Assembly (NCBI RefSeq): GCF_014137855.1
Contig: NZ_JACGWT010000003.1
Location: forward strand, 620,001-684,000
Source of the DNA: Microlunatus kandeliicorticis
Lineage (GTDB): Bacteria > Actinomycetota > Actinomycetes > Propionibacteriales > Propionibacteriaceae
DNA: 64,000 nt
Direction of reading: 5' to 3'
Notes under the pieces: generated by a model
What the model was told of the DNA's origin: nothing
Databases searched by the model: none
The model's input: only the letters and a program-made list of their open reading frames with translations
In this document: piece after piece, positions 1 through 64,000 of the stretch
Layout of the letters: the number at the start of each line of letters is the position of its first letter
Position numbering within the stretch: the first letter of the stretch is position 1
Translations under genes and position numbers: made by a program

Positions 1-337
1 TGAAGCCCTGGGCGATGGCCAGCACGATGAACAGCACCATGGTCAGCACGAAGACGCGCTTGCGTCCGAGTCGGTCGGCGATGAACCCGCCGATCAGTGC
101 GCCGATCAGCGCACCGCCCTGGACGCCCGCGGTGAGCAGGCCGAGCTGCACCGCCGACGGGTTGTACTCGGCCTTGATGAAGACGAGCAGGAACGAGATG
201 GCGTAGAGGTCCCAGGCCTCGATCAGGATCGTGGCGATCATCATCCAGCCGCCGCGACTCGACGACACGGTTCCTGGTTTGTTCAGCAGCCGCACGGTGG
301 CCTGATCGGCCAGCTCACGGAGTCTTCCCTGGTCCAC
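1..337 (-). CDS. MFS transporter, N-terminal part (cut by window edge)
   Basis: This is the N-terminal ~112 residues of a major facilitator superfamily permease; the rest lies beyond the left edge. A cytoplasmic stretch of about 30 residues precedes the first membrane helix, which carries the acidic pair in IEAWDLYAIS. A second glycine-rich helix follows, then the loop motif DRLGRKR, the MFS signature between helices 2 and 3. The helix-1 pattern resembles the sugar or metabolite:H+ symporter branch, but the substrate cannot be told. The GTG start at 337 is chosen because GGAGG lies 5 nt upstream. An in-frame stop at 371-373 limits further extension. It is divergent from the amidohydrolase. 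Confidence 0.8.
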   Translation of the reverse strand, partial: MDQGRLRELADQATVRLLNKPGTVSSSRGGWMMIATILIEAWDLYAISFLLVFIKAEYNPSAVQLGLLTAGVQGGALIGALIGGFIADRLGRKRVFVLTMVLFIVLAIAQGF

Positions 338-495
338 GACGACCTCCAGAACCTCGATGGCTGCGCCACATCATGCCACTGCGGACGGCGCTGTCCAGAG
401 GGGTGTCGACGGGCCCGGTCAAGATCGCCACGGCGGCCGTGCGCGGCTGCTCCGACAGCTGCCGGACCCGTGCCTGCGGCCCGACCCCGGACCGG

Positions 496-501
496 TAGAA
501 A
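496..501 (+). promoter_or_regulatory. Putative -10 hexamer, leaderless start of amidohydrolase
   Basis: TAGAAA ends 6 nt before the GTG at 508, the spacing expected when transcription begins at the start codon. No Shine-Dalgarno sequence is present. Confidence 0.35.
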
Positions 502-507
502 GGGCCC

Positions 508-2046
508 GTGTCCCTGATCCGTGGTGTCCGGCTGGTCCGTCCCGGGCCCGGCCCGATCGGCACCGACCGCGCCGGTACGGTCGACCTCCGCTGGTCCGAC
601 GGCGAGCAGCCGGTGATCACCGCGATCGAGCCGGAGCTGGAGCGGCTGCCGGGCGAGCCGGTGACCGAGGCTGCTGGACGCTGGGCGATCCCGGGGCTCT
701 GGGACGCGCACGTCCACCTCGGGCAGTGGGCGCTGGCCCGCACCCGGCTCGACCTGACCGGTTCGGCAGGGCCGGAGGAGGTCGTCGCCCGTGTCGTCCG
801 GCACCTGGCCACCCGCCCCGACGACGGTTCGGACGCCGACCCCCCGACGCCGCTGCTCGGCCAGGGCTACCGGTCCGGGCCGTGGGCCCGGCAGCCGACG
901 GTCGCCGAGCTGGACGCGGTGGTCGGGGACCGTCCGGTCGCGCTGACCAGCGGCGACGCCCACAACGGCTGGCTCAACACGGCCGCGCTCCGGCTGCTCG
1001 GGCTGCCGGGCCGCGACACCCCGCTCGAGGAGAACGAGTGGTTCGCGGTGATCCCGCAGCTGCAGGCGCTCACCGTCTCTCCGGCCACCGTGCTGCGGGC
1101 CTATCGCGAGGCGGTGGCCGACGCGGCCGCCCACGGGGTGGTCGGAGTGACCGACTTCGAGTTCGCCGCCAACGTCGCCGAGTGGCCTGCGCGGATGGCC
1201 GCCGGCGTCGACCGGTTACGGATCCGGGCGGCCAGCTATCCCGACGCGCTCGAGGACGTGATCAGCCGGGGGCTGCGGACCGGTGACCCGGTCGACCCGG
1301 CCCTCCCGCTGCTCCGCACCGGTCCGCTCAAGATCATCTCCGACGGGTCGCTCAACACCCGCACCGCCTACTGCTGCGAGCCCTACCCGGGGGTGCCGCT
1401 GCCCGCACCGCGCGGCACCCAGAACGTCGGGCCGGAGGAGCTGCAGCGGTTGCTGGCCCGGGCCGACGCGCACGGGATCGAGGCGGCGGTGCACGCCATC
1501 GGCGACGCAGCGGTGGCCGACGCGCTCGACGCCTTCGCGGCCACCGGTGCGCGCGGATCCGTGGAGCACGCCCAGCTGATGCGGCGCGCCGACCACGCCC
1601 GGATGGCCGCCCTGCCGGTCCGGGCCAGCGTGCAGCCCGCGCACCTGCTCGACGACCGCGACGTCACCGCCCAGCTCTGGCCCGACCGGGGCGACCGGTG
1701 CTTCCCGCTGCGCTCGCTGCTCGACGCCGGGGTGCCGCTGGCGCTGGGCTCCGACGCCCCGGTCTCGCCACTCGACCCGTGGCTGGCCATGGCCGCGGCG
1801 GTGCACCGGTCGGCCGACGAGCGTCCACCCTGGAACCCGGACGAGGCGATCACCGCCGCCGAGGCGCTGATCGCCAGCACCGACGGGCACCCGATGATCA
1901 CCGTCGGGATGCCGGCCGACCTGGTGCTGCTCGACCACGACCCGCTGCCGCGGGTCGACGGCACCGCCGAGGCGGGCGCCGCCCTCCGTGCGGTGCGGGT
2001 GGCCGCGACTATGGTCGCCGGCCGGTTCACCCACCTCGCGCTCTAG
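508..2046 (+). CDS. YtcJ-like amidohydrolase
   Basis: A 512-residue metal-dependent amidohydrolase. The metal-binding HxH is H68/H70 in WDAHVHLG, followed by the YtcJ/LAF3-type block SGDAHNGWLNTAAL near residue 150. A later HAIGD and the terminal SDAPVSPLDPW supply further metal ligands (family knowledge). Members hydrolyse N-acyl or N-formyl amides, and the natural substrate here is unknown. The usual N-terminal beta-sandwich is short. It stands alone, divergent from an MFS transporter that could import its substrate (inference). The GTG start fits a leaderless promoter. The gene ends at a pair of REP-like hairpins. Confidence 0.85.
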   Translation: MSLIRGVRLVRPGPGPIGTDRAGTVDLRWSDGEQPVITAIEPELERLPGEPVTEAAGRWAIPGLWDAHVHLGQWALARTRLDLTGSAGPEEVVARVVRHLATRPDDGSDADPPTPLLGQGYRSGPWARQPTVAELDAVVGDRPVALTSGDAHNGWLNTAALRLLGLPGRDTPLEENEWFAVIPQLQALTVSPATVLRAYREAVADAAAHGVVGVTDFEFAANVAEWPARMAAGVDRLRIRAASYPDALEDVISRGLRTGDPVDPALPLLRTGPLKIISDGSLNTRTAYCCEPYPGVPLPAPRGTQNVGPEELQRLLARADAHGIEAAVHAIGDAAVADALDAFAATGARGSVEHAQLMRRADHARMAALPVRASVQPAHLLDDRDVTAQLWPDRGDRCFPLRSLLDAGVPLALGSDAPVSPLDPWLAMAAAVHRSADERPPWNPDEAITAAEALIASTDGHPMITVGMPADLVLLDHDPLPRVDGTAEAGAALRAVRVAATMVAGRFTHLAL

Positions 2047-2050
2047 GCCC

Positions 2051-2130
2051 GCCCTTCGACAGGCTCAGGGCGCCGGGGGTGGGGCTCAGGGCGCGTTCTC
2101 CACCACGGTGCCCTGAGCCTGTCGAAGGGC
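2051..2130. repeat. Inverted pair of REP-like repeats between convergent genes
   Basis: Two copies of a repeat with core TTCGACAGGCTCA face each other at 2051-2071 and 2110-2130. The 21-bp arms are perfectly complementary and enclose 38 nt. The hairpin sits between the stop codons of the amidohydrolase and the acetyltransferase, so it could act as a bidirectional terminator. Confidence 0.85.
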
Positions 2131-2165
2131 GTCTGCCCGAGCCGCGACGCCCCGAGCTCGAAGGG

Positions 2166-3233
2166 TCAGAGCGCGAGCGTGCGGTGCCAGGACTCGGTCC
2201 GGTAGGCCGTCTCCCAGCCGAGCGAGCGGTAGAGCCCGTCGGCGCCGGTCGGCGAGTCGGCGTCGACCTCGAGGGCGACCCGGTTGCGGCCGCGGGCCGC
2301 GGTGTCGGTGATCACGGTGTGCAGCAGGGCCTTGGCCACGCCGCGACCGCGCGCCGACCGGTGCACCCCGATGTAGTCGATGTAGGAACCCTCGACGCCG
2401 GCGGCGTCGGGCGCGAGGACGGTGCTGACCACCGCCCCACCGATCCGCTCGGTCCGGTCGTCGCCCTGATCCTCGGCGTCGGCGTCGGTGATCATGGCCA
2501 GCCACCAGTGGTCCCACCGGTGCCCGGGGTCCTCGCGGAGCCGCTGGACGAACTCGCTGAAGCTCTCCCGGTAGGAGTTGAAGTGGTCGACGAACGACTC
2601 CTCGAGCACCTGGTGCACCAGCTGCAGGTCGTCGGCCAGCGGCAGGCCGTCGGGGTGGGTGCGGACCGCCCGCACATGCACCCCCGGTCGCGGCGGCGGA
2701 AACGCGTCCGGTGCCGCCTCCGCCGCGGTCACCGGCCGGACCATCTCGAGCCAGGTGCGGACGCAGGCGTACCCGGCGGCGGCCAGCCAGCGCCGCTGAC
2801 GGTCGTCGTCGGCGTAGGCGATCGCCGACAGCTGGGTGGACTCCAGCCCGCGCAGCCTGATCACCGGTTCGGCGGCGGCCGCAGCCCAGGCCAGCAGCGC
2901 CGCGGCCAGCCGGTCGGTGTCCCCCGCCGACAGCAGCGCACCGAGCGCGGGGTCGGCGGTCAGGTCGACACCGACCCGCCCGGCGGCCCGGTCGTGCACC
3001 TGGATCCAGGCCCGGACGACGTCGTCGGGGTCAGCGACCACGCGCTGGCGCCGGGTCCACGACCCGGTGCCGACCGCCTCGGAGCGGACCAGCTCGGGGT
3101 CGAGGCGGCCCGAACCCGTCATCCGCTCCTGCTGTCCGGCCCGGAGCCGGATCAGCGCGTCGACGTCGTCGGGTCGCGGGGTCCGCCAGGTCCAGCCCGG
3201 CGGGCACCAGGCGACGGCGTCGGCGGCGCTCAC
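2166..3233 (-). CDS. Double-GNAT acetyltransferase (mycothiol-synthase-like)
   Basis: A 355-residue protein with two GNAT folds, the architecture of mycothiol synthase and related actinobacterial acetyltransferases. The N-terminal half is degenerate. The C-terminal half keeps the acetyl-CoA pyrophosphate loop, visible as VHRSARGRGVAKALL, and ends with GLYRSLGWE, typical of motif B. The acceptor is unknown. A true MshD role is possible but not shown. The GTG start at 3233 has GAGG a few bases upstream and lies 11 bp after the stop of the small membrane protein, so the two are probably cotranscribed. Confidence 0.75.
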   Translation of the reverse strand: MSAADAVAWCPPGWTWRTPRPDDVDALIRLRAGQQERMTGSGRLDPELVRSEAVGTGSWTRRQRVVADPDDVVRAWIQVHDRAAGRVGVDLTADPALGALLSAGDTDRLAAALLAWAAAAAEPVIRLRGLESTQLSAIAYADDDRQRRWLAAAGYACVRTWLEMVRPVTAAEAAPDAFPPPRPGVHVRAVRTHPDGLPLADDLQLVHQVLEESFVDHFNSYRESFSEFVQRLREDPGHRWDHWWLAMITDADAEDQGDDRTERIGGAVVSTVLAPDAAGVEGSYIDYIGVHRSARGRGVAKALLHTVITDTAARGRNRVALEVDADSPTGADGLYRSLGWETAYRTESWHRTLAL

Positions 3234-3244
3234 GTCGTCCTCGG

Positions 3245-3562
3245 TCAGCGCCGGGCGTCGACCAGCGCGTACGACGCCCCGGCCGAGGCGGCGGTGACGG
3301 CCAGCACCGCGGGCCAGGGACCGATCTTCTTGGCCAGCGGGTGCGAGGCGCCGAACCCGCCGACGTAGAGCGCCGACAGCACAGCGGTCGTCCCCGGCCC
3401 GGCCTTGCGCAGCCAGGTCCGCCCGGCGTACCCGCCGGCCGCGCCGAGCAGCACGCCACCGAGCCAGCGGATGCCGGTCTCGCGGGCGGCCAGGTAGCCG
3501 CCGACCAGACCGAGGGCGACCAGCGGGGCGGTGTGGACGTCGCGGGCGGGCGTGATCTTCAC
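3245..3562 (-). CDS. Small hydrophobic membrane protein
   Basis: A 105-residue protein, not assigned to a family. It has three or four hydrophobic stretches: residues ~12-28, ~35-50, ~60-75 and ~85-100. Short loops such as TWLRKAG and HPLAKKIG separate them, so it is likely an integral membrane protein. The GTG at 3562 is preferred over an upstream ATG that would run into the photolyase start, and a TACGGT hexamer lies 7 nt before it. It is divergent from the photolyase and upstream of the acetyltransferase. Confidence 0.6.
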   Translation of the reverse strand: MKITPARDVHTAPLVALGLVGGYLAARETGIRWLGGVLLGAAGGYAGRTWLRKAGPGTTAVLSALYVGGFGASHPLAKKIGPWPAVLAVTAASAGASYALVDARR

Positions 3563-3569
3563 GACCACG

Positions 3570-3575
3570 ACCGTA
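3570..3575 (-). promoter_or_regulatory. Putative -10 hexamer for the small membrane protein
   Basis: TACGGT on the minus strand ends 7 nt before the GTG at 3562, consistent with a leaderless or near-leaderless transcript. Confidence 0.35.
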
Positions 3576-3608
3576 GCGCCCGCCGCATCCGCGGTCCTGA
3601 GCGGCACG

Positions 3609-3614
3609 TAATGT
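3609..3614 (+). promoter_or_regulatory. Putative -10 hexamer, leaderless photolyase start
   Basis: TAATGT ends exactly 6 nt before the ATG at 3621, and there is no Shine-Dalgarno sequence. Confidence 0.4.
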
Positions 3615-3620
3615 CCCGCC

Positions 3621-5063
3621 ATGGCGGCGAAGAAGACCGACGGCGGCACGGGTGGCGAGGACGTCTACCCGGGGATCCAGGCCGAGCGCGTCCAGCACCT
3701 CAACGACCACGACGAGCCCACCGGGCCGGACGACGCCGACGGCCGCTACGTCCTCTACTGGATGCAGCAGTCGGCGCGCGCCAGCTTCAACCACGCGCTC
3801 GAGTTCGCGATCCACCGCGCCAACGACCTCGAGCTGCCGTTGCTGGTCGCCTTCGGGCTGATGGACGACTACCCCGACGCGAACGCCCGGCACTACCGGT
3901 TCCTGCTCGAGGGCCTCGCCGACGTCGAGGCGGAGCTGGGCAAGCGCGACATCGCCTTCGTGCTGCAGAAGGGCGAACCGGCCGCGGTGGCCGAGCGGCT
4001 GGCGAAGGACGCGGCGCTGGTGGTGGTCGACCGCGGCTACCTGCGGCACCAGCGGCAGTGGCGCGAGGACGTCGCCTCCTCGGTCGGGTGCGCCGTGGTG
4101 CAGGTGGAGAGCGACGTGGTGGTGCCGGTCGAGCTCGTCTCCGACCACGCTGAGCACGCCGCCCGGACCATCCGGCCCAAGATCACCCAGCACCTCGACC
4201 GGTTCCTGGTGCCGCTGCGCGCCACCCGGCTGCAGAACACCACGAAGCCCCGGGTCAGCGGGGAGGACCTGTCCGACCTCGACGCGCTGCTCGGCTCGTT
4301 GACGATCGACCACAGCGTGCCGCCGGTGCCGCTGTTCACCGGCGGCACCACCGAGGGGCTGAAGGTGCTGCGGGCGTTCCTCAAGAACCGCTTCTCGACC
4401 TACGAGAAGAACCGGAACCAGCCACAGACCGACGACGTGTCGCACATGAGCAAGTACCTGCACTACGGCCAGCTGTCCCCCGTGCAGATCGCGCTGGAGA
4501 TCAAGAAGCACAGCGGGAGCAACGCCGACGCCTATCTCGAGGAGCTGATCGTCCGGCGCGAGCTGCCGATGAACTTCGTCTTCTACGAGAAGCGCTACGA
4601 CAGCTACGCAGCGATCCCCGACTGGGCGAAGAAGACGCTGAACGAGCACAAGGCGGACGAGCGCAAGAACGCCTACACCCGCAGCCAGCTCGAGAAGGCG
4701 CAGACCCACGACGAGTACTGGAACGCGGCGATGCGCGAGATGGTGCACACCGGCTACATGCACAACTACATGCGGATGTACTGGGGCAAGAAGATCATCG
4801 AGTGGTCCTCCAGCCCCGAGACGGCCTTCCGCACCACGCTCTACCTCAACAACAAGTACTTCCTCGACGGCCGTGACGCGAACAGCTTCGCCAACGTCTC
4901 CTGGCTGTTCGGCACCCACGACCGCGGCTGGACCGAACGCCCGGTGCTCGGCAAGGTCCGCTGGATGTCCGCGGGAGGGCTGGAGAGCAAGGCCAAGCCG
5001 AAGGAGTACGTCGAGAAGGTCGACCGGCTGGTCGAGCAGGTGGAGGCCGAGTCGGAGGACTGA
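3621..5063 (+). CDS. phr: Class II CPD photolyase
   Basis: A 480-residue flavoprotein of the class II deoxyribodipyrimidine photolyases, which split cyclobutane pyrimidine dimers using blue light and FADH-. The N-terminal Rossmann domain starts with GRYVLYWMQQSARASFNHAL, the characteristic class II opening. The FAD domain contains MSKYLHYGQLSPVQIA, RRELPMNFVFY and the tract MREMVHTGYMHNYMRMYWGK, followed by WLFGTHDRGW. These features separate class II from class I enzymes. Length is normal. The window also encodes an unrelated FeS-type photolyase at its far end. Confidence 0.95.
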   Translation: MAAKKTDGGTGGEDVYPGIQAERVQHLNDHDEPTGPDDADGRYVLYWMQQSARASFNHALEFAIHRANDLELPLLVAFGLMDDYPDANARHYRFLLEGLADVEAELGKRDIAFVLQKGEPAAVAERLAKDAALVVVDRGYLRHQRQWREDVASSVGCAVVQVESDVVVPVELVSDHAEHAARTIRPKITQHLDRFLVPLRATRLQNTTKPRVSGEDLSDLDALLGSLTIDHSVPPVPLFTGGTTEGLKVLRAFLKNRFSTYEKNRNQPQTDDVSHMSKYLHYGQLSPVQIALEIKKHSGSNADAYLEELIVRRELPMNFVFYEKRYDSYAAIPDWAKKTLNEHKADERKNAYTRSQLEKAQTHDEYWNAAMREMVHTGYMHNYMRMYWGKKIIEWSSSPETAFRTTLYLNNKYFLDGRDANSFANVSWLFGTHDRGWTERPVLGKVRWMSAGGLESKAKPKEYVEKVDRLVEQVEAESED

Positions 5064-5100
5064 CCGTCCGCCAGCGCGACCGGCGCGGCGCCCGAGCCCG

Positions 5101-5874
5101 TCAGCGGATGGTGAACCCGCCGTCGACGGCCAGGTCGGCGCCGTTGATCATGTCGGCGGCCCCGGAGGCCAGGAACGCGATCACCGCGGCGATCTCCTCG
5201 GGCACCGCGAACCGTCCGGCCGGGATCTCGGCCCGGTGCCGCTCGCCCTTCTCGTTGTCCCAGGCCTGCCGGCCCAGCGGCGTCAGCACCACGGTCGGGG
5301 ACACGGTGTTCACGGTGACCCCGCGCCCGCCCCACTCGAGGGCGAGCACCCGGGTCATCCCCTGCACGCCGGCCTTGGAGGCGCAGTAGGCCACGTGCTC
5401 GGGCAGCCCGACGTTCGCGGCCTGCGAGGCGAGGTTGACGATCGTCCCGCGGCCGCGGGTGATCATCCGCTCACCGAACGCCCGGCAGCACAGGTAGGTG
5501 CCGGTCAGGTTGACCTCGATGGTGGTCCGCCACTGCTCGTCGGTCAGCTGCTCAGCCGGCGCGAGCGCGACGATGCCGGCGGAGTTGACCAGCACGTCCA
5601 CCGGGCCGAGCCCGGCCTCGACCCGCTCGACCACCTCGGCCACCGACGCCGAGGAGGTGACGTCGCAGCCGAGCGCCAGCGTCGAGCCGGGCAGCTCGTC
5701 GGCGACCGCGGCCGCAGGCTCGGCCGCGCGGTCGAGCACGGCGACCGCGGCCCCGGAGCGGGACAGCAGGGCGGCGGTCGCCGCCCCGATCCCCGACGCA
5801 CCACCGGTGACCACCGCGACCCGACCGCTGAGGTCGACCGACAGCCGGGAGACATCGACCTGCGGGACGTCCAT
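5101..5874 (-). CDS. SDR oxidoreductase, polyol dehydrogenase type
   Basis: A 257-residue classical short-chain dehydrogenase. The nucleotide-binding motif TGGASGIG is at 23-30, NSAG at 97-100, and the catalytic residues are S150, Y163 and K167. The segment SPTVVLTPLGRQAW after the active site and the end GADLAVDGGFTIR resemble D-threitol/glycerol dehydrogenases of the DthD/GolD group. A sugar alcohol is therefore the likeliest substrate (inference from memory of the family). GGAGGAG sits just upstream of the ATG. The gene stands alone, convergent with the photolyase. Confidence 0.8.
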   Translation of the reverse strand: MDVPQVDVSRLSVDLSGRVAVVTGGASGIGAATAALLSRSGAAVAVLDRAAEPAAAVADELPGSTLALGCDVTSSASVAEVVERVEAGLGPVDVLVNSAGIVALAPAEQLTDEQWRTTIEVNLTGTYLCCRAFGERMITRGRGTIVNLASQAANVGLPEHVAYCASKAGVQGMTRVLALEWGGRGVTVNTVSPTVVLTPLGRQAWDNEKGERHRAEIPAGRFAVPEEIAAVIAFLASGAADMINGADLAVDGGFTIR

Positions 5875-5930
5875 GGTGTGCTCCTCCGTCGTCGGTGACC
5901 GACGCCCAATCTAGGCAGCCGCCGCTGGGG

Positions 5931-6809
5931 TCAGGCGGCCAGGTGGTCGCGGACCAGCCCGGCGACCGTGTCCGGTGCCTCGCGGTGCGGGAAGTGCCCG
6001 ACCCCGTCGAGCACCACCCGTCGGTAGTCCGCGAAGTGCGGCTCGAGGCCCTCGGACTCGACCGGCGGGTCGCACCGGTCGTCACCACCCTGGATCATCA
6101 GGGTCGGCGTCCGGAGAAACTCGACGCCGGCCAACCGCTCGCGGAGCGGGTCGTAGCGCGGGTCGCGCGGCTCGTCGGGCAGGTAGCGCGACCGGTAGTT
6201 CGACAGCGTCACCGCGAGCCAGTCCGGGCCGAAGGTCTCCGCGGTGACGGCGAAGTCCTGCTCGGTCCACCACCCGGACGGGCTCCAGGTCTCCCACTGC
6301 AGGCGGGCGAACCCGACCGGGTCGGCGGCGATCGAGTCCGCCCCGGCCGGGAAGCACATCAGCCACTGGTACCAGAAGTTCCGGCTCTGCCCGAAGCGCT
6401 CGGGCACCGCGAACCGGCCGCCCGGCTGGTAGCCCAGCGCGAGCGCGACCACCCGCTCGACCCGGTCCGGGGCGAGGGCCGCCAGACCGTAGGCGGTGCG
6501 CGCGCCCCAGTCGTGTCCGACCACCGCGAACCGGTCGAGACCGAGGGCGTCGGCCAGGTCGAGCACGTCGGCGGTCAGCGCGACCGCGGTGCCGTCGCGC
6601 GGGGTGTCGGCGGTGCGGAACCGGGTCCCGCCGCTGCCCCGGTTGTCCGGCACGATCAGCCGCAGCCCCGTGCCGTCGAGCCGGTCGACCAGCGGCTGCC
6701 AGCCGACGGCGGCGTCGGGCCAGCCGTGCACGAGCAGCACCGGCGACCCGTCCGGGTCACCGGCCTCGCGGTAGTGCAGCGACAGCGCCGGGGTCTCGAC
6801 GGTGGGCAC
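5931..6809 (-). CDS. Alpha/beta hydrolase, epoxide-hydrolase-like
   Basis: A 292-residue alpha/beta hydrolase. The nucleophile elbow is GHDWG with Asp100, and HGWP at 28-31 provides the oxyanion hole. An aspartate nucleophile with HGxP is the pattern of epoxide hydrolases and haloalkane dehalogenases. The charge-relay Asp is in GGDDRCDPP and the His in GVGHFPHREAP. A tryptophan-rich cap domain lies between. The GTG start lies 6 bp after the upstream stop codon, so it is cotranscribed with the beta-propeller gene. Confidence 0.85.
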   Translation of the reverse strand: MPTVETPALSLHYREAGDPDGSPVLLVHGWPDAAVGWQPLVDRLDGTGLRLIVPDNRGSGGTRFRTADTPRDGTAVALTADVLDLADALGLDRFAVVGHDWGARTAYGLAALAPDRVERVVALALGYQPGGRFAVPERFGQSRNFWYQWLMCFPAGADSIAADPVGFARLQWETWSPSGWWTEQDFAVTAETFGPDWLAVTLSNYRSRYLPDEPRDPRYDPLRERLAGVEFLRTPTLMIQGGDDRCDPPVESEGLEPHFADYRRVVLDGVGHFPHREAPDTVAGLVRDHLAA

Positions 6810-6815
6810 GCCGGC

Positions 6816-7712
6816 TCAGACCGGGTAGGCGACGTAGCCGAACCGGTCGCCGGTCGGCGCCCAGCTGTTCACGTTGATCGTGCCCTGGCCACCGAACAGC
6901 GACACCACGGTCTCCGCACCGGCCCAGTCGTGGTCGCGCACCAGCTTGAGCTCCACCGGCAGGTCGGCCGGATGGCCCTCGGTGCCGGTCGGGAAGCTGA
7001 TGAAGGTGGCCAGCCGCCCGCTCGGCTCCCAGTGTGGGAACCAGTTGACCCGGTCGTCGTCGGTGAGCTGCTCGAGCCCGGACCCGTCGGGCCGCATCCG
7101 GGCGATCTGGGCGTGCCCGGGCCGGCGGGCGAAGGCCTCGGTGTTGAGGTAGATCCACTCGCCGTCCGGGCTGAACTCGCAACCGTCGGTCAACGCCTCG
7201 CCGTGGGTCAGCCGGGTCTCCGCGCCCGTGGCCACGTCGACCAGATAGACGTCGGCGGTGCGCGCGCCGGTCCAGCCGTCCGCGCCGAGCTCGAGCCCGA
7301 TCGAGGCCAGCGTGCGGCCGTCGGGACTGATCCCGTGCAGGAAGTGGAAGAACCGGCGTCCGTGGTCGGTCCGGTGGTCGTCAGTGATCCGCCGGGCCGC
7401 ACCACCGGACAGCGACCCGAGGTAGAGGTGCCCGTCGTTGGCCGAGACCACCACCTGCTCGCCGTCGGGGTGCAGCACGTGGTCGTTGTTGAGCTCGGGG
7501 ACGTCGAGCGCGATCCGCACCGGCTCGCCGCCGGCCACCGGCAGCCGCCAGAGGACGCCGTCACCGTTGACGATCAGCGCCTCACCGTCGACCGTCCAGT
7601 TCGGCGCCTCGAGCAGCACCTCGCTGCTGCGGTGGACCAGCTCCGGCGGACGTCCGTCGGTGAAGCCGATCGTGATCTCGGTCTGCTGCCCGGGGGCCAG
7701 GGTGCGTGCCAC
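6816..7712 (-). CDS. TolB-like WD40/PD40 beta-propeller protein
   Basis: A 298-residue protein made of repeated PD40-type blades, seen as LHPDGEQVVVSA, ISPDGRTLASIG, FSPDGEWIYLN and WEPSGRLATFIS. No signal peptide or membrane helix is visible, so it is probably cytosolic. It resembles periplasmic TolB propellers only in fold. Some relatives act as oligosaccharide or lactone-handling enzymes, but no catalytic residue can be named here. The GTG at 7712 has a GAGAGGG stretch upstream; longer frames would run into the xdh promoter region. First gene of a two-gene operon with the hydrolase. Confidence 0.75.
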   Translation of the reverse strand: MARTLAPGQQTEITIGFTDGRPPELVHRSSEVLLEAPNWTVDGEALIVNGDGVLWRLPVAGGEPVRIALDVPELNNDHVLHPDGEQVVVSANDGHLYLGSLSGGAARRITDDHRTDHGRRFFHFLHGISPDGRTLASIGLELGADGWTGARTADVYLVDVATGAETRLTHGEALTDGCEFSPDGEWIYLNTEAFARRPGHAQIARMRPDGSGLEQLTDDDRVNWFPHWEPSGRLATFISFPTGTEGHPADLPVELKLVRDHDWAGAETVVSLFGGQGTINVNSWAPTGDRFGYVAYPV

Positions 7713-7759
7713 CGGTCCACCCTCTCGCACGCCAGCGGCCCGGTGGTCAGCCGGTCGTC

Positions 7760-7776
7760 TTTCCGCAGATCGGAAA
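7760..7776. promoter_or_regulatory. Palindromic operator-like site upstream of the purine operon
   Basis: TTTCCG-CAGAT-CGGAAA is a perfect 6-5-6 palindrome in the divergent region between the propeller operon and xdhA. A second TTCCGAAAA follows within 10 nt, and the patch is A/T-rich for this genome. A possible -10 (TAGTGT, 7817-7822) lies downstream. The binding protein is unknown. Confidence 0.4.
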
Positions 7777-7975
7777 AAAGGTTCCGAAAAGTCTGGCGCC
7801 CCTCGGGAGCAGCCGCTAGTGTCCCGCGCATCGACGGTCGTTCCGCATGGACAACCGGCCGTCGCCTGCAAGAGCCCGTAACAACCATGCGCCAACTTCG
7901 TCACAGCCGTGGCGGGTGGGACGTCAGCGCACGGACAATGCGCGTGAGCACGGACGCGCAAGGACGGGGGTCGTC

Positions 7976-9465
7976 ATGCAGGGTCGGGTGCCGCAGGAGT
8001 CCGCGGCCGCACAGCACGGCGGGACCGGCGTCGGGAGCGTCTCGGTCAACGGCCGGCCGCTCGGGCTGGGTCCCGTCGGAGGCCACGTCACGCTGCTCGA
8101 CTGGCTGCGGAGCCGAGGGCTGACCGGGACCAAGGAGGGCTGCGCCGAGGGCGAGTGCGGCGCCTGCTCGGTGCTGGTGGCCCGACCCGACGGCGACGAC
8201 CGCACCCGCTGGACCGCGATCAACTCCTGCCTGGTGCCGGCCGCCGGCTGTGCCGGGCAGGAGGTGATCACCGCCGAGGGCCTGGGCACCGTCGACGCCC
8301 TGCACCCGGTGCAGCGCGAGATGGCCGTCCGCGGCGGATCCCAGTGCGGCTACTGCACGCCCGGGTTCGTCTGCTCGATGGCCGCTGAGTACTACCGGCC
8401 CGAACGCGCCGCCGACCAGCACGCCACGGCTGGTCATGATCACGAGCACGGGCCGAACGGCTTCGACCTGCACGCGCTGAGCGGCAACCTCTGCCGCTGC
8501 ACCGGCTACCGGCCGATCCGCGACGCCGCGTACGCACTCGACCGGCCCGCCGACGACGACCCGCTCCACCAGCGCACCCGGCGCCCGGCCCCACCCGCCG
8601 CACCGGTGACGGTGACCGGCGACCAGGGCGACTTCGTCCGGCCCGCCGACCTGGCCGCAGCGCTCCGGCTGATCGCCGAGCGTCCGGACGCCCGGGTGGT
8701 GGCCGGGTCCACCGACTGGGGCGTCGAGCTGAACCTCCGGCACCGCCGCGCGCCGCTGACCGTCGCCGTCGACCGGCTGCCCGAGCTGCGCGCCTGCACC
8801 GCCGACGACGAGACCATCGACCTCGGGGCCGCGCTGACCCTCAGCGAGATCGAGCGCCGGCTCGACGGCAGCGTCCCGTTGCTGGCCGAGCTGTTCCCGC
8901 AGTTCGCGTCGCGACTGATCCGCAACGGCGCCACCCTGGGCGGCAACCTGGGCACCGGATCGCCGATCGGCGACAGCCCGCCGGTGCTGCTCGCGCTCGA
9001 GGCGCGGCTGGTGCTGGCCTCGGCGACCGGCACCCGCGAGGTGGCGCTGGCCGACTACTTCACCGGCTACCGGCAGTCGGTGCGCCGGCCCGACGAGCTG
9101 ATCACCACCGTCCGGATCCCCCGGCCGCTGGCCGCGCACACCGCGTTCCACAAGATCGCCAAGCGCCGGTTCGACGACATCTCCAGCGTCGCCGTGGCCT
9201 TCGCGCTCGACCTCGACGGCGACCGGGTCGCCCGGATCCGGATCGGACTGGGCGGGGTGGCGGCCACCCCGCTGCGCGCCCGGGCCACCGAGGAGCAGCT
9301 GACCGGGGCTCCGTGGACCCGCGAAGCGGTCCGCGCCGCGGCCGACCGGCTGGCCACCGAGGGCACCCCGCTCGACGACCACCGGGCCAGCGCCGCCTAC
9401 CGCACCGCGATGCTCCGCACCGCCCTGCTCAAGTTCTTCGCCCGGACCCGAGGGGAGGTGTCGGC

Positions 9466-9469
<4 letters not shown>
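7976..9469 (+). CDS. xdhA: Xanthine dehydrogenase, FeS/FAD subunit
   Basis: A 497-residue subunit that carries electrons from the molybdenum subunit to NAD+. The N-terminal 2Fe-2S domain has CAEGECGAC, and the second cluster domain has CGYC and LCRCTGYRPI. A linker leads to the CO-dehydrogenase-type FAD domain with VVAGSTDWGVELN and ATLGGNLGTGSPIGD. Between the cysteine motifs is a short His-rich insertion (HATAGHDHEHG). The ATG at 7976 is chosen because it begins just ahead of the ferredoxin domain and has GGACGGGGG upstream. It overlaps xdhB by 4 bp. Confidence 0.95.
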
Positions 9470-11943
<2,474 letters not shown>

Positions 11944-11953
11944 GGAGGCGGCG

Positions 11954-12958
11954 ATGGACTGGCTGAGCACCGTGCAGCAGCTGCGGCGCGAGAACGTCCC
12001 CGGCGTCCTGGTCACCGTCGTCGAGGTGCGCGGGCACGCCCCGCGCGACCCCGGCACCAAGATGGTGGTCGGCACCGACCGCACCTGGGGCAGCGTCGGC
12101 GGCGGCAACCTCGAGGAGACCGCGATCGACCGGGCCCGGTCGATGATCGCGACCATGATCGACACTGGCGCGACGGCTCCGGTGACCTGGCGGTCCGCGC
12201 TCAACGAGCACGCCCGCACCGCGCACGGCCGGCAGTGCTGCGGCGGGGTGGTGACCCTGCTGTTCGAGCCGCTGCCGATTCGTCCGACGGTGGCCGTGTT
12301 CGGGGTCGGCCACGTCGGCTTCGAGCTGGCCCGGATCCTGTCCCGGCTGGAGATCGCGCTGCACCTGGTGGACAGCCGGGACGAGCAGCTCGATCCGCTC
12401 CGGCTGGCCGAGATCACCGACGGCGCCGCCGACGTCACCGTCCACCGCACGCCGCTCGGCGAGACCGTGCTCGAGCGGCTGCCGGACGACGCCCAGGTGT
12501 TGATCATGACCCACGACCACGCCGAGGACTACGCGCTCTGCGACGCCGCGCTCCGACGGATCGCGGCCGGTCACCGGCTCGGTCTGGTCGGGCTGATCGG
12601 CTCGCGGGCCAAGTGGGCGCGCTTCCGTGCCAAGCTGCTCGCCGACGGGCACACTGCCGACGTGGTCACCCGGATCTGCTCACCGATCGGGCTGCCCGCG
12701 CTCACCGGCAAGGAACCGGTGGTGATCGCCGTCGGCGTCGCCGCCCAGCTGATCGAGCGGATCCAGACCCGCCGAACAGAGCCCGTCGGAGCCCCGCCCC
12801 CTGAGCTCGTCGATGGGCCGCGCCTTGAGCCTGTCGAAGGGCCTGAGCCTGTCGGGACGCTCCCTGAGCCTGCCGGGACGCGCCCTGAGCCTGCCGGGAC
12901 GCGCCCTGAGCCTGCCGGGACGCGCCCTGAGCCTGTCGAAGGGCGGGCCCGGCGATGA
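11954..12958 (+). CDS. xdhC: XdhC molybdenum cofactor maturation protein with a repeat-derived tail
   Basis: A 334-residue protein of the XdhC/CoxI family, which binds Mo cofactor and helps insert its sulfurated form into xanthine dehydrogenase. The conserved N-terminal part has [14 protein letters not shown] and [11 protein letters not shown] Rossmann domain follows with VFGVGHVG, and [12 protein letters not shown] is typical. The family region ends near residue 275. Residues ~276-334 form a low-complexity Pro/Glu/Gly tail of seven-residue PEPAGTR repeats encoded by REP-like DNA. GAGGAGG precedes the ATG. The stop overlaps guaD as ATGA. Confidence 0.92.
12822..12945 (+). repeat. REP-like and 21-bp tandem repeats inside the 3' end of xdhC
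   Basis: Two REP-like copies (GAGCCTGTCGAAGG, 12828-12841 and 12928-12941) bracket diverged copies and three identical 21-bp units at 12862-12882, 12883-12903 and 12904-12924. The array stays in frame and is translated as the XdhC tail, ending 9 bp before the guaD start codon. Confidence 0.85.
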
Positions 12959-14303
12959 CCCTCTACCGCGCCACCGTCCTCGACGTGCCCGGCGACCCGT
13001 TCACCGACGGCCCGGACGCGCTGCGGGCCGAGACCGACGCCGGGCTGCTGGTCCGCGACGGTGTGATCACCGCCCGCGGTCCGTACGCCGAGCTCCGCGC
13101 CGCGCACCCCGGCGAGCCGGTCGAGGACCTGACCGACGGCGTCCTGCTGCCCGGGTTCGTCGACACCCACGTGCACTACCCGCAGGTCCGGGTGATCGGC
13201 GGGCTCGGGATGCCGCTGCTCGACTGGCTCGAACGGTGTGCGCTCCCCGAGGAGGCACGGCTGGCCGACGACCGCTACGCCGCCGCGGTGGCCGAGGACT
13301 TCCTCACCGGCTTGGCCGCGGCCGGCACCACCACCGCGCTGGTCTTCGGCGCGCACTTCGCCACCGCGACGGACGTCTTCTTCGCGGCCGCCGAGCGGTC
13401 CGGCCTGCGGATCACCGCCGGGCAGGTAGTGAGCGACCGGGTGCTCCGCGACGAGTTGCTGACCGACCCGGACCGGGCGCTGACCGAGGGCCGCCGGCTG
13501 ATCGAGCGCTGGCACGGACGCGGTCGGTTGCGCTACGCGGTGACCCCGCGGTTCTCGCTGTCGACCAGCGACGACTTGCTCGCCGTCTGCGGCGAGCTCC
13601 TCGAGGCGGCCGACGGGGTGGCGTTCACCTCGCACGCGAACGAGAACCTCCGCGAGGTCGACCGGGTGCGCGAGCTGTTCCCCGGCAGCGACGACTACCT
13701 CGACACCTACGACAAGCACGGGCTGCTCGGCCCGCGGAGCGTGATCGCGCACAACGTCCACGTCACGGACGCCGAGCTCGACCTGATGGCCCGGGTCGGT
13801 GCCTGGTCGAGCCACTGCCCCACCAGCAACGCCTCGCTGGGCAGCGGGCTGTTCCCGCTGCGCCGGCACGCCGAGCACGGCGTCGGGGTGGCGATGGGCA
13901 GCGACGTCGGGGGCGGCACCGGGTTCTCGCTGGTCAAGGAGGGGCTGCAGGCCTACTTCGCCCAGCAGCTGCTCGGGCCCGACGGTCTGCCGCTGACCAG
14001 CACCCACCTGCTCTACCTGATCACCCGGGCCGGCGCCCGGGCCCTCGGGCTCGACGACCGGGTCGGCGACCTGGGGGTCGGGAAGCAGTTCGACGCCAGC
14101 TGGCTGCGTCCGAGCCCGGGCAGCACCTTCGCCACGAACCTGGCCCACGCCGAGGACGCCGCCGACGCGCTGGCCAAGATCTTCACCCTGTCCACTCCGG
14201 GCGACGTGGCCGCGGTGTGGGTCGGTGGTGACCTGACGACCGCCTCCGGTGGGCGTCCCCGCAACCCATCCACCGCACCGTCATCCCGCCCCAAGGAGGC
14301 CGC

Positions 14304-14307
<4 letters not shown>
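12955..14307 (+). CDS. guaD: Guanine deaminase
   Basis: A 450-residue amidohydrolase that deaminates guanine to xanthine, the substrate of the upstream dehydrogenase. Metal ligands H72 and H74 lie in DTHVHYPQ. Further conserved blocks are [31 protein letters not shown] and [11 protein letters not shown], all typical of GuaD. The last ~25 residues are a Pro/Ser-rich tail with no family counterpart. The ATG overlaps the xdhC stop and the stop overlaps the permease ATG, so translation is probably coupled along the operon. Confidence 0.93.
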
Positions 14308-15707
<1,400 letters not shown>

Positions 15708-15718
15708 CCGCGCAGGAG

Positions 15719-15789
15719 TCCGCCCCTCGATCCGGACCGGCGCAGCCGCTGAGCGTGGCCGCCGGTGTCGTCCGGGATCGAGGGGCGGA
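15719..15789. repeat. 71-bp palindromic element, upstream copy
   Basis: Perfect 15-bp inverted arms (TCCGCCCCTCGATCC at 15719-15733 and its complement at 15775-15789) enclose 41 nt containing GCCGCTGAGCG. A second copy with the same arm length and the same 41-nt interior lies at 16759-16829, in direct orientation, on the other side of the DUF559 gene. Confidence 0.9.
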
Positions 15790-15894
15790 TTCTCGCGTCT
15801 CCGGCCGTCCACAGTCCGCCCGAACCGCGGAGCAGCACCCACAGCCCACCGGCGGCGACGGCCCGAAACCGGGCCACCGGCCGAGGGTGCCGAT

Positions 15895-16755
15895 GTGGAC
15901 ACCACCGTGCGGCAGGCTCTCGACGAGGTGGGCGGGATGCTCCGGCGACGCGACCACCCCGAGCTGGCGACCCGGTTGGACCGGGCCCGCGCCCGCGGGG
16001 AGCTGGTCAGCCCGCTGCCGGGGGTGCTGGCGGCCGGCGAGCTCCTCGATCCCGAGGCGCGGATCCGGGCCGGGGCGCTGTGGGCCGGTCCGGACGCCGT
16101 GGTCTGCGGCCTGGCCGCGGCCCGGCTGACCTTCTGGCCCGAGGTGTCGGTTCCGGTCGTCGAGCTCGCCGCACCGGTCCGCGGCAAGAGCCGGCCGGGC
16201 TGGGTCGTTCACCGGCGCACCGTCCCGCCGGAGCTGATCCGTCGCCGCGGCGGTCTGCCCGTGACCGCTCCGGCCCTCACTGCCGTCGACCTGGCAGCCG
16301 GCCCGGTCGGCGGCGAGGCCATCGACCGGGTGCTGCGCAGTCGGACGGCGACGCTGGACCACCTGTGGGAGGCCCTCCGCCTGAATCCGGGGCGCCGCGG
16401 GAACGTCCGACGCGCCGAGCTGCTGACGGACTCCCGCGACCAACCGTGGTCGGAGGCGGAACGCCTTGCCCACCGCCTCCTCCGTGCAGCGGGGCTCAGG
16501 GGCTGGCGGACCAACGTGCCGGTCGGGCCCTGGTTCGCCGACGTGGTCTTCACCGCCGCACGGGTGATCGTCGAGATCGACGGGTTCGAGACGCACGGGG
16601 CTCGTGCCGCCTTCGAACAGGACCGCTACCGCCGCGACGAGCTGGTGCTGGCCGGTTACCTGGTCCTCAACTTCACCTGGCGCCAACTCACCGAGCAGCC
16701 CGACTGGGTCCTCGACTGCATCCGTCGAGCGCTGGGCACGGGCACTCGGCGCTGA
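15895..16755 (+). CDS. DUF559 endonuclease-like protein
   Basis: A 286-residue protein. The N-terminal ~150 residues resemble the winged-helix/AbiEi-like module that often precedes DUF559 in actinobacteria. The C-terminal ~100 residues are the DUF559 domain, a relative of the Vsr-type PD-(D/E)xK nucleases, with D216 in WFADVVF and E227/D229 in VIVEIDGFETHG as candidate metal ligands. Its function in the cell is unknown; homologs occur in many copies in related genomes (family knowledge). It is a single-gene unit bounded by two copies of one palindromic element. The GTG start is the first in a frame that covers the conserved N-terminus. Confidence 0.75.
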   Translation: MDTTVRQALDEVGGMLRRRDHPELATRLDRARARGELVSPLPGVLAAGELLDPEARIRAGALWAGPDAVVCGLAAARLTFWPEVSVPVVELAAPVRGKSRPGWVVHRRTVPPELIRRRGGLPVTAPALTAVDLAAGPVGGEAIDRVLRSRTATLDHLWEALRLNPGRRGNVRRAELLTDSRDQPWSEAERLAHRLLRAAGLRGWRTNVPVGPWFADVVFTAARVIVEIDGFETHGARAAFEQDRYRRDELVLAGYLVLNFTWRQLTEQPDWVLDCIRRALGTGTRR

Positions 16756-16758
16756 GGA

Positions 16759-16829
16759 TCCGCCCCTCGATCCCGCGCGGTCCGGCCGCTGAGCGCACAC
16801 GCCGGCGATGGTCAGGATCGAGGGGCGCA
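16759..16829. repeat. 71-bp palindromic element, downstream copy
   Basis: The left arm (16759-16773) is identical to the left arm of the upstream copy. The right arm (16815-16829) has one mismatch to perfect complementarity. The interior is again 41 nt, with the shared core GCCGCTGAGCG and CGCCGG. It starts 3 bp after the DUF559 stop codon and ends 6 bp before the convergent hydrolase stop. Confidence 0.9.
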
Positions 16830-16835
16830 TTCCTG

Positions 16836-17717
16836 CTACTGGTCGAGTGCAGCGAGGAAGGGGACGACCTCGGTGAGGAAGGCGTCCGGCGCCTCGACCG
16901 GGAGCCAGTGGCCGCAGTCGGGGACGGTCACCAGCCGGGCTTGCGGCATCCGGTCGGTGGCGGCGCGGGAGTCGGCCGGGGCGACCAGCCGGTCGTCCTC
17001 GCCGTGCAGCAGCAGCGTCCGCACGGTGATCCGGTGCACCACCGGGAGCAGGTTGTTGCGCATCCGCCGCGGGCCGAGGGTGGCCTGGTTGTAACGGGCG
17101 TAGCCGCGACCGCCGTCGGAACGCCGGGCCTCGGCCCGGAAGCCGTCCCGGACCGGCGGAGGCACCCGCCGCCGGTCGCGGACCACCCGGCCCAGCGCGA
17201 CGTCGGCGAAGCGGCCGGCCACCCGGCTCAGCCCGAAGAGCACCGGATCGGGCAGCTGGGCGGCGACCCAGGCGGCCCGCTGCACCGCGGGCGAACCGAT
17301 CCGCTCGGTCAGCCCGCCGGCCGCGACCAGCACCAGACCGGCCACCGCCCCCGGGTGCCGCAGCGCGAGGTGCAGGGCGACGTCGCCGCCCATCGAGATC
17401 CCGACCACCGCGAACCGCGGGTGCCCGAGCCCGCTCACCACCTCGACCAGCAGGTCGGCGAGCCGGTCGGCGTCGCCGGTGACCTCGACCCCGGTGGTGC
17501 CACCGAATCCCGGCAGGTCGGGCGCCAGGACCGGGCGGTGCCGGGCCAGCGGCTCGAGCACCCGGTACCAGGACAACCCGGCGTGGTCGTAGCCGCCGCC
17601 GTGCACCAGCAGCACCGGCAACGACGCGCCGAAGCCCGGTCCGGCTCTGAGCACCCGGACCCGCCCGCCGCCGTGGTCGACCCAGGTCGCGGTGGCCCCG
17701 GGCGCGACGAGCGTCAT
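16836..17717 (-). CDS. Alpha/beta hydrolase (serine type)
   Basis: A 293-residue alpha/beta hydrolase with Ser108 in the nucleophile elbow GISMGG, HGGG at 39-42 for the oxyanion hole, a relay Asp in HGEDDRLV and the His in PDCGHWLP. A serine nucleophile suggests an esterase, lipase or C-C hydrolase rather than an epoxide hydrolase; the substrate is unknown. It begins 22 bp after the TIM-barrel stop codon and is likely the last gene of the oxidoreductase-isomerase operon, so it may de-esterify or lactonise a sugar derivative (inference). Confidence 0.82.
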   Translation of the reverse strand: MTLVAPGATATWVDHGGGRVRVLRAGPGFGASLPVLLVHGGGYDHAGLSWYRVLEPLARHRPVLAPDLPGFGGTTGVEVTGDADRLADLLVEVVSGLGHPRFAVVGISMGGDVALHLALRHPGAVAGLVLVAAGGLTERIGSPAVQRAAWVAAQLPDPVLFGLSRVAGRFADVALGRVVRDRRRVPPPVRDGFRAEARRSDGGRGYARYNQATLGPRRMRNNLLPVVHRITVRTLLLHGEDDRLVAPADSRAATDRMPQARLVTVPDCGHWLPVEAPDAFLTEVVPFLAALDQ

Positions 17718-17739
17718 CCGACCGTCCGCGGCCGACGGA

Positions 17740-18579
17740 TCAGAGCAGCGAGCGGAGGTAGGCCAGGTCGTCGGCCAGCCGCTCGGTCTGCGGGAGCTCG
17801 GTGGAGAAGTCCTCGCAGGTGATCCAGCCGTCGTAGCCGTGCTCCTTGAGCGCGTCGACGTAGTCGGCCACGTCGGCGATCCCGCCGCGCAGGGTCGCCC
17901 AGCCGTGCTCCCAGTGGGTGACGCCGGCCTCGTCGGTCCCGGTCGGCCGCCACACCCCGTTCTTGACGTGGACGTGCGCCAGGTAGGGCCCGAGCAGGTC
18001 GAAGGCCCAGCGCGGGTTCTCCTGGCCCTCGAACAGCAGGTTGCCGAGGTCGTGGATCACCCCGACCGCCTCCGGGTCGAGCCCGTCGAGCAGCCGGAAC
18101 GCCGCACTCGCCGAGGCGGTGATGGTGCCGTGGTGCAGCTCGACCAACGCCTGGACGCCGAGCTCGCCGGCCCGGTCGGCCACGAACGCGTAGTCGTCGC
18201 GGGCCCGAGCGAACACCTCGCGGTAGCTCTCCCCCGGCTGGACGCCCGGGACGGTCACCCGCACCCGCGGCGCGCCGAGCTTCGCGGTGGCCGAGAGCAT
18301 CCGCTCGACGCCCTCGTGGTCGGTGCAGCGGACGTAGCCGCCGATCCCGGAGATCTCCAGCCCGGCCGCGTCGGTGATCCGGCGGATCTCGTCGAGCGAG
18401 TCCTCCAGCCCGGTCAGCGGCCAGGTGGCCCGGTTGCCGGCCCAGAACCCGGGCTGGTCGGCCGGGCGCTGGTCGGTGACCCGCCACTCGACGCCGTCCC
18501 AGCCCTGCTCGGCGAGCAGCTGGGCGGTGGGCTCGGGCTCGAGGTCGGGAGCGGCCGCGGTGAACAGCGAGAGCTTCAC
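17740..18579 (-). CDS. Sugar phosphate isomerase/epimerase-like TIM barrel
   Basis: A 279-residue protein of the xylose-isomerase-like TIM-barrel superfamily (AP endonuclease 2 fold). Visible metal-site strands include ALVELHHGTIT, VIHDLGNLL, LAHVHVKNGVW and the last strand ITCEDFST, which supply the usual Glu, Asp, His and Glu ligands. Members epimerise or isomerise ketoses, inosose or keto-sugars. The GTG start overlaps the oxidoreductase stop by 4 bp, so the two proteins probably act on the same sugar. Confidence 0.85.
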   Translation of the reverse strand: MKLSLFTAAAPDLEPEPTAQLLAEQGWDGVEWRVTDQRPADQPGFWAGNRATWPLTGLEDSLDEIRRITDAAGLEISGIGGYVRCTDHEGVERMLSATAKLGAPRVRVTVPGVQPGESYREVFARARDDYAFVADRAGELGVQALVELHHGTITASASAAFRLLDGLDPEAVGVIHDLGNLLFEGQENPRWAFDLLGPYLAHVHVKNGVWRPTGTDEAGVTHWEHGWATLRGGIADVADYVDALKEHGYDGWITCEDFSTELPQTERLADDLAYLRSLL

Positions 18580-19760
18580 GCCACACCGCCCTTCTCGGCC
18601 ATCACGTCGTCGTGCTTGCCGGCGAGCACGTCCTCGAACCGGACCGGCTGGCCGAGCGTGGCCGACACGTAGAGCGACCGGACCAGGGCCAGCGAGAGCA
18701 GCGCCTCGTCGACGGTGACGCCGGGCGCGCGGCCGGTGGCCAGCGCGTCGGCGAGGTCGTCGTACTGCCGGTAGTGGCCCTCGATGAAGTTCTCGGCCGG
18801 CTTGGGGCTGCTGGCCAGCTGCTCCACCGGCACCTGCTCGGCGGCCTGGTTCTCGACCTTGACGCCGCTGTGGGCGCTGAACCCGTGGGTGCCGAACTCG
18901 TCGGCGTCCGGGGCGGCGAAGAAGTACTCGAGCCGGTCCTCGTCGACGATCGCCGACCCCTGGGTGCCGTGCACCTGGATCCGGGTCCGCAGCCCGGGGA
19001 ACGCGGCGGTGGTGGCGTGCAGGGTGGCCAGCGCGCCGCCCTCGAACCGGATGACCGCGACCGCGGTGTCCTCGACCTCGATCCGCTCGTGCGCGAGCCG
19101 ACCGGTGAACGCGGAGATCTCCTCGGGCCGGCCGAGGAACCAGCGGAGCAGGTCGACGGTGTGGACGCACTGGTTCATCACCGCGCCGCCGCCGTCCCAG
19201 GCCCAGGTGCCGCGCCAGTCGCCCTGGTCGTAGTAGCCCTGGCTGCGGTACCAGGCCATCGAGGCCAGTGCCGACGTGAGGGTGCCGAACCCGCCGCCGT
19301 GCGCCCCGGCAGCGATCGCGGCGTTCGCCGGGTCGAACCGGTGCTGGCTGATCACCGAGACCAGCTGGCCGTTCTCGGTGGCCGCCCGGGCCCGCTCGGC
19401 GAAGACCCGGCCGCGCTCGGCGGTGACGTCGAGCGGCTTCTCGATCACCACGTGCCGACCGTGGTCGAGCACCTCGGTGGCCTGTTCGGTGTGCATCCCG
19501 CTCGGGGTGCACAGCACGGCGAGGTCGACCTCGCCGCTGTCGCAGGCCGCGGCGATCGAGTCGTAGACCACCGGCTCGGGCGCACCGGCGTCGGCGAGCA
19601 CCCGGCGGGCGCCCTCGACGGCCTCGGGCAGCGGGTCGACCAGGCCGGTGACCACGAAGGCCGGGTGCCGACTGATCACGGTGGCGTGGTGCTTGCCGAT
19701 GATCCCGCAGCCGACGATGGCGACGCGGGTGGGACGGCCGGTCTCGGCCGGAGTGCTCAT
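18576..19760 (-). CDS. Gfo/Idh/MocA family oxidoreductase
   Basis: A 394-residue NAD(P)-dependent sugar or inositol dehydrogenase. The N-terminal Rossmann fold shows VAIVGCGIIGKHH at ~13-25, and the catalytic lysine lies in the typical EKPLDV. The C-terminal alpha/beta domain has ACDSG and WDGGGAVMNQCVH, the family's substrate-facing segment. First gene of an operon with the TIM-barrel isomerase and hydrolase, and divergent from a LacI regulator. The substrate is not determinable; myo-inositol or an unusual hexose are candidates. Confidence 0.88.
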   Translation of the reverse strand: MSTPAETGRPTRVAIVGCGIIGKHHATVISRHPAFVVTGLVDPLPEAVEGARRVLADAGAPEPVVYDSIAAACDSGEVDLAVLCTPSGMHTEQATEVLDHGRHVVIEKPLDVTAERGRVFAERARAATENGQLVSVISQHRFDPANAAIAAGAHGGGFGTLTSALASMAWYRSQGYYDQGDWRGTWAWDGGGAVMNQCVHTVDLLRWFLGRPEEISAFTGRLAHERIEVEDTAVAVIRFEGGALATLHATTAAFPGLRTRIQVHGTQGSAIVDEDRLEYFFAAPDADEFGTHGFSAHSGVKVENQAAEQVPVEQLASSPKPAENFIEGHYRQYDDLADALATGRAPGVTVDEALLSLALVRSLYVSATLGQPVRFEDVLAGKHDDVMAEKGGVA

Positions 19761-19849
19761 CTCTGGTCAGGCTCCTGGTTCGACGGCGACGACGACACAG
19801 GGACGTGGCACCTGCGCCGGGTCCCACACAAGCAGCCCGCTGCCGCCCC

Positions 19850-19863
19850 GGCAATCGGTTGCC
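19850..19863. promoter_or_regulatory. LacI-type operator between the oxidoreductase and lacI-like genes
   Basis: GGCAATCGGTTGCC has GGCAA/TTGCC half-sites, and a further TTGCCA follows at 19869-19874. It lies in the 134-bp divergent intergenic region, 32 bp before the regulator start, as expected for autoregulation plus control of the catabolic operon. Confidence 0.55.
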
Positions 19864-19894
19864 AGATCTTGCCATCGCGTGGTTCGCTGACCGG

Positions 19895-20932
19895 GTGCCC
19901 GGCCCCACCCCGACCGGCGGCTCCCGACCGACCACGCTGGCCGACGTGGCCGCCCGCGCCGGCGTCGCGGTCTCCACCGTGTCCCGGGCGCTCTCCAACC
20001 CGACCCGGGTCAACGTCCGCACCCGCGAGCGGGTCGAGCAGGCCGCCCGCGAGCTCGACTACACCGCGAACCCGTCCGCCCGCGCGCTCAGCTCGGGACG
20101 CACCGGCGCGGTCGCCGTGCTGGTCTCCGACGTCACCAACCCGTTCTACTTCGACATCATCCGCGGCAGCCAGCAACAGCTGAAGAACGCCGGGGTCACC
20201 CAGCTGCTGGTCGACACCGAGGAGTCGGCCGAGGTCGAGGCCAGTCTGCTGGCCACGCTGCAGCGCTCCTGCGACGGCGCCATCCTCACCTCGACCCGGC
20301 TGTCGGACAGCCGGCTCGACCAGCTGGCCGCGAGCATGAACCTGGTCACCATCAACCGGCCGCGGCGCGGCATCGGCAGCGTCGTCCTCGACACCGCCCA
20401 GGGCATGGAACAGGCGGTCGAGCACCTGGTCTCGCTCGGCCACCGGCGGATCGTCTACGTCTCCGGTCCGAAGGGGTCGTGGTCGAACGAACGGCGCTGG
20501 CGGGCCGTCCACCGCGCCGCCCGACGGCTCGGCGCCGACGTGGTCCGGACCCGCGACTTCCCGCCGCGCAGCGACTCGGGCACCGGGGCCGCCGACGCGG
20601 TGCTCAACACCCGCGCGACCGCCTGCATCGCCTACAACGACGTGGTGGCGATCGGGATGCTGGCCCGGCTGGCCGAGCGCGGCGTGGCGGTACCCGAGGA
20701 CCTGAGCGTGGTCGGCTGCGACGACATCTTCGGCGCCGACTTCTGCCACCCGCCGCTGACCACCGTCACCGCGCCGGTCGAGCACGCGGGCCGGGTGGCC
20801 ACCTCGATCCTGCTCTCCGGCTCGGCCAGCGGCGGGCCGGCGACCGCGGGTCGCACGCCCGGGTCGTCGGCGGTGCTGCCCACCCACCTGACCGTCCGGC
20901 GGAGCACCGGGGCGCCGCGCGCCGCCCGCTGA
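19895..20932 (+). CDS. LacI family transcriptional regulator
   Basis: A 345-residue regulator. The N-terminal helix-turn-helix reads TTLADVAARAGVAVSTVSRAL, followed by the hinge helix NPSARALSSGR. The periplasmic-binding-like ligand domain has VAVLVSDVTNPFY and ends with GCDDIFGADFCHPPLTTV. The GTG at 19895 is preferred because it puts ~12 residues before the HTH and keeps the operator at 19850-19863 upstream of the gene. It very likely represses the divergent oxidoreductase-isomerase-hydrolase operon; the inducer is unknown. Confidence 0.88.
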   Translation: MPGPTPTGGSRPTTLADVAARAGVAVSTVSRALSNPTRVNVRTRERVEQAARELDYTANPSARALSSGRTGAVAVLVSDVTNPFYFDIIRGSQQQLKNAGVTQLLVDTEESAEVEASLLATLQRSCDGAILTSTRLSDSRLDQLAASMNLVTINRPRRGIGSVVLDTAQGMEQAVEHLVSLGHRRIVYVSGPKGSWSNERRWRAVHRAARRLGADVVRTRDFPPRSDSGTGAADAVLNTRATACIAYNDVVAIGMLARLAERGVAVPEDLSVVGCDDIFGADFCHPPLTTVTAPVEHAGRVATSILLSGSASGGPATAGRTPGSSAVLPTHLTVRRSTGAPRAAR

Positions 20933-20953
20933 GGCCACCGCCGCGGGGTGGCC
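20933..20953 (+). terminator. Short hairpin after the LacI gene
   Basis: GGCCACC and GGTGGCC form a 7-bp stem around a 7-nt loop, starting at the stop codon of the regulator. There is no U-tract, as is usual in high-GC actinobacteria. Confidence 0.4.
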
Positions 20954-21139
20954 GTCGGGGTCTCTGGATGATCACCTGGCGTCGGGGATGGTGATTTCGC
21001 CGGGTTCGTCGGTTACCGTCGGTGCTGGTGGAAGACCCCCCGATCCACTGACGCAAGGACCGACCGTGTTGCACACGTCCGCGCCCGTCGCCGCCCCCCG
21101 CAGCGCTGGGCCGCTCCCCCGACCCCCGGCGGCGACGCC

Positions 21140-23302
21140 ATGACCACGATCCCCCGCCCCTGGCTGCGGGCGCGTCCCGCCGCGAAGCCGACCGCCCTGG
21201 CCGCCGAGCGCGCGCCGGCCCCGCCGCGCTCGATCCGGACCAAGATCGACGCGATCATCCGCAGCGCCCTGATCACGCTGGTGCTGCTGAGCGTGACCGG
21301 CCTGGGCGCGATCGGCGTCCTCACCGTGGTGCTGGTCCAGCTGACCCACGACGTCGGGCCGGCCGAACGGGCCAACATGACCGTGCGGCAGCGGATGACC
21401 GACAGCGAGACCTCGCTGCGCGCCTACCAGCTGACCCGCGACCCGATCTTCCTGCAGACCTGGCAGAACGCGCAGCAACCGCTGCAGGAGGCGCTGGCCA
21501 CCCTGCGGACCAAGGTCGGTGACGAGCCGGGGGTCGCGGATCTGGTGGCCCGCCAGGAGACCCTGGTCACCCAGTGGCTGCGCTACACCGCGCCGATCGC
21601 GAGCAACCCGGCCGCGCTGACCGACGCCCCGAGCCAGGCGACCGCCAAGTCCTACTTCGACGCCTTCCGCGGCGGCAACGCCCAGGTCGGGGTCTGGCTG
21701 GCCAACGACCGGGAGACCCTCACCACCGTCGCGCTGGTGGTGGCCGCGCTGTCGGCGGCGGCGTTCATCGCGGTGGTGGTCCACGGGGCCACCCGGGGCC
21801 TGCGTCCGGCCCGCCGGGCCCGGTCGGGCGTCGCACCGCCGCTCGAGGACCTGCACCGGGTGGTGACCCGGCTGCACGACGGCGACCGGTCGGCGCGGGC
21901 CGACCCGCACGCCGGCGTGCTCGAGATCCGGGCGGTCGCCGAGGCGGTCAACGACCTGGCCGAGCTGCAGCAGCGCAGCGAGCAGCGGATCGCCGACGAG
22001 CTGCGGCTGACCGCGTTCGAGCGCGACTGGGCGGTGGGGCTGCACTCGCTGGACGGCCTGCCCCAGCTGCTCGCCGAGCGCGCCGCCGCGCTGGCCGGGG
22101 CGATGGGCGCCTCGGCCGTCTTCGTCCGGACCCTCGACAACGAGGGCGAGGACGGCCTGACGATCATCCACCCGCCGATGCCGGTCGAACAGCGCGCGCC
22201 GTCGACGCTGGTCCGCGCGGTGTTCGAGGTCGCCCAGCTGTGCTGGCGGCTGCAGGAACCGCTGACCTTCTACGCTTCGACCGCCAAGCAGGCTCCGGAC
22301 ACCAACCGCCAGGTGCTGACCACCGACCGGCTGGTCCCGGTCGCGCTCCAGCACCGGATGCTCGACTACGTCGCCACCCTCGGCGCCGACTCGATCCTGT
22401 TCGCCGCCTTCGGCGCCGCCGACCGCCCGCTCGGCTACGTCGGGCTGGTCCGGCCGGTGGGCTCGCCGGTGTGGGCCGACACCGAGCTGACCGCGATCCA
22501 GCGGATGGCCCGCGACGTCGGCCGGGCGGTCGCGCTGGAACGCGCCTACCGACGCGAGCAGCGGCTGGTCTCGGAGCTGCAGGCTCTCGACACCCAGAAG
22601 AACGCGTTCGTCTCGATGATCTCGCACGAGCTGCGGACGCCGTTGGCCTCGATCTCGGGCCACCTGGAGATCGTCCGGGCCGGCGACCTCGGGGTGATCG
22701 AGCCGCTGGTCGACCGTTCGCTCGAGGCGATCGAGCGCAACGCCCGGCGGTTGACCACCCTGATCGGCGACCTGCTGCTGCTCTCGCGGATCGAGGAGGG
22801 CGAACGACCGGTCACCATGGTCCCGGTCGACCTCGGCCCGGTGATCGAGGAGTGCGCGGCAACCCTGCGGCACCAGGCCCAGCGCGCGGGCGTGGCCTTC
22901 GACCTCGTCCTGCCCGACCGGCCCGCCCCGACCCTGGGCGACCCGCAGGAGATCGAGCGGGTCTTCGACAACCTGATCAGCAACGCGGTCAAGTTCAGCC
23001 CGTCGGGCAGCCGGGTGCGGATCGGCCTCGAGGTCACCGAGACCGACGCGGTGATCACGGTCACGGACCATGGTCTGGGCATCTCGGTGGAGGACCAGGG
23101 CGCGCTGTTCACCCGGTTCTTCCGATCCACCAACCCGGCCGCGCTGAACATCCCCGGCACCGGGCTCGGGCTGGCCATCTCCAAAATCATCGTGGAACGG
23201 CACCGCGGCCGGATCGCCGTGGACTCGGCGCTCGGCCGCGGCACCACGATGACCGTCACCCTGCCGCTGCGTCTCCCCGCCGCCGTCGGCGCCGCACGAT
23301 GA
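21140..23302 (+). CDS. CHASE3-HAMP-GAF sensor histidine kinase (orphan)
   Basis: A 720-residue membrane kinase. Helix 1 lies at ~42-70. An extracellular CHASE3 domain spans ~75-190, with the typical SETSLRAYQLTRD. Helix 2 is at ~195-215, then a HAMP-like linker, a GAF domain at ~295-460, and the kinase core. The phosphoacceptor is H496 in ISHELRTPL, the N box NLISNAVKFSP, the G1 box DHGLGIS and the G2 box GTGLGLAI. No response regulator gene is adjacent. The stop lies 47 bp inside the convergent VWA gene, so the two 3' ends overlap. Confidence 0.92.
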   Translation: MTTIPRPWLRARPAAKPTALAAERAPAPPRSIRTKIDAIIRSALITLVLLSVTGLGAIGVLTVVLVQLTHDVGPAERANMTVRQRMTDSETSLRAYQLTRDPIFLQTWQNAQQPLQEALATLRTKVGDEPGVADLVARQETLVTQWLRYTAPIASNPAALTDAPSQATAKSYFDAFRGGNAQVGVWLANDRETLTTVALVVAALSAAAFIAVVVHGATRGLRPARRARSGVAPPLEDLHRVVTRLHDGDRSARADPHAGVLEIRAVAEAVNDLAELQQRSEQRIADELRLTAFERDWAVGLHSLDGLPQLLAERAAALAGAMGASAVFVRTLDNEGEDGLTIIHPPMPVEQRAPSTLVRAVFEVAQLCWRLQEPLTFYASTAKQAPDTNRQVLTTDRLVPVALQHRMLDYVATLGADSILFAAFGAADRPLGYVGLVRPVGSPVWADTELTAIQRMARDVGRAVALERAYRREQRLVSELQALDTQKNAFVSMISHELRTPLASISGHLEIVRAGDLGVIEPLVDRSLEAIERNARRLTTLIGDLLLLSRIEEGERPVTMVPVDLGPVIEECAATLRHQAQRAGVAFDLVLPDRPAPTLGDPQEIERVFDNLISNAVKFSPSGSRVRIGLEVTETDAVITVTDHGLGISVEDQGALFTRFFRSTNPAALNIPGTGLGLAISKIIVERHRGRIAVDSALGRGTTMTVTLPLRLPAAVGAAR

Positions 23303-25163
23303 CCGCCGTGACGCCCGCCCCGAGCAGCACCGCGACCGCGACGACGATCCCGATCACCGTGCCCGTGGTCACCCCGCCCGAGCGGCTGCCCGGGGCGGGG
23401 ACGGGGGTCGGGCTCGGCGGGGCCGGCGCAGGCGTCGGGTTCGCCACGTAGTCGGGCGCGCCGCTGCTGCGGCCCCGGACGTCCAGGTTCAGCAGATAGG
23501 GCACCACGTAGTTCTGGTTCTGCGGGTCGGCGCTCAGCGAGACGACCACCGCGTACGACCCGGGCAGGTAGCTGCTCGCCCGGGTCACGTCCTGGCTGCG
23601 GTTGAGGTAGCGGACCGGGGTGCTGGACAGCCCGAGCACCAGCCGCTCCTTGGTCAGCACGTTCTCCTGGCCACCGGCGTTGGTGGTGGCCGGGCCGCGG
23701 TTCGGGCTGAACATCGTGATGTTGGCCCGGACCTGCCCGTTCCCCAGCTGGGAGGCCAGCTTCCCGCTAGCCCCGGGGAAGGTCAGCGTGGCGTCGACGC
23801 TCTGGCCCCAGGTCTGCTTGACCAGGAACACCTGGGTCTCGCCGGGCACCAGGTTCGAGCTGTAGGCCCCCTGGCCGAGGGTGGGCGCGTCGTCGAAGGA
23901 GCTGCCGCCGACCACCGGCTTCGTCGAGCCGCCGAACTGCGGGACGAACTTCCCCGCGGTGGCCGGCTTGGGCAGTCCGGCCACCCCGCTCACCGGGCGC
24001 TCCTCGATCACCTGCAGCGAGACCTGGTCGGTCTGCTTGCCGCCGTAGACCGGGGTGCCGTCGACCCGGTCGGCGTGCCGGACCGCGACGAGGAGGTCGT
24101 TGCTGCTGGTGCAGGCCGCCACCGGGGCCTTGCCCGCCCGCGGCCCGACACTGACCGCCGCGGACAGCAGGTTCGACCCGAACGCGTCGGCGCGGAAGGC
24201 GCTGCTGGTGGCGCAGAGCTGGCCGGACGGGGTGCGTACCTCGAGGGCCACCGCGTCGGGCCGGCCGAGCCGGTTGATCGAGGCGGAGACGTGCAGGGTC
24301 GACCCGACGATATTGCGGTAGAGGTGGTACCAGCGGAGGTCCCCCGCACCGGTGGGCGGCAGCTCGTCGTTGTACTCGCCGGCGGTGATCACCGGGGCCT
24401 GCGCGGGCGCGGCGCTGCCGACCACCGGAGTGCCGCCGACCTGGAAGTTGCGCCGGGACCGCTGCACCAGCGTCTGCAGGCTGTTGGCCAGCGTCTCCGC
24501 GTCCGCGGCGTCGTAGTAGCTGCCCTTGCCGCGCGAGGCGATGCACTTGAGCTGGCTCTGGGCGCTGCCGTCGACGTTCAGCCCGATCACGTCGATCGCC
24601 AACCCGGTGCCCGACCGGGTCAGCGTGCTCGCCACGTCACACGGGTCGGGCTTGCAGGTGGACTCGCCGTCGGTGACCAGCACGATGGTCCGCTTGCCCG
24701 ACGACCCCAGGTCCTTGGCGGCCTGCTGCAGGGCGTAGCCGATCGGCGTCTCGCCGTAGGGCTTGACGGCCTTGATCGCCGCGTCGAGCTGTCCCTGGTT
24801 GTCGGTGCCGACCGGGACCTTGAGCTGGGAGTCGGTGCAGGCGCCCTTGTCCCCGGCGTTGAACACGGTGGCACCGAAGACTCGGAAGCCGACGTTGACC
24901 GAGGCCGGCAGGCTGCCGACGGTCTGGGTCAGGGCCTTGCGGGCGGCGTCGATCTTCACCTCGCCCTGGCTCTTCTGCGCCATCGAACCCGAGGAGTCGA
25001 GCACCAGCATCAGCTTCGAGGTCTCCTCGGCGCGGGCCGGTCGGCTCAGCGGGCCGAGCAGGGCGCCGGCCGCCGCCAGCAGGACCGCCAGCGCCAGCAC
25101 GACGACCGTCCGTCCCGGTCGACCGCTCCGGACGGGTGGTCGACGGTGCTCCGGTGCGGGCAT
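23256..25163 (-). CDS. Membrane-anchored von Willebrand A domain protein
   Basis: A 635-residue surface protein. A signal sequence with a hydrophobic core at ~19-37 ends near SRPARAEE. A VWA domain then starts, with the MIDAS motif DSSGSM at 56-61 and later VLVTDGEST, so it should bind a divalent metal. A beta-rich region (~260-580) follows, then a Pro-rich linker and a C-terminal helix GIVVAVAVLLGAGVTAVIV with an Arg-rich cytoplasmic end. It would face outward and may bind other cell-surface proteins; function is unknown. The ATG at 25163 has GAAGGGA upstream. Confidence 0.85.
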   Translation of the reverse strand: MPAPEHRRPPVRSGRPGRTVVVLALAVLLAAAGALLGPLSRPARAEETSKLMLVLDSSGSMAQKSQGEVKIDAARKALTQTVGSLPASVNVGFRVFGATVFNAGDKGACTDSQLKVPVGTDNQGQLDAAIKAVKPYGETPIGYALQQAAKDLGSSGKRTIVLVTDGESTCKPDPCDVASTLTRSGTGLAIDVIGLNVDGSAQSQLKCIASRGKGSYYDAADAETLANSLQTLVQRSRRNFQVGGTPVVGSAAPAQAPVITAGEYNDELPPTGAGDLRWYHLYRNIVGSTLHVSASINRLGRPDAVALEVRTPSGQLCATSSAFRADAFGSNLLSAAVSVGPRAGKAPVAACTSSNDLLVAVRHADRVDGTPVYGGKQTDQVSLQVIEERPVSGVAGLPKPATAGKFVPQFGGSTKPVVGGSSFDDAPTLGQGAYSSNLVPGETQVFLVKQTWGQSVDATLTFPGASGKLASQLGNGQVRANITMFSPNRGPATTNAGGQENVLTKERLVLGLSSTPVRYLNRSQDVTRASSYLPGSYAVVVSLSADPQNQNYVVPYLLNLDVRGRSSGAPDYVANPTPAPAPPSPTPVPAPGSRSGGVTTGTVIGIVVAVAVLLGAGVTAVIVRRRRRRGDAAAG

Positions 25164-25314
25164 GGTCGTCCCTTCGATCGGGTTCGGGGGCGTGTCCTCA
25201 TCGTAGGGAGGTCGGCTGTGCGGACGCCCGACGCCGCGCGGCCCCGGGAAGAAGCAGCGCGGCGGCGGCGTTGAGGAGGCAGTGGTCGTCCAGACCGAGA
25301 GAAGGAGACGCACG

Positions 25315-25437
25315 ATGAAGGTCCGCAACTCGTTGCGCGCGTTGAAGAACCGGCCGGGCTCGCAGGTGGTGCGCCGCCGCGGGCGGGTGTTCGTGATCAA
25401 CCGGCGTGACCCGCGGCAGAAGGCCCGTCAGGGCTGA
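25315..25437 (+). CDS. rpmJ: Ribosomal protein L36, cysteine-less form
   Basis: A 40-residue protein starting [20 protein letters not shown] and ending [12 protein letters not shown]. It lines up with bacterial L36, but all four zinc-ribbon ligands (three Cys and one His) are missing, which marks the C- paralog that replaces zinc-binding L36 under zinc limitation in many bacteria (family knowledge). GAAGGAG lies 8 nt before the ATG, the strongest Shine-Dalgarno in this part of the window. It is a single gene between VWA and kbl and ends at a strong hairpin terminator. I see no Zur box upstream. Confidence 0.93.
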
Positions 25438-25454
25438 GCCGCCGAGAACCACCC

Positions 25455-25487
25455 CGAACCGCCGCGGTCCGTGACCGCGGCGGTTCG
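25455..25487. terminator. Bidirectional terminator between rpmJ and kbl
   Basis: A perfect 15-bp stem (25455-25469 with 25473-25487) and a 3-nt loop, located 17 bp after the rpmJ stop and 31 bp before the kbl stop on the opposite strand. Confidence 0.85.
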
Positions 25488-25518
25488 GCGTTCCCGGGAG
25501 CTCGGCGTTCCCGGAGTC

Positions 25519-26700
<1,182 letters not shown>

Positions 26701-26701
26701 G

Positions 26702-27730
26702 TCAGTCCTCCCAGCTCATGATCACCTTGCCGCTGTCCCCCGACCGGGCCACCGCGAACGCCTGTTCGTGCTCGGTGTGGTGGAACCGGTGGGTGATCAC
26801 CCCGGAGATGTCGAGGCCGCTCTGCAGCAGCACCGACATCGCGTACCAGGTCTCGAACATCTCGCGGCCGTAGATGCCCTTGATGGTCAGCATGTTGAGC
26901 ACCACGGTGGCCAGGTCGATGCTCACCTCGTCGCCGGGCAGTCCCAGCACGGCGATCCGGCCGCCGTGGGTGAGGTTGTCGATCATCTCGCGGAGCGCGG
27001 CCGGGCTGCCGGACATCTCCAGTCCGACGTCGAAGCCCTCGCGCATCCCGAGCCGGGCCTGCGCGTCCCGGACCGTCGTGCCCGACGCGTCGACCCCGAG
27101 GGTGACGCCGAGCCGCTCCGCCAGGGCCAGCCGGGGCCGGCTGAGATCGGTGATCACCACGTGCCGGGCACCGGCGTGCTTGGCCACCATCGCGGCCATG
27201 ATCCCGATCGGTCCCGCCCCGGTGACCAGCACGTCCTCGCCGAGGCTGGGGAAGGTCAGCGCGGTGTGCACCGCGTTGCCGAACGGGTCGAAGATCGCCG
27301 CCACGTCCCAGCCGATCGGGGCCGGGTGCACCCAGACGTTGCCGGCCGGGATCACCACGTACTGGGCGAACGCCCCGTCGACCTGCACCCCGATGCCCCG
27401 GGTGTGGATGCACAGGTGCCGGCGACCGGCCCGGCAGTTGCGACAGCGGCCGCAGACCAGGTGGCCCTCGCCGCTGACCGCGTCACCGACCCGCACCTCG
27501 GTGACCGACGCGCCGACCTCGACCACCTCGCCGGAGAACTCGTGGCCGACCACCACCGGCGGGGCGACGTGGCCCTGGGCCCAGTGGTCCCAGGCCTGGA
27601 TGTGCAGGTCGGTGCCACAGATCCCGGTCTGCCGGACGGCGACCAGCACGTCACCGGGCCCGCAGACCGGGTCGGGTACGTCGGTCAGCACCAGCCCCGG
27701 CTCGGCGGCGGGCTTGATCAGCGCCTTCAC
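26702..27730 (-). CDS. tdh: L-threonine 3-dehydrogenase
   Basis: A 342-residue zinc alcohol dehydrogenase family enzyme that oxidises threonine to 2-amino-3-oxobutyrate, the Kbl substrate. The catalytic-zinc ligands are the Cys in [11 protein letters not shown] and the His/Glu in GHEFSGEV. The structural-zinc cluster is [15 protein letters not shown]. The NAD site is [20 protein letters not shown]. The GTG at 27730 gives the same length as E. coli Tdh (341) and lies 6 nt after a TACGGT hexamer, so the message is probably leaderless. Confidence 0.96.
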
Positions 27731-27736
27731 GGCGCC

Positions 27737-27742
27737 ACCGTA
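27737..27742 (-). promoter_or_regulatory. Putative -10 hexamer, leaderless tdh start
   Basis: TACGGT on the minus strand ends 6 nt before the GTG at 27730. Confidence 0.45.
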
Positions 27743-27785
27743 CCCAGGTCGCCGCACCCGGCCGGAACGGCCGACCCGGCTCCGC

Positions 27786-29126
27786 TCAGCCGCGCAGCCG
27801 GTAGAGCACCTCGCCGGCGTGCGGTTCGACGAAGGTGTCCGGGTCGGCCGCGTAGGCCTCGACGTCGACCTCGGCCGGGTCGAGGTAGTGCAGGTTGACC
27901 GCCTCGACGACCTCGCGCGGGATGCCGGTGGCCAGGGTGACGGTGACCCGGTTGCGCTCGCCGTGCTCCGGGTCCCAGGTGCCCTGGCCGCGCAGGTGGG
28001 TCGAGTGCGCCAGGTCGCCCCACGGCTGGTGCCGGAACCGCTCCCACTGCCCGAGGAAGTAGTCCCGGTTGTGATAGCCGATCTCGGTGATGTGCGGGTG
28101 CATCACCGAGACCTCGGTGATGTGCGGGGCGTAGATGATCAGCTCGCCCCCGTCGGCCACGATCGGCTCGAGCTTGTAGAAGCCCTTGGCCGCCGTCCAG
28201 ATGTCCTCGTAGCGTTCCGGCATCACCGACAGCACCCGCCGGTAGCTGCGGTCGAGGTAGGTGACGTGGGTCTGGGCGGAGATCCCGGCGCAGGCGGCCC
28301 AGGCGTCCTCCGGGGTGCCGAACGCGGCGGCGTGCAGCGTGTCGGTGCCCGAGGCGACCACCAGGCAGAGGGCCAGCCGCCGGGTCGGGATCATCGCGGC
28401 GGCCTCGTTGACCAGGGCCCGCACCGGCGTCACCCCCGACGTGCCGATCATCTCGGCGCTGGTGATCAGCGCGCCGACCCAGTGCGAGACGTCGATCAGC
28501 TCGGGACCCGAGACGCCGGGGAAGAAGTACTTGTTGCCACCGGAGAAGCCGACCACCTCGTGCGGGAAGACCGGCCCGACCACCACCGCGACGTCGGCCT
28601 CGGCGACGTGCCGGTTGACCCGGACGTCCACGGCGGTGTCGGTCATCAGCCCGCCGGTGAGCTCGGCCATCCGGTCGGTCTCGATCCGACCGAGCGGCAG
28701 GAAGGTCTCCGGGCGCCACGACTCGTGGTTGAGCACCGTCCAGCCCGGATAGGTCGCCTCGAGCGCACCGGGCTCGTAGCCGAGATGGGCGGCCAGGTGC
28801 TCCTCGCTCATCCCCTGGTGGGTGCCGAGCGCGATCACCACGGTCACCGCCAGTGCCCGGTCCCCGATGGCCCGGTGCGCGGCCCGCAGCAGCAGCGGCA
28901 ACGGGCAGGTCCGGGTGCCGTCGGGCACCACCAGGCAGACCCGGCGGCCGTCCAGGTCGGCGCCGGCGAAGGCCTGTTCGACGAATCGGCTGACCTGCTC
29001 GGGATCGAGCCGCTCCCCCGCGCCGCCGACCAGCGTCGCCCGCGCCGGGTCGCCGGGCTCGGTGCCGTAGCCGTCCTCGCGACCGGGGCGGGTGGCCGGG
29101 ATCGTCGACCCTGGGGTGGTGGTCAT
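27786..29126 (-). CDS. LarA-family nickel-pincer racemase/epimerase, possible mannonate/gluconate 2-epimerase
   Basis: A 446-residue protein of the LarA (DUF2088) superfamily, which uses the nickel-pincer nucleotide cofactor to racemise or epimerise 2-hydroxyacids by hydride transfer. By alignment from memory with Lactobacillus LarA, every key residue is kept: R72 (PDGTR), H103 (GTHQG), H189 and K199 ([17 protein letters not shown]), H215 (DVSHW) and K314 (AAKG). Lactate itself is an unlikely substrate given the neighbours. It is divergent from uxaC-uxuB, and a D-gluconate 2-epimerase is known in this family, so D-mannonate is the best guess. The cofactor genes larB/C/E are not in the window. 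Confidence 0.85.
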
Positions 29127-29132
29127 GCCGCC

Positions 29133-29138
29133 ACTCTG
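29133..29138 (-). promoter_or_regulatory. Putative -10 hexamer for the LarA homolog
   Basis: CAGAGT on the minus strand ends 6 nt before the ATG at 29126, consistent with a leaderless transcript. Confidence 0.35.
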
Positions 29139-29181
29139 CTGCGGGCGGCCGGGCCCGGCAACCCCGGGGGCGGCGGTGACG

Positions 29182-29195
29182 GCAACTTGCGGCAA
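29182..29195. promoter_or_regulatory. LacI-type operator, larA-like/uxaC intergenic region
   Basis: GCAACTTGCGGCAA contains the palindrome TTGC-G-GCAA. It matches 12 of 14 positions with the site at 33093-33106 in front of uidA. It lies within the divergent promoters of the LarA homolog and uxaC. Confidence 0.6.
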
Positions 29196-29224
29196 ACGGT
29201 GGCCGCCGGCCGGCCCCGACCGCC

Positions 29225-29230
29225 GATGAT
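29225..29230 (+). promoter_or_regulatory. Putative -10 hexamer, leaderless uxaC start
   Basis: GATGAT ends 6 nt before the ATG at 29237; no Shine-Dalgarno sequence is visible. Confidence 0.4.
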
Positions 29231-29236
29231 GGGCCC

Positions 29237-30673
29237 ATGGTTCCCGCACCGACCGTCCCGACCGCGCGGCCGTTGGCCGCCGACCCGGACCGGCTGTTCC
29301 CGGCGGACCCGTCGCTGCGCCCGCTGGCCCGGCAGCTCTACGAGCGGGTGGCCGACCTGCCGATCATCTCGCCGCACGGGCACGTGCCGGCGTCCTGGCT
29401 GGCCGAGGACACCCCGTTCACCGACCCCACCTCGCTGCTGATCACCCCCGACCACTACGTCACCCGGCTCCTGCACGCGCACGGCGTCGGGCTGGACGCG
29501 CTCGGGGTCGGGCAGGGCCCGCTGTCCGAGCCGGACGCGCGGGCGGCGTTCCGGATCCTCTGCGGGCACTGGTCGGTCTACCGCGGGACCCCGGTCCGGT
29601 ACTGGCTGCAGGCGCAGCTGACCGGGATCTTCGGCGTGGACGTCCGGCCGAGCGCGGAGACCGCCGACGCGATCTACGACACGGTCGCGGCCGCGCTGGC
29701 CACCCCGGCGTTCCGGCCGCGGGCGCTGTTCGAGCGGTTCCGGATCGCGGTGCTGGCCACCACCGACGACCCCTGCGACGACCTGTCCGCGCACCGCGCC
29801 CTGGCCGACGACCCGACCTGGACCGGCCGGGTGATCCCGACGTTCCGTCCCGACCGCTACCTCGAGGTCGGCGCCCGCGGCTGGCGGACCGACGCCGACC
29901 TGCTGGCCGAGACCGCGGGCACCGAGGTCGGCGACTACGCCGGGTTCGTGGCCGCGCTGGAAGCCCGCCGCGCCCACTTCCGCGCCCACGGCGCGGTGTC
30001 GGCCGACCACAGCCACGCCGACGTCCGCACCGACCGGCTGAGCCCCGCCGAGGCGGAGCGGCTCTACCGGCTGGCCCGGTCGGGCGACCTGACCCCCGAC
30101 GAGGCGGTCGCGCTGCGGCGGCACCTGCTGTGGGAGATGGGCCGGATGTCGTCCGAGGACGGGCTGGTGATGACCCTGCACCCGGCGGTGGCCCGCAACC
30201 ACCACCGGCCCACGTTCGAGCGGTTCGGCGCCGACGTCGGCGCGGACGTCCCGGTCACCGCCGAGTACGTCCGCGCGCTGGCGCCGCTGCTGTCCGACTT
30301 CGGCACCCACGAGAACTTCCGGATGGTGCTGTTCACCATCGACGAGACCACCTTCAGCCGCGAGATCGCCCCGCTGGCCGGCTTCTACCCGTCGGTGTTC
30401 GCCGGGGCCCCGTGGTGGTTCCTCGATGCCCCCGAGGCGATCCGCCGCTACCGGGCGGCGGTCACCGAGACCGCCGGGTTCGGCAAGACCTCGGGCTTCA
30501 TCGACGACACCCGCGCCTACTGCTCGATCCCGGCCCGGCACGACATGGCCCGTCGGCTCGACGCCGGCTACGTCGCCTCGCTGGTCGCCGACGGCCGGCT
30601 CGAGGAGGACGAGGCCGTCGAGGTGGTCGAGGAGCTGGTCACGGTCAACCCGCGCCGGGCGTTCCGGCTGTGA
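29237..30673 (+). CDS. uxaC: Glucuronate isomerase
   Basis: A 478-residue enzyme that isomerises D-glucuronate to D-fructuronate (and galacturonate to tagaturonate). It opens with RLFPADPSLRPLARQLY and the metal-binding ISPHGHVPASWL. Other family blocks are ATTDDPCDDL, RPDRYLEVG, MTLHPAVARNHH and the closing FIDDTRAYCSIPARHDMARR. Length is normal for UxaC (470 in E. coli). It is first in an operon with the fructuronate reductase, which it overlaps by 4 bp. Confidence 0.96.
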   Translation: MVPAPTVPTARPLAADPDRLFPADPSLRPLARQLYERVADLPIISPHGHVPASWLAEDTPFTDPTSLLITPDHYVTRLLHAHGVGLDALGVGQGPLSEPDARAAFRILCGHWSVYRGTPVRYWLQAQLTGIFGVDVRPSAETADAIYDTVAAALATPAFRPRALFERFRIAVLATTDDPCDDLSAHRALADDPTWTGRVIPTFRPDRYLEVGARGWRTDADLLAETAGTEVGDYAGFVAALEARRAHFRAHGAVSADHSHADVRTDRLSPAEAERLYRLARSGDLTPDEAVALRRHLLWEMGRMSSEDGLVMTLHPAVARNHHRPTFERFGADVGADVPVTAEYVRALAPLLSDFGTHENFRMVLFTIDETTFSREIAPLAGFYPSVFAGAPWWFLDAPEAIRRYRAAVTETAGFGKTSGFIDDTRAYCSIPARHDMARRLDAGYVASLVADGRLEEDEAVEVVEELVTVNPRRAFRL

Positions 30674-32049
30674 CCGCGCCGCGGCTCGACCGGGACGCAC
30701 CCGGGCGTCCGACCGCCCCGCCGGTGCGGATCGTCCACCTCGGGGTCGGCAACTTCCACCGGGCCCACCAGGCCTGGTACACCGCGCACGCCGCCGACGC
30801 CGACGGCTGGGGCATCGCCGGGTTCACCGGCCGCCGCCCGGACGCCGCCGAGGCACTGGGGCCGCAGGACGGGCTCTACACGCTGATCGTCCGCGGGCCG
30901 GACGGGGACGCCTTCGAGCTGGTCGGGTCGCTGGCCGCGGTCCACCCGGCCGCCGACCACGCCGCCCTGCTCGACTACCTGCGCCGGCCGGAGGTCGCGG
31001 TGGTCACCCTGACCGTGACCGAGGCCGGCTATCTCCGCGGCGCCGACGGTCGGCTCGACCTCGAGCGCGCCGAGGTGCAGGCCGACCTGGAGACCCTCCG
31101 CACCGACGCCGGGGCCGCGGTGACCACGGTGCCCGGGCGGCTGGTCGCCGGGCTGGCCGCCCGCCGGGCCGCCGGGGCCGGCCCGCTGACCGTGCTCAGC
31201 TGCGACAACCTGCCCGAGAACGGCGCCGCGACCGCCGCGGTGGTCGGCGACCTGGCCCGCGCCCTCGACCCCGGTCTGGCCGACTGGATCGCCGCCGAGA
31301 TCGACTTCGCCACCTCGATGGTCGACCGGATCACCCCGGCCACCACCGCCGAGGACGTCGACCTGGTGGCCCGCAGCCAGGGTTGGACCGACGCCGCGCC
31401 GGTGCCGACCGAACCGTTCGCCGAGTGGGTGGTGGCCGGCCGGTTCCCGGCCGGGCGTCCGGACTGGGCCGGCGCCGGGGTGGCGCTGGTCGACGACGTC
31501 ACGCCCTACGAGCAGCGGAAGCTCTGGCTGCTCAACGGCTCGCACTCGCTGCTCGCCTACGCGGCCAGCCAGCGCGGCCACCGGACCATCGACGCCGCGA
31601 TCGCCGACCCGGTGGCCCGCGGCTGGGTGGAGACCTACTGGGACGAGGCGGTCGGCCACCTCAGCCTGCCCGGCGACCAGGTGAGCGCCTACCGCGCCGC
31701 GCTGCTCGACCGGTTCGGCAACCCGCGGGTGCGGCACCAGCTGGCCCAGATCGCCGCCGACGGGTCGCTCAAGCTGGCGGTCCGGATCGTCCCCGTGACC
31801 CGCGCCGAGCGGGCCGCCGGCCGGCTGCCGACCGGTTGCTCCACCGCGCTGGCGGGCTGGGTCCGGCACCTGCAGGGGCACGGCGTGCCGGTCACCGACC
31901 CCAACGCGGACCGGGCCCAGGAGGCCGCGAGCGCGGCGGACCCGCGCGCCGCGGTGCACGGCGTGCTGGCCACCCTGGCCGACGACCTCGCCGCCGACGA
32001 GGCGTTCGTCGACCTGGTCGTCGCCCGGCTGGACGCGCTCACCGCCTGA
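30670..32049 (+). CDS. uxuB: Fructuronate reductase, mannitol dehydrogenase family
   Basis: A 459-residue NAD-dependent enzyme of the long-chain mannitol dehydrogenase family. The nucleotide site is IVHLGVGNFHRAHQ. The active-site stretch includes ATSMVDRITP, TPYEQRKLWLLNGSHSLLAY and the downstream LKLAVRIVP. Next to uxaC the expected reaction is D-fructuronate to D-mannonate. Tagaturonate reductase or mannitol dehydrogenase cannot be excluded by sequence alone, but the adjacent beta-glucuronidase favours the glucuronate route. The GTG start overlaps the uxaC stop as GTGA. Confidence 0.85.
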   Translation: MTAPRLDRDAPGRPTAPPVRIVHLGVGNFHRAHQAWYTAHAADADGWGIAGFTGRRPDAAEALGPQDGLYTLIVRGPDGDAFELVGSLAAVHPAADHAALLDYLRRPEVAVVTLTVTEAGYLRGADGRLDLERAEVQADLETLRTDAGAAVTTVPGRLVAGLAARRAAGAGPLTVLSCDNLPENGAATAAVVGDLARALDPGLADWIAAEIDFATSMVDRITPATTAEDVDLVARSQGWTDAAPVPTEPFAEWVVAGRFPAGRPDWAGAGVALVDDVTPYEQRKLWLLNGSHSLLAYAASQRGHRTIDAAIADPVARGWVETYWDEAVGHLSLPGDQVSAYRAALLDRFGNPRVRHQLAQIAADGSLKLAVRIVPVTRAERAAGRLPTGCSTALAGWVRHLQGHGVPVTDPNADRAQEAASAADPRAAVHGVLATLADDLAADEAFVDLVVARLDALTA

Positions 32050-32072
32050 GCCGGGCGGGCCCGACGTCCGGA

Positions 32073-33074
32073 TCAGCGCGGGCTGGGTCCGGTGGAGTCG
32101 CGCAGCACCAGCCTCGCCGGCAGCAGCACCGGCTCGGCCCGCGCGTCGTCGGGGGCGGCGCCGCGTCGCCGGACCAGCGCGGCGATCGCGGTCGACCCGA
32201 TGCTGACCAGCGGCGCGGCGATGGTGGTCAGTCCGGGCTCGACCAGTCCGGCGTCGACGATGTTGTCGAAGCCGATCACGCTGACGTCGTCGGGCACCCG
32301 GCACCCGGCCGCCTGCACCGCCTGCACGAACCCGATGGCCATCAGGTCGTTGTAGCTGATCACCGCGGTGCTCCTTCGGGTCAGCCAGGTCTCCGCGGCC
32401 TGCGCCCCGCCCCGGATGGTCGGCGGGTACGGGCCGAGCCGGCGGACGTGCAGCGCGAGCTCGTCGCCGGCCTCCTTGAGCCCCCGCCAGCGCATCCCGT
32501 CGGCGAACGACGCCTCCGGACCGGCCAGGTAGCAGACGGACCGGTGACCGAGCCCGGCCAGGTGCTCGGCCGCCTTCTTGATCGCCTGGACGTTGTCGCT
32601 GACCACCGAGGCCACCTCGGCCACCGTCCGGTTGAGCACCACCACCGGTCGGCGCTTGACCAGCGCGCGGATCGCGGTGTCGGGCAGCCGCGAGGAGCTG
32701 AGGATGAAGCCGTCGACGGTGGCGGCCAGCCGCTCGACCGCCCGGCGCTCGGCCTGCTGCGACTCCTGGGTCTCCACGATGGCCAGCGTCAGCCCGTGCT
32801 CGGCCGCCTCCCGGTCGGCGCCACGGATCATCCCGACGAAGACCGGGTTGGCGATGTCGGCGACGATCAGCGCCACCACCCCGGTGCCGCGGGTCGGCAC
32901 CACGGTCTCCATCCGCCCGGTCCGGTAGCCCAGCTCCTCGGCCACCCGCCGGACCTTCTCGGCCGTCCGGAAGCTGACCCGTCCGGGCTTGGCCAGCGCG
33001 CGCGAGACGGTCGAGGGCGCCACCCCGGCCGCCCGGGCGACGTCGTAGATCGTCGGCCCCTGGTCCTCGCTCAT
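32073..33074 (-). CDS. LacI family regulator of the glucuronide cluster
   Basis: A 333-residue regulator. The HTH reads PTIYDVARAAGVAPSTVSRAL, followed by the start of the ligand domain at VVALIVADIANPVF, and GFDNIVDAGLVEPGLTT near the end. GGGAGG lies just upstream of the ATG. It is convergent with uxuB and divergent from uidA, and operator-like sites with the same sequence lie in both divergent regions of the cluster. The inducer is likely a pathway intermediate such as fructuronate or glucuronate (inference). Confidence 0.9.
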   Translation of the reverse strand: MSEDQGPTIYDVARAAGVAPSTVSRALAKPGRVSFRTAEKVRRVAEELGYRTGRMETVVPTRGTGVVALIVADIANPVFVGMIRGADREAAEHGLTLAIVETQESQQAERRAVERLAATVDGFILSSSRLPDTAIRALVKRRPVVVLNRTVAEVASVVSDNVQAIKKAAEHLAGLGHRSVCYLAGPEASFADGMRWRGLKEAGDELALHVRRLGPYPPTIRGGAQAAETWLTRRSTAVISYNDLMAIGFVQAVQAAGCRVPDDVSVIGFDNIVDAGLVEPGLTTIAAPLVSIGSTAIAALVRRRGAAPDDARAEPVLLPARLVLRDSTGPSPR

Positions 33075-33092
33075 CTCGCCTCCCGGAGCTCA

Positions 33093-33106
33093 GCAACTTA
33101 CGACAA
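33093..33106. promoter_or_regulatory. LacI-type operator, lacI/uidA intergenic region
   Basis: GCAACTTACGACAA differs at only two positions from the site at 29182-29195. It lies 18 bp upstream of the regulator start, on the side facing uidA. Confidence 0.6.
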
Positions 33107-33171
33107 CAACTCGCGCCCGGCGGGTCACGGGTGGCTCAATGGCCACCCGGACCGACCAGGAGGAGCCGATC

Positions 33172-34977
33172 ATGCTGCGTCCGCAGGACACGAGCACCCG
33201 GGAGCGGAAGAACCTCGACGGTCTCTGGCGGTTCGCGCTCGACGGCGACCGCCGCGGCCGCGACGCCGGCTGGTTCGCCCGCCGGCTGGACACCGACCGC
33301 GAGCTGGCGGTTCCCGCCAGCTACAACGACCTGACCGCCGAGGCCGAGGTCCATGATCACGTCGGACCCGTCTGGTACCAGCGCGAGGTCTGGGTCCCGG
33401 CCGGCTGGGCGGGACGGCGGGTGGTGCTGCACCTCGAGTCGGCCACCCACCGGGCCACCGTCTGGGTGGGCGATGCCGAGGTGGTCTCGCACGAGGGCGG
33501 GTACACGCCGTTCGAGGCCGACGTCACCGCGCACGTCACCCCTGGACAGCCGGTGCGGATCAGCGTCGAGGTCGACAACACCCTGACCTTCCGGTCGATC
33601 CCCCCGGGCGAGGTCGAACAGACCGCGCACGGCCCGCGGCAGCGCTACTGGCACGACTTCTTCAACTACGCCGGGCTGCACCGCTCGGTCTGGCTCTACG
33701 CGACCGACCCGGCCCACCTCACCGACGTCACCGTGACCACCGGGTTCGCCGGCACCGACGGCCACGTCGACTACCGGGTGGGCTGGGAGTCCGGGCCGGC
33801 CGACGGTGCGCCCGACGGAACCGGCGGAGCCGACCCGGACGTCGCGGTGGTGCTCCGCGACGCCGACGGCGCCGAGGTGGCCACCGGCCGCGGCGCCACC
33901 GGCCGGCTGACCGTCCCCGACGTCCACCTGTGGGCGCCCGGCGACGGCTACCTCTACGACCTCGAGCTCCAGCTGGTCCGCGACGGCACCGTGCTCGACA
34001 GCTACCACCAGAGCGTCGGCGTCCGGACGGTGCGGGTGGACGGCGCCCGGTTCCTGATCAACGAGCAGCCGTTCTACTTCACCGGCTTCGGCAAGCACGA
34101 GGACCTCGCGGTGCTCGGCAAGGGGCACAGCCCGGCCCACCTGGTGCACGACGTCGCGCTGCTCGAGTGGATCGGCGCCAACTCGTTCCGCACCTCGCAC
34201 TACCCCTACAGCGAGGACGTGCTCGACTACGCCGACCGGCGCGGGCTGGTGCTGATCGACGAGACCGCGGCGGTCGGGCTCAACCTCGGCATGTTCGGCC
34301 GGCGGGACCAGCCGACGTTCTCGCCCGACACGATCGACGATCAGACCCGCGAGGTGCACGCCCAGGCGATCCGCGAGCTGGTCGCGCGCGACCGGAACCA
34401 CCCGTGCGTCGTGCTGTGGAGCATCGCCAACGAGCCCGAGTCGCGGACCGCGGAGGCGGAGGCGTACTTCCGGCCGCTGTTCGACGTGGCCCGCGAGGCC
34501 GACCCGACCCGGCCGGTGGGCTTCGTCAACGTCGGGCTCGCGCCGCACGGGCAGTGCCGGGTCTCGCAGTTCTGCGACGTGATCATGCTCAACCGCTACT
34601 ACGGCTGGTACAGCTACACCGGCGACCTGGCCGCCGCCGAGGACGCCTGGGAGGCCGAGCTGCGCGACTGGGCCGGCGAGGGCAAGCCGATCATCGTCAC
34701 CGAGTACGGCGCCGACACCTACCCCGGCCTGCACGCCACCACCCCCACGCCGTGGACCGAGGAGTACCAGGTCGCCTATCTCGACATGAACCACCGGGTG
34801 TTCGACCGGATCGCCGAGGTGGTCGGCGAGCAGGTGTGGAACTTCGCCGACTTCGCCACTACCCCGGGGATCATCCGGGTCGGCGGCAACAAGAAGGGCG
34901 TGTTCACCCGCGACCGGCAGCCCAAGGCGGCCGCGCACACCCTGCGCGCCCGCTGGCGCGGCCGGGTCGCCGGCTGA
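33172..34977 (+). CDS. uidA: Beta-glucuronidase, GH2
   Basis: A 601-residue GH2 enzyme that releases D-glucuronate from glucuronides. The acid/base is E421 in SIANEPE and the nucleophile E511 in TEYGAD. The NxKG motif (N573/K575 in GGNKKG), which recognises the sugar carboxylate, separates it from beta-galactosidases. Sandwich, immunoglobulin-like and TIM-barrel domains are in the usual order. The ATG at 33172 is chosen over one at 33139 because AGGAGGAG precedes it and the protein then begins MLRP like E. coli UidA (603 residues). No signal peptide, so it should be cytosolic; a glucuronide importer is not in the window. Confidence 0.96.
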   Translation: MLRPQDTSTRERKNLDGLWRFALDGDRRGRDAGWFARRLDTDRELAVPASYNDLTAEAEVHDHVGPVWYQREVWVPAGWAGRRVVLHLESATHRATVWVGDAEVVSHEGGYTPFEADVTAHVTPGQPVRISVEVDNTLTFRSIPPGEVEQTAHGPRQRYWHDFFNYAGLHRSVWLYATDPAHLTDVTVTTGFAGTDGHVDYRVGWESGPADGAPDGTGGADPDVAVVLRDADGAEVATGRGATGRLTVPDVHLWAPGDGYLYDLELQLVRDGTVLDSYHQSVGVRTVRVDGARFLINEQPFYFTGFGKHEDLAVLGKGHSPAHLVHDVALLEWIGANSFRTSHYPYSEDVLDYADRRGLVLIDETAAVGLNLGMFGRRDQPTFSPDTIDDQTREVHAQAIRELVARDRNHPCVVLWSIANEPESRTAEAEAYFRPLFDVAREADPTRPVGFVNVGLAPHGQCRVSQFCDVIMLNRYYGWYSYTGDLAAAEDAWEAELRDWAGEGKPIIVTEYGADTYPGLHATTPTPWTEEYQVAYLDMNHRVFDRIAEVVGEQVWNFADFATTPGIIRVGGNKKGVFTRDRQPKAAAHTLRARWRGRVAG

Positions 34978-35005
34978 GGGGTCGCGCCGGAGGTCGGCGG
35001 TGCGG

Positions 35006-35011
35006 TAGACC
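35006..35011 (+). promoter_or_regulatory. Putative -10 hexamer for the TRIC gene
   Basis: TAGACC ends 6 nt before the GTG at 35018, and there is no Shine-Dalgarno sequence. Confidence 0.35.
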
Positions 35012-35017
35012 CGGTGC

Positions 35018-35662
35018 GTGTTCTCCTCGCCGGTCCTGTTGCTGGTGCTCGACCTGCTCGGCACGTTCGCCTTCGCGCTCAACGGCGCGCTGACCGCCGT
35101 CCGGGCCGCCCGGCTCGACGTGGTCGGGGTGGTGGCGCTGGGCTCGGTCACCGCGCTCGGCGGCGGCATCATCCGCGACGTGCTGCTCGGCACCCTGCCG
35201 CCGCTCACGTTCTCCGACTGGCGCTATCTCGCGGTCGCGGCGGGTGGCGCCCTGGTCGCCTTCCTGTTCAGCCGGGCGCTGACCCGGCTGAACCGGCCGA
35301 TCGTGGTCCTCGACGCGGCCGGGCTGGCGCTCTTCGCGGTGACCGGGGCCGGCCGGGCGCTCGACCACGGGGTGGGCCCGGCGCAGGCGGTGCTGCTCGG
35401 GACGATCACCGCGGTCGGCGGCGGGACGATCCGCGACCTGCTGATCCAGCGGCTGCCCAGCGTGCTGAGCAGCGGGCTGTACGCGATCCCGGCCATGCTC
35501 GGCGCCGCGGTCGTCGTGGTCGCCGCGAGCGCGGGCGTCGGGGCGGTGCTCGGCGTGCCGGTCGCGGTCGGGGCCGCCGGGCTGGTGTTCGCCGTCCGGA
35601 TCATCGGGCTGCGGTTCCGGCTCGACGCGCCGCGACCGCCGGGCGCCTCGCGCAGCTCGTGA
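35018..35662 (+). CDS. TRIC family cation channel protein (UPF0126)
   Basis: A 214-residue membrane protein with about seven helices. It consists of two repeats of the UPF0126/TRIC domain, each with the GGGxxRD motif: GGGIIRDVLLG near residue 48 and GGGTIRDLLI near residue 138. Bacterial TRIC homologs form trimeric potassium or monovalent-cation channels, though some members are linked to amino acid transport. The C-terminus is a short Arg/Pro-rich tail. Single gene. Confidence 0.9.
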   Translation: MFSSPVLLLVLDLLGTFAFALNGALTAVRAARLDVVGVVALGSVTALGGGIIRDVLLGTLPPLTFSDWRYLAVAAGGALVAFLFSRALTRLNRPIVVLDAAGLALFAVTGAGRALDHGVGPAQAVLLGTITAVGGGTIRDLLIQRLPSVLSSGLYAIPAMLGAAVVVVAASAGVGAVLGVPVAVGAAGLVFAVRIIGLRFRLDAPRPPGASRSS

Positions 35663-35672
35663 CCTGGGCCGC

Positions 35673-35692
35673 TTGATCGTGATCATGATCAA
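35673..35692. promoter_or_regulatory. A/T-rich near-palindrome upstream of the GT39 gene
   Basis: TTGATCGTGATCATGATCAA is palindromic at 18 of 20 positions and stands out in a very GC-rich intergenic region. It begins 10 bp after the TRIC stop and 101 bp before the GT39 start. It may be an operator or a weak terminator; the role is unknown. Confidence 0.35.
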
Positions 35693-35793
35693 CACCGCGT
35701 CCGCTGACCGGTCGCCGCACTCACAGAGACCCCACAGTCCGGGCACGGCGCCGGACCCGGCCCGGCACAGCGACTCCGTCGAGGCTGAACCGC

Positions 35794-37968
35794 ATGTCCG
35801 AGACCACACTCCGCGCGGGACGCCGTCCGTCGGCGCCGTCACCGTCCGACCCGGGTGCCGCGCGCGCGGTCCCGGCCACCACGACCGACCGCGAGCACGC
35901 CGTCGGCCTCGCCCCTGCTCCGGGCGTCGACCATGATCATCACTCGGTCTTCGGGCGGACCGGCCGGCTGCGCCGGCTCTGGCGCGGCGCCGAGGACCAA
36001 CCGGCCTGGGCCCGCCCGGCACTCTGGCTGCTGCTGGCGGCCACCGCCGCCCTCTACCTGATCGACCTGACCAGCTCCGGCTACGCCAACGAGTTCTACG
36101 CCGCCGCGGTGAAGTCGGGCACCGAGTCGTGGAAGGCCTGGCTGTTCGGCTCGCTCGACTCCGGCAACGCGATCACGGTCGACAAACCACCGGGCGCGCT
36201 CTGGCTGATGGTGCTGTCGGCCCGCCTGTTCGGCTTCTCCTCCTTCTCGCTGCTGCTGCCCCAGGCCCTGCTCGGCGTCGGGACGGTCGCCCTCGTCCAC
36301 GCCGGGGTGAAGCGCTGGTACGGCGCCTCCGCTGCGCTCGTCGCCGGGCTCTGCGTCGCCGTGACCCCGGTCGCGGCGCTGATGTTCCGGTTCGACAACC
36401 CGGACGCGATGCTGGTGTTCCTGATGACCGCCGCCGCCTACGCGGTCATCCGAGCGGTCGACGCGGCCCGGCTCCGGGCCGACGGGCTGGGCCGCGCCAG
36501 GGCCGCCCACCTCTGGATGGCGCTGGCCGGCGCGGCGATCGGCTTCGGGTTCCTCACCAAGATGGGTCAGGCGCTGCTGGTGCTGCCCGGGCTGGTGCTG
36601 GTCGTCCTGATCTGCTCGCGCGCTCGGCTCGTGACACGACTGCTGCACCTGCTGACCGCCCTGGTGACCATGATCGTCTCCGCCGGCTGGTTCATCGTGC
36701 TGGTCGAGCTCTGGCCGAGCGCGGCCCGGCCCTACATCGGCGGCTCGACCAACAACTCGCTCTGGGAGCTGGCCGTCGGCTACAACGGGCTGGGCCGGTT
36801 GCTCGGTGGCAGCGGCAACGGCGGTGGGGGCATGGGCGGCGGCCAGAACGCCTCGTTCGGCGGCACCGCCGGGCTGACCCGGATGTTCAACAGCGCCTTC
36901 GGCACCGAGATCTCCTGGCTGCTCCCGGCCGCGCTGCTCGGGATCGTGGCGCTCGCGGTGATCACCCGCCGCGAACCGCGCACCGGGACCGGTCGGGCCG
37001 GCGTCGTGCTCTGGGGTGGCTGGCTGGTGGTCACCGCCCTGGTGTTCTCCTTCATGTCCGGCACCATCCACCCCTACTACGCGGTCGCCCTGGTGCCCGC
37101 GATCGGTGCCCTGGTAGGAATCGCGACCACCCGGCTGTGGTCGCTCCGCGGGGACCACCTGGCCCGCGGCGTGCTGGCGGTGACGATCACCGGGACGGCC
37201 ACCTGGGGCAGCTACCTGATGCTCACCCGGGCCACCGGTTGGCTGACCGGGCTGGCGTGGGCGGCGATGGTCGGCGGTCTGCTCGGCGGTGTGCTGCTGG
37301 CTCTCGGTGCCGGGCGGCTCCGCAAGCTCGCCGTCGCCGGGATCATGATCGGCGCGCTGTCCGCGCTGGCCGGCACCACCGCGTTCACCCTGGCCACCGC
37401 GGCCAGCGGGCACAACGGGTCGATCCCGACCTCCGGCCCGGCGGTCGTCTCGGCGAGCAGCGGGATGGGCGGCGGGATGGGCGGCGGTTTCGGCGGCGGC
37501 CCCGGAGGCCAGCCGCCCGGCCGGACCGGCACCACCCAGGGCTCCACCAGCGGCACCGGCTCCAGCAGCGGCACCGGCTCGACCGGCCAGACCCGGGGTG
37601 GGACGGCGGGCGACTCGGCCAGCAGCAGCGAACTGGTGGCCCTGCTGGACGCGACCAGCACCCGCTGGTCGGCGGCCGTCGTCGGCGACCAGAGCGCCGC
37701 CGGCTACATCCTGTCCACCGACACCGCGGTGATGGCCGTCGGCGGCTGGAGCGGCAGCGACGACGCCCCCACCCTCGCGCAGTTCCAGCAGTACGTGCAG
37801 CAGGGGAAGATCAGCTACTTCATCGCCAGTGGCCAGGGCGGCGGGGGCATGGGTGGCGGCCCTGGCGGGAACACCGACACCTCGGCCAGCCAGATCACCA
37901 GCTGGGTCGAGGCGCACTACACCGCGAAGACCGTGGGCGGGGTGACCGTCTACGACCTGACCAGCTGA
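35794..37968 (+). CDS. GT39-type polytopic membrane glycosyltransferase (YkcB-like)
   Basis: A 724-residue GT-C protein of the ArnT/YkcB type. A ~60-residue cytoplasmic N-terminus precedes about 11 helices. The first extracytoplasmic loop carries YANEFYAAAVKSGTESWKAW and ITVDKPPGALWL, and RFDNPDAML follows; these acidic loops hold the catalytic and lipid-phosphate sites of the family. Gly-rich inserts (GGGGMGGGQ near 345, a long GGGMGGGFGGG/Ser-Thr segment at ~555-605, and another near 685) break up a C-terminal extracellular domain that ends VTVYDLTS. It would transfer a sugar from a polyprenyl-phosphate donor; the acceptor is unknown. Single gene with a hairpin terminator. Confidence 0.85.
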   Translation: MSETTLRAGRRPSAPSPSDPGAARAVPATTTDREHAVGLAPAPGVDHDHHSVFGRTGRLRRLWRGAEDQPAWARPALWLLLAATAALYLIDLTSSGYANEFYAAAVKSGTESWKAWLFGSLDSGNAITVDKPPGALWLMVLSARLFGFSSFSLLLPQALLGVGTVALVHAGVKRWYGASAALVAGLCVAVTPVAALMFRFDNPDAMLVFLMTAAAYAVIRAVDAARLRADGLGRARAAHLWMALAGAAIGFGFLTKMGQALLVLPGLVLVVLICSRARLVTRLLHLLTALVTMIVSAGWFIVLVELWPSAARPYIGGSTNNSLWELAVGYNGLGRLLGGSGNGGGGMGGGQNASFGGTAGLTRMFNSAFGTEISWLLPAALLGIVALAVITRREPRTGTGRAGVVLWGGWLVVTALVFSFMSGTIHPYYAVALVPAIGALVGIATTRLWSLRGDHLARGVLAVTITGTATWGSYLMLTRATGWLTGLAWAAMVGGLLGGVLLALGAGRLRKLAVAGIMIGALSALAGTTAFTLATAASGHNGSIPTSGPAVVSASSGMGGGMGGGFGGGPGGQPPGRTGTTQGSTSGTGSSSGTGSTGQTRGGTAGDSASSSELVALLDATSTRWSAAVVGDQSAAGYILSTDTAVMAVGGWSGSDDAPTLAQFQQYVQQGKISYFIASGQGGGGMGGGPGGNTDTSASQITSWVEAHYTAKTVGGVTVYDLTS

Positions 37969-37996
37969 CCCCGCACCGATTCACTCGCCCCGACCC

Positions 37997-38025
37997 GGCC
38001 CGGCCGTCCTCCCGACGGCCGGGCC
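37997..38025 (+). terminator. Hairpin terminator after the GT39 gene
   Basis: GGCCCGGCCGTC pairs perfectly with GACGGCCGGGCC around a 5-nt loop, 28 bp after the stop codon. Confidence 0.75.
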
Positions 38026-38069
38026 CCGGCGTCCTCCCCTCCGACCGGATCCGGCGCCGCGGGCAAGGG

Positions 38070-38099
38070 TTTACAACGTTGAAGGCCTGTGGTGAGAAT
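38070..38099 (+). promoter_or_regulatory. Promoter of the GH43 gene
   Basis: TTTACA (38070-38075) and GAGAAT (38094-38099) are separated by 18 bp. The -10 ends 7 nt before the ATG at 38107, so the message is probably leaderless. This is one of the clearest sigma-70-like promoters in the window. Confidence 0.55.
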
Positions 38100-38106
38100 C
38101 TGACCC

Positions 38107-39957
38107 ATGGTGCGTCGACGTCGACTCCTGCCCGTGCTGCTGGCCGCGTTCGCCCTGGCGGGCCCGCTGGCGGCGAGCCCGACGGTCTCCACCGCGGCCG
38201 GGCCCCCGTCAGGCGCGAGCACCAGGACGCAGGTCACCCCGAGCGCCCGCCCGGCCGTCCGACCCCCGACCTACCGCAATCCGCTCGACGTGGTCTTCGA
38301 CGGCGCCCGCGCCGCCAGCTGCGCCGACCCGGACGTGGTCCGCGATCCGGCCGGTGGCTGGTGGTACCTCTACTGCACCTCCGACGCGCTCACCAGCGTC
38401 AAGGACGCGAACGGAGACCTGACCACCCACCTGCTCCCGACCTACCGGTCCCGCGACCTCATCCACTGGACCTATCAGGGCGACGCGGTCAGCAGCCGGC
38501 CCGCGTGGGTGAAGAGCGACGCCGGGATGTGGGCACCGGACGTCGTCCACCGGAACGGCCGCTGGTACCTCTACTACGCCGTCCCGGACACGAACCTCCC
38601 CGGCGGCGGGTCGGCCATCGGCGTCCTCACCGGCCCCGGTCCCACCGGCCCGTGGACCGACGCCGGCGCGCCGGTGGTGCCGCCGGCCGACCAGGCCGGT
38701 CAGCCCGCCGGCACCAAGCGGTCGACCATCGACCCCGAGGTGATCGTCGTCGACGGGCGCCCGCTGATGTACTTCGGCAGCTACGGCGGCGGCCTCTTCG
38801 TCCGCCGGCTCGCCGCGGACGGGACCACCAGCGTCGCGGCCAGCGAGAAGCAGGTCGCGATCAGCGACCGCTACGAGGGTTCCTGGATCATCAAGCGGAA
38901 CGGCTGGTACTACCTGCTCGCCTCGGCGACCAACTGCTGCAACGGGCCGCTGACCGGCTACACCGTCTTCGCCGCCCGCAGCCGCAGCCCGTTCGGACCT
39001 TTCCGCGACCAGCACGGCCGGTCGATCCTGGCCAGCCGGGTGGGCGGCAGCGTCGTGCTCGCCCAGAACGGCAACCGCTGGGTCGGCCCCGGGCACGTCA
39101 CCGGCCTCACCGACTTCTCCGGCCAGTCCTGGCTGATCTACCACGCGGTCGACCGCCACGACCCTTACTACGCGGGCGTCCCCGGCTACACGAAGCGCCC
39201 GGCGCTGATGGACCCGCTCGACTGGCGCGCCGGCTGGCCGGTGGTCCGCGGCGGCGCCGGCCCGTCCGACCGGGTGATGCCCGGCCCGGCCGCCCAGCCG
39301 GGCGAGCGGACCGCCTACCGCCCCCGTTTCGTCCGGTACCCGGTCCCCGGCCGGACCCTCGCGTCCGACGGCTTCAACGGCCGGGTGCTGTCCTCGGCCT
39401 GGACCTGGGTGCGACCGCCGGCCGCCGACACGTACAGGGTCGGCGGCGGCCGGCTCACCTGGCAGACCCAGGCCGACGACATCCACCCGCCGAACACCCC
39501 GCTGGCCTCGGTGCTCACCCGACCCGCGCCGCGCGGGCGCTACGTGGTCCAGGCCACGGTGCGCACCAGCGTCCCCGGCGACGGGTCGGCCCACGACTAC
39601 GTCCAGGGCGGGTTGCTGCTCTACGGCGGCGACGGCGACTACGTGAAGCTGACGGTCAGCTCGATCGGCGCCACCCGGCAGACCGAGTTCGGCCGCGAGC
39701 TCTCCCCGCACCCCGACGGCTACCCCGACTACGGCAACGCGGTGGTCGGACCGGTCGGCGACGGCTGGACCTGGCTGAGGGTGTTCGTCGACGGCGACCG
39801 CTACACCGCGGCGACCAGCATCGACGGCCGGCACTGGGACCACGGCGCCACCTGGGTGGCCGACCTGGGCAGCGACCCGCGGATCGGGCTGGTCTCGATG
39901 GGTGGCGCCGGGTTCACGACCAGCGTCGACGCGGTCCGGATCAGCCGGGTCCGCTGA
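38107..39957 (+). CDS. Secreted GH43-type glycoside hydrolase with C-terminal beta-sandwich
   Basis: A 616-residue exported protein. A Sec signal ([20 protein letters not shown], then an Ala/Ser-rich cleavage region) is followed by a five-bladed GH43 propeller at ~55-390. Candidate catalytic residues are the Asp in CADPDVVRD, the Asp in STIDPEVI and the Glu in [24 protein letters not shown] is typical. A concanavalin-like (DUF1349-type) module spans ~410-616. GH43 enzymes attack arabinan, xylan or related side chains; the specificity is not clear here. Single gene. Confidence 0.87.
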
Positions 39958-40006
39958 AGCCAGGCGAGCAGGACACCGGAGAGGCACCGCGGCCGGTCGA
40001 CGGGAG

Positions 40007-40012
40007 GACACT
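40007..40012 (+). promoter_or_regulatory. Putative -10 hexamer, leaderless sdaA start
   Basis: GACACT ends 6 nt before the GTG at 40019. Confidence 0.4.
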
Positions 40013-40018
40013 GGACGG

Positions 40019-41416
40019 GTGAGCGTCAGCGTGTTCGACCTGTTCAGCATCGGCATCGGACCGTCGAGCTCGCACACCGTCGGCCCGATGCGCGCGGCCG
40101 GCCGGTTCGCCGCCGAGCTCGGCACCCGGGGCCTGCTCGACCGGGTGGTCCGGGTCCGGGCCGAGCTCTTCGGCTCGCTCGGGGCGACCGGCCACGGTCA
40201 CGGCAGCGAGGACGCCGTGCTGCTCGGGCTCGAGGGCGAGGACTGCGAGACCGTCGACACCGACCTCGGTCCGGTCCGGGCCCAGCTGGTCCGCGACACC
40301 GGTCGGCTGCGGCTGGCCGGCCGGCACGAGCTCGGCTTCGACGTCGACACCGACCTGGTGCTGCACCGGCGCCGCGCCCTCCCCGGCCACCCCAACGGGA
40401 TGGTCTTCGCCACCTGGCTCGACGACGACGACCCGGCCGGTGAGCCGTCAGTGGCCCGCACCTACTACTCGGTGGGCGGCGGGTTCGTGCTCGGCGACGA
40501 CGGCACCGGCCGGCCGGCGCTGGCCCCGGACCCGACCGTGGTGCCGTTCCCGTTCCGTTCCTCGGCCGAGCTGCTGGCCCACTGCGACCGCGAGGGCCGC
40601 TCGATCAGCGCGATCATGATGGCCAACGAGACCGCGCGACGACCCGAGCGCGAGGTGCGGTCGGGGCTGCTGCGGATCTGGCAGGTGATGGTCGACTGCG
40701 TCCACCACGGCTGCACCACCCCGGGCACGCTGCCCGGTGGGCTCAAGGTCCGCCGCCGCGCCGCCGAGCTCAACCGGTCCCTGCTGGCCGAGCGGAGCCG
40801 GTTCGCGCACCTCACCGACCCGCTGGCCGCGATGGACTGGGTGACCCTGTGGGCGCTCGCCGTCAACGAGGAGAACGCCTCCGGTGGCCGGGTGGTCACC
40901 GCCCCGACCAACGGCGCGGCCGGGATCATCCCCGCGGTGCTGCACTACGCGGTCAACCTGGTGCCCGGCACCGGCGAGGACGAGATCGTCGAGTTCCTGC
41001 TCACCGCCGGCGCCATCGGCGCGGTCTACCAGCAGACCGGGTCGATCTCGGGCGCCCAGGTCGGTTGCCAGGGTGAGGTCGGGACGGCCTGCTCGATGGC
41101 CGCCGCCGCGCTCGCCGAGGTGCTCGGCGGCACCCCGCGGCAGGTCGAGAACGCCGCCGAGATCGGCATGGAGCACCACCTGGGGCTGACCTGCGACCCG
41201 GTCGGCGGTCTGGTCCAGATCCCCTGCATCGAGCGGAACGCGATCGGCTCGGTCAAGGCCATCACCGCGGCCCGGCTGGCCCTGCGCGGCGACGGCGAGC
41301 ACACCGTCAGCCTCGACCAGGTCATCAAGACCATGATGGAGACCGGCGCCGACATGAAGATCAAGTACAAGGAGACCTCGCGCGGCGGGCTGGCGGTCAA
41401 CATCGTCGAGTGCTGA
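40019..41416 (+). CDS. sdaA: L-serine ammonia-lyase (iron-sulfur, single chain)
   Basis: A 465-residue enzyme that deaminates L-serine to pyruvate. The beta domain opens with [21 protein letters not shown], the family signature. The alpha domain holds the 4Fe-4S ligands, seen in [17 protein letters not shown] and in [31 protein letters not shown] is also conserved. Beta and alpha parts are fused as in E. coli SdaA (454 residues). The GTG at 40019 puts the signature at the N-terminus. Single gene. Confidence 0.95.
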
Positions 41417-41543
41417 CCGCGGCGCGTTCGCTGCAGTTCGGCAACGTTCGTTGCGGGGGCGGGTGTGGTCTGGAACACTCGGCCGGAGTACCTATCCACT
41501 ACGGATCGTCGGGCACGTACCTGCCCGTGGAAGGAAGTGCGGC

Positions 41544-42635
<1,092 letters not shown>

Positions 42636-42666
42636 TCCCGGCTCCGGCCCGTCCGGAACACCGCCC

Positions 42667-42698
42667 CGAGGGGCTCCCGCTGCGTTGGGGGCCCCTCG
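42667..42698 (+). terminator. Hairpin terminator after the ABC ATPase gene
   Basis: A 12-bp stem (42667-42678 with 42687-42698, one G-U pair) and an 8-nt loop, 31 bp after the stop codon and just upstream of the next promoter. Confidence 0.8.
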
Positions 42699-42711
42699 CG
42701 GCGTTCGGTGC

Positions 42712-42717
42712 CAAGAT
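42712..42717 (+). promoter_or_regulatory. Putative -10 hexamer, leaderless DUF4032 gene start
   Basis: CAAGAT ends 6 nt before the GTG at 42724 and follows directly on the terminator of the upstream gene. Confidence 0.4.
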
Positions 42718-42723
42718 GGTGCG

Positions 42724-44100
42724 GTGCCTCGCTTCGTCTCGGCCCGCACCGACTCGCGGCTGATCGTGCTGCCCTGGCCGGTGCCGCTCGAGGACTGGCC
42801 GACCGACAACCTGGTCGCGCTGCCCCGCGGCATCTCGCGGCACGTCGTCCGGTTCGTCCGGGTCGGCAGCGATATCTACGCGGTCAAGGAGGTGCTCGAG
42901 CACCTGGCGCTGCACGAGTACCGGCTGCTCCGCGACCTCACCCGGCTCGACGTCCCGTCGGTCGAGCCGGTCGGGGTGGTCACCGAGCGGTTCGATCCCG
43001 ACGGCGTCCCGCTCGACCCGGTGCTGGTCACCAAGCACCTGCAGTTCTCGCTGCCCTACCGCTCGCTGTTCCACCGCGGCGTCCGCCGCGACACGGTCAA
43101 CCGGTTGGTCGACGCGATGGTGGTGCTGCTGGCCCGGCTGCACCTGATCGGCTTCCTCTGGGGCGACGTGTCGCTGTCCAACACGCTGTTCCGCCGCGAC
43201 GCCGGCAGCTTCGCGGCCTACCTGGTCGACGCCGAGACCGGTGAGCTGCACGACGAGCTGACCACCGGTCAGCGCGAGCACGACCTGCAGATCGCCCGGA
43301 CCAACCTGTTCGGCGAGTTCTGCGACCTCGAGGCCGGCGGGCTGCTGGACGCGGCTCTCGACCCGCAGACCCTGGTCGAGACGATCGAGAACCGCTACCG
43401 CGAGCTGTGGGCCGAGCTGACCGAGGTCGAGGAGTTCGACGGGTCGGAGATGCACCGGATCGAGAGCCGGGTCCGCCGGCTCAACGCCCTCGGGTTCGAC
43501 GTGGCCGAGCTCGACATCGTCACCGACTTCGGTGGCTCGACCATCCGGATCCAGCCCAAGGTCGTCGACGCCGGCCACCACTCGCGCCGGCTGCTCCGGC
43601 TGACCGGGCTCGACACCGAGGAGAACCAGGCCCGCCGGCTGCTCAACGACCTCGACTACTTCCGGGCCCGGACCGACCAGCAGAACGCCGACGAGGCGGT
43701 GGTCGCCCACCAGTGGCTGACCCAGCGGTTCGAGCCGGTGATCACCACCATCCCGGACGACCTGCGCGGCAAGCTCGAGCCGGCCGAGCTGTACCACGAG
43801 ATCCTCGAGCACCGCTGGTTCATGAGCGAGGCGGCCGGCCGCGAGGTGGACATCGTCAAGGCCGCCGAGGACTACGTGGCCACCGTGCTGCGGACGCTGC
43901 CGGACGAGGCGGTGGCCGTCACCGACAACGAGTCGATGGAGCTGGCCAACCCGTTCGACCCGTCGCAGGGGTTCGTCGACGACGACTGGGAGAAGCCCTA
44001 CGACCCCTGGGAGGACGGCGTCGAGGAGACCCCCGACGACGCCCCGGTGCGCGGCGACTTCCTCGACATCGAGGCGCTGCGGCGCAAGGCCCGGGGCTGA
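42724..44100 (+). CDS. DUF4032 protein with lipopolysaccharide-kinase-like N-domain
   Basis: A 458-residue protein. Residues ~45-220 look like a small-molecule or LPS kinase fold: a glycine-poor N-lobe with YAVKEV, then GDVSLSNTLF (matching the HGDxxxxN catalytic loop with His replaced by Trp-Gly) and YLVDAETGE as a DFG-like metal site. Residues ~225-395 form the DUF4032 domain. The tail is acidic. Homologs are widespread in actinobacteria, but I know of no assigned function. The substitutions around the catalytic loop leave open whether it is an active kinase. Single gene. Confidence 0.85.
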   Translation: MPRFVSARTDSRLIVLPWPVPLEDWPTDNLVALPRGISRHVVRFVRVGSDIYAVKEVLEHLALHEYRLLRDLTRLDVPSVEPVGVVTERFDPDGVPLDPVLVTKHLQFSLPYRSLFHRGVRRDTVNRLVDAMVVLLARLHLIGFLWGDVSLSNTLFRRDAGSFAAYLVDAETGELHDELTTGQREHDLQIARTNLFGEFCDLEAGGLLDAALDPQTLVETIENRYRELWAELTEVEEFDGSEMHRIESRVRRLNALGFDVAELDIVTDFGGSTIRIQPKVVDAGHHSRRLLRLTGLDTEENQARRLLNDLDYFRARTDQQNADEAVVAHQWLTQRFEPVITTIPDDLRGKLEPAELYHEILEHRWFMSEAAGREVDIVKAAEDYVATVLRTLPDEAVAVTDNESMELANPFDPSQGFVDDDWEKPYDPWEDGVEETPDDAPVRGDFLDIEALRRKARG

Positions 44101-44154
44101 CCGGACGACGTCCCGCTCACAGCCGCACCGTGGGATCGGGAGGGCCTCTGGTGG

Positions 44155-44160
44155 GATACT
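44155..44160 (+). promoter_or_regulatory. Putative -10 hexamer for fabH
   Basis: GATACT, within TGGGATACT, ends 7 nt before the ATG at 44168. Confidence 0.4.
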
Positions 44161-44167
44161 CGCGGCC

Positions 44168-45112
44168 ATGACCGGTTCACGTCTCGTCGCCGTCGGCCAC
44201 TTCCAGCCTGCTCGCGTGGTGCCGAACTCCGAGCTCGAGTCGATGGTCGACACCAACGACGAGTGGATCCAGCGCCGGGTCGGGATCCGCGAGCGCCGCT
44301 GGGCCGGACCGGACGAGACCGTCGACGTGATGGCCACCAAGGCGGCCCAGGACGTGCTGGCCAAGGCGGGCGTCGAGGCCGCCGAGGTCGACATGGTGAT
44401 CGTGGCCACCTGCAGCGCCCTGGACCGGTCGCCCAACATGGCCTCCCGGGTGGCGCTGGCGCTGGGGATGACCAACCACCCGGCCACCCTCGACATCAAC
44501 ACCGCCTGCTCGGGCTTCCCGCACGCGGTGGCCATCGCCCAGCACGCCATCGGGGCCGGTGCGGCCCGGACCGCCCTGGTCATCGGCGCCGAGAAGCTCA
44601 GCGACGTGACCGACTACACCGACCGCACCACCTGCGTGCTGACCGCCGACGGCGCGGGCGCGTTCCTGCTCACCGCCGACCCGGACGAGCACATCTCGCC
44701 GGTGCTGTGGGGCTGCGTCCCCGAGATGGGCGACGCGGTCCGGATCGAGCGGGCCGAGGGCGACAAGTTCGCCCAGAACGGCCGCGCGGTCTTCCGCTGG
44801 ACCACCTACGAGCTGCCGCAGATCGCCCGGGACGTGCTCGACCGGGCCAAGGTGGCCCCCGAGAACCTGGCCGCGATCGTGCTGCACCAGGCCAACCTGC
44901 GGATCATCGAGCCGCTGGCCCGCCAGATCGGCGCGGTCAACGCCCGGGTCGCCACCGACGTCGTCGAGTCGGGCAACACCTCGGCCGCGTCGATCCCGCT
45001 GGCCCTGTCCAAGATGCTCGAGAAGGAACCGCTGCCCTCGGGCGCCCCGATCCTGCTGTTCGCCTTCGGCGGCGGGCTCGCCTACGCCGGCCAGGTCGTC
45101 CTCGCGCCCTGA
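44168..45112 (+). CDS. fabH: 3-oxoacyl-ACP synthase III
   Basis: A 314-residue condensing enzyme that joins an acyl-CoA starter to malonyl-ACP to begin fatty acid synthesis. The catalytic triad is complete: C114 in NTACSGF, H240 in LHQANLRI and N270 in ESGNTSAAS. TNDEWIQRRVGIRERR is the conserved N-terminal block. Length is normal. It is not in a fab cluster here, so a role in a special acyl product is possible, but the sequence looks like ordinary FabH. Followed by a REP-like tandem array. Confidence 0.93.
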   Translation: MTGSRLVAVGHFQPARVVPNSELESMVDTNDEWIQRRVGIRERRWAGPDETVDVMATKAAQDVLAKAGVEAAEVDMVIVATCSALDRSPNMASRVALALGMTNHPATLDINTACSGFPHAVAIAQHAIGAGAARTALVIGAEKLSDVTDYTDRTTCVLTADGAGAFLLTADPDEHISPVLWGCVPEMGDAVRIERAEGDKFAQNGRAVFRWTTYELPQIARDVLDRAKVAPENLAAIVLHQANLRIIEPLARQIGAVNARVATDVVESGNTSAASIPLALSKMLEKEPLPSGAPILLFAFGGGLAYAGQVVLAP

Positions 45113-45138
45113 CCCACTTTGGGTTTGCTCGCGCACGC

Positions 45139-45243
45139 CGCGGTTGCCTGAGCGCCGACCCGACCACGGTTCCCCGAGCACCCACCCGGCCACGGTTCCC
45201 TGAGCGCCCACCCGGCCACGGTTCCCTGAGCCCGTCGAAGGGC
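45139..45243 (+). repeat. Tandem array of 26-bp units ending in a REP-like core
   Basis: Four units of 26 bp begin at 45139 (diverged), 45165, 45191 and 45217, each starting CRCGGTTSCCYGAG. The last unit runs into CTGAGCCCGTCGAAGGG, a one-base variant of the REP-like repeat seen elsewhere. The array fills the gap between fabH and the LLM gene. Confidence 0.85.
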
Positions 45244-45272
45244 CGCGGGACCCCGGGGGCATAGTGAGCCCC

Positions 45273-46076
45273 ATGAGTGCATCGACCCCATCCACCCGGC
45301 CGTTCCGGGTCGGCGTCCAGCTCCAGCCGCAGCACGCCAGCTACGCCGACCTCCGCCGTGCCGTCGACCGCGCCGAGGAGGCCGGGGTCGACATCGTCTT
45401 CAACTGGGACCACTTCTATCCGCTCTCCGGGCCCGAGGACGGGCCCAACTTCGAGTGCTGGTCGATGCTGGCCGCCTGGGCCGAGCAGACCAGCCGGGTC
45501 GAGGTCAGCGCGCTGGTGACCTGCAACAGCTACCGCAACCCCGACCTGCTGGCCGACATGGCGCGCACCGTCGACCACATCAGCGACGGGCGGCTGATCC
45601 TGGCCATCGGCGCCGGGTGGTTCCAGAAGGACTACGACAGCTACGGCTACGAGTTCGGCACCGCCGGGCGGCGGATCGACGCGCTCGGCGAGGCGCTGCC
45701 CCGGATCGTCTCCCGCTGGGAGCAGCTCAACCCGGCCCCGACCCGGAAGATCCCGGTCATGATCGGCGGTGGCGGCGAGAAGAAGACCCTCCCGCTGGTG
45801 GCCCGGTACGCCGACATCTGGCACGGCTTCGGTGACCTCGACACGCTGAGCCGGAAGAACGGCATCCTCGACGGCTACTGCGGTGAGCTCGGTCGCGACC
45901 CGCACGAGATCGAGCGCTCCACCGCGGTCCAGGCCTCGCCCGACGAGCTCGGCGACGGCCTGCGCGAGCTCGGCGTCACCTTGGTCACCACCGACTGCGA
46001 CGGCCGGTCGGGATACGACCTCGGCTTGACCAAGGAGTGGATCGCCTACCGCGACGAGGTCAACGGGCGCGGCTGA
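45273..46076 (+). CDS. LLM-class F420-dependent oxidoreductase
   Basis: A 267-residue luciferase-like TIM barrel. It shows VGVQLQPQHASYADLRRAV at the start, VFNWDHFYPLSG, TCNSYRNPDLLADMARTVDH and GRLILAIGAGWFQKDYDSYG, the pattern of actinobacterial F420-dependent members. The substrate is unknown. The ATG at 45273 is preferred to a GTG at 45264 because CATAGT ends 7 nt before it. The downstream exporter gene starts 23 bp later, so the two may be cotranscribed. Confidence 0.87.
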   Translation: MSASTPSTRPFRVGVQLQPQHASYADLRRAVDRAEEAGVDIVFNWDHFYPLSGPEDGPNFECWSMLAAWAEQTSRVEVSALVTCNSYRNPDLLADMARTVDHISDGRLILAIGAGWFQKDYDSYGYEFGTAGRRIDALGEALPRIVSRWEQLNPAPTRKIPVMIGGGGEKKTLPLVARYADIWHGFGDLDTLSRKNGILDGYCGELGRDPHEIERSTAVQASPDELGDGLRELGVTLVTTDCDGRSGYDLGLTKEWIAYRDEVNGRG

Positions 46077-46099
46077 GCCACCAGCACGGGGACGAAGCC

Positions 46100-47107
46100 G
46101 TGAACCACACCGGAGCCGGCCGGGCCGATCCGCGGCCGGTGCTGGCCGTCGTCGTGGTGCTGCTGCTCTGGGCCTCGGCGTTCATCGGCATCCGGGCGGT
46201 CGCCGGACAGCTGTCCCCGGGGCCGCTGGCGCTGGGCCGGCTGGCGGTGGCCGCGGCGGTGCTCAGCCTGCTGGTCGGCCGGGAGCGGCTGCGCGGCCGA
46301 CGCCTCCCGCTCCCCCGTGGCCGCGGCTGGTGGCCCGTGCTCGGCTACGGCGTGCTCTGGTTCGCCGGCTACACCGTCGTGCTCAACGCCGCCGAACACC
46401 ACCTCGACGCCGGCACCGCGGCGCTGCTGGTCAACGTCGGTCCGCTGCTGGTGGCGATGGCGGCCGGCCTGCTGTTCGGCGAGGGCTTCCCGCGACCGCT
46501 GGTGATCGGGATGCTGGTGGCCTTCGCCGGGGTGCTGGTGATCGCGCTCGGCGGCGTCGGCGCGCACAGCGACGGGCTCGGCATCGTCCTGGGGCTGGTG
46601 ACCGCAGTGCTCTACGCCGGGGGCGTGCTCACCCAGAAGGTCGCGCTGGCCCGGCCGGTGGCCGACGGCGGGACCGACGCGCTGACCGCGACCTGGCTCG
46701 GCGCGGTGATCGGCACCGTCGCGACGCTCCCCTTCGCACCGGCCGCGGTCGGTGAGTACGCCCGGGCCTCGACGGGCGCGGTGCTGGCCGTGGTCTACCT
46801 CGGCGTCTTCCCCACCGCCGTCGCCTTCACCCTCTGGGCCTACGCCCTGCGCCGGACCAGCGCCGGGCGGACCGCCACCTCGACCCTGGCGGTGCCGGCG
46901 ATCGTGGTGCTGCTCTCCTGGCTGCTGCTGCACGAGGTGCCGACCGGCTGGGCCGTGGTCGGCGGGGTGCTCGCGCTCGGCGGGGTGGCGATCAGCCGGC
47001 GGCGCGGAGCCGCAGCGACCGCGGCGCCACCGGCGGCTCCCCTGCCCGAGACCCCTCTCGCGCCGCCGGGACCAGCAGCGCCGGTGCGCCCGGCCGACCG
47101 GGGGTGA
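46100..47107 (+). CDS. EamA (DMT) family transporter
   Basis: A 335-residue membrane protein with ten helices in two EamA repeats, the drug/metabolite transporter layout. Repeat one opens with VVVLLLWASAFIGIRAVAG and repeat two with LVTAVLYAGGVLTQK. The last ~38 residues are a Pro/Ala-rich tail beyond the tenth helix. That tail is encoded by DNA that also encodes the C-terminus of AnmK on the other strand. The substrate is unknown. Confidence 0.88.
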   Translation: MNHTGAGRADPRPVLAVVVVLLLWASAFIGIRAVAGQLSPGPLALGRLAVAAAVLSLLVGRERLRGRRLPLPRGRGWWPVLGYGVLWFAGYTVVLNAAEHHLDAGTAALLVNVGPLLVAMAAGLLFGEGFPRPLVIGMLVAFAGVLVIALGGVGAHSDGLGIVLGLVTAVLYAGGVLTQKVALARPVADGGTDALTATWLGAVIGTVATLPFAPAAVGEYARASTGAVLAVVYLGVFPTAVAFTLWAYALRRTSAGRTATSTLAVPAIVVLLSWLLLHEVPTGWAVVGGVLALGGVAISRRRGAAATAAPPAAPLPETPLAPPGPAAPVRPADRG

Positions 47108-48215
47108 GCGACCCGAGCACGCTGGCGTGGCGGGCCCCCGTGCAGGACGGGACGGTGCCGGGCAGCCCGTGCGCGGTGAGGAAGGCCAGCACCGCGAAGG
47201 CGTAGGCCTCCTTGTCCTGGGCACCCAGGCCGAGCTCGTCCGAGGTCCGCAGCGGCACCGTCCCCAGCCGGGCTCGCAGCTGCCGGACCAGCTCGGGGTT
47301 GCGCACCCCGCCGCCCGAGGCGATCACCTCGGTGGCGCCGTGGCGGTGCACGGCGTCGGCCACGGTCACCGTGGTGAACGCGGTCAGGGTGGCCAGCAGG
47401 TCCGGGTCGTCGACCGCCGGCAGCCCGGCCAGCGCGGCGTCGAGATAGCCCGCGTGGAACAGCTCCTTGCCGGTCGACTTCGGGGCCGGGCGGACGAAGT
47501 AGGGGTGGTCCAGCAGCCGGTCGAGCAGGTCGTCGCGGACCCGGCCGGCGGCGGCCAGCCGTCCGTCCACGTCGTGCCCGAGGCGGCCGCCGGTCACCCG
47601 GGACGCGGCCAGGTCGAGCAGGGCGTTCGCCGGACCGGTGTCGAAGGCCACCGGCGGCCCGCCCGGCCCGGTGCCGGCGTCGCCCGGGACGGTGACGTTG
47701 GCGATGCCGCCGAGGTTGAGCGCGACCGGCCGCCCGGGACGGCCGGCCAGCCAGAGCAGGTCGAGCACGCTGACCAGCGGCGCGCCCTGGCCGCCGGCGG
47801 CGACGTCGCGGGGGCGGAAGTCGGCGACCACGGGCAGCCCGGTGGCCTCGGCGATCCAGGCGGGCTGTCCGAGCTGGAGGGTGCCGGCCACCCGGTCGTC
47901 GCGGACCCAGTGGAAGAGCGTCTGGCCGTGGGAGCCGACCAGCTCGGCGTCGCCGCCGCAGAGCTCCTCGTCGGCCCGGACGGCGAGCGCGCCGAATGCC
48001 TGCCCGATCAGCGTGTCCAGCCGGCAGACGGTCTCGAGGTCGGTCGCCGCCGGCGGCAGCGCCCCGGCGATCGCGGCCCGCAGCTCGTCGTCGTAGGCCG
48101 CGCTGACCGATCCGAGCGGCGTCAGCTCCAGGACGTCGCCGTCGAGCCGCAAGTCGGCCGCGGCGGCGTCGATGCCGTCGTAGGAGGTCCCCGACATCAG
48201 CCCGATGACGATCAC
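46992..48215 (-). CDS. anmK: Anhydro-N-acetylmuramic acid kinase
   Basis: A 407-residue sugar kinase of the ASKHA fold that hydrolyses and phosphorylates 1,6-anhydro-MurNAc to MurNAc-6-phosphate in peptidoglycan recycling. Visible are GLMSGTSYDGIDAA, ELVGSHGQTLFH, VVADFRPRDVAAGGQGAPL, ALNLGGIANVT and FDTGPANALLD, all typical of AnmK. The final ~30 residues, past the family core, overlap the EamA gene by 116 bp in antisense. The GTG start follows CAGGAT by 6 nt. Confidence 0.95.
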   Translation of the reverse strand: MIVIGLMSGTSYDGIDAAAADLRLDGDVLELTPLGSVSAAYDDELRAAIAGALPPAATDLETVCRLDTLIGQAFGALAVRADEELCGGDAELVGSHGQTLFHWVRDDRVAGTLQLGQPAWIAEATGLPVVADFRPRDVAAGGQGAPLVSVLDLLWLAGRPGRPVALNLGGIANVTVPGDAGTGPGGPPVAFDTGPANALLDLAASRVTGGRLGHDVDGRLAAAGRVRDDLLDRLLDHPYFVRPAPKSTGKELFHAGYLDAALAGLPAVDDPDLLATLTAFTTVTVADAVHRHGATEVIASGGGVRNPELVRQLRARLGTVPLRTSDELGLGAQDKEAYAFAVLAFLTAHGLPGTVPSCTGARHASVLGSLTPGRPGAPALLVPAAREGSRAGEPPVAPRSLRLRAAG

Positions 48216-48221
48216 CGGCTC

Positions 48222-48227
48222 ATCCTG
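48222..48227 (-). promoter_or_regulatory. Putative -10 hexamer, leaderless anmK start
   Basis: CAGGAT on the minus strand ends 6 nt before the GTG at 48215. Confidence 0.4.
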
Positions 48228-48323
48228 CCCGCACCCGGTCCCGGAACGGACCGGCGCCCCGCCAGCGACCCCGGACGGGGTGCTGACGGGGCGCCGGGCG
48301 AGCTTGCGGGGCAGGTGCGCGGG

Positions 48324-48602
48324 TCAGGCCTGCTGCCCGAGCGCGAACGAGACGGCACCGTCGCCGCCGATGCTCGCGTCGAGCACCTTGTCCTCGAGCA
48401 CCCCGGCCGCCGACTCGGCGACGTAGACCTTGGCGCCGTCGCGTTCGACCACCTGGTCGGCCGGCTCGGCGCCGTCCACCGCGGTGACCGACAGGTTGCC
48501 GTCCCCGGCGGTGTCGATCCGCAGTCCTCCGTCCGCGGTGCCCAGCTGGGCCTCGGTGATCTGGTTCACGACCGTGGCCGCTCCCTCGGTGAGGTCGAGC
48601 AT
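48324..48602 (-). CDS. HesB/IscA-fold protein without cysteines
   Basis: A 92-residue protein whose start, MLDLTEGAATVVNQI, and middle, GGLRIDTAG, match the HesB/IscA iron-sulfur scaffold family. It contains no cysteine at all, so the three conserved Fe-S ligands are missing and it cannot bind a cluster in the usual way. Cysteine-less members are known in actinobacteria, with unknown role. GGAAGGA lies 6 nt before the ATG at 48602. A longer frame exists upstream but lacks a comparable ribosome site. Single gene between anmK and an SDR. Confidence 0.75.
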   Translation of the reverse strand: MLDLTEGAATVVNQITEAQLGTADGGLRIDTAGDGNLSVTAVDGAEPADQVVERDGAKVYVAESAAGVLEDKVLDASIGGDGAVSFALGQQA

Positions 48603-48705
48603 GTTCGTCCTTCCGACGAGTGACAGGAGCCCTCCACCGTTCCCGCCGACCATGATCAACACAAACCGGGCGTCCACCCACCAAGATCGCCGAGGCGGCG
48701 CGGCC

Positions 48706-49479
48706 TCAGCGCGGCGGCATCCGCAGCGCGCCGTCGAGCCTGATCACCTCGCCGTTGAGCAGCGGGTTCGCGGTGATCTGCTCGACCAGGAGGGCGTACT
48801 CGTCGGGACGCCCGAGCCGGGCCGGGTGCGGCACCAGCGCCTCGAGCGTCGCCTTGGTGTCCCCGGGCAGACCAGCCATCATCGGCGTCTCCATCACCCC
48901 GGGGGCGATGGTCATCACCCGGATCTGCTTGTCGGCGAGGTCGCGCGCCGCAGTGATCGTCAACGCGGCGATCCCGCCCTTGCTGGCGGCGTAGGCGGCC
49001 TGCCCGATCTGGCCGTCGTAGGCGGCCACGCTGGCCGTCATGATCATCACTCCGCGGTCGCCCCCGGGCTCGTCGGCCGGCTCGTTGTCGATCATGGCCG
49101 CCGCGGCCAGCCGGACGACGTTGAAGGTGCCGACCAGGTTGATGTCGATCACCGTCCGGAAGTCCTCGAGCCCGAGCACGCCGCGCTTGGAGATGATCCG
49201 TCCCGGGGTGGCCACCCCGGCGCAGTTGACCACCAACCGCAGGGTGCCGAGCTCGCGGGCCGCGTCCACGGCCGACCGGACGTCCTCCTCGGAGCGGACG
49301 TCAGCGGCCACCGCTCGCACCTGCGGACCGAGCTCGCCGGCGAGCTGCGCGGCCGGGGAGCCGGCCAGGTCGGCGAGCACCAGCCCGGCGCCGGTGCCGG
49401 CCAGCCGGCGCGCGGTGGCGGCCCCGAGCCCGGACCCGCCACCGGTGATGAGGACGGCGTCAGCCTCGGTCAGTCGCAC
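48706..49479 (-). CDS. SDR, 3-hydroxyacyl-CoA dehydrogenase type 2-like
   Basis: A 257-residue short-chain dehydrogenase with TGGGSGLG at 12-19, NCAG at 85-88 and catalytic S150, Y163, K167. The segment after the active site ([21 protein letters not shown]) and the end [16 protein letters not shown] resemble type-2 3-hydroxyacyl-CoA dehydrogenases. It follows an acyl-CoA dehydrogenase with which it overlaps by 20 bp, so the pair should do consecutive beta-oxidation-like steps (a hydratase would be needed from elsewhere). Confidence 0.87.
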
Positions 49480-50671
49480 CCGCGCGCTCCTTCGTGCTCG
49501 TCCGGTCGTCCTGGTTCATCCGGACCCGGGGTGACAGCAGCCGGCGGGCGATCACCAGCCGCTGGATCTGATTGGTGCCCTCGAAGATCTGGGTCACCTT
49601 CGCCTCGCGCAGGTAGCGCTCGGCCGGGAAGTCGCGGGTGTAGCCGTACCCGCCGAGCACCTGGACGGCGTCGGCGGTCACCTTCATCGCCGCGTCGGTC
49701 GCCACCAGCTTGGCCACCGAGGCCTCGCGGGTGAACGGCCGTCCGGCATCGCGCTTGCGAGCCGCCAGCAGATAGGTCGCCCGGGCGCTGTCCACCGCCG
49801 CCGCCATGTCGGCGAGCAGGAACTGCAGCCCCTCGAACTCGCCGATCGCCCGGCCGAACTGCCTGCGCTGGCCGGCGTAGTCGACGGCGAGGTCGAGCGC
49901 GGCCTGCGCCAGCCCGGTGGCGCAGGCGGCGATCCCGAGCCGTCCGGAGTCGAGCGCCGAGAGGGCGATCCGCATCCCGTCACCCTCGGCGCCGATCAGC
50001 CGGTCGTCGGCGACCGGCACCCGGTCGAAGTAGAGCGCCGCGGTGGTCGAGGCGGTGAGGCCCATCTTGCGTTCCGGGGCCCCGAAGGACAGCCGCTCGG
50101 CGTCGCCGGGGACCAGGAAGCAGCTGATCCCGTGCTTCGGGTCGTCACCGGTCCGCGCGAAGGTGGTGTAGTGGTCGGCCCGGCCGCCGTGGGTGACCCA
50201 GGCCTTGGTGCCGTTGATCTCCCAGCCGTGGTCGGCGCGCTTGGCCTTGGTGATCATCCCGGAGATGTCCGAGCCGGCCTGCGGTTCGGACAGCGCGTAG
50301 GCGCCGAGCCGCTCGCCGGCCAGGATCGCCGGCAGCAGCGCGTCGCGCTGGGCGGGCGTGCCCCAGGTGGCCAGTGGATAGGCCGACATCACGTGCACCG
50401 AGACCCCGACGCCGACGCTCATCCAGGCCGTGGCGATCTCCTCGACCGCCTGCAGGTAGGTCTCGTAGTCGAGCCCGAGCCCGCGCCACTCCTCGGGGTA
50501 GGGCATGCCGAGCATCCCGGCCTCCGCGAGCAGGTCGAACGCCTCGCGCGGGAACGCCCCGGCCTCCTCGGCCTCGGCGGCGCGCGGCGCCAGCTGTTCC
50601 TGGGCGATCTCCCGCACCAGTCCGACCAGCTCCTCCGCGTCACGACGGGGGAAAATCCGATCCGCGGGCAT
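49460..50671 (-). CDS. Acyl-CoA dehydrogenase
   Basis: A 403-residue FAD enzyme that introduces a 2,3-double bond into an acyl-CoA. Signature blocks are [45 protein letters not shown] and, near the end, [23 protein letters not shown] and [16 protein letters not shown]. The last ~20 residues extend past the family end and run into the SDR start. Upstream, ribosome-site-like GAGAGGAC copies occur within a 13-bp tandem repeat. It is divergent from a TetR regulator that likely represses it. Confidence 0.93.
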
Positions 50672-50680
50672 GTCACCGTC

Positions 50681-50719
50681 CTCTCGATCCGTCCTCTCGA
50701 TCCGTCGACTCGATCCGTC
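50681..50719 (-). repeat. Three 13-bp tandem repeats in the leader of the acyl-CoA dehydrogenase gene
   Basis: Units of CTCTCGATCCGTC (plus strand) at 50681-50693 and 50694-50706 are identical; 50707-50719 has two changes. The array begins 9 bp before the start codon. On the message each unit carries a GAGAGGAC or similar sequence. Confidence 0.75.
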
Positions 50720-50840
50720 GATCGGCCGACGACCGCGGACCCCAGCGGCCCGCGTCCGTCCGTGTTCGCCGCAGCGAGCCTCAGGATGCGTCCCACCAAG
50801 TGGTGATCTCGCACCGCTGCGTCCCTGAGCGGTACTCCGA

Positions 50841-50858
50841 GCAGTACTCTAGTACCGC
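50841..50858. promoter_or_regulatory. Palindromic operator for the TetR regulator
   Basis: GCAGTACTCTAGTACCGC is an 8-2-8 palindrome with one mismatch, ending 1 bp before the TetR start codon. A further GGTACT lies at 50831-50836. It should control both tetR and the divergent acyl-CoA dehydrogenase operon. Confidence 0.6.
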
Positions 50859-50859
50859 C

Positions 50860-51486
50860 ATGGTACGCACGATCGTCGAGCGCACCCGACTCGGCGACGA
50901 CGACGTCGTCCGCGAGCCGGGCCGTCGGCTCACCGAGCGCCAGCTCGCCCTCCGCGACCAGCTGGTCGACCTGGTGCTGGCCGAGGGGTTCCTGCACCTG
51001 ACCGTGGACGACATGGCGGGGCGGCTCGGCTGCTCGAAGCGCACCCTGTACGCCCTCGCGGACAGCAAGGAGCAGCTCGCGGTGGCCGCCGTCCGGCAGT
51101 TCTTCCGTCGCTCGACCGTCGCCGTCGAGGCAGCCATCGTCCGCACCCGCACCCCGGCCCGGCGGCTCACGCGCTATCTCGAGGCGGTGGCGGAGGCCCT
51201 GCGTCCGACCTCGCGCGCCTTCCACGCCGACGTCGCCGCGTTCCCGCCGGCCCGCGAGGTCTACGAGGCCAACACCCAGGCCGCTGCCGCCCGGGTCCGC
51301 GAGCTGATCGAAGAGGGCGTCGCGGCCGGAGCCTTCCGCACCGTGCCCGGTGACTTCGTGGCCGAGGTGGTGACCGCCACGATGTTCCGGATCACCGGCG
51401 GCGAGGTCGGGCTGGCCACCGGGCTGACCGACGCCGAGGCCTACACCGAGCTGGCCCGGCTGGTGCTGGCCGCGGTCCGCCGCTGA
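50860..51486 (+). CDS. TetR family regulator
   Basis: A 208-residue regulator. The DNA-binding domain at ~25-70 includes LVDLVLAEGFLHLTVDDMAG and RLGCSKRTLYALADSKEQL. The C-terminal ligand domain is all-helical, with a TetR_C-type segment ending LARLVLAAVRR. It is divergent from the acyl-CoA dehydrogenase/SDR operon, with a palindrome next to its start codon, so it is the probable repressor and may respond to an acyl-CoA (inference). The ATG at 50860 is the start that leaves ~25 residues before the HTH. Confidence 0.88.
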   Translation: MVRTIVERTRLGDDDVVREPGRRLTERQLALRDQLVDLVLAEGFLHLTVDDMAGRLGCSKRTLYALADSKEQLAVAAVRQFFRRSTVAVEAAIVRTRTPARRLTRYLEAVAEALRPTSRAFHADVAAFPPAREVYEANTQAAAARVRELIEEGVAAGAFRTVPGDFVAEVVTATMFRITGGEVGLATGLTDAEAYTELARLVLAAVRR

Positions 51487-51531
51487 ACCACCGGCCGCGT
51501 TCGAGCCCGGTCACATCGGGTCGCTATCCAC

Positions 51532-51537
51532 TAGCCT
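51532..51537 (+). promoter_or_regulatory. Putative -10 hexamer, leaderless MarR gene start
   Basis: TAGCCT ends 6 nt before the ATG at 51544. Confidence 0.4.
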
Positions 51538-51543
51538 GGGCCA

Positions 51544-51963
51544 ATGGCAGACGACCTGCACGACCTCGGTGAGGACCTCATCGCCACCACCGCCCGGGTG
51601 GTGCGCTGGGCGCCCTCGGAGGGCAGTCGGATCAGCGTCGCGTCCGCCCGGGTGATGGCCCGGCTGCAGGACGCCGGCCAGCTCAAGATCAGCGACCTGG
51701 CCCACGCCGAGCGCAGTTCGCAGCCCACCATCACCAACCACGTCAAGCGGCTCGAGGCGATGGGTCTCGTGCAGCGCCACAGCGACCCGCGGGACGGGCG
51801 GGTCTCGTTGATCTCGCTGACCGACGCCGGCCGCCAGGAGCTGCGGGCGCTGCGCGACCTGATCGGGACCGCGCTGTCCCCCCGGCTGGCGGAGCTGAGC
51901 GAGGAGGAGCGGGAGGCGCTGCGCCGCGGGCTCGAGGTCATGCGGCACCTGCTCGGCCGCTGA
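51544..51963 (+). CDS. MarR family regulator
   Basis: A 139-residue winged-helix regulator. The recognition region is LKISDLAHAERSSQPTITNHVKRLEAMGLV, followed by the wing RHSDPRDGRVSLISLTDAGRQEL, both classic MarR. Helices at the two ends would form the dimer interface. No target gene is evident: cysS downstream has its own promoter, and the TetR gene upstream is unrelated. Confidence 0.9.
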   Translation: MADDLHDLGEDLIATTARVVRWAPSEGSRISVASARVMARLQDAGQLKISDLAHAERSSQPTITNHVKRLEAMGLVQRHSDPRDGRVSLISLTDAGRQELRALRDLIGTALSPRLAELSEEEREALRRGLEVMRHLLGR

Positions 51964-52027
51964 CCCGCCCGATCGGCGGGCGGTCGGCCGGGGCGGTCGG
52001 CGGGCGGAACCCGGTCGCGGTTCCTCG

Positions 52028-52033
52028 TAGGAT
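52028..52033 (+). promoter_or_regulatory. Putative -10 hexamer, leaderless cysS start
   Basis: TAGGAT ends 6 nt before the GTG at 52040. Confidence 0.45.
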
Positions 52034-52039
52034 CGGCGG

Positions 52040-53470
52040 GTGACGTTCCGGCTCCACGACAGCATGCGACAGCAGGTGGTCGACCTCGATCCGGTCATCC
52101 CGGGTCAGGTGTCGATCTACCACTGCGGGCTGACCGTGCAGTCGGCCCCGCACGTCGGGCACCTGCGCAAGGAGGTCGTCTTCGACGTCCTGCGCCGCTG
52201 GCTCAGCCACCAGGGCCTGCGGGTGACGGTGATCGCCAACGTCACCGACATCGACGACAAGATCCTCACCAAGTCCGCCGAGGCCGGGGTGCCCTGGTAC
52301 GCCCACGCCTACCGGTACGAGCGCGAGCTGCACGCCGCCTACGCCGCGCTCGGCTGCCTGCCGCCGACCTACGAGCCGCGGGCCACCGGCCACATCCCCG
52401 AGATGCTCGAGCTGATCGCGATCCTGATCGAGCGCGGCCACGCCTACCCGGCCACCGACGGGTCCGGTGACGTCTACTTCGACGTCGCCTCCTGGCCCGA
52501 CTACGGCAGGCTCAGCCACCAGCGGATCGAGGACATGGAGCCGGCGCCCGACGCCGACCCGCGGGGCAAGCGCGACCCCCGCGACTTCGCGCTGTGGAAG
52601 GGCCACAAGCCCGGGGAGCCGGAGACGGCGTCCTGGCCGACGCCGTGGGGCAAGGGCGGCCGCCCCGGCTGGCACCTGGAGTGCTCGGCGATGGCCGGCA
52701 AGTACCTCGGCGACGAGTTCGACATCCACGGCGGCGGGCTCGACCTGCGGTTCCCGCACCACGAGAACGAGCTCGCCCAGTCGACCGCGGCCGGGCGTCC
52801 GTTCGCCCGTGTCTGGATGCACAACGCGCTGGTCACCGCGGCGGGCGAGAAGATGAGCAAGTCGCTGGGCAACGGGCTGCTGGTCAGCGAGGTCACCCGG
52901 ACCTACCCGCCGCGCGCGGTCCGGTTCTCGCTGCTCGCCCCGCACTACCGCTCGGTGATCGAGTTCTCCGACGCCTCGATGCAGGAAGCCACCACCGCCC
53001 TCGAACGGATCGACAGCTTCGTGGCCCGCGCCACCGAGCTGGTCGGGGAGGTGCCGTCCCGGCCGTCCGACGGCTTCGCCGCCGCGATGGACGACGACCT
53101 CGGCACCCCGGCGGCGCTGGCCGACGTCTACACCGCGGTCCGCCAGGGCAACGCGGCGATCGAGGCCGGCGACCGGGCGACGGTGGCCGACCGGCTCGGC
53201 GCGGTCCGGGGTGCGCTGGCGGTGCTCGGGCTGGCCGCCGACGCCCCGGCCTGGGCCGGCGGGGACCAGAGCGGGCTGACCGAGGTGGTCGACGGCCTGG
53301 TCGGCGAGCTGCTCCGCCAGCGGCAGGAGGCCCGGGGCCGCAAGGACTACGCCGCCGCCGACGCGATCCGGGACGCGCTGGGCCGGCTCGGCGTCGAGAT
53401 CGCCGACACCCCGAGCGGTCCCCGCTGGACCGTCCGTCCCGCCACCGCCCCGACCGCCGGAAGAAGTTGA
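52040..53470 (+). CDS. cysS: Cysteinyl-tRNA synthetase
   Basis: A 476-residue class I synthetase. The first zinc Cys is C29 in YHCGLTV, HIGH is HVGH at 38-41, later zinc ligands are in WHLECSAM and FPHHENE, and KMSKS is at 271-275. [12 protein letters not shown] and the C-terminal helical domain with [18 protein letters not shown] identify CysS rather than MshC, which lacks that domain. rlmB begins 2 bp after the stop, the usual actinobacterial pairing. Confidence 0.96.
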
Positions 53471-53472
53471 TC

Positions 53473-54444
53473 ATGCCAGGGAACAGCCAGCGCAAGGGCG
53501 CCGTCCGCAAGACCGGCAAGGGGGTCGGGCAGGGCCGGACCGCCGGGTCGGGCGGCCGGGTCCGGCGCGGTCTCGAGGGGAAGGGCCCGACGCCCAAGGC
53601 CGAGGACCGTCCCTACCACGTCGCGCACAAGCGGAAGCAGGCCGCGACCCGCCGTGGCCGGCCGAGCACCGGCTCGCGTGACAGCCGGCCGAAGACCGGC
53701 CGGCCGGGCTCCGGCCCGGAGTGGGTGGTCGGCCGCAATCCGGTGGTCGAGGCGCTGCAGGCCGGGATCCCGGTGCACGCGGCCTACGTCGCCGAGGGGG
53801 CCGAGCGCGACGACCGGCTGCGGGAGATCTTCCGGATCACCGCCGAGACCAAGATCACCGTGCTGCAGACGCCGCGGGCCGACCTCGACCAGCTGACCGG
53901 CGGCGCGGTGCACCAGGGCGTCGCCCTCCAGCTGCCGGCCTTCGACTACGCGCACCCCGACGACCTGCTGGCCGAGGCGACCACCGCCGACGCCCCGGTG
54001 GTCGTGGCGCTCGACTCGGTGACCGACCCGCGCAACCTCGGCGCGGTGGTCCGCTCCGCGGCGGCCTTCGGCGCGGTCGGCGTGCTGATCCCCGAGCGTC
54101 GTTCGGCGGGCATGACCGCCGCGGCCTGGAAGACCTCGGCCGGGGCGGCGGCGCGGGTGCCGATCGCCCGCGCCACCAACCTGACCCGCACCCTCAAGGC
54201 CTTCGCCGAGGCCGGGTTCGCGATCGTCGGGCTCGACGGGGAGGCCGAAACCACCGTCGACGCGCTCCCCTACGCCGACGACCCGGTGGTGCTGGTGGTG
54301 GGCAGCGAGGGGGACGGGCTCTCCCGGCTGGTCCGCGAGAGCTGCGACCTGCTCGCCGCCATCCCGATCGGTGACCGGGTCGAGTCGCTGAACGCCGGCG
54401 TGGCCGCGGGGATCGCGCTCTACGAGCTGTCCCGCCGCCGCTGA
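53473..54444 (+). CDS. rlmB: 23S rRNA (guanosine-2'-O-)-methyltransferase RlmB
   Basis: A 323-residue SpoU/TrmH-family methyltransferase that modifies G2251 of 23S rRNA. Residues 1-80 are a basic, disordered extension rich in Lys, Arg and Gly, common in actinobacterial RlmB. A substrate-binding domain starts at WVVGRNPVVEAL, and the trefoil-knot SPOUT domain has DSVTDPRNLGAVVRSA, GSEGDGLSRLV and the final IPIGDRVESLNAGVAAGIAL, which forms the AdoMet site. Translated with cysS. Confidence 0.94.
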   Translation: MPGNSQRKGAVRKTGKGVGQGRTAGSGGRVRRGLEGKGPTPKAEDRPYHVAHKRKQAATRRGRPSTGSRDSRPKTGRPGSGPEWVVGRNPVVEALQAGIPVHAAYVAEGAERDDRLREIFRITAETKITVLQTPRADLDQLTGGAVHQGVALQLPAFDYAHPDDLLAEATTADAPVVVALDSVTDPRNLGAVVRSAAAFGAVGVLIPERRSAGMTAAAWKTSAGAAARVPIARATNLTRTLKAFAEAGFAIVGLDGEAETTVDALPYADDPVVLVVGSEGDGLSRLVRESCDLLAAIPIGDRVESLNAGVAAGIALYELSRRR

Positions 54445-54525
54445 CGTCCGCGCCGGCCCGGCGATCACCGGAGCCGGAGCGGAGGGCGGCGTGCGGCCGC
54501 CGATTGGCCGCGCCGTCGCGGGGTA

Positions 54526-54531
54526 TAGGAC
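54526..54531 (+). promoter_or_regulatory. Putative -10 hexamer for the APC permease gene
   Basis: TAGGAC, within GGTATAGGAC, ends 6 nt before the GTG at 54538. Confidence 0.35.
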
Positions 54532-54537
54532 AGGGAC

Positions 54538-56184
54538 GTGACCAGCACCACGGACCTCGACCAGCAACAGCAGGCGGAGGAACAGGACCAGCACCTGTCC
54601 CGGAGCCTCGGCTTCTGGTCGCTCACCGCGGCCGGGATCGGCAGCGTGATCGGCTCGGGCTGGCTGTTGTCGGCCAACTCGGCGGCCAACGCGGCCGGGC
54701 CGGCGGCGTTGATCTCCTGGGTGATCGGCGGCGGGTTGATGCTGATGATCGCCCTGGTCTTCGCCGAGCTCGGGATGGTGCGCCCGGAGTCGGGCGGGCT
54801 GGTCCGCTATCCGCTCTACTCCAACGGGCGGCTCGCCGCCAGCGTGGTCGGCTGGGCGATGTGGTTGACCTACGTCGGCAACCCGCCGACCGAGGCCTCC
54901 GCCGTCGTCCAGTACGCGTCGATCTGGCTGCCCGGCGTCTTCGACGCCCGTGCCGAGAAGCTGACCGTGGTGGGCATCCTGATCGCCGTCGCGCTGATGG
55001 CGCTGTTCGTGCTGGTCAACTGGTTCGGGGTGAACCTGTTCGCGAAGTCGAACAACGTGGTCACCGCGATCAAGATCTTCATCCCGGTGATCACCGTCGT
55101 GCTGCTGCTGGCCAGCGGGTTCGACGGCCGCAACCTCAGTGCACCGCAGACCGGCGGGTTCGCGCCGTTCGGGGTGACCGCCGCGCTGGGGGCCATCGCC
55201 ACCGGTGGGTTGATCTTCGCCTACACCGGCTTCCGCAACGTGATCGAGCTGTCCGGTGAGGCGCGCAACCCGCGCCGGGACATCCCGCGAGCCATGATCG
55301 GCACGATCCTCTTCACGATCGTGCTCTACCTCGGCCTGCAGATCGCCTTCCTCGGCGCCGTCCCGCACGACGCGCTGGCCAAGGCCGGCTGGCACGGGAT
55401 CAACTACAGCTCGCCCTTCGCCGACCTGGCCAAGCTGCTCGGACTCACCTGGCTGTCCTGGCTGCTGATCGCCGACTCCTCGCTCTCACCGTCCGGGTCC
55501 GGCATCGTGTTCACCGCCGCCAACAGCCGCAACGTGTTCGGTCTGGCCAAGAACGGCTTCCTGCCCCGCGGGATGATGAAGGTCGACACCCGCCGGCGGG
55601 TCCCGGTGCGGGCGCTGGCGCTGAACTTCGTGATCGGGCTGGCCTTCCTGCTGCCGCTCCCCAGTTGGCAGTCGATCATCGAGGTGACCAGCGTGCTGAT
55701 CGCGCTGACCTTCTCGATCGGCTCGGTCTCGGTGATGGTGTTCCGCCGCACCGGGCTCGGCGAGGCCGGCACCCGGCTCCGCGGGATGACGGTGATCGCG
55801 CCGCTGGCCTTCATGGTCAGCTCGCTGGTCGCGTTCTGGGAGGACTGGTCGCTGCTGCTGCGGACCATCCCGATCGTGGCCATCGGGGTGATCTGGTACG
55901 TGGTCCGGAGCATCCAGGGGCACGGCGAGCGGCGTGACATCCGGGCCGGGCTGTGGCTGCCGGTGCACCTGGTCTTCCTCTACGGGATGGCCTCGATCAG
56001 CTCCTTCGGCGGCGCCGGGCTGATCCCGCAGCCGTTCGACTCGATCGTGGTCGCGGTCGTCTCGCTGGTGTTCTACGTCTGGGGTGTCCGCAGCGGCACC
56101 GGCTACCTCGGCAACGACGCCAAGCTGCTCGACCTGCTGCGGCACCGCGACACCGATCCGGCCGAGGCCGTCGCCGAGCACTGA
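54538..56184 (+). CDS. APC family amino acid permease
   Basis: A 548-residue transporter with about 12-14 helices. Helix 1 carries the unwound GIGSVIGSGW motif for substrate binding. FAYTGFRNVIELSGEARNPRRDIPRAM is the conserved helix 6-7 region, and ANSRNVFGLAKNGFLP follows helix 8. It is longer at the C-terminus than basic APC members. The substrate is not assignable; its position just before glyA hints at serine or glycine, but that is weak. The GTG start follows GGACAGGGAC. Confidence 0.87.
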   Translation: MTSTTDLDQQQQAEEQDQHLSRSLGFWSLTAAGIGSVIGSGWLLSANSAANAAGPAALISWVIGGGLMLMIALVFAELGMVRPESGGLVRYPLYSNGRLAASVVGWAMWLTYVGNPPTEASAVVQYASIWLPGVFDARAEKLTVVGILIAVALMALFVLVNWFGVNLFAKSNNVVTAIKIFIPVITVVLLLASGFDGRNLSAPQTGGFAPFGVTAALGAIATGGLIFAYTGFRNVIELSGEARNPRRDIPRAMIGTILFTIVLYLGLQIAFLGAVPHDALAKAGWHGINYSSPFADLAKLLGLTWLSWLLIADSSLSPSGSGIVFTAANSRNVFGLAKNGFLPRGMMKVDTRRRVPVRALALNFVIGLAFLLPLPSWQSIIEVTSVLIALTFSIGSVSVMVFRRTGLGEAGTRLRGMTVIAPLAFMVSSLVAFWEDWSLLLRTIPIVAIGVIWYVVRSIQGHGERRDIRAGLWLPVHLVFLYGMASISSFGGAGLIPQPFDSIVVAVVSLVFYVWGVRSGTGYLGNDAKLLDLLRHRDTDPAEAVAEH

Positions 56185-56225
56185 TCCGGTGCGGAACGAC
56201 CCCGGACCGGCCCACCGGGCCACGG

Positions 56226-56231
56226 TAAAGT
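56226..56231 (+). promoter_or_regulatory. Putative -10 hexamer for glyA
   Basis: TAAAGT ends 7 nt before the GTG at 56239. Confidence 0.4.
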
Positions 56232-56238
56232 CGCTGCC

Positions 56239-57705
56239 GTGACCGACACGCTCGCTCCCGGAACCGCTGCCGACGTCGCCACCACCGCCTCGCGCGCGTT
56301 CCGCGACGCGCTCGAGGTGATCGAGTCGGTGGAGCCCCGGATCGCCGCGGCGACCCGGGCCGAGCTCACCGACCAGCGCGCCTCGCTGAAGCTGATCGCC
56401 AGCGAGAACTACGCCTCGCCGGCCGTGCTGCTGACCATGGGCAGCTGGTTCTCCGACAAGTACGCCGAGGGCACCGTCGGGCACCGGTTCTACGCCGGCT
56501 GCCAGAACGTCGACACCGTCGAGGCGCTGGCCGCCGAGCACGCCCGCGAGCTCTTCGGCGCCGAGTACGCCTACGCCCAGCCGCACTCGGGGATCGACGC
56601 CAATCTGGTGGCGTTCTGGTCGATCCTGGCCCACCGGGTCGAAGCCCCCGAGCTGGCCGAGCACGGCGTGAAGAACGTCAACGACCTCTCCGAGGACCAC
56701 TGGGAGGTGCTCCGCAAGAAGTTCGGCGAGCAGCGGATGCTCGGCATGAGCCTCGACGCGGGCGGGCACCTGACCCACGGGTTCCGGCCGAACATCTCCG
56801 GCAAGATGTTCCACCAGCGCTCCTACGGGACCGACCCCGAGACCCAGCTGCTCGACTACGACGAGGTCGCCCGGGTCGCCCGCGAGTTCAAGCCGCTGGT
56901 CCTGATCGCCGGCTACTCGGCCTACCCGCGCCGGGTGAACTTCGCGAAGATGGCCGAGATCGCCGCTGAGGTCGGGGCGACCTTCATGGTCGACATGGCC
57001 CACTTCGCCGGGCTGGTCGCCGGCAAGGTCTTCACCGGCGACGAGGACCCGGTGCCGCACGCCGACCTGGTCACCACCACCACGCACAAGTCGCTCCGCG
57101 GCCCGCGCGGCGGCCTGGTGCTGTCGAAGGAGGCCTACGCGGCCGACGTCGACCGCGGCTGCCCGATGGTGCTGGGTGGTCCGCTGGCCCACGTGATGGC
57201 GGCCAAGGCGGTCGCCCTGGCCGAGGCCCGCACCGCCGAGTTCCGCGCCTACGCCCAGCGGGTGGCCGACAACGCCCAGACGCTCGCCGAGGGGCTGCAG
57301 CGCCGCGGCGTGAAGCTGGTCACCGGCGGCACCGACAACCACCTGGTGCTGCTCGACGTCTCCGGCTTCGGCCTCACCGGCCGGCAGGGCGAGTCCGCGC
57401 TGCTCGACGCCGGGATCGTCACCAACCGCAACGCGGTGCCCAACGACCCGAACGGTGCCTGGTACACCTCGGGCGTCCGGATCGGCACCCCGGCGCTGAC
57501 CACCCGCGGCTTCGGGGCGGCCGAGTTCGACACCGTGGCGGAGCTGATCGTCAACGTGCTGAAGCAGACGACCCCGACCACCACCGCCTCCGGCGCCCCG
57601 GGCAAGGCCAAGTACACCCTGGCTCCCGGTGTCGCCGAGGCGACCAAGGCCGCCGCGGCCGAGCTGCTCGACGCCAACCCGCTCTACCCGGGCCTCGAGC
57701 TCTAG
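56239..57705 (+). CDS. glyA: Serine hydroxymethyltransferase, long form
   Basis: A 488-residue PLP enzyme that interconverts serine and glycine with tetrahydrofolate. Conserved blocks are [47 protein letters not shown] and the PLP lysine in [14 protein letters not shown]. It is about 70 residues longer than the E. coli enzyme because of an insertion at ~130-215 (around [20 protein letters not shown]) and a longer end; such forms occur in actinobacteria. It ends before a gene-free stretch of repeats. Confidence 0.95.
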
Positions 57706-57807
57706 GAACCGTCCGCACCTGCCAGCACCCCGGCATCACCCCGGAGCGGCAGCCCGCACGCAGTGCGGTGCCCGGCCACCCACCCAGGACCGCGACGCGA
57801 CCACAGA

Positions 57808-57939
57808 GTCGCCCGGGGCGGGGAGGGGTGTCGGGGTGTGGTCGGGCGTTCCGAGCGGAGCGGTCGTGGACTGCGTCGCGGGCACACTGGTGAGCCGCTC
57901 CGCGAGGTGGGCGGGACACCCCTCCCCGCTCCGGGCGAC
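57808..57939. repeat. 132-bp palindromic element
   Basis: Inverted arms of 25 bp (57808-57832 and 57915-57939, one mismatch) enclose 82 nt, in which GCGGAGCGG and CCGCTCCGC can form an inner stem. It may be a miniature mobile element or a large terminator structure. No target-site duplication is clear. Confidence 0.8.
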
Positions 57940-57952
57940 GGGGGCGACGCCA

Positions 57953-58005
57953 GCACTTCGACAAGCTCAGTGCGCGTACGCCCCGCACTTCGACAGGCTC
58001 AGTGC
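57953..58005. repeat. Two REP-like hairpins of the CACT/AGTG type
   Basis: CACTTCGACAAGCTCAGTG at 57954-57972 and CACTTCGACAGGCTCAGTG at 57986-58004 share the core of the CCCT/AGGG repeats elsewhere in the window but have a different, still complementary, outer stem. Degenerate GGCTCAGT fragments continue to 58026, covering the trmH-like stop codon. Confidence 0.8.
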
Positions 58006-58022
58006 ACGGCTCAGTTCACGGC

Positions 58023-58796
58023 TCAGTGCACGAGACCTCGCCGCACCAGCTCGAAGCAGACCACCGCGCCCGCGCTGGCCACGTTGAGCGACTCCACCGC
58101 TCCCGGCATCGGGATCGACAACCACCCCGTGAGCCGCTCGGCCACCGCGGGCGTCACCCCGTCGGTCTCGCTGCCGAGCACCAGGGCCAGCGGCGCCTCC
58201 AGCGGGGCGTCGAACAGCGACGTGTCCGCGTCGCCGCGGAGCCCGAGCACGGCGTAGCCGCTCTCCACCAGCCGTTCGACGGCGTCGAGGCTGGTGTCGC
58301 TCCGCAGCACGGGGGCGTGGAACGCCACCCCGGCCGAGGCCTTGACCACCAGCGGGTCGATCCCGGCGGTGCCCCGGTGCGGCACCACCACGCCGCCGAC
58401 CCCGGCCGCGGTCGCGGTCCGGAGCAGCATCCCGACGTTGGCCGGGGTCCGCACCCCGTCGAGCACCAGCACGGTGCCGGGCCGCCGGTAGGGCGGCTCC
58501 TCGAGCGCCGCCGCGAGCGTCCGCATCCGCGGCGCGACGACGTCGGCCAGCACGCCGTTGTCGTGCTTGCCGTTGCCGGCCAGCACCTTGACCCGCATCG
58601 GCGGGACCCGGCGGACCGGGACGTCACGGCGCCGGGCGGCGGCCTCGATCTCGCGGACCGATGGGCTCCGCGAACCCTCCGCGATCAGCACCTTGTCGAC
58701 CTCGAGGGCCGCGTCGTCGAGCGCGGCGAGCACCGGCCGGAACCCGTAGACGGTGACGAACCGGTCCCGCGGGGACTCCTCGGCGTGCGCAGCCAC
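58023..58796 (-). CDS. SpoU/TrmH family RNA 2'-O-methyltransferase
   Basis: A 257-residue protein with a short substrate domain and a SPOUT knot. It shows VLVLDGVRTPANVGMLLRTA, LALVLGSETDGVTP and SIPMPGAVESLNVASAGAVV, the three SpoU motifs with the AdoMet knot at the C-terminus. The target RNA is unknown (rRNA or tRNA). Its stop codon lies within a REP-like fragment, so the last codons may derive from repeat DNA. The GTG start follows TACGGT by 6 nt. Confidence 0.9.
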   Translation of the reverse strand: MAAHAEESPRDRFVTVYGFRPVLAALDDAALEVDKVLIAEGSRSPSVREIEAAARRRDVPVRRVPPMRVKVLAGNGKHDNGVLADVVAPRMRTLAAALEEPPYRRPGTVLVLDGVRTPANVGMLLRTATAAGVGGVVVPHRGTAGIDPLVVKASAGVAFHAPVLRSDTSLDAVERLVESGYAVLGLRGDADTSLFDAPLEAPLALVLGSETDGVTPAVAERLTGWLSIPMPGAVESLNVASAGAVVCFELVRRGLVH

Positions 58797-58802
58797 CCGA
58801 CG

Positions 58803-58808
58803 ACCGTA
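58803..58808 (-). promoter_or_regulatory. Putative -10 hexamer, leaderless SpoU gene start
   Basis: TACGGT on the minus strand ends 6 nt before the GTG at 58796, the same hexamer and spacing as at tdh. Confidence 0.45.
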
Positions 58809-58877
58809 CCGACCCGCCCACCTTTGCGCCCCGCAACGGTCGAGGATCGGAGTGGGCGCGGCGGAAACCCGGGCGGC

Positions 58878-59360
58878 TCAGGCGATCCGGTCGCGGGCCC
58901 GGTCGAGCCGCGCGGTGACCGGGACCATCTCGGTGGCCCGGGCCAGGCCGTCGGGCTCCATCCCGACGTAGACGGACTCGGCGCGGTCGACCACGAAGGT
59001 CTCGTGCCAGACCCCGACCGCGTCCGGGTGCCGGCGGGCGCGCCGGTTGTAACGGCTCCAGGCCGGGCGGTGCTGGGCGTCGGGCTGTGAGGCGTAGGCG
59101 TAGAGCTTGTCCACCGAGCTCCAGTACTGCACCAGCCACGGACCACGGGGGTCGAAGACCATCCGCGAACCCAGCAGCCCGCTGTCGGGGTCGCGGGCCA
59201 GCTCGGCCAGCATCTTGGGCATGTCGCCGAAGACCGGCAGCCACAGGTCGGGCCGCCACGGCTTGCGGATCCGCATGCCGATCAGGAACACCACCAGCTC
59301 GCCGTCGTGGTGGTGCGTCATCCGTGTCGGCCGCCTGGCCGATCCCCCCGTGCTGCTCAT
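58878..59360 (-). CDS. DUF4188 domain protein
   Basis: A 160-residue protein of the DUF4188 family, likely a dimeric alpha/beta-barrel fold. Visible blocks are ELVVFLIGMRIRKPWRPDLW, LLGSRMVFDPRGPWLVQYW and VGVWHETFVV. Function is unknown; no catalytic residue can be named. GAGGAG lies 7 nt before the ATG at 59360. It is divergent from a MerR regulator across a 76-bp region with a palindrome, so it is the probable target of that regulator. Confidence 0.75.
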   Translation of the reverse strand: MSSTGGSARRPTRMTHHHDGELVVFLIGMRIRKPWRPDLWLPVFGDMPKMLAELARDPDSGLLGSRMVFDPRGPWLVQYWSSVDKLYAYASQPDAQHRPAWSRYNRRARRHPDAVGVWHETFVVDRAESVYVGMEPDGLARATEMVPVTARLDRARDRIA

Positions 59361-59396
59361 CCCGACTCCTCGACACCCGTTGATTGGATAGTGCTT

Positions 59397-59414
59397 CTCC
59401 CCAATATTGGAGAG
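59397..59414. promoter_or_regulatory. MerR-type operator between DUF4188 and merR genes
   Basis: CTCCCCAATATTGGAGAG is palindromic at 16 of 18 positions around a central AATATT. It lies in the A/T-rich divergent promoter region and overlaps the expected -35/spacer of the merR promoter, as MerR proteins require. Confidence 0.65.
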
Positions 59415-59424
59415 TGCCACTTGC

Positions 59425-59430
59425 TAATGT
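59425..59430 (+). promoter_or_regulatory. Putative -10 hexamer, leaderless merR start
   Basis: TAATGT ends 6 nt before the GTG at 59437. Confidence 0.45.
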
Positions 59431-59436
59431 CAAGCG

Positions 59437-60060
59437 GTGCGGATCTCCGAGCTGTCGCGGCGCGCGGACGTGCCGGTGGCGACGGTCAAGTTCTATCTGC
59501 GGGAGGGACTGCTGCCCCCGGGCGAGCTCACCTCGGCCACCCAGGCGCGGTACGCCGACGCCCACCTGGAGCGCCTCCGACTGGTCCGCGCGCTGGTCAC
59601 CGGCGTCGGGCTGTCGATCGACTCCACCCGTCAGGTGCTGGCGCTGATCGACCACCCACCCGGCGAGGTCGCCGAGGTGTTCGGTGCCGTCCAGCAGCTG
59701 CTCACCCCGACCGACGCCGTCGACCCGGCACGCGAACGGAGCACCCGCACGCTGGTCGAGCAGTGGGGGTGGACCTGCGAGGAGGGCTACGACGCCCCGC
59801 TGCGCCGGCTGGCCGGCGCGCTGGCCGCGGTCGACGCGGCCGGGTTCGAGATCCCCGACGGCGTCCTCGACCGGTACGCCGCGGCGATGCACGCGGTCGC
59901 CGAGATCGAGATCGCCCACGTCCCCCGGACCTCGCTGTCCGAGGCGGTCCGCTACATGGTGCTCGGGTCGGTGCTGATGGAGCCGGTGCTGCTGGCAGTC
60001 CGGCGGTTGGCCGAGGCTCAGGTCGCGACCGCGAGCGAGGAGAACTTCCGGCCCGGCTGA
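59437..60060 (+). CDS. MerR family regulator
   Basis: A 207-residue regulator. The winged helix reads RISELSRRADVPVATVKFYLREGLLPPG, the classic MerR opening, followed by RYADAHLERLRLVRAL and a coiled dimer helix. The C-terminal ~110 residues are a helical ligand domain with no metal-binding cysteine cluster (one isolated Cys), so it probably senses an organic molecule. It is divergent from the DUF4188 gene. Confidence 0.9.
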   Translation: MRISELSRRADVPVATVKFYLREGLLPPGELTSATQARYADAHLERLRLVRALVTGVGLSIDSTRQVLALIDHPPGEVAEVFGAVQQLLTPTDAVDPARERSTRTLVEQWGWTCEEGYDAPLRRLAGALAAVDAAGFEIPDGVLDRYAAAMHAVAEIEIAHVPRTSLSEAVRYMVLGSVLMEPVLLAVRRLAEAQVATASEENFRPG

Positions 60061-60127
60061 GTGCCCCGGCGTCTGGGACCTCCCTGGGACCGCCCTGGGT
60101 CGCCCCTGGACCCGCCGGTCGAGGCTG

Positions 60128-60155
60128 TGGACGCCCGGCGCCGGCTTCCTACACT
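60128..60155 (+). promoter_or_regulatory. Promoter of the lipoprotein gene, leaderless
   Basis: TGGACG (60128-60133) and TACACT (60150-60155) are spaced by 16 bp. The -10 ends 6 nt before the ATG at 60162. A GAGGA directly abutting the ATG is too close to serve as a ribosome site. Confidence 0.5.
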
Positions 60156-60161
60156 CGAGGA

Positions 60162-60545
60162 ATGAACTCGCTCGGGCTGCGACGGACGATCGGAGCGCTG
60201 GTCGTCGCGGTCGGGGTGACCGCGGCCGTCGCCGGGTGCGCCTCGACCGGCGGCACCGGCGACACCGGTACCGGCAGCGGGCTCACCGCCGCGGACGCGT
60301 ACCGGCTGGGCTGCCCGGCCGTCGACGCGGTCACCGCGGGCGGCTCGATCGCCAACCAGGCCGCCGTCGCCGGGCTCGAGGGGCTCAAGCAGAACGTCCG
60401 GCTCGACGCCGACAGCACCCGGTTCGTCGACGCCGCGCTGGGCCTGCTCCGGTCCGACCGCCCGTCCGAGGCGTCCGCCGACACCAAGAAGCTGATCATC
60501 GACCAGTGCCGCGAGCACGGCTACCGGCTGCAGAACCTGCGCTGA
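60162..60545 (+). CDS. Small secreted lipoprotein of unknown function
   Basis: A 127-residue protein with a lipoprotein signal: basic N-terminus, hydrophobic core at ~10-22 and lipobox VAGC with C26 as the acylated residue. A Gly/Thr-rich linker follows, then a ~85-residue helical domain containing two cysteines (in RLGCPAVD and DQCREHGYRL) that could form a disulfide. I do not recognise a family. Single gene between merR and a GT-C protein. Confidence 0.75.
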   Translation: MNSLGLRRTIGALVVAVGVTAAVAGCASTGGTGDTGTGSGLTAADAYRLGCPAVDAVTAGGSIANQAAVAGLEGLKQNVRLDADSTRFVDAALGLLRSDRPSEASADTKKLIIDQCREHGYRLQNLR

Positions 60546-60645
60546 GAGCCATCGCTCGCGTCCGACGGTTCTCAGCGACCTCCCCGTAGCCTGAGGTCCC
60601 CGACCACGCCGCCCGACCGAACGGCGGCGCCGAGGAGACCCTCAC

Positions 60646-62175
60646 GTGACGACGATCCCGGCCGCCGCCGCCGCGCCGGCCGACCCAGCCGGTCCGCGGT
60701 ACCTCCGCCGGCCCTGGCCGGCGATCCTGTTGGCCGGGCTGGTGGGGACGCTGGCTCCGATGATCGGCGACCTGCGCAGCGGCGGCCTGCTCGGGGTGGG
60801 CATGTACGACGACGGGGTCTACTTCGCCGCGGCGTCCGGCCTCGTCCACGGCCGCTTGCCCTACCGCGATTTCCTGCTGCTGCACCCGCCGGGAATCGTG
60901 CTGACCCTGAGCCCGTTCGCCCTGCTCGGCTCGCTGACCAGCGACAGCACCGGGTTCCTGGTCGCCCGCCTCTTCTGGTTCCTGCTCGGCGGGGTCGCGG
61001 CCGGTCTGGTGGTGGCGATCCTGTGGCGGCTGCACCGGATCGGGGGACTGGTCGGCGGGCTGTTCGTCGCGCTGTACTACCCGGCGGTCACCGCCGGGCA
61101 CACGCTGGTGATCGAGCAGACCCAGACCGTGCTGCTGCTGGTCGCGGTGCTGATCGTCAGCCGGCAGCCGACCCGGCCGCAGGTGCTCGGCTGGCACCGC
61201 CCGGTGCCGTGGCTGGCCGTCGGCGTCGTGCTCGGCCTGCTGCCGACCCTCAAGATCTGGGGCGTGGTGCCGCTCGGGCTGGTCGGGCTGTGGGTGCTGT
61301 TCCGGGCCGGTGTCCGGCGGGCCGTGCTGGTGGCGATCGGGATCACCGTCGCCGGCTGCGCGGTCTATCTGCCCTTCTTCCTCCAGGTGCCCCGGCTGAT
61401 GTGGCGCTACGTCGTGCTCGACCAGACCGGCCGGAACCCGTTCAACACCTCGCTGCTGCTCCGGTTCGGTGACCTGGAGGGTCTCGGCGCTGTGCCCGGC
61501 GGGGCCCCGGTCCCGCTGGTGGTGCTGGTCGGGCTCGCCTGGCTGGTCGCCCTCGCGCTGGCCTGCCGGCTGCCGTTCGGCCGGGTGGCGGCGATCGGAC
61601 ACCTCGCCCTGGTCGTCTTCCTGCTCAACGTGCCGAGCTGGATCTCGCACTACCCCGCCCTGGTGGCCCCGACCGCGGCGCTGGTGATCGGCACCGCCAC
61701 CGCCTCGGCGCTCACGCTGTCCTCCCGGGTGCTCCGCCGCACCGGCGCGGCGGTCGCCGGGCTCACCGTGGTCGCGATGATCGCCGGTCAGGCGCCGGTC
61801 ACCTTCGGCAGCACCTTCCCGTCGCGCGCGCTCGAACCGGTGCGTGCGGTCGGGGGCTGCGTGACCGCCGACGACCCGACGACGCTGATCATGCTCGACC
61901 GGCTCAGCCCGGACCTCGAACGCGGCTGCCGACTGGTCGTCGACCTCGGCGGCTACACCTACGACCGGCTGGTGAACGGCAGGCAGCGGGCGCGGATCAA
62001 CAACCCGGCCTGGCAACGGATCGCGCTCGACTACCTCGGCTCCGGCGAGGTGGCGGTGATCAGCCGGTTCACCACCAAGCGCTACGCCAGCTTCACCGCG
62101 AAGAGCCGCAAGGTCGTCGACAGCTGGCCGGTGCTGGCCCGCAGTCGCAGCTGGGTGGCCCGCCAGCCGCGCTGA
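60646..62175 (+). CDS. GT-C type polytopic membrane protein
   Basis: A 509-residue protein with about 11 helices and a C-terminal ~100-residue extracytoplasmic domain. The first large loop has MYDDGVYFAAASGLVHGRLP and FLLLHPPGIVL, the acidic DD and PPG pattern of GT39/GT87-like glycosyltransferases that use polyprenyl-phosphate sugars. The acceptor is unknown. GAGGAG lies 8 nt before the GTG, and a possible -10 (TAGCCT, 60587-60592) gives a ~50-nt leader. It is convergent with the FeS photolyase, 12 bp apart. Confidence 0.8.
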   Translation: MTTIPAAAAAPADPAGPRYLRRPWPAILLAGLVGTLAPMIGDLRSGGLLGVGMYDDGVYFAAASGLVHGRLPYRDFLLLHPPGIVLTLSPFALLGSLTSDSTGFLVARLFWFLLGGVAAGLVVAILWRLHRIGGLVGGLFVALYYPAVTAGHTLVIEQTQTVLLLVAVLIVSRQPTRPQVLGWHRPVPWLAVGVVLGLLPTLKIWGVVPLGLVGLWVLFRAGVRRAVLVAIGITVAGCAVYLPFFLQVPRLMWRYVVLDQTGRNPFNTSLLLRFGDLEGLGAVPGGAPVPLVVLVGLAWLVALALACRLPFGRVAAIGHLALVVFLLNVPSWISHYPALVAPTAALVIGTATASALTLSSRVLRRTGAAVAGLTVVAMIAGQAPVTFGSTFPSRALEPVRAVGGCVTADDPTTLIMLDRLSPDLERGCRLVVDLGGYTYDRLVNGRQRARINNPAWQRIALDYLGSGEVAVISRFTTKRYASFTAKSRKVVDSWPVLARSRSWVARQPR

Positions 62176-62187
62176 CGGGGCACGTCC

Positions 62188-63654
62188 TCAGCCCTCGGCG
62201 AGCAGCTCGTCGAGGTCGGAGAGCCGGTCGAGCCCGCGGATCGCCTGGGCCATCCGGTGATTGCCGGCGAACCGCTCACGGTGCTTGTGCAGGAACCGCC
62301 AGTAGCCGCCGGTGAACGGGCAGGCGTCCTCCCCGACCCGCTTCTTGGGGTCGTACCGACAGCTGCCGCAGAAGTCGCTCATCTTGTTGATGTACGAGCC
62401 CCCGGACAGGTAGGGCTTGGTGGCCAGCTGGCCGCCGTCGGCGTGCTGGCTCATCCCGATCACGTTCGGCACCATCACCCAGTCGTAGCCGTCGACGAAG
62501 CTGCGGTGGAACCAGTCGAGCACCGCCTGCGGCTTCCAGCCCTGCTGCAGCGCGTAGTTCCCGAGCACCATCAGCCGCGGGATGTGGTGCGCCCAACCGG
62601 TCTCGGCGACCGAGCCGACCGCGTTCTGCAGACAGGCGGCGTCGGTGCCGCTCGGGTCGAGGTCGGCGAACCAGTCGGGAAGCTGACGGCGCTGGTTGAG
62701 CTTGTTCCGGTCACGGTAGTCCTCGCCGAACCACCAGTAGAGGTTCCAGATGTAGTCGCGCCAGCCGATCAGCTGACGGACGAACCCCTCCACCGCCGCG
62801 ATCGGCGCGTGGCCCTCGCGGTAGGCGTCCTCGGCGGCCCGGACCACCTCGAGCGGGTCGAGCAGCCCGAGGTTCAGCGGGGCGGACAGCATCGAGTGCG
62901 ACATCCACCGGTCCTCCCGGAGCATGGCGTCCTCGTAGGTGCCGAAGGTCGGCAGCCGGTGCTCGACGAAGTCGTGCAGCGCGGCCAGCGCCTCGCGCCG
63001 GGTGGCGGCGAACGTCCGCGGGGCGTCCTGGCCGACGAAGCTCACCGACCCCTCGGCCTCCCAGGCGTCGAGGTCGGCGCGGACCTCGTCGTCGATCGCG
63101 TCCTCGGTCGGCCAGTACGGCTCGGGCAGCCCGAGCGTGTCGGCCCGGGGCGGCGGTTCGCGGTTGTCGTGGTCGTAGTTCCACTGCCCGGTCACCGGCT
63201 CGCTGCCCTCCATCAGCACGTCGAGCCGCGCGCGGGCCTCGCGGTAGAAGTCCTCCATCAGCAGCCGCTTGCCCTGGCGCCCGTCGGCCCAGGCAGCGAA
63301 GTCCTGCCGGGCGGTGGCGAACCCGCGGGCCGGCAGCCGTTCGAGGTCGCGCTCGGTGGCCAGCTGGTCGCAGAAGTGCAGTGCGGCCCACGAGGTCGGC
63401 TGGCAGACGTCGAGCGGCTCGTCGATCCTGTCGAGCGCCTCGCGGAAGGTGTCGGTGCGCCGGTAGTCGCAGCGCCGGCCCAGCTCGTCGGCACGGTGCC
63501 GCATCGCCGAGAGGATCAGGTGCGCCTTCTGCCGGTGGAAGCGGCGGCGCGCGAACACCCGCTTCGACTCGATCATCAGCACCTTCTGCCGGGTGCCGTC
63601 GAGGAAGTGCGGCCCGAGCTGATCACCGAAGAGCCACCGCCTGCGCTGAGCCAT
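62188..63654 (-). CDS. FeS-type (bacterial 6-4) photolyase/cryptochrome
   Basis: A 488-residue member of the FeS-BCP family, of which Agrobacterium PhrB is a (6-4) photolyase. It opens with RRWLFGDQLGPHFLD and contains GWRDYIWNLYWW and GWAHHIPRLMVLGNYAL. Four cysteines, C341, C429, C432 and C445, have the same spacing (88, 3, 13) as the 4Fe-4S ligands of PhrB. The family binds FAD and a ribolumazine antenna. It should repair (6-4) photoproducts, complementing the CPD photolyase at 3.6-5.1 kb. The ATG follows GAAGAT by 6 nt. Confidence 0.94.
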   Translation of the reverse strand: MAQRRRWLFGDQLGPHFLDGTRQKVLMIESKRVFARRRFHRQKAHLILSAMRHRADELGRRCDYRRTDTFREALDRIDEPLDVCQPTSWAALHFCDQLATERDLERLPARGFATARQDFAAWADGRQGKRLLMEDFYREARARLDVLMEGSEPVTGQWNYDHDNREPPPRADTLGLPEPYWPTEDAIDDEVRADLDAWEAEGSVSFVGQDAPRTFAATRREALAALHDFVEHRLPTFGTYEDAMLREDRWMSHSMLSAPLNLGLLDPLEVVRAAEDAYREGHAPIAAVEGFVRQLIGWRDYIWNLYWWFGEDYRDRNKLNQRRQLPDWFADLDPSGTDAACLQNAVGSVAETGWAHHIPRLMVLGNYALQQGWKPQAVLDWFHRSFVDGYDWVMVPNVIGMSQHADGGQLATKPYLSGGSYINKMSDFCGSCRYDPKKRVGEDACPFTGGYWRFLHKHRERFAGNHRMAQAIRGLDRLSDLDELLAEG

Positions 63655-63660
63655 GCAGCC

Positions 63661-63666
63661 ATCTTC
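63661..63666 (-). promoter_or_regulatory. Putative -10 hexamer, leaderless FeS photolyase start
   Basis: GAAGAT on the minus strand ends 6 nt before the ATG at 63654. Confidence 0.35.
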
Positions 63667-63702
63667 GCGATCGGCGCCGTCGGCCGATGCGCCGGGCGGG
63701 GG

Positions 63703-64000
63703 TCAGCGGGAGAACAGGCTCCCGGTCACCGTGGTGACGAAGTTGCGCAGCGACTCGGGCAGATGGCGCAGGTGCCAGGTGTCGGGTCCGTGGTACCAGC
63801 TGAGGTCCTCGGGGTCGGCGTCCGCGTCGTCGTCGGCGGCGACGATCGCGTCGAGCCAGCGCTCGGCGCCGCCCAGCACCACCGCGTACGGCAGCACCTC
63901 GGACAGCTCGCGGAGCTCGCGACCCTTCGGCATCTGGTTGGTCGGGTGGGTGAGCAGGTCCGAGCGCAGTGCGCCGAGCCCGGCCAGCAGCGCCGCTCCG
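63703..64000 (-). CDS. DUF2207-like membrane protein, C-terminal part (cut by window edge)
   Basis: The last ~98 residues of a protein that begins beyond the right edge. FSEVLPYAVVLGGAERW-type spacing, seen here as LSEVLPYAVVLGGAERWLDAI, matches the cytoplasmic end of DUF2207 predicted membrane proteins. The remainder (acidic DDDADADPEDLSW, then WHLRHLPESLRNFVTTVTG) is less conserved, and the Gly/Ser-rich tail common in this family is missing. Function unknown. Confidence 0.6.
   Translation of the reverse strand, partial: GAALLAGLGALRSDLLTHPTNQMPKGRELRELSEVLPYAVVLGGAERWLDAIVAADDDADADPEDLSWYHGPDTWHLRHLPESLRNFVTTVTGSLFSR

Follow-up and report, generated by a model that had tools for sequence, protein, structure and literature searches.

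What does a LarA-family protein do beside the glucuronide genes of Microlunatus kandeliicorticis? Textbook glucuronate breakdown uses a mannonate dehydratase and then the Entner-Doudoroff aldolase, and the nickel-pincer cofactor is known chiefly from lactate racemase. An earlier note on this DNA proposed a pathway from glucuronate through mannonate to gluconate, and it is supported here by the presence of larBCE, gntK and gnd, the lack of UxuA, the grouping of the protein with GntE2 and the gene linkage in other genomes. We consider it probable (about 83%) that a LacI-controlled route of UidA, UxaC, UxuB and a nickel-pincer-nucleotide (NPN) epimerase leads to gluconate and then to pentose phosphates. 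The pathway is based on gene identity by family models, conserved residues, linkage, a shared operator pattern and co-occurrence; from these, we infer the substrate and direction of the larA homolog and the pathway flux.

Organization of the glucuronide cluster

The cluster lies in the window (the whole stretch of DNA analysed, 64 kb). The uidA, uxaC and uxuB genes, and the larA homolog divergent from uxaC, were all found where the earlier note had placed them:

27786..29126, minus strand: larA homolog, GntE-type, predicted nickel-pincer D-mannonate/D-gluconate 2-epimerase (446 aa; Pfam Lar_N 78 bits; 4NAR 187 bits)
29127..29236, no strand: divergent promoter region separating the starts of the larA homolog and uxaC
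29182..29195, plus strand: operator GCAACTTGCGGCAA, one of only two genome sites at up to one mismatch; a looser pattern is enriched in relatives
29237..30673, plus strand: uxaC, glucuronate isomerase (NF002794 541 bits, cut-off 387)
30670..32049, plus strand: uxuB, fructuronate-reductase-like, mannitol dehydrogenase family (Pfam Mannitol_dh, Mannitol_dh_C)
32073..33074, minus strand: LacI-family regulator gene (Pfam LacI, Peripla_BP_3)
33093..33106, plus strand: operator GCAACTTACGACAA in the lacI-uidA gap (genome scan, up to one mismatch)
33139..34977, plus strand: uidA, beta-glucuronidase (NF007538 852 bits, cut-off 544)

The best start of the larA homolog is the ATG at 29126, and uxuB starts with GTG at 30670, overlapping uxaC by 4 bases. 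The top NCBIfam model for UxuB is fructuronate reductase (276 bits, under the cut-off of 603), followed by D-arabinitol 4-dehydrogenase (265 bits, cut-off 600); because the best curated score is below its cut-off, the name is partly based on context. Searching the window by tblastn (E≤1e-4, one or two reference proteins per family), we found no match to UxuA, ManD, Eda, GntK, Gnd, FGGY kinase, PfkB kinase, LarB, LarC or LarE, which agrees with the reported lack of UxuA, ManD and Eda in the cluster.

The LarA homolog is a predicted GntE-type epimerase

The nickel-pincer residues listed in the earlier note (R72, H103, H189, K199, H215 and K314, 446-aa numbering) were confirmed. Together with D69, they do not vary in either of two alignments, of 15 and 20 sequences with the query counted, and the catalytic residues D69, H103, H189 and K314 and the NPN-binding residues R72, K199 and H215 align with those of GntE2 and LarA. 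Compared with solved structures, the protein has one strong relative, GntE2 of Thermotoga maritima (4NAR, 187 bits), whereas LarA or Mar2 structures scored at most 31 bits. Over 377 columns it is 34% identical to GntE2; for two structures of lactate racemase and two LarA-type paralogs from the host genome, the identity is 16–20%. In a tree of one GntE structure, two LarA structures and the two paralogs (malate racemase left out), the split joining the larA homolog with GntE2 had a support of 1.000. Bit scores and tree thus place it with GntE2 and apart from the lactate racemases, a grouping on which the earlier proposal depended.

The GntE signature is described as a Glu-Val/Ser loop after the catalytic His, a Trp in helix 11 and an A/V feature in helix 14 (PMC7583248); the loop and helix 11 were compared here. 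The residue after the catalytic His is Glu in the larA homolog and GntE2 and Phe in LarA; the E190-V191 loop and W310 in helix 11 are both present. The top NCBIfam match was NF052594, nickel-dependent putative hexonate epimerase (NPN_18), at 148 bits, far under its cut-off of 500. Lactate racemase LarA was rejected at 61 bits (NF033504 cut-off 460), as also argued by the tree, and malate racemase at 92 bits (cut-off 500). By its sequence, the larA homolog is predicted to be a GntE-type D-gluconate 2-epimerase, a type that spans LarA superfamily groups 18-20.

Cofactor, kinase and dehydratase genes in the host genome

The larB, larC and larE genes that the proposal called for are present and share one overlapping operon, gntK-larE-larB-larC (G000 C2:880.3-883.1 kb), with scores of 182, 277, 274 and 198 bits against cut-offs of 114, 150, 175 and 90, respectively. 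The kinase of this operon is a GntK/IdnK-type gluconokinase. It is one of two GntK-type genes above the cut-off in the genome, the other being paired with gnd, and Gnd has one full-length match (423 bits). Besides the larA homolog, the genome encodes three further Lar_N proteins, so larBCE may not serve it alone, and the idea of a private cofactor supply is weakened.

The genome search gave no UxuA, as predicted; the implied genome-wide absence of any mannonate dehydratase and of eda did not hold. An enolase superfamily scan gave 14 matches, ten of which received a family name (the other four were L113, L114 and two with no locus). The named matches include a ManD-type mannonate dehydratase on another contig, at 639 bits against a cut-off of 550, which weakens a strict absence of mannonate dehydratase; a further ManD-like protein scored 353 bits. 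An Eda-like (KDPG-aldolase-like) gene also lies on another contig, its product scoring 152 bits, just below the 156 of TIGR01182. The 20 kb surrounding the host ManD gave no match to the references for uronate enzymes, Lar proteins, Gnd or kinases (Eda was in one of the two reference sets and KdgK in neither). UxuA is absent, and ManD and the Eda-like gene lie elsewhere and outside the cluster operator; as both are in the same genome, the predicted bypass of KDG may not be exclusive.

A shared operator pattern

The common motif was first spotted by eye in the cluster and then scored genome-wide and in relatives. At up to one mismatch, the genome has two operator sites, both inside the glucuronide cluster; thus no mannonate dehydratase elsewhere stands under the same operator at this threshold, whereas one that did would have counted against the earlier proposal. 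The host gntK-larEBC stretch had no operator-like site at up to three mismatches, and a simple search gave no convincing palindromic operator. In the best 80 of 565 related loci (described below), 69 of the 88 sites of the pattern GCAACN5GCAA fell upstream of cluster genes, regions that make up 7.9% of the DNA, giving a density about 43 times that elsewhere, and in 7 of the 19 loci with Gnd the pattern lay upstream of that gene. The LacI protein is predicted to act on the operator.

Occurrence of the linked genes in other genomes

We surveyed 147 genomes of the order, calling the larA homolog at E≤1e-20, with ManD, kdgK and malate racemases outside the survey. UxaC was found in 59 of the 60 genomes with a larA homolog vs 13 of the 87 without, and LarC in 59/60 vs 17/87 (shared ancestry being ignored in the statistics). 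Among the 26 sampled UxaC genomes of the host family, 15 had only the larA homolog, nine only UxuA, none both and two neither; in other families of the order, 11 genomes had a larA homolog and a UxuA match together. Of the 15 family genomes that combine larA homolog and UxaC, only 4 had a GntK-type kinase above the cut-off, and several of the rest carried in the cluster an FGGY or PfkB kinase scoring below the named-family cut-offs. Eda (44/46 family genomes) does not discriminate, and Gnd (43/46) is likewise uninformative. In two genomes, G019 and G045, a single stretch contains gnd, a PfkB kinase, the larA homolog, a GPH symporter, uidA, larE, larB, larC, lacI, uxaC and uxuB. Phylum-wide, at least 24 of 396 genomes had a match at E≤1e-10, at least three matches, host genome included, being near full length and above 50% identity; as no more than four candidates per genome were scored, some may have been missed.

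With two clade peptide patterns, at least 565 loci were confirmed (from at least 591 stretches), and the best 80, actinobacterial loci of the closest relatives only, were named; these overlap the genomes of the order survey (e.g., Microlunatus flavus, Tessaracoccus oleiagri and several Kribbella). Partner counts and gene orders came from tblastn (counts at ≥60 bits); a crude gene caller, which picked some antisense frames and overlooked the larE of L073 and the ManD of L117, was not used for counts. The results showed that, among these best 80 of the 565, UxaC or UxuB adjoined the larA homolog in 49, any of larB, larC and larE was nearby in 38, a gluconokinase-like kinase in 28 (17 FGGY, 7 PfkB and 4 GntK) and Gnd in 19. 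ManD or Eda was nearby in only 1 of the 80 and UxuA in none, the latter with two queries of 65% mutual identity, which divergent UxuA-like proteins could escape. Fourteen of the 80 loci, eight of them Kribbella, had no uronate, Lar, kinase or Gnd partner in the DNA examined. The linkage between larA and uronate genes, predicted from the single cluster, thus recurs in both surveys and across many genera, ruling out a chance neighbourhood.

The proposed pathway and its alternatives

In the proposed pathway, a glucuronide module under LacI control would release D-glucuronate by UidA, which UxaC would convert to D-fructuronate and UxuB to D-mannonate. The larA homolog, with NPN made by LarB, LarE and LarC, would then invert C2 to give D-gluconate, oxidizing the substrate to the 2-keto acid with transfer of hydride to NPN and returning the hydride from the opposite face. 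Ribulose 5-phosphate and CO2 would then be formed by gluconokinase and 6-phosphogluconate dehydrogenase. The epimerase would replace the usual mannonate dehydratase (UxuA), and some KDG may still form through the ManD encoded on another contig.

That ManD and the Eda-like protein would also fit the reverse direction, in which D-gluconate is epimerized to D-mannonate and ManD forms KDG for KdgK and Eda, so that glucuronate and gluconate are pooled into the KDG branch. One locus has this appearance: in L140 (Geodermatophilaceae URHB0062), the neighbours of a larA homolog of 77–78% identity are ManD, two matches to Eda and, at only 67 bits, one to PfkB. However, the neighbours in the best 80 of 565 loci are far more often Gnd and gluconokinase-like kinases than ManD or Eda, Gnd itself carries the upstream operator pattern in part of its loci, gntK sits inside the larEBC operon, and the 20 kb around the host ManD showed no uronate, Lar, Gnd or kinase match and no operator at up to one mismatch. 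We regard the reverse direction as improbable.

Equally improbable, in our estimate, is that a kinase acts first and the larA homolog converts 6-phosphomannonate to 6-phosphogluconate, an epimerization seen in extracts of Lactobacillus suebicus (PMC6978723). This order would be suited by the high KM values reported for free D-mannonate with GntE enzymes (120, 17 and 9.4 mM; PMC7583248, PMC11770544), as would the kinases beside larA homologs, whose substrate is not fixed by family because three families occur there. Nevertheless, GntE1, GntE2 and LarAH15 are reported to epimerize unphosphorylated D-mannonate (PMC7583248, PMC11770544), the host kinase in the larEBC operon is of the gluconokinase type, and E. 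coli GntK reportedly does not use mannonate (Cohen 1950, cited in PMC6978723).

Least probable is another uronate-derived acid as native substrate, such as D-glucarate going to D-mannarate, which the authors of GntE1 proposed for that enzyme (PMC7583248): the KM of GntE1, the uronic acid context of its group (PMC7583248) and a glucarate dehydratase-like protein in the host genome (L111, 698 bits, cut-off 829) agree with it, but the clusters combine UxaC and UxuB with Gnd or a kinase (uronate dehydrogenase and glucarate dehydratase being outside the reference set).

Comparison with known systems

A uronate-to-gluconate route is already known as a proposal for Thermotoga maritima (Rodionova 2012, cited in PMC6978723 and PMC7583248), and the enzyme activity is published: GntE2 (LarAH20) is reported to act on D-mannonate (PMC7583248). 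The larA homolog shares with GntE2 the superfamily branch, the catalytic and cofactor residues, the proposed reaction and the downstream enzymes, and differs in its loop (Glu-Val, against Glu-Ser in GntE2) as well as in the 34% identity. The Thermotoga UxaR regulon is described as comprising gnd, uxaE, uxaD, gntE and gntK; its feed is galacturonate via UxaE under a GntR-type regulator (PMC3750489), whereas the host cluster is fed by glucuronide with a LacI-type regulator adjoining. According to the same source, a kdgAK-uxuBA operon stands under the same Thermotoga regulator, so uxuA coexists there, whereas UxuA is absent from the host genome. Several relatives of the host have larB, larC and larE inside the cluster, unlike Thermotoga.

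GntE1 (LarAH19) of Corynebacterium glutamicum converts D-mannonate to D-gluconate with a KM of 120 mM for mannonate (PMC7583248). Its likeness to the larA homolog lies in the actinobacterial origin and the uronate context (PMC7583248), sequence-level orthology being outside the comparison. The C. glutamicum control genome matched UxaC, LarC and Gnd and had no match to UxuA, Eda or the Lar_N model, and no title among the best 80 of the 565 loci named Corynebacterium. UidA, UxaC and UxuB are common to the host cluster and the canonical UxuA-KdgK-Eda route, whose UxuA the host genome lacks. The mannonate kinase/6-phosphomannonate 2-epimerase route of L. suebicus also joins the isomerase route to 6-phosphogluconate, but there phosphorylation precedes epimerization (PMC6978723), whereas the host route would epimerize first.

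Implications

We think it slightly better than an even chance that actinobacteria have a nickel-dependent main glucuronate route, in which a LacI regulon joins UidA, UxaC and UxuB to Gnd, to the NPN epimerase with its own cofactor genes and to a gluconokinase of one of three unrelated kinds (among them a so far unnamed PfkB-family kinase), and in which the native reaction of the actinobacterial GntE1 group is mannonate to gluconate. In many actinobacterial genera, the nickel-pincer cofactor appears to serve a sugar-acid pathway, and in the proposed pathway nickel supply would be tied to growth on glucuronides. The native substrate of GntE enzymes is disputed; the pathway suggests what their physiological role may be and makes the substrate question testable for the actinobacterial GntE1. 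The pathway gives predictions on label fate, nickel dependence and the unnamed kinase. The proposed route would lead from uronates to pentose phosphates in redox balance: if true, glucuronate would in effect be decarboxylated to ribulose 5-phosphate at no net redox cost.

A LarA homolog in a glucuronide cluster

All five genes of the cluster reported in the earlier note were confirmed by the analysis:

27786-29126, minus strand: LarA homolog, ATG start at 29126
29237-30673, plus strand: uxaC, passing its curated cut-off
30670-32049, plus strand: uxuB, 276 bits, below its own cut-off of 603
32073-33074, minus strand: lacI
33139-34977, plus strand: uidA, passing its curated cut-off

The uxaC and uxuB genes overlap by four bases. 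Because of its sub-threshold score, the UxuB protein is most likely, but not certainly, a fructuronate reductase. The LarA residue numbers in the earlier note agree with the ATG start, and its reading that no UxuA/ManD or Eda lies in the cluster holds across the window: tblastn with references found no match to UxuA, ManD, Eda, GntK, FGGY kinase, PfkB kinase, Gnd or LarB/C/E in the 64 kb. The minus strand also carries, immediately beyond the 3' end of the LarA homolog, genes for glycine C-acetyltransferase and for L-threonine 3-dehydrogenase (kbl-tdh, 25519-27757). Outside the window, some 4 kb to its left, lies a D-galactonate dehydratase (630 bits, cut-off 311; locus L103, G000:C3:615924-616607; G000 is the host genome).

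The best solved structure for the LarA homolog was 4NAR (187 bits), while lactate/malate racemases reached at most 31 bits. 4NAR is GntE2 of Thermotoga maritima, shown in PMC7583248 to epimerise D-mannonate to D-gluconate. We compared the LarA homolog clade in an alignment with GntE2, a pair of lactate racemase structures and two host paralogs; the seven residues for catalysis and cofactor binding are all the same in the LarA homolog, GntE2 and LarA. A loop Glu is common to the LarA homolog and GntE2, whereas LarA has Phe at that place. Identity was 34% to GntE2 versus 16-20% to the two lactate racemase structures and the two paralogs, and the split of GntE2 plus the LarA homolog's clade from the remaining sequences had a support of 1.000. 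Taken together, the 4NAR match, residues, loop Glu, identity and split from lactate racemases identify the LarA homolog, at the sequence level, as a GntE-type protein (a predicted gluconate 2-epimerase), and in a tree with one GntE it groups with GntE2 and not with the lactate racemases. Its score with the NPN_18 hexonate epimerase model was 148 bits, below the cut-off of 500. The host genome has three further Lar_N proteins, one of them lactate-racemase-like. Besides the homolog of the window, LarA-superfamily proteins lie at L094 (G000:C2:365 kb) and L119 (G000:C6:47 kb), and one of these two closely resembles 9eid, a broad-substrate lactate racemase (329 bits).

Operator and regulon

The sequence GCAACTTRCGRCAA is common to the larA-uxaC and lacI-uidA gaps. 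Allowing at most one mismatch, GCAACTTNCGRCAA has two sites in the whole host genome, both in these gaps, and its reversed control has none, so that at this strictness the operator is not shared by any mannonate dehydratase. Within three mismatches, no operator-like site was found in 8 kb around the host gntK-larEBC genes.

After inspecting the window, the gntK-larEBC stretch and 19 stretches from relatives, we relaxed the motif to GCAAC-N5-GCAA and tested it on the best 80 of at least 565 loci around LarA homologs of the closest actinobacterial relatives, a few of them from the genomes used for loosening. Upstream space, the 300 bases before matched cluster genes (111,627 of 1,419,646 bases), held 69 of the 88 sites, a density of 0.618 per kb versus 0.0145 per kb; 41 of these best 80 loci had at least one site, and the reversed motif occurred 5 times in total. 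With one site able to count for both divergent genes, upstream sites were commoner for the LarA homolog (30/80), UxaC (26/44), LacI (14/43), UidA (10/22) and Gnd (7/19), and rarer for UxuB (2/47), LarE (2/31), FGGY (1/18), LarC (1/33), GntK (0/4) and LarB (0/30). Judging from these counts, gnd is apparently a regulon member in several genera, and larB/C/E are mostly without their own site inside 300 bases.

Partner genes in the host genome

The host genome (4.3 Mb, 98.6% complete) has no UxuA match. The larB/larC/larE and gntK genes, sought genome-wide, are present: on another contig, larE, larB and larC overlap as an operon whose first gene is a GntK-type gluconokinase, all above curated cut-offs, and a second GntK-type gene comes after gnd. 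The absence of manD and eda did not extend to the whole genome. A scan found 14 enolase superfamily members, and among the ten then named are a mannonate dehydratase of the ManD type (639 bits, cut-off 550) and a ManD-like protein (353 bits); an Eda-like protein is also encoded. These count against exclusivity of the gluconate route. With ManD present, the epimerase could run in reverse, from gluconate through mannonate to ManD, which we consider improbable; in 20 kb around this gene, uronate, Lar, Gnd, kinase and Eda references had no match.

Co-occurrence and gene order in relatives

Among 147 genomes of the order, we found the LarA homolog in 60 (E<=1e-20), UxaC in 72, LarC in 76 and UxuA in 25 (24 over cut-off). 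In these and the following genome counts, which ignore kinship, UxaC was present in 59/60 genomes with the LarA homolog versus 13/87 without, and LarC in 59/60 versus 17/87. The sole exception for both is G080, which has neither partner and a broken LarA homolog, split across frames, adjoining gnd and a PfkB kinase (L132, G080:C16:198681-199773). The 26 UxaC genomes of the host family comprise 15 with the LarA homolog only, 9 with UxuA only, 2 with neither and 0 with both; in genus g3, to which Tessaracoccus oleiagri belongs, different species show the two kinds. Outside the host family, 11 genomes of the order have both.

Partners in the best 80 of at least 565 loci were counted by tblastn at >=60 bits, with counts for the 51 loci having at least 8 kb on each side in brackets: UxaC or UxuB 49 (34), any larB/C/E 38 (31), all three 29 (27), gluconokinase-like kinases 28 (21), Gnd 19 (10), UidA 22 (17), and ManD 1 (1) and Eda 1 (1), both in one locus. 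UxuA was found in 0 (0), by two queries each of which recovered the source locus of the other at 65% identity; a more divergent UxuA could escape them. UxaC and UxuB occur together with Gnd, a kinase and one or more Lar genes in 7/80; 14 (8) lack uronate, Lar, kinase and Gnd genes, 8 of the 14 being Kribbella, and some of them have short flanks. Raising the threshold to >=150 bits changed FGGY from 17 to 15, PfkB from 7 to 6, GntK from 4 to 3, LarE from 34 to 30, LarB from 31 to 26, LarC from 33 to 29, UxuB from 48 to 45 and UidA from 22 to 21, with UxaC (43) and Gnd (19) unchanged.

Gene orders in surveyed genomes, read by tblastn (Gnd, PfkB, FGGY and GPH are domain names)
G019, G045: gnd, PfkB kinase, LarA homolog, GPH symporter, uidA, larE, larB, larC, lacI, uxaC, uxuB in one stretch
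G033: as in G019 and G045, but with no uidA match
G127: FGGY kinase, uxuB, uxaC, LarA homolog, lacI, larE, larB, larC
G001, G116 (host genus): lacI, uxaC, uxuB, FGGY kinase, LarA homolog inside 11 kb
G012 (host genus): lacI, uxaC, uxuB, larE, larB, larC; LarA homolog elsewhere
G083, G086, G098, G110: uxuB, LarA homolog, lacI, uxaC, gnd
G095: as the preceding four, without uxuB
G051 (Kribbella): LarA homolog alone

In L131 (G107:C1:2247000-2263000, same genus), uxuB, larE, larB and larC adjoin (8208-13238, minus strand) in a genome without UxaC or Lar_N matches, an arrangement resembling the remnant of a uxuB-lar operon. In L140 (Geodermatophilaceae bacterium URHB0062, 4102-17433), a LarA homolog 77-78% identical has ManD next to it, together with a pair of Eda-like matches and one weak match to PfkB; these neighbours suggest that this lineage uses the epimerase towards KDG.

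The FGGY protein scored 372 bits against the gntK_FGGY cut-off of 649, and the best named model for the PfkB protein gave 139 bits (cut-off 700); because both fall below the cut-offs of named kinases, we infer their gluconokinase role. In clusters of the Tessaracoccus/Actinomycetaceae type (L083:2829-3902; also L081, L082, L132, L188, L194, L197, L202), the PfkB kinase is flanked by gnd on one side and the LarA homolog on the other, and GntK-type matches above the cut-off are absent from G019, G033, G045 and G080. This PfkB kinase is a candidate for an unrelated gluconokinase. In L. suebicus, a kinase step is described before epimerisation (PMC6978723); we hold the same order here to be similarly improbable to the reverse reaction.

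Proposed pathway

In the proposed pathway, which we consider the most probable reading, UidA would convert glucuronide to glucuronate, UxaC glucuronate to fructuronate and UxuB fructuronate to mannonate; the nickel-pincer nucleotide epimerase would then form gluconate, a kinase 6-phosphogluconate, and Gnd ribulose 5-phosphate and CO2. The CO2 in this scheme is the glucuronate carboxyl carbon, and Gnd regains the reducing equivalent spent by UxuB. On genome evidence, the mannonate-to-gluconate pathway of the earlier note is supported, but not as an exclusive route.

For T. maritima, this route was a proposal of Rodionova 2012, as cited in PMC6978723 and PMC7583248, and the regulon is given in PMC3750489 as including gnd, gntE and gntK. 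A GntE is also described in Phytophthora (PMC11770544). C. glutamicum GntE1 is reported as active with a KM of 120 mM, and the authors of that work remark on its uronic acid gene context and suggest another substrate (PMC7583248); that our GntE2-like LarA homolog acts on a different hexonate seems the least probable alternative. By title and abstract opening, in a literature with most subscription journals outside its scope, we found no actinobacterial glucuronide regulon with a LarA homolog. The pathway itself has already been proposed elsewhere; the new part is the linkage of larBCE, gluconokinase-like kinases and gnd to actinobacterial glucuronide clusters.
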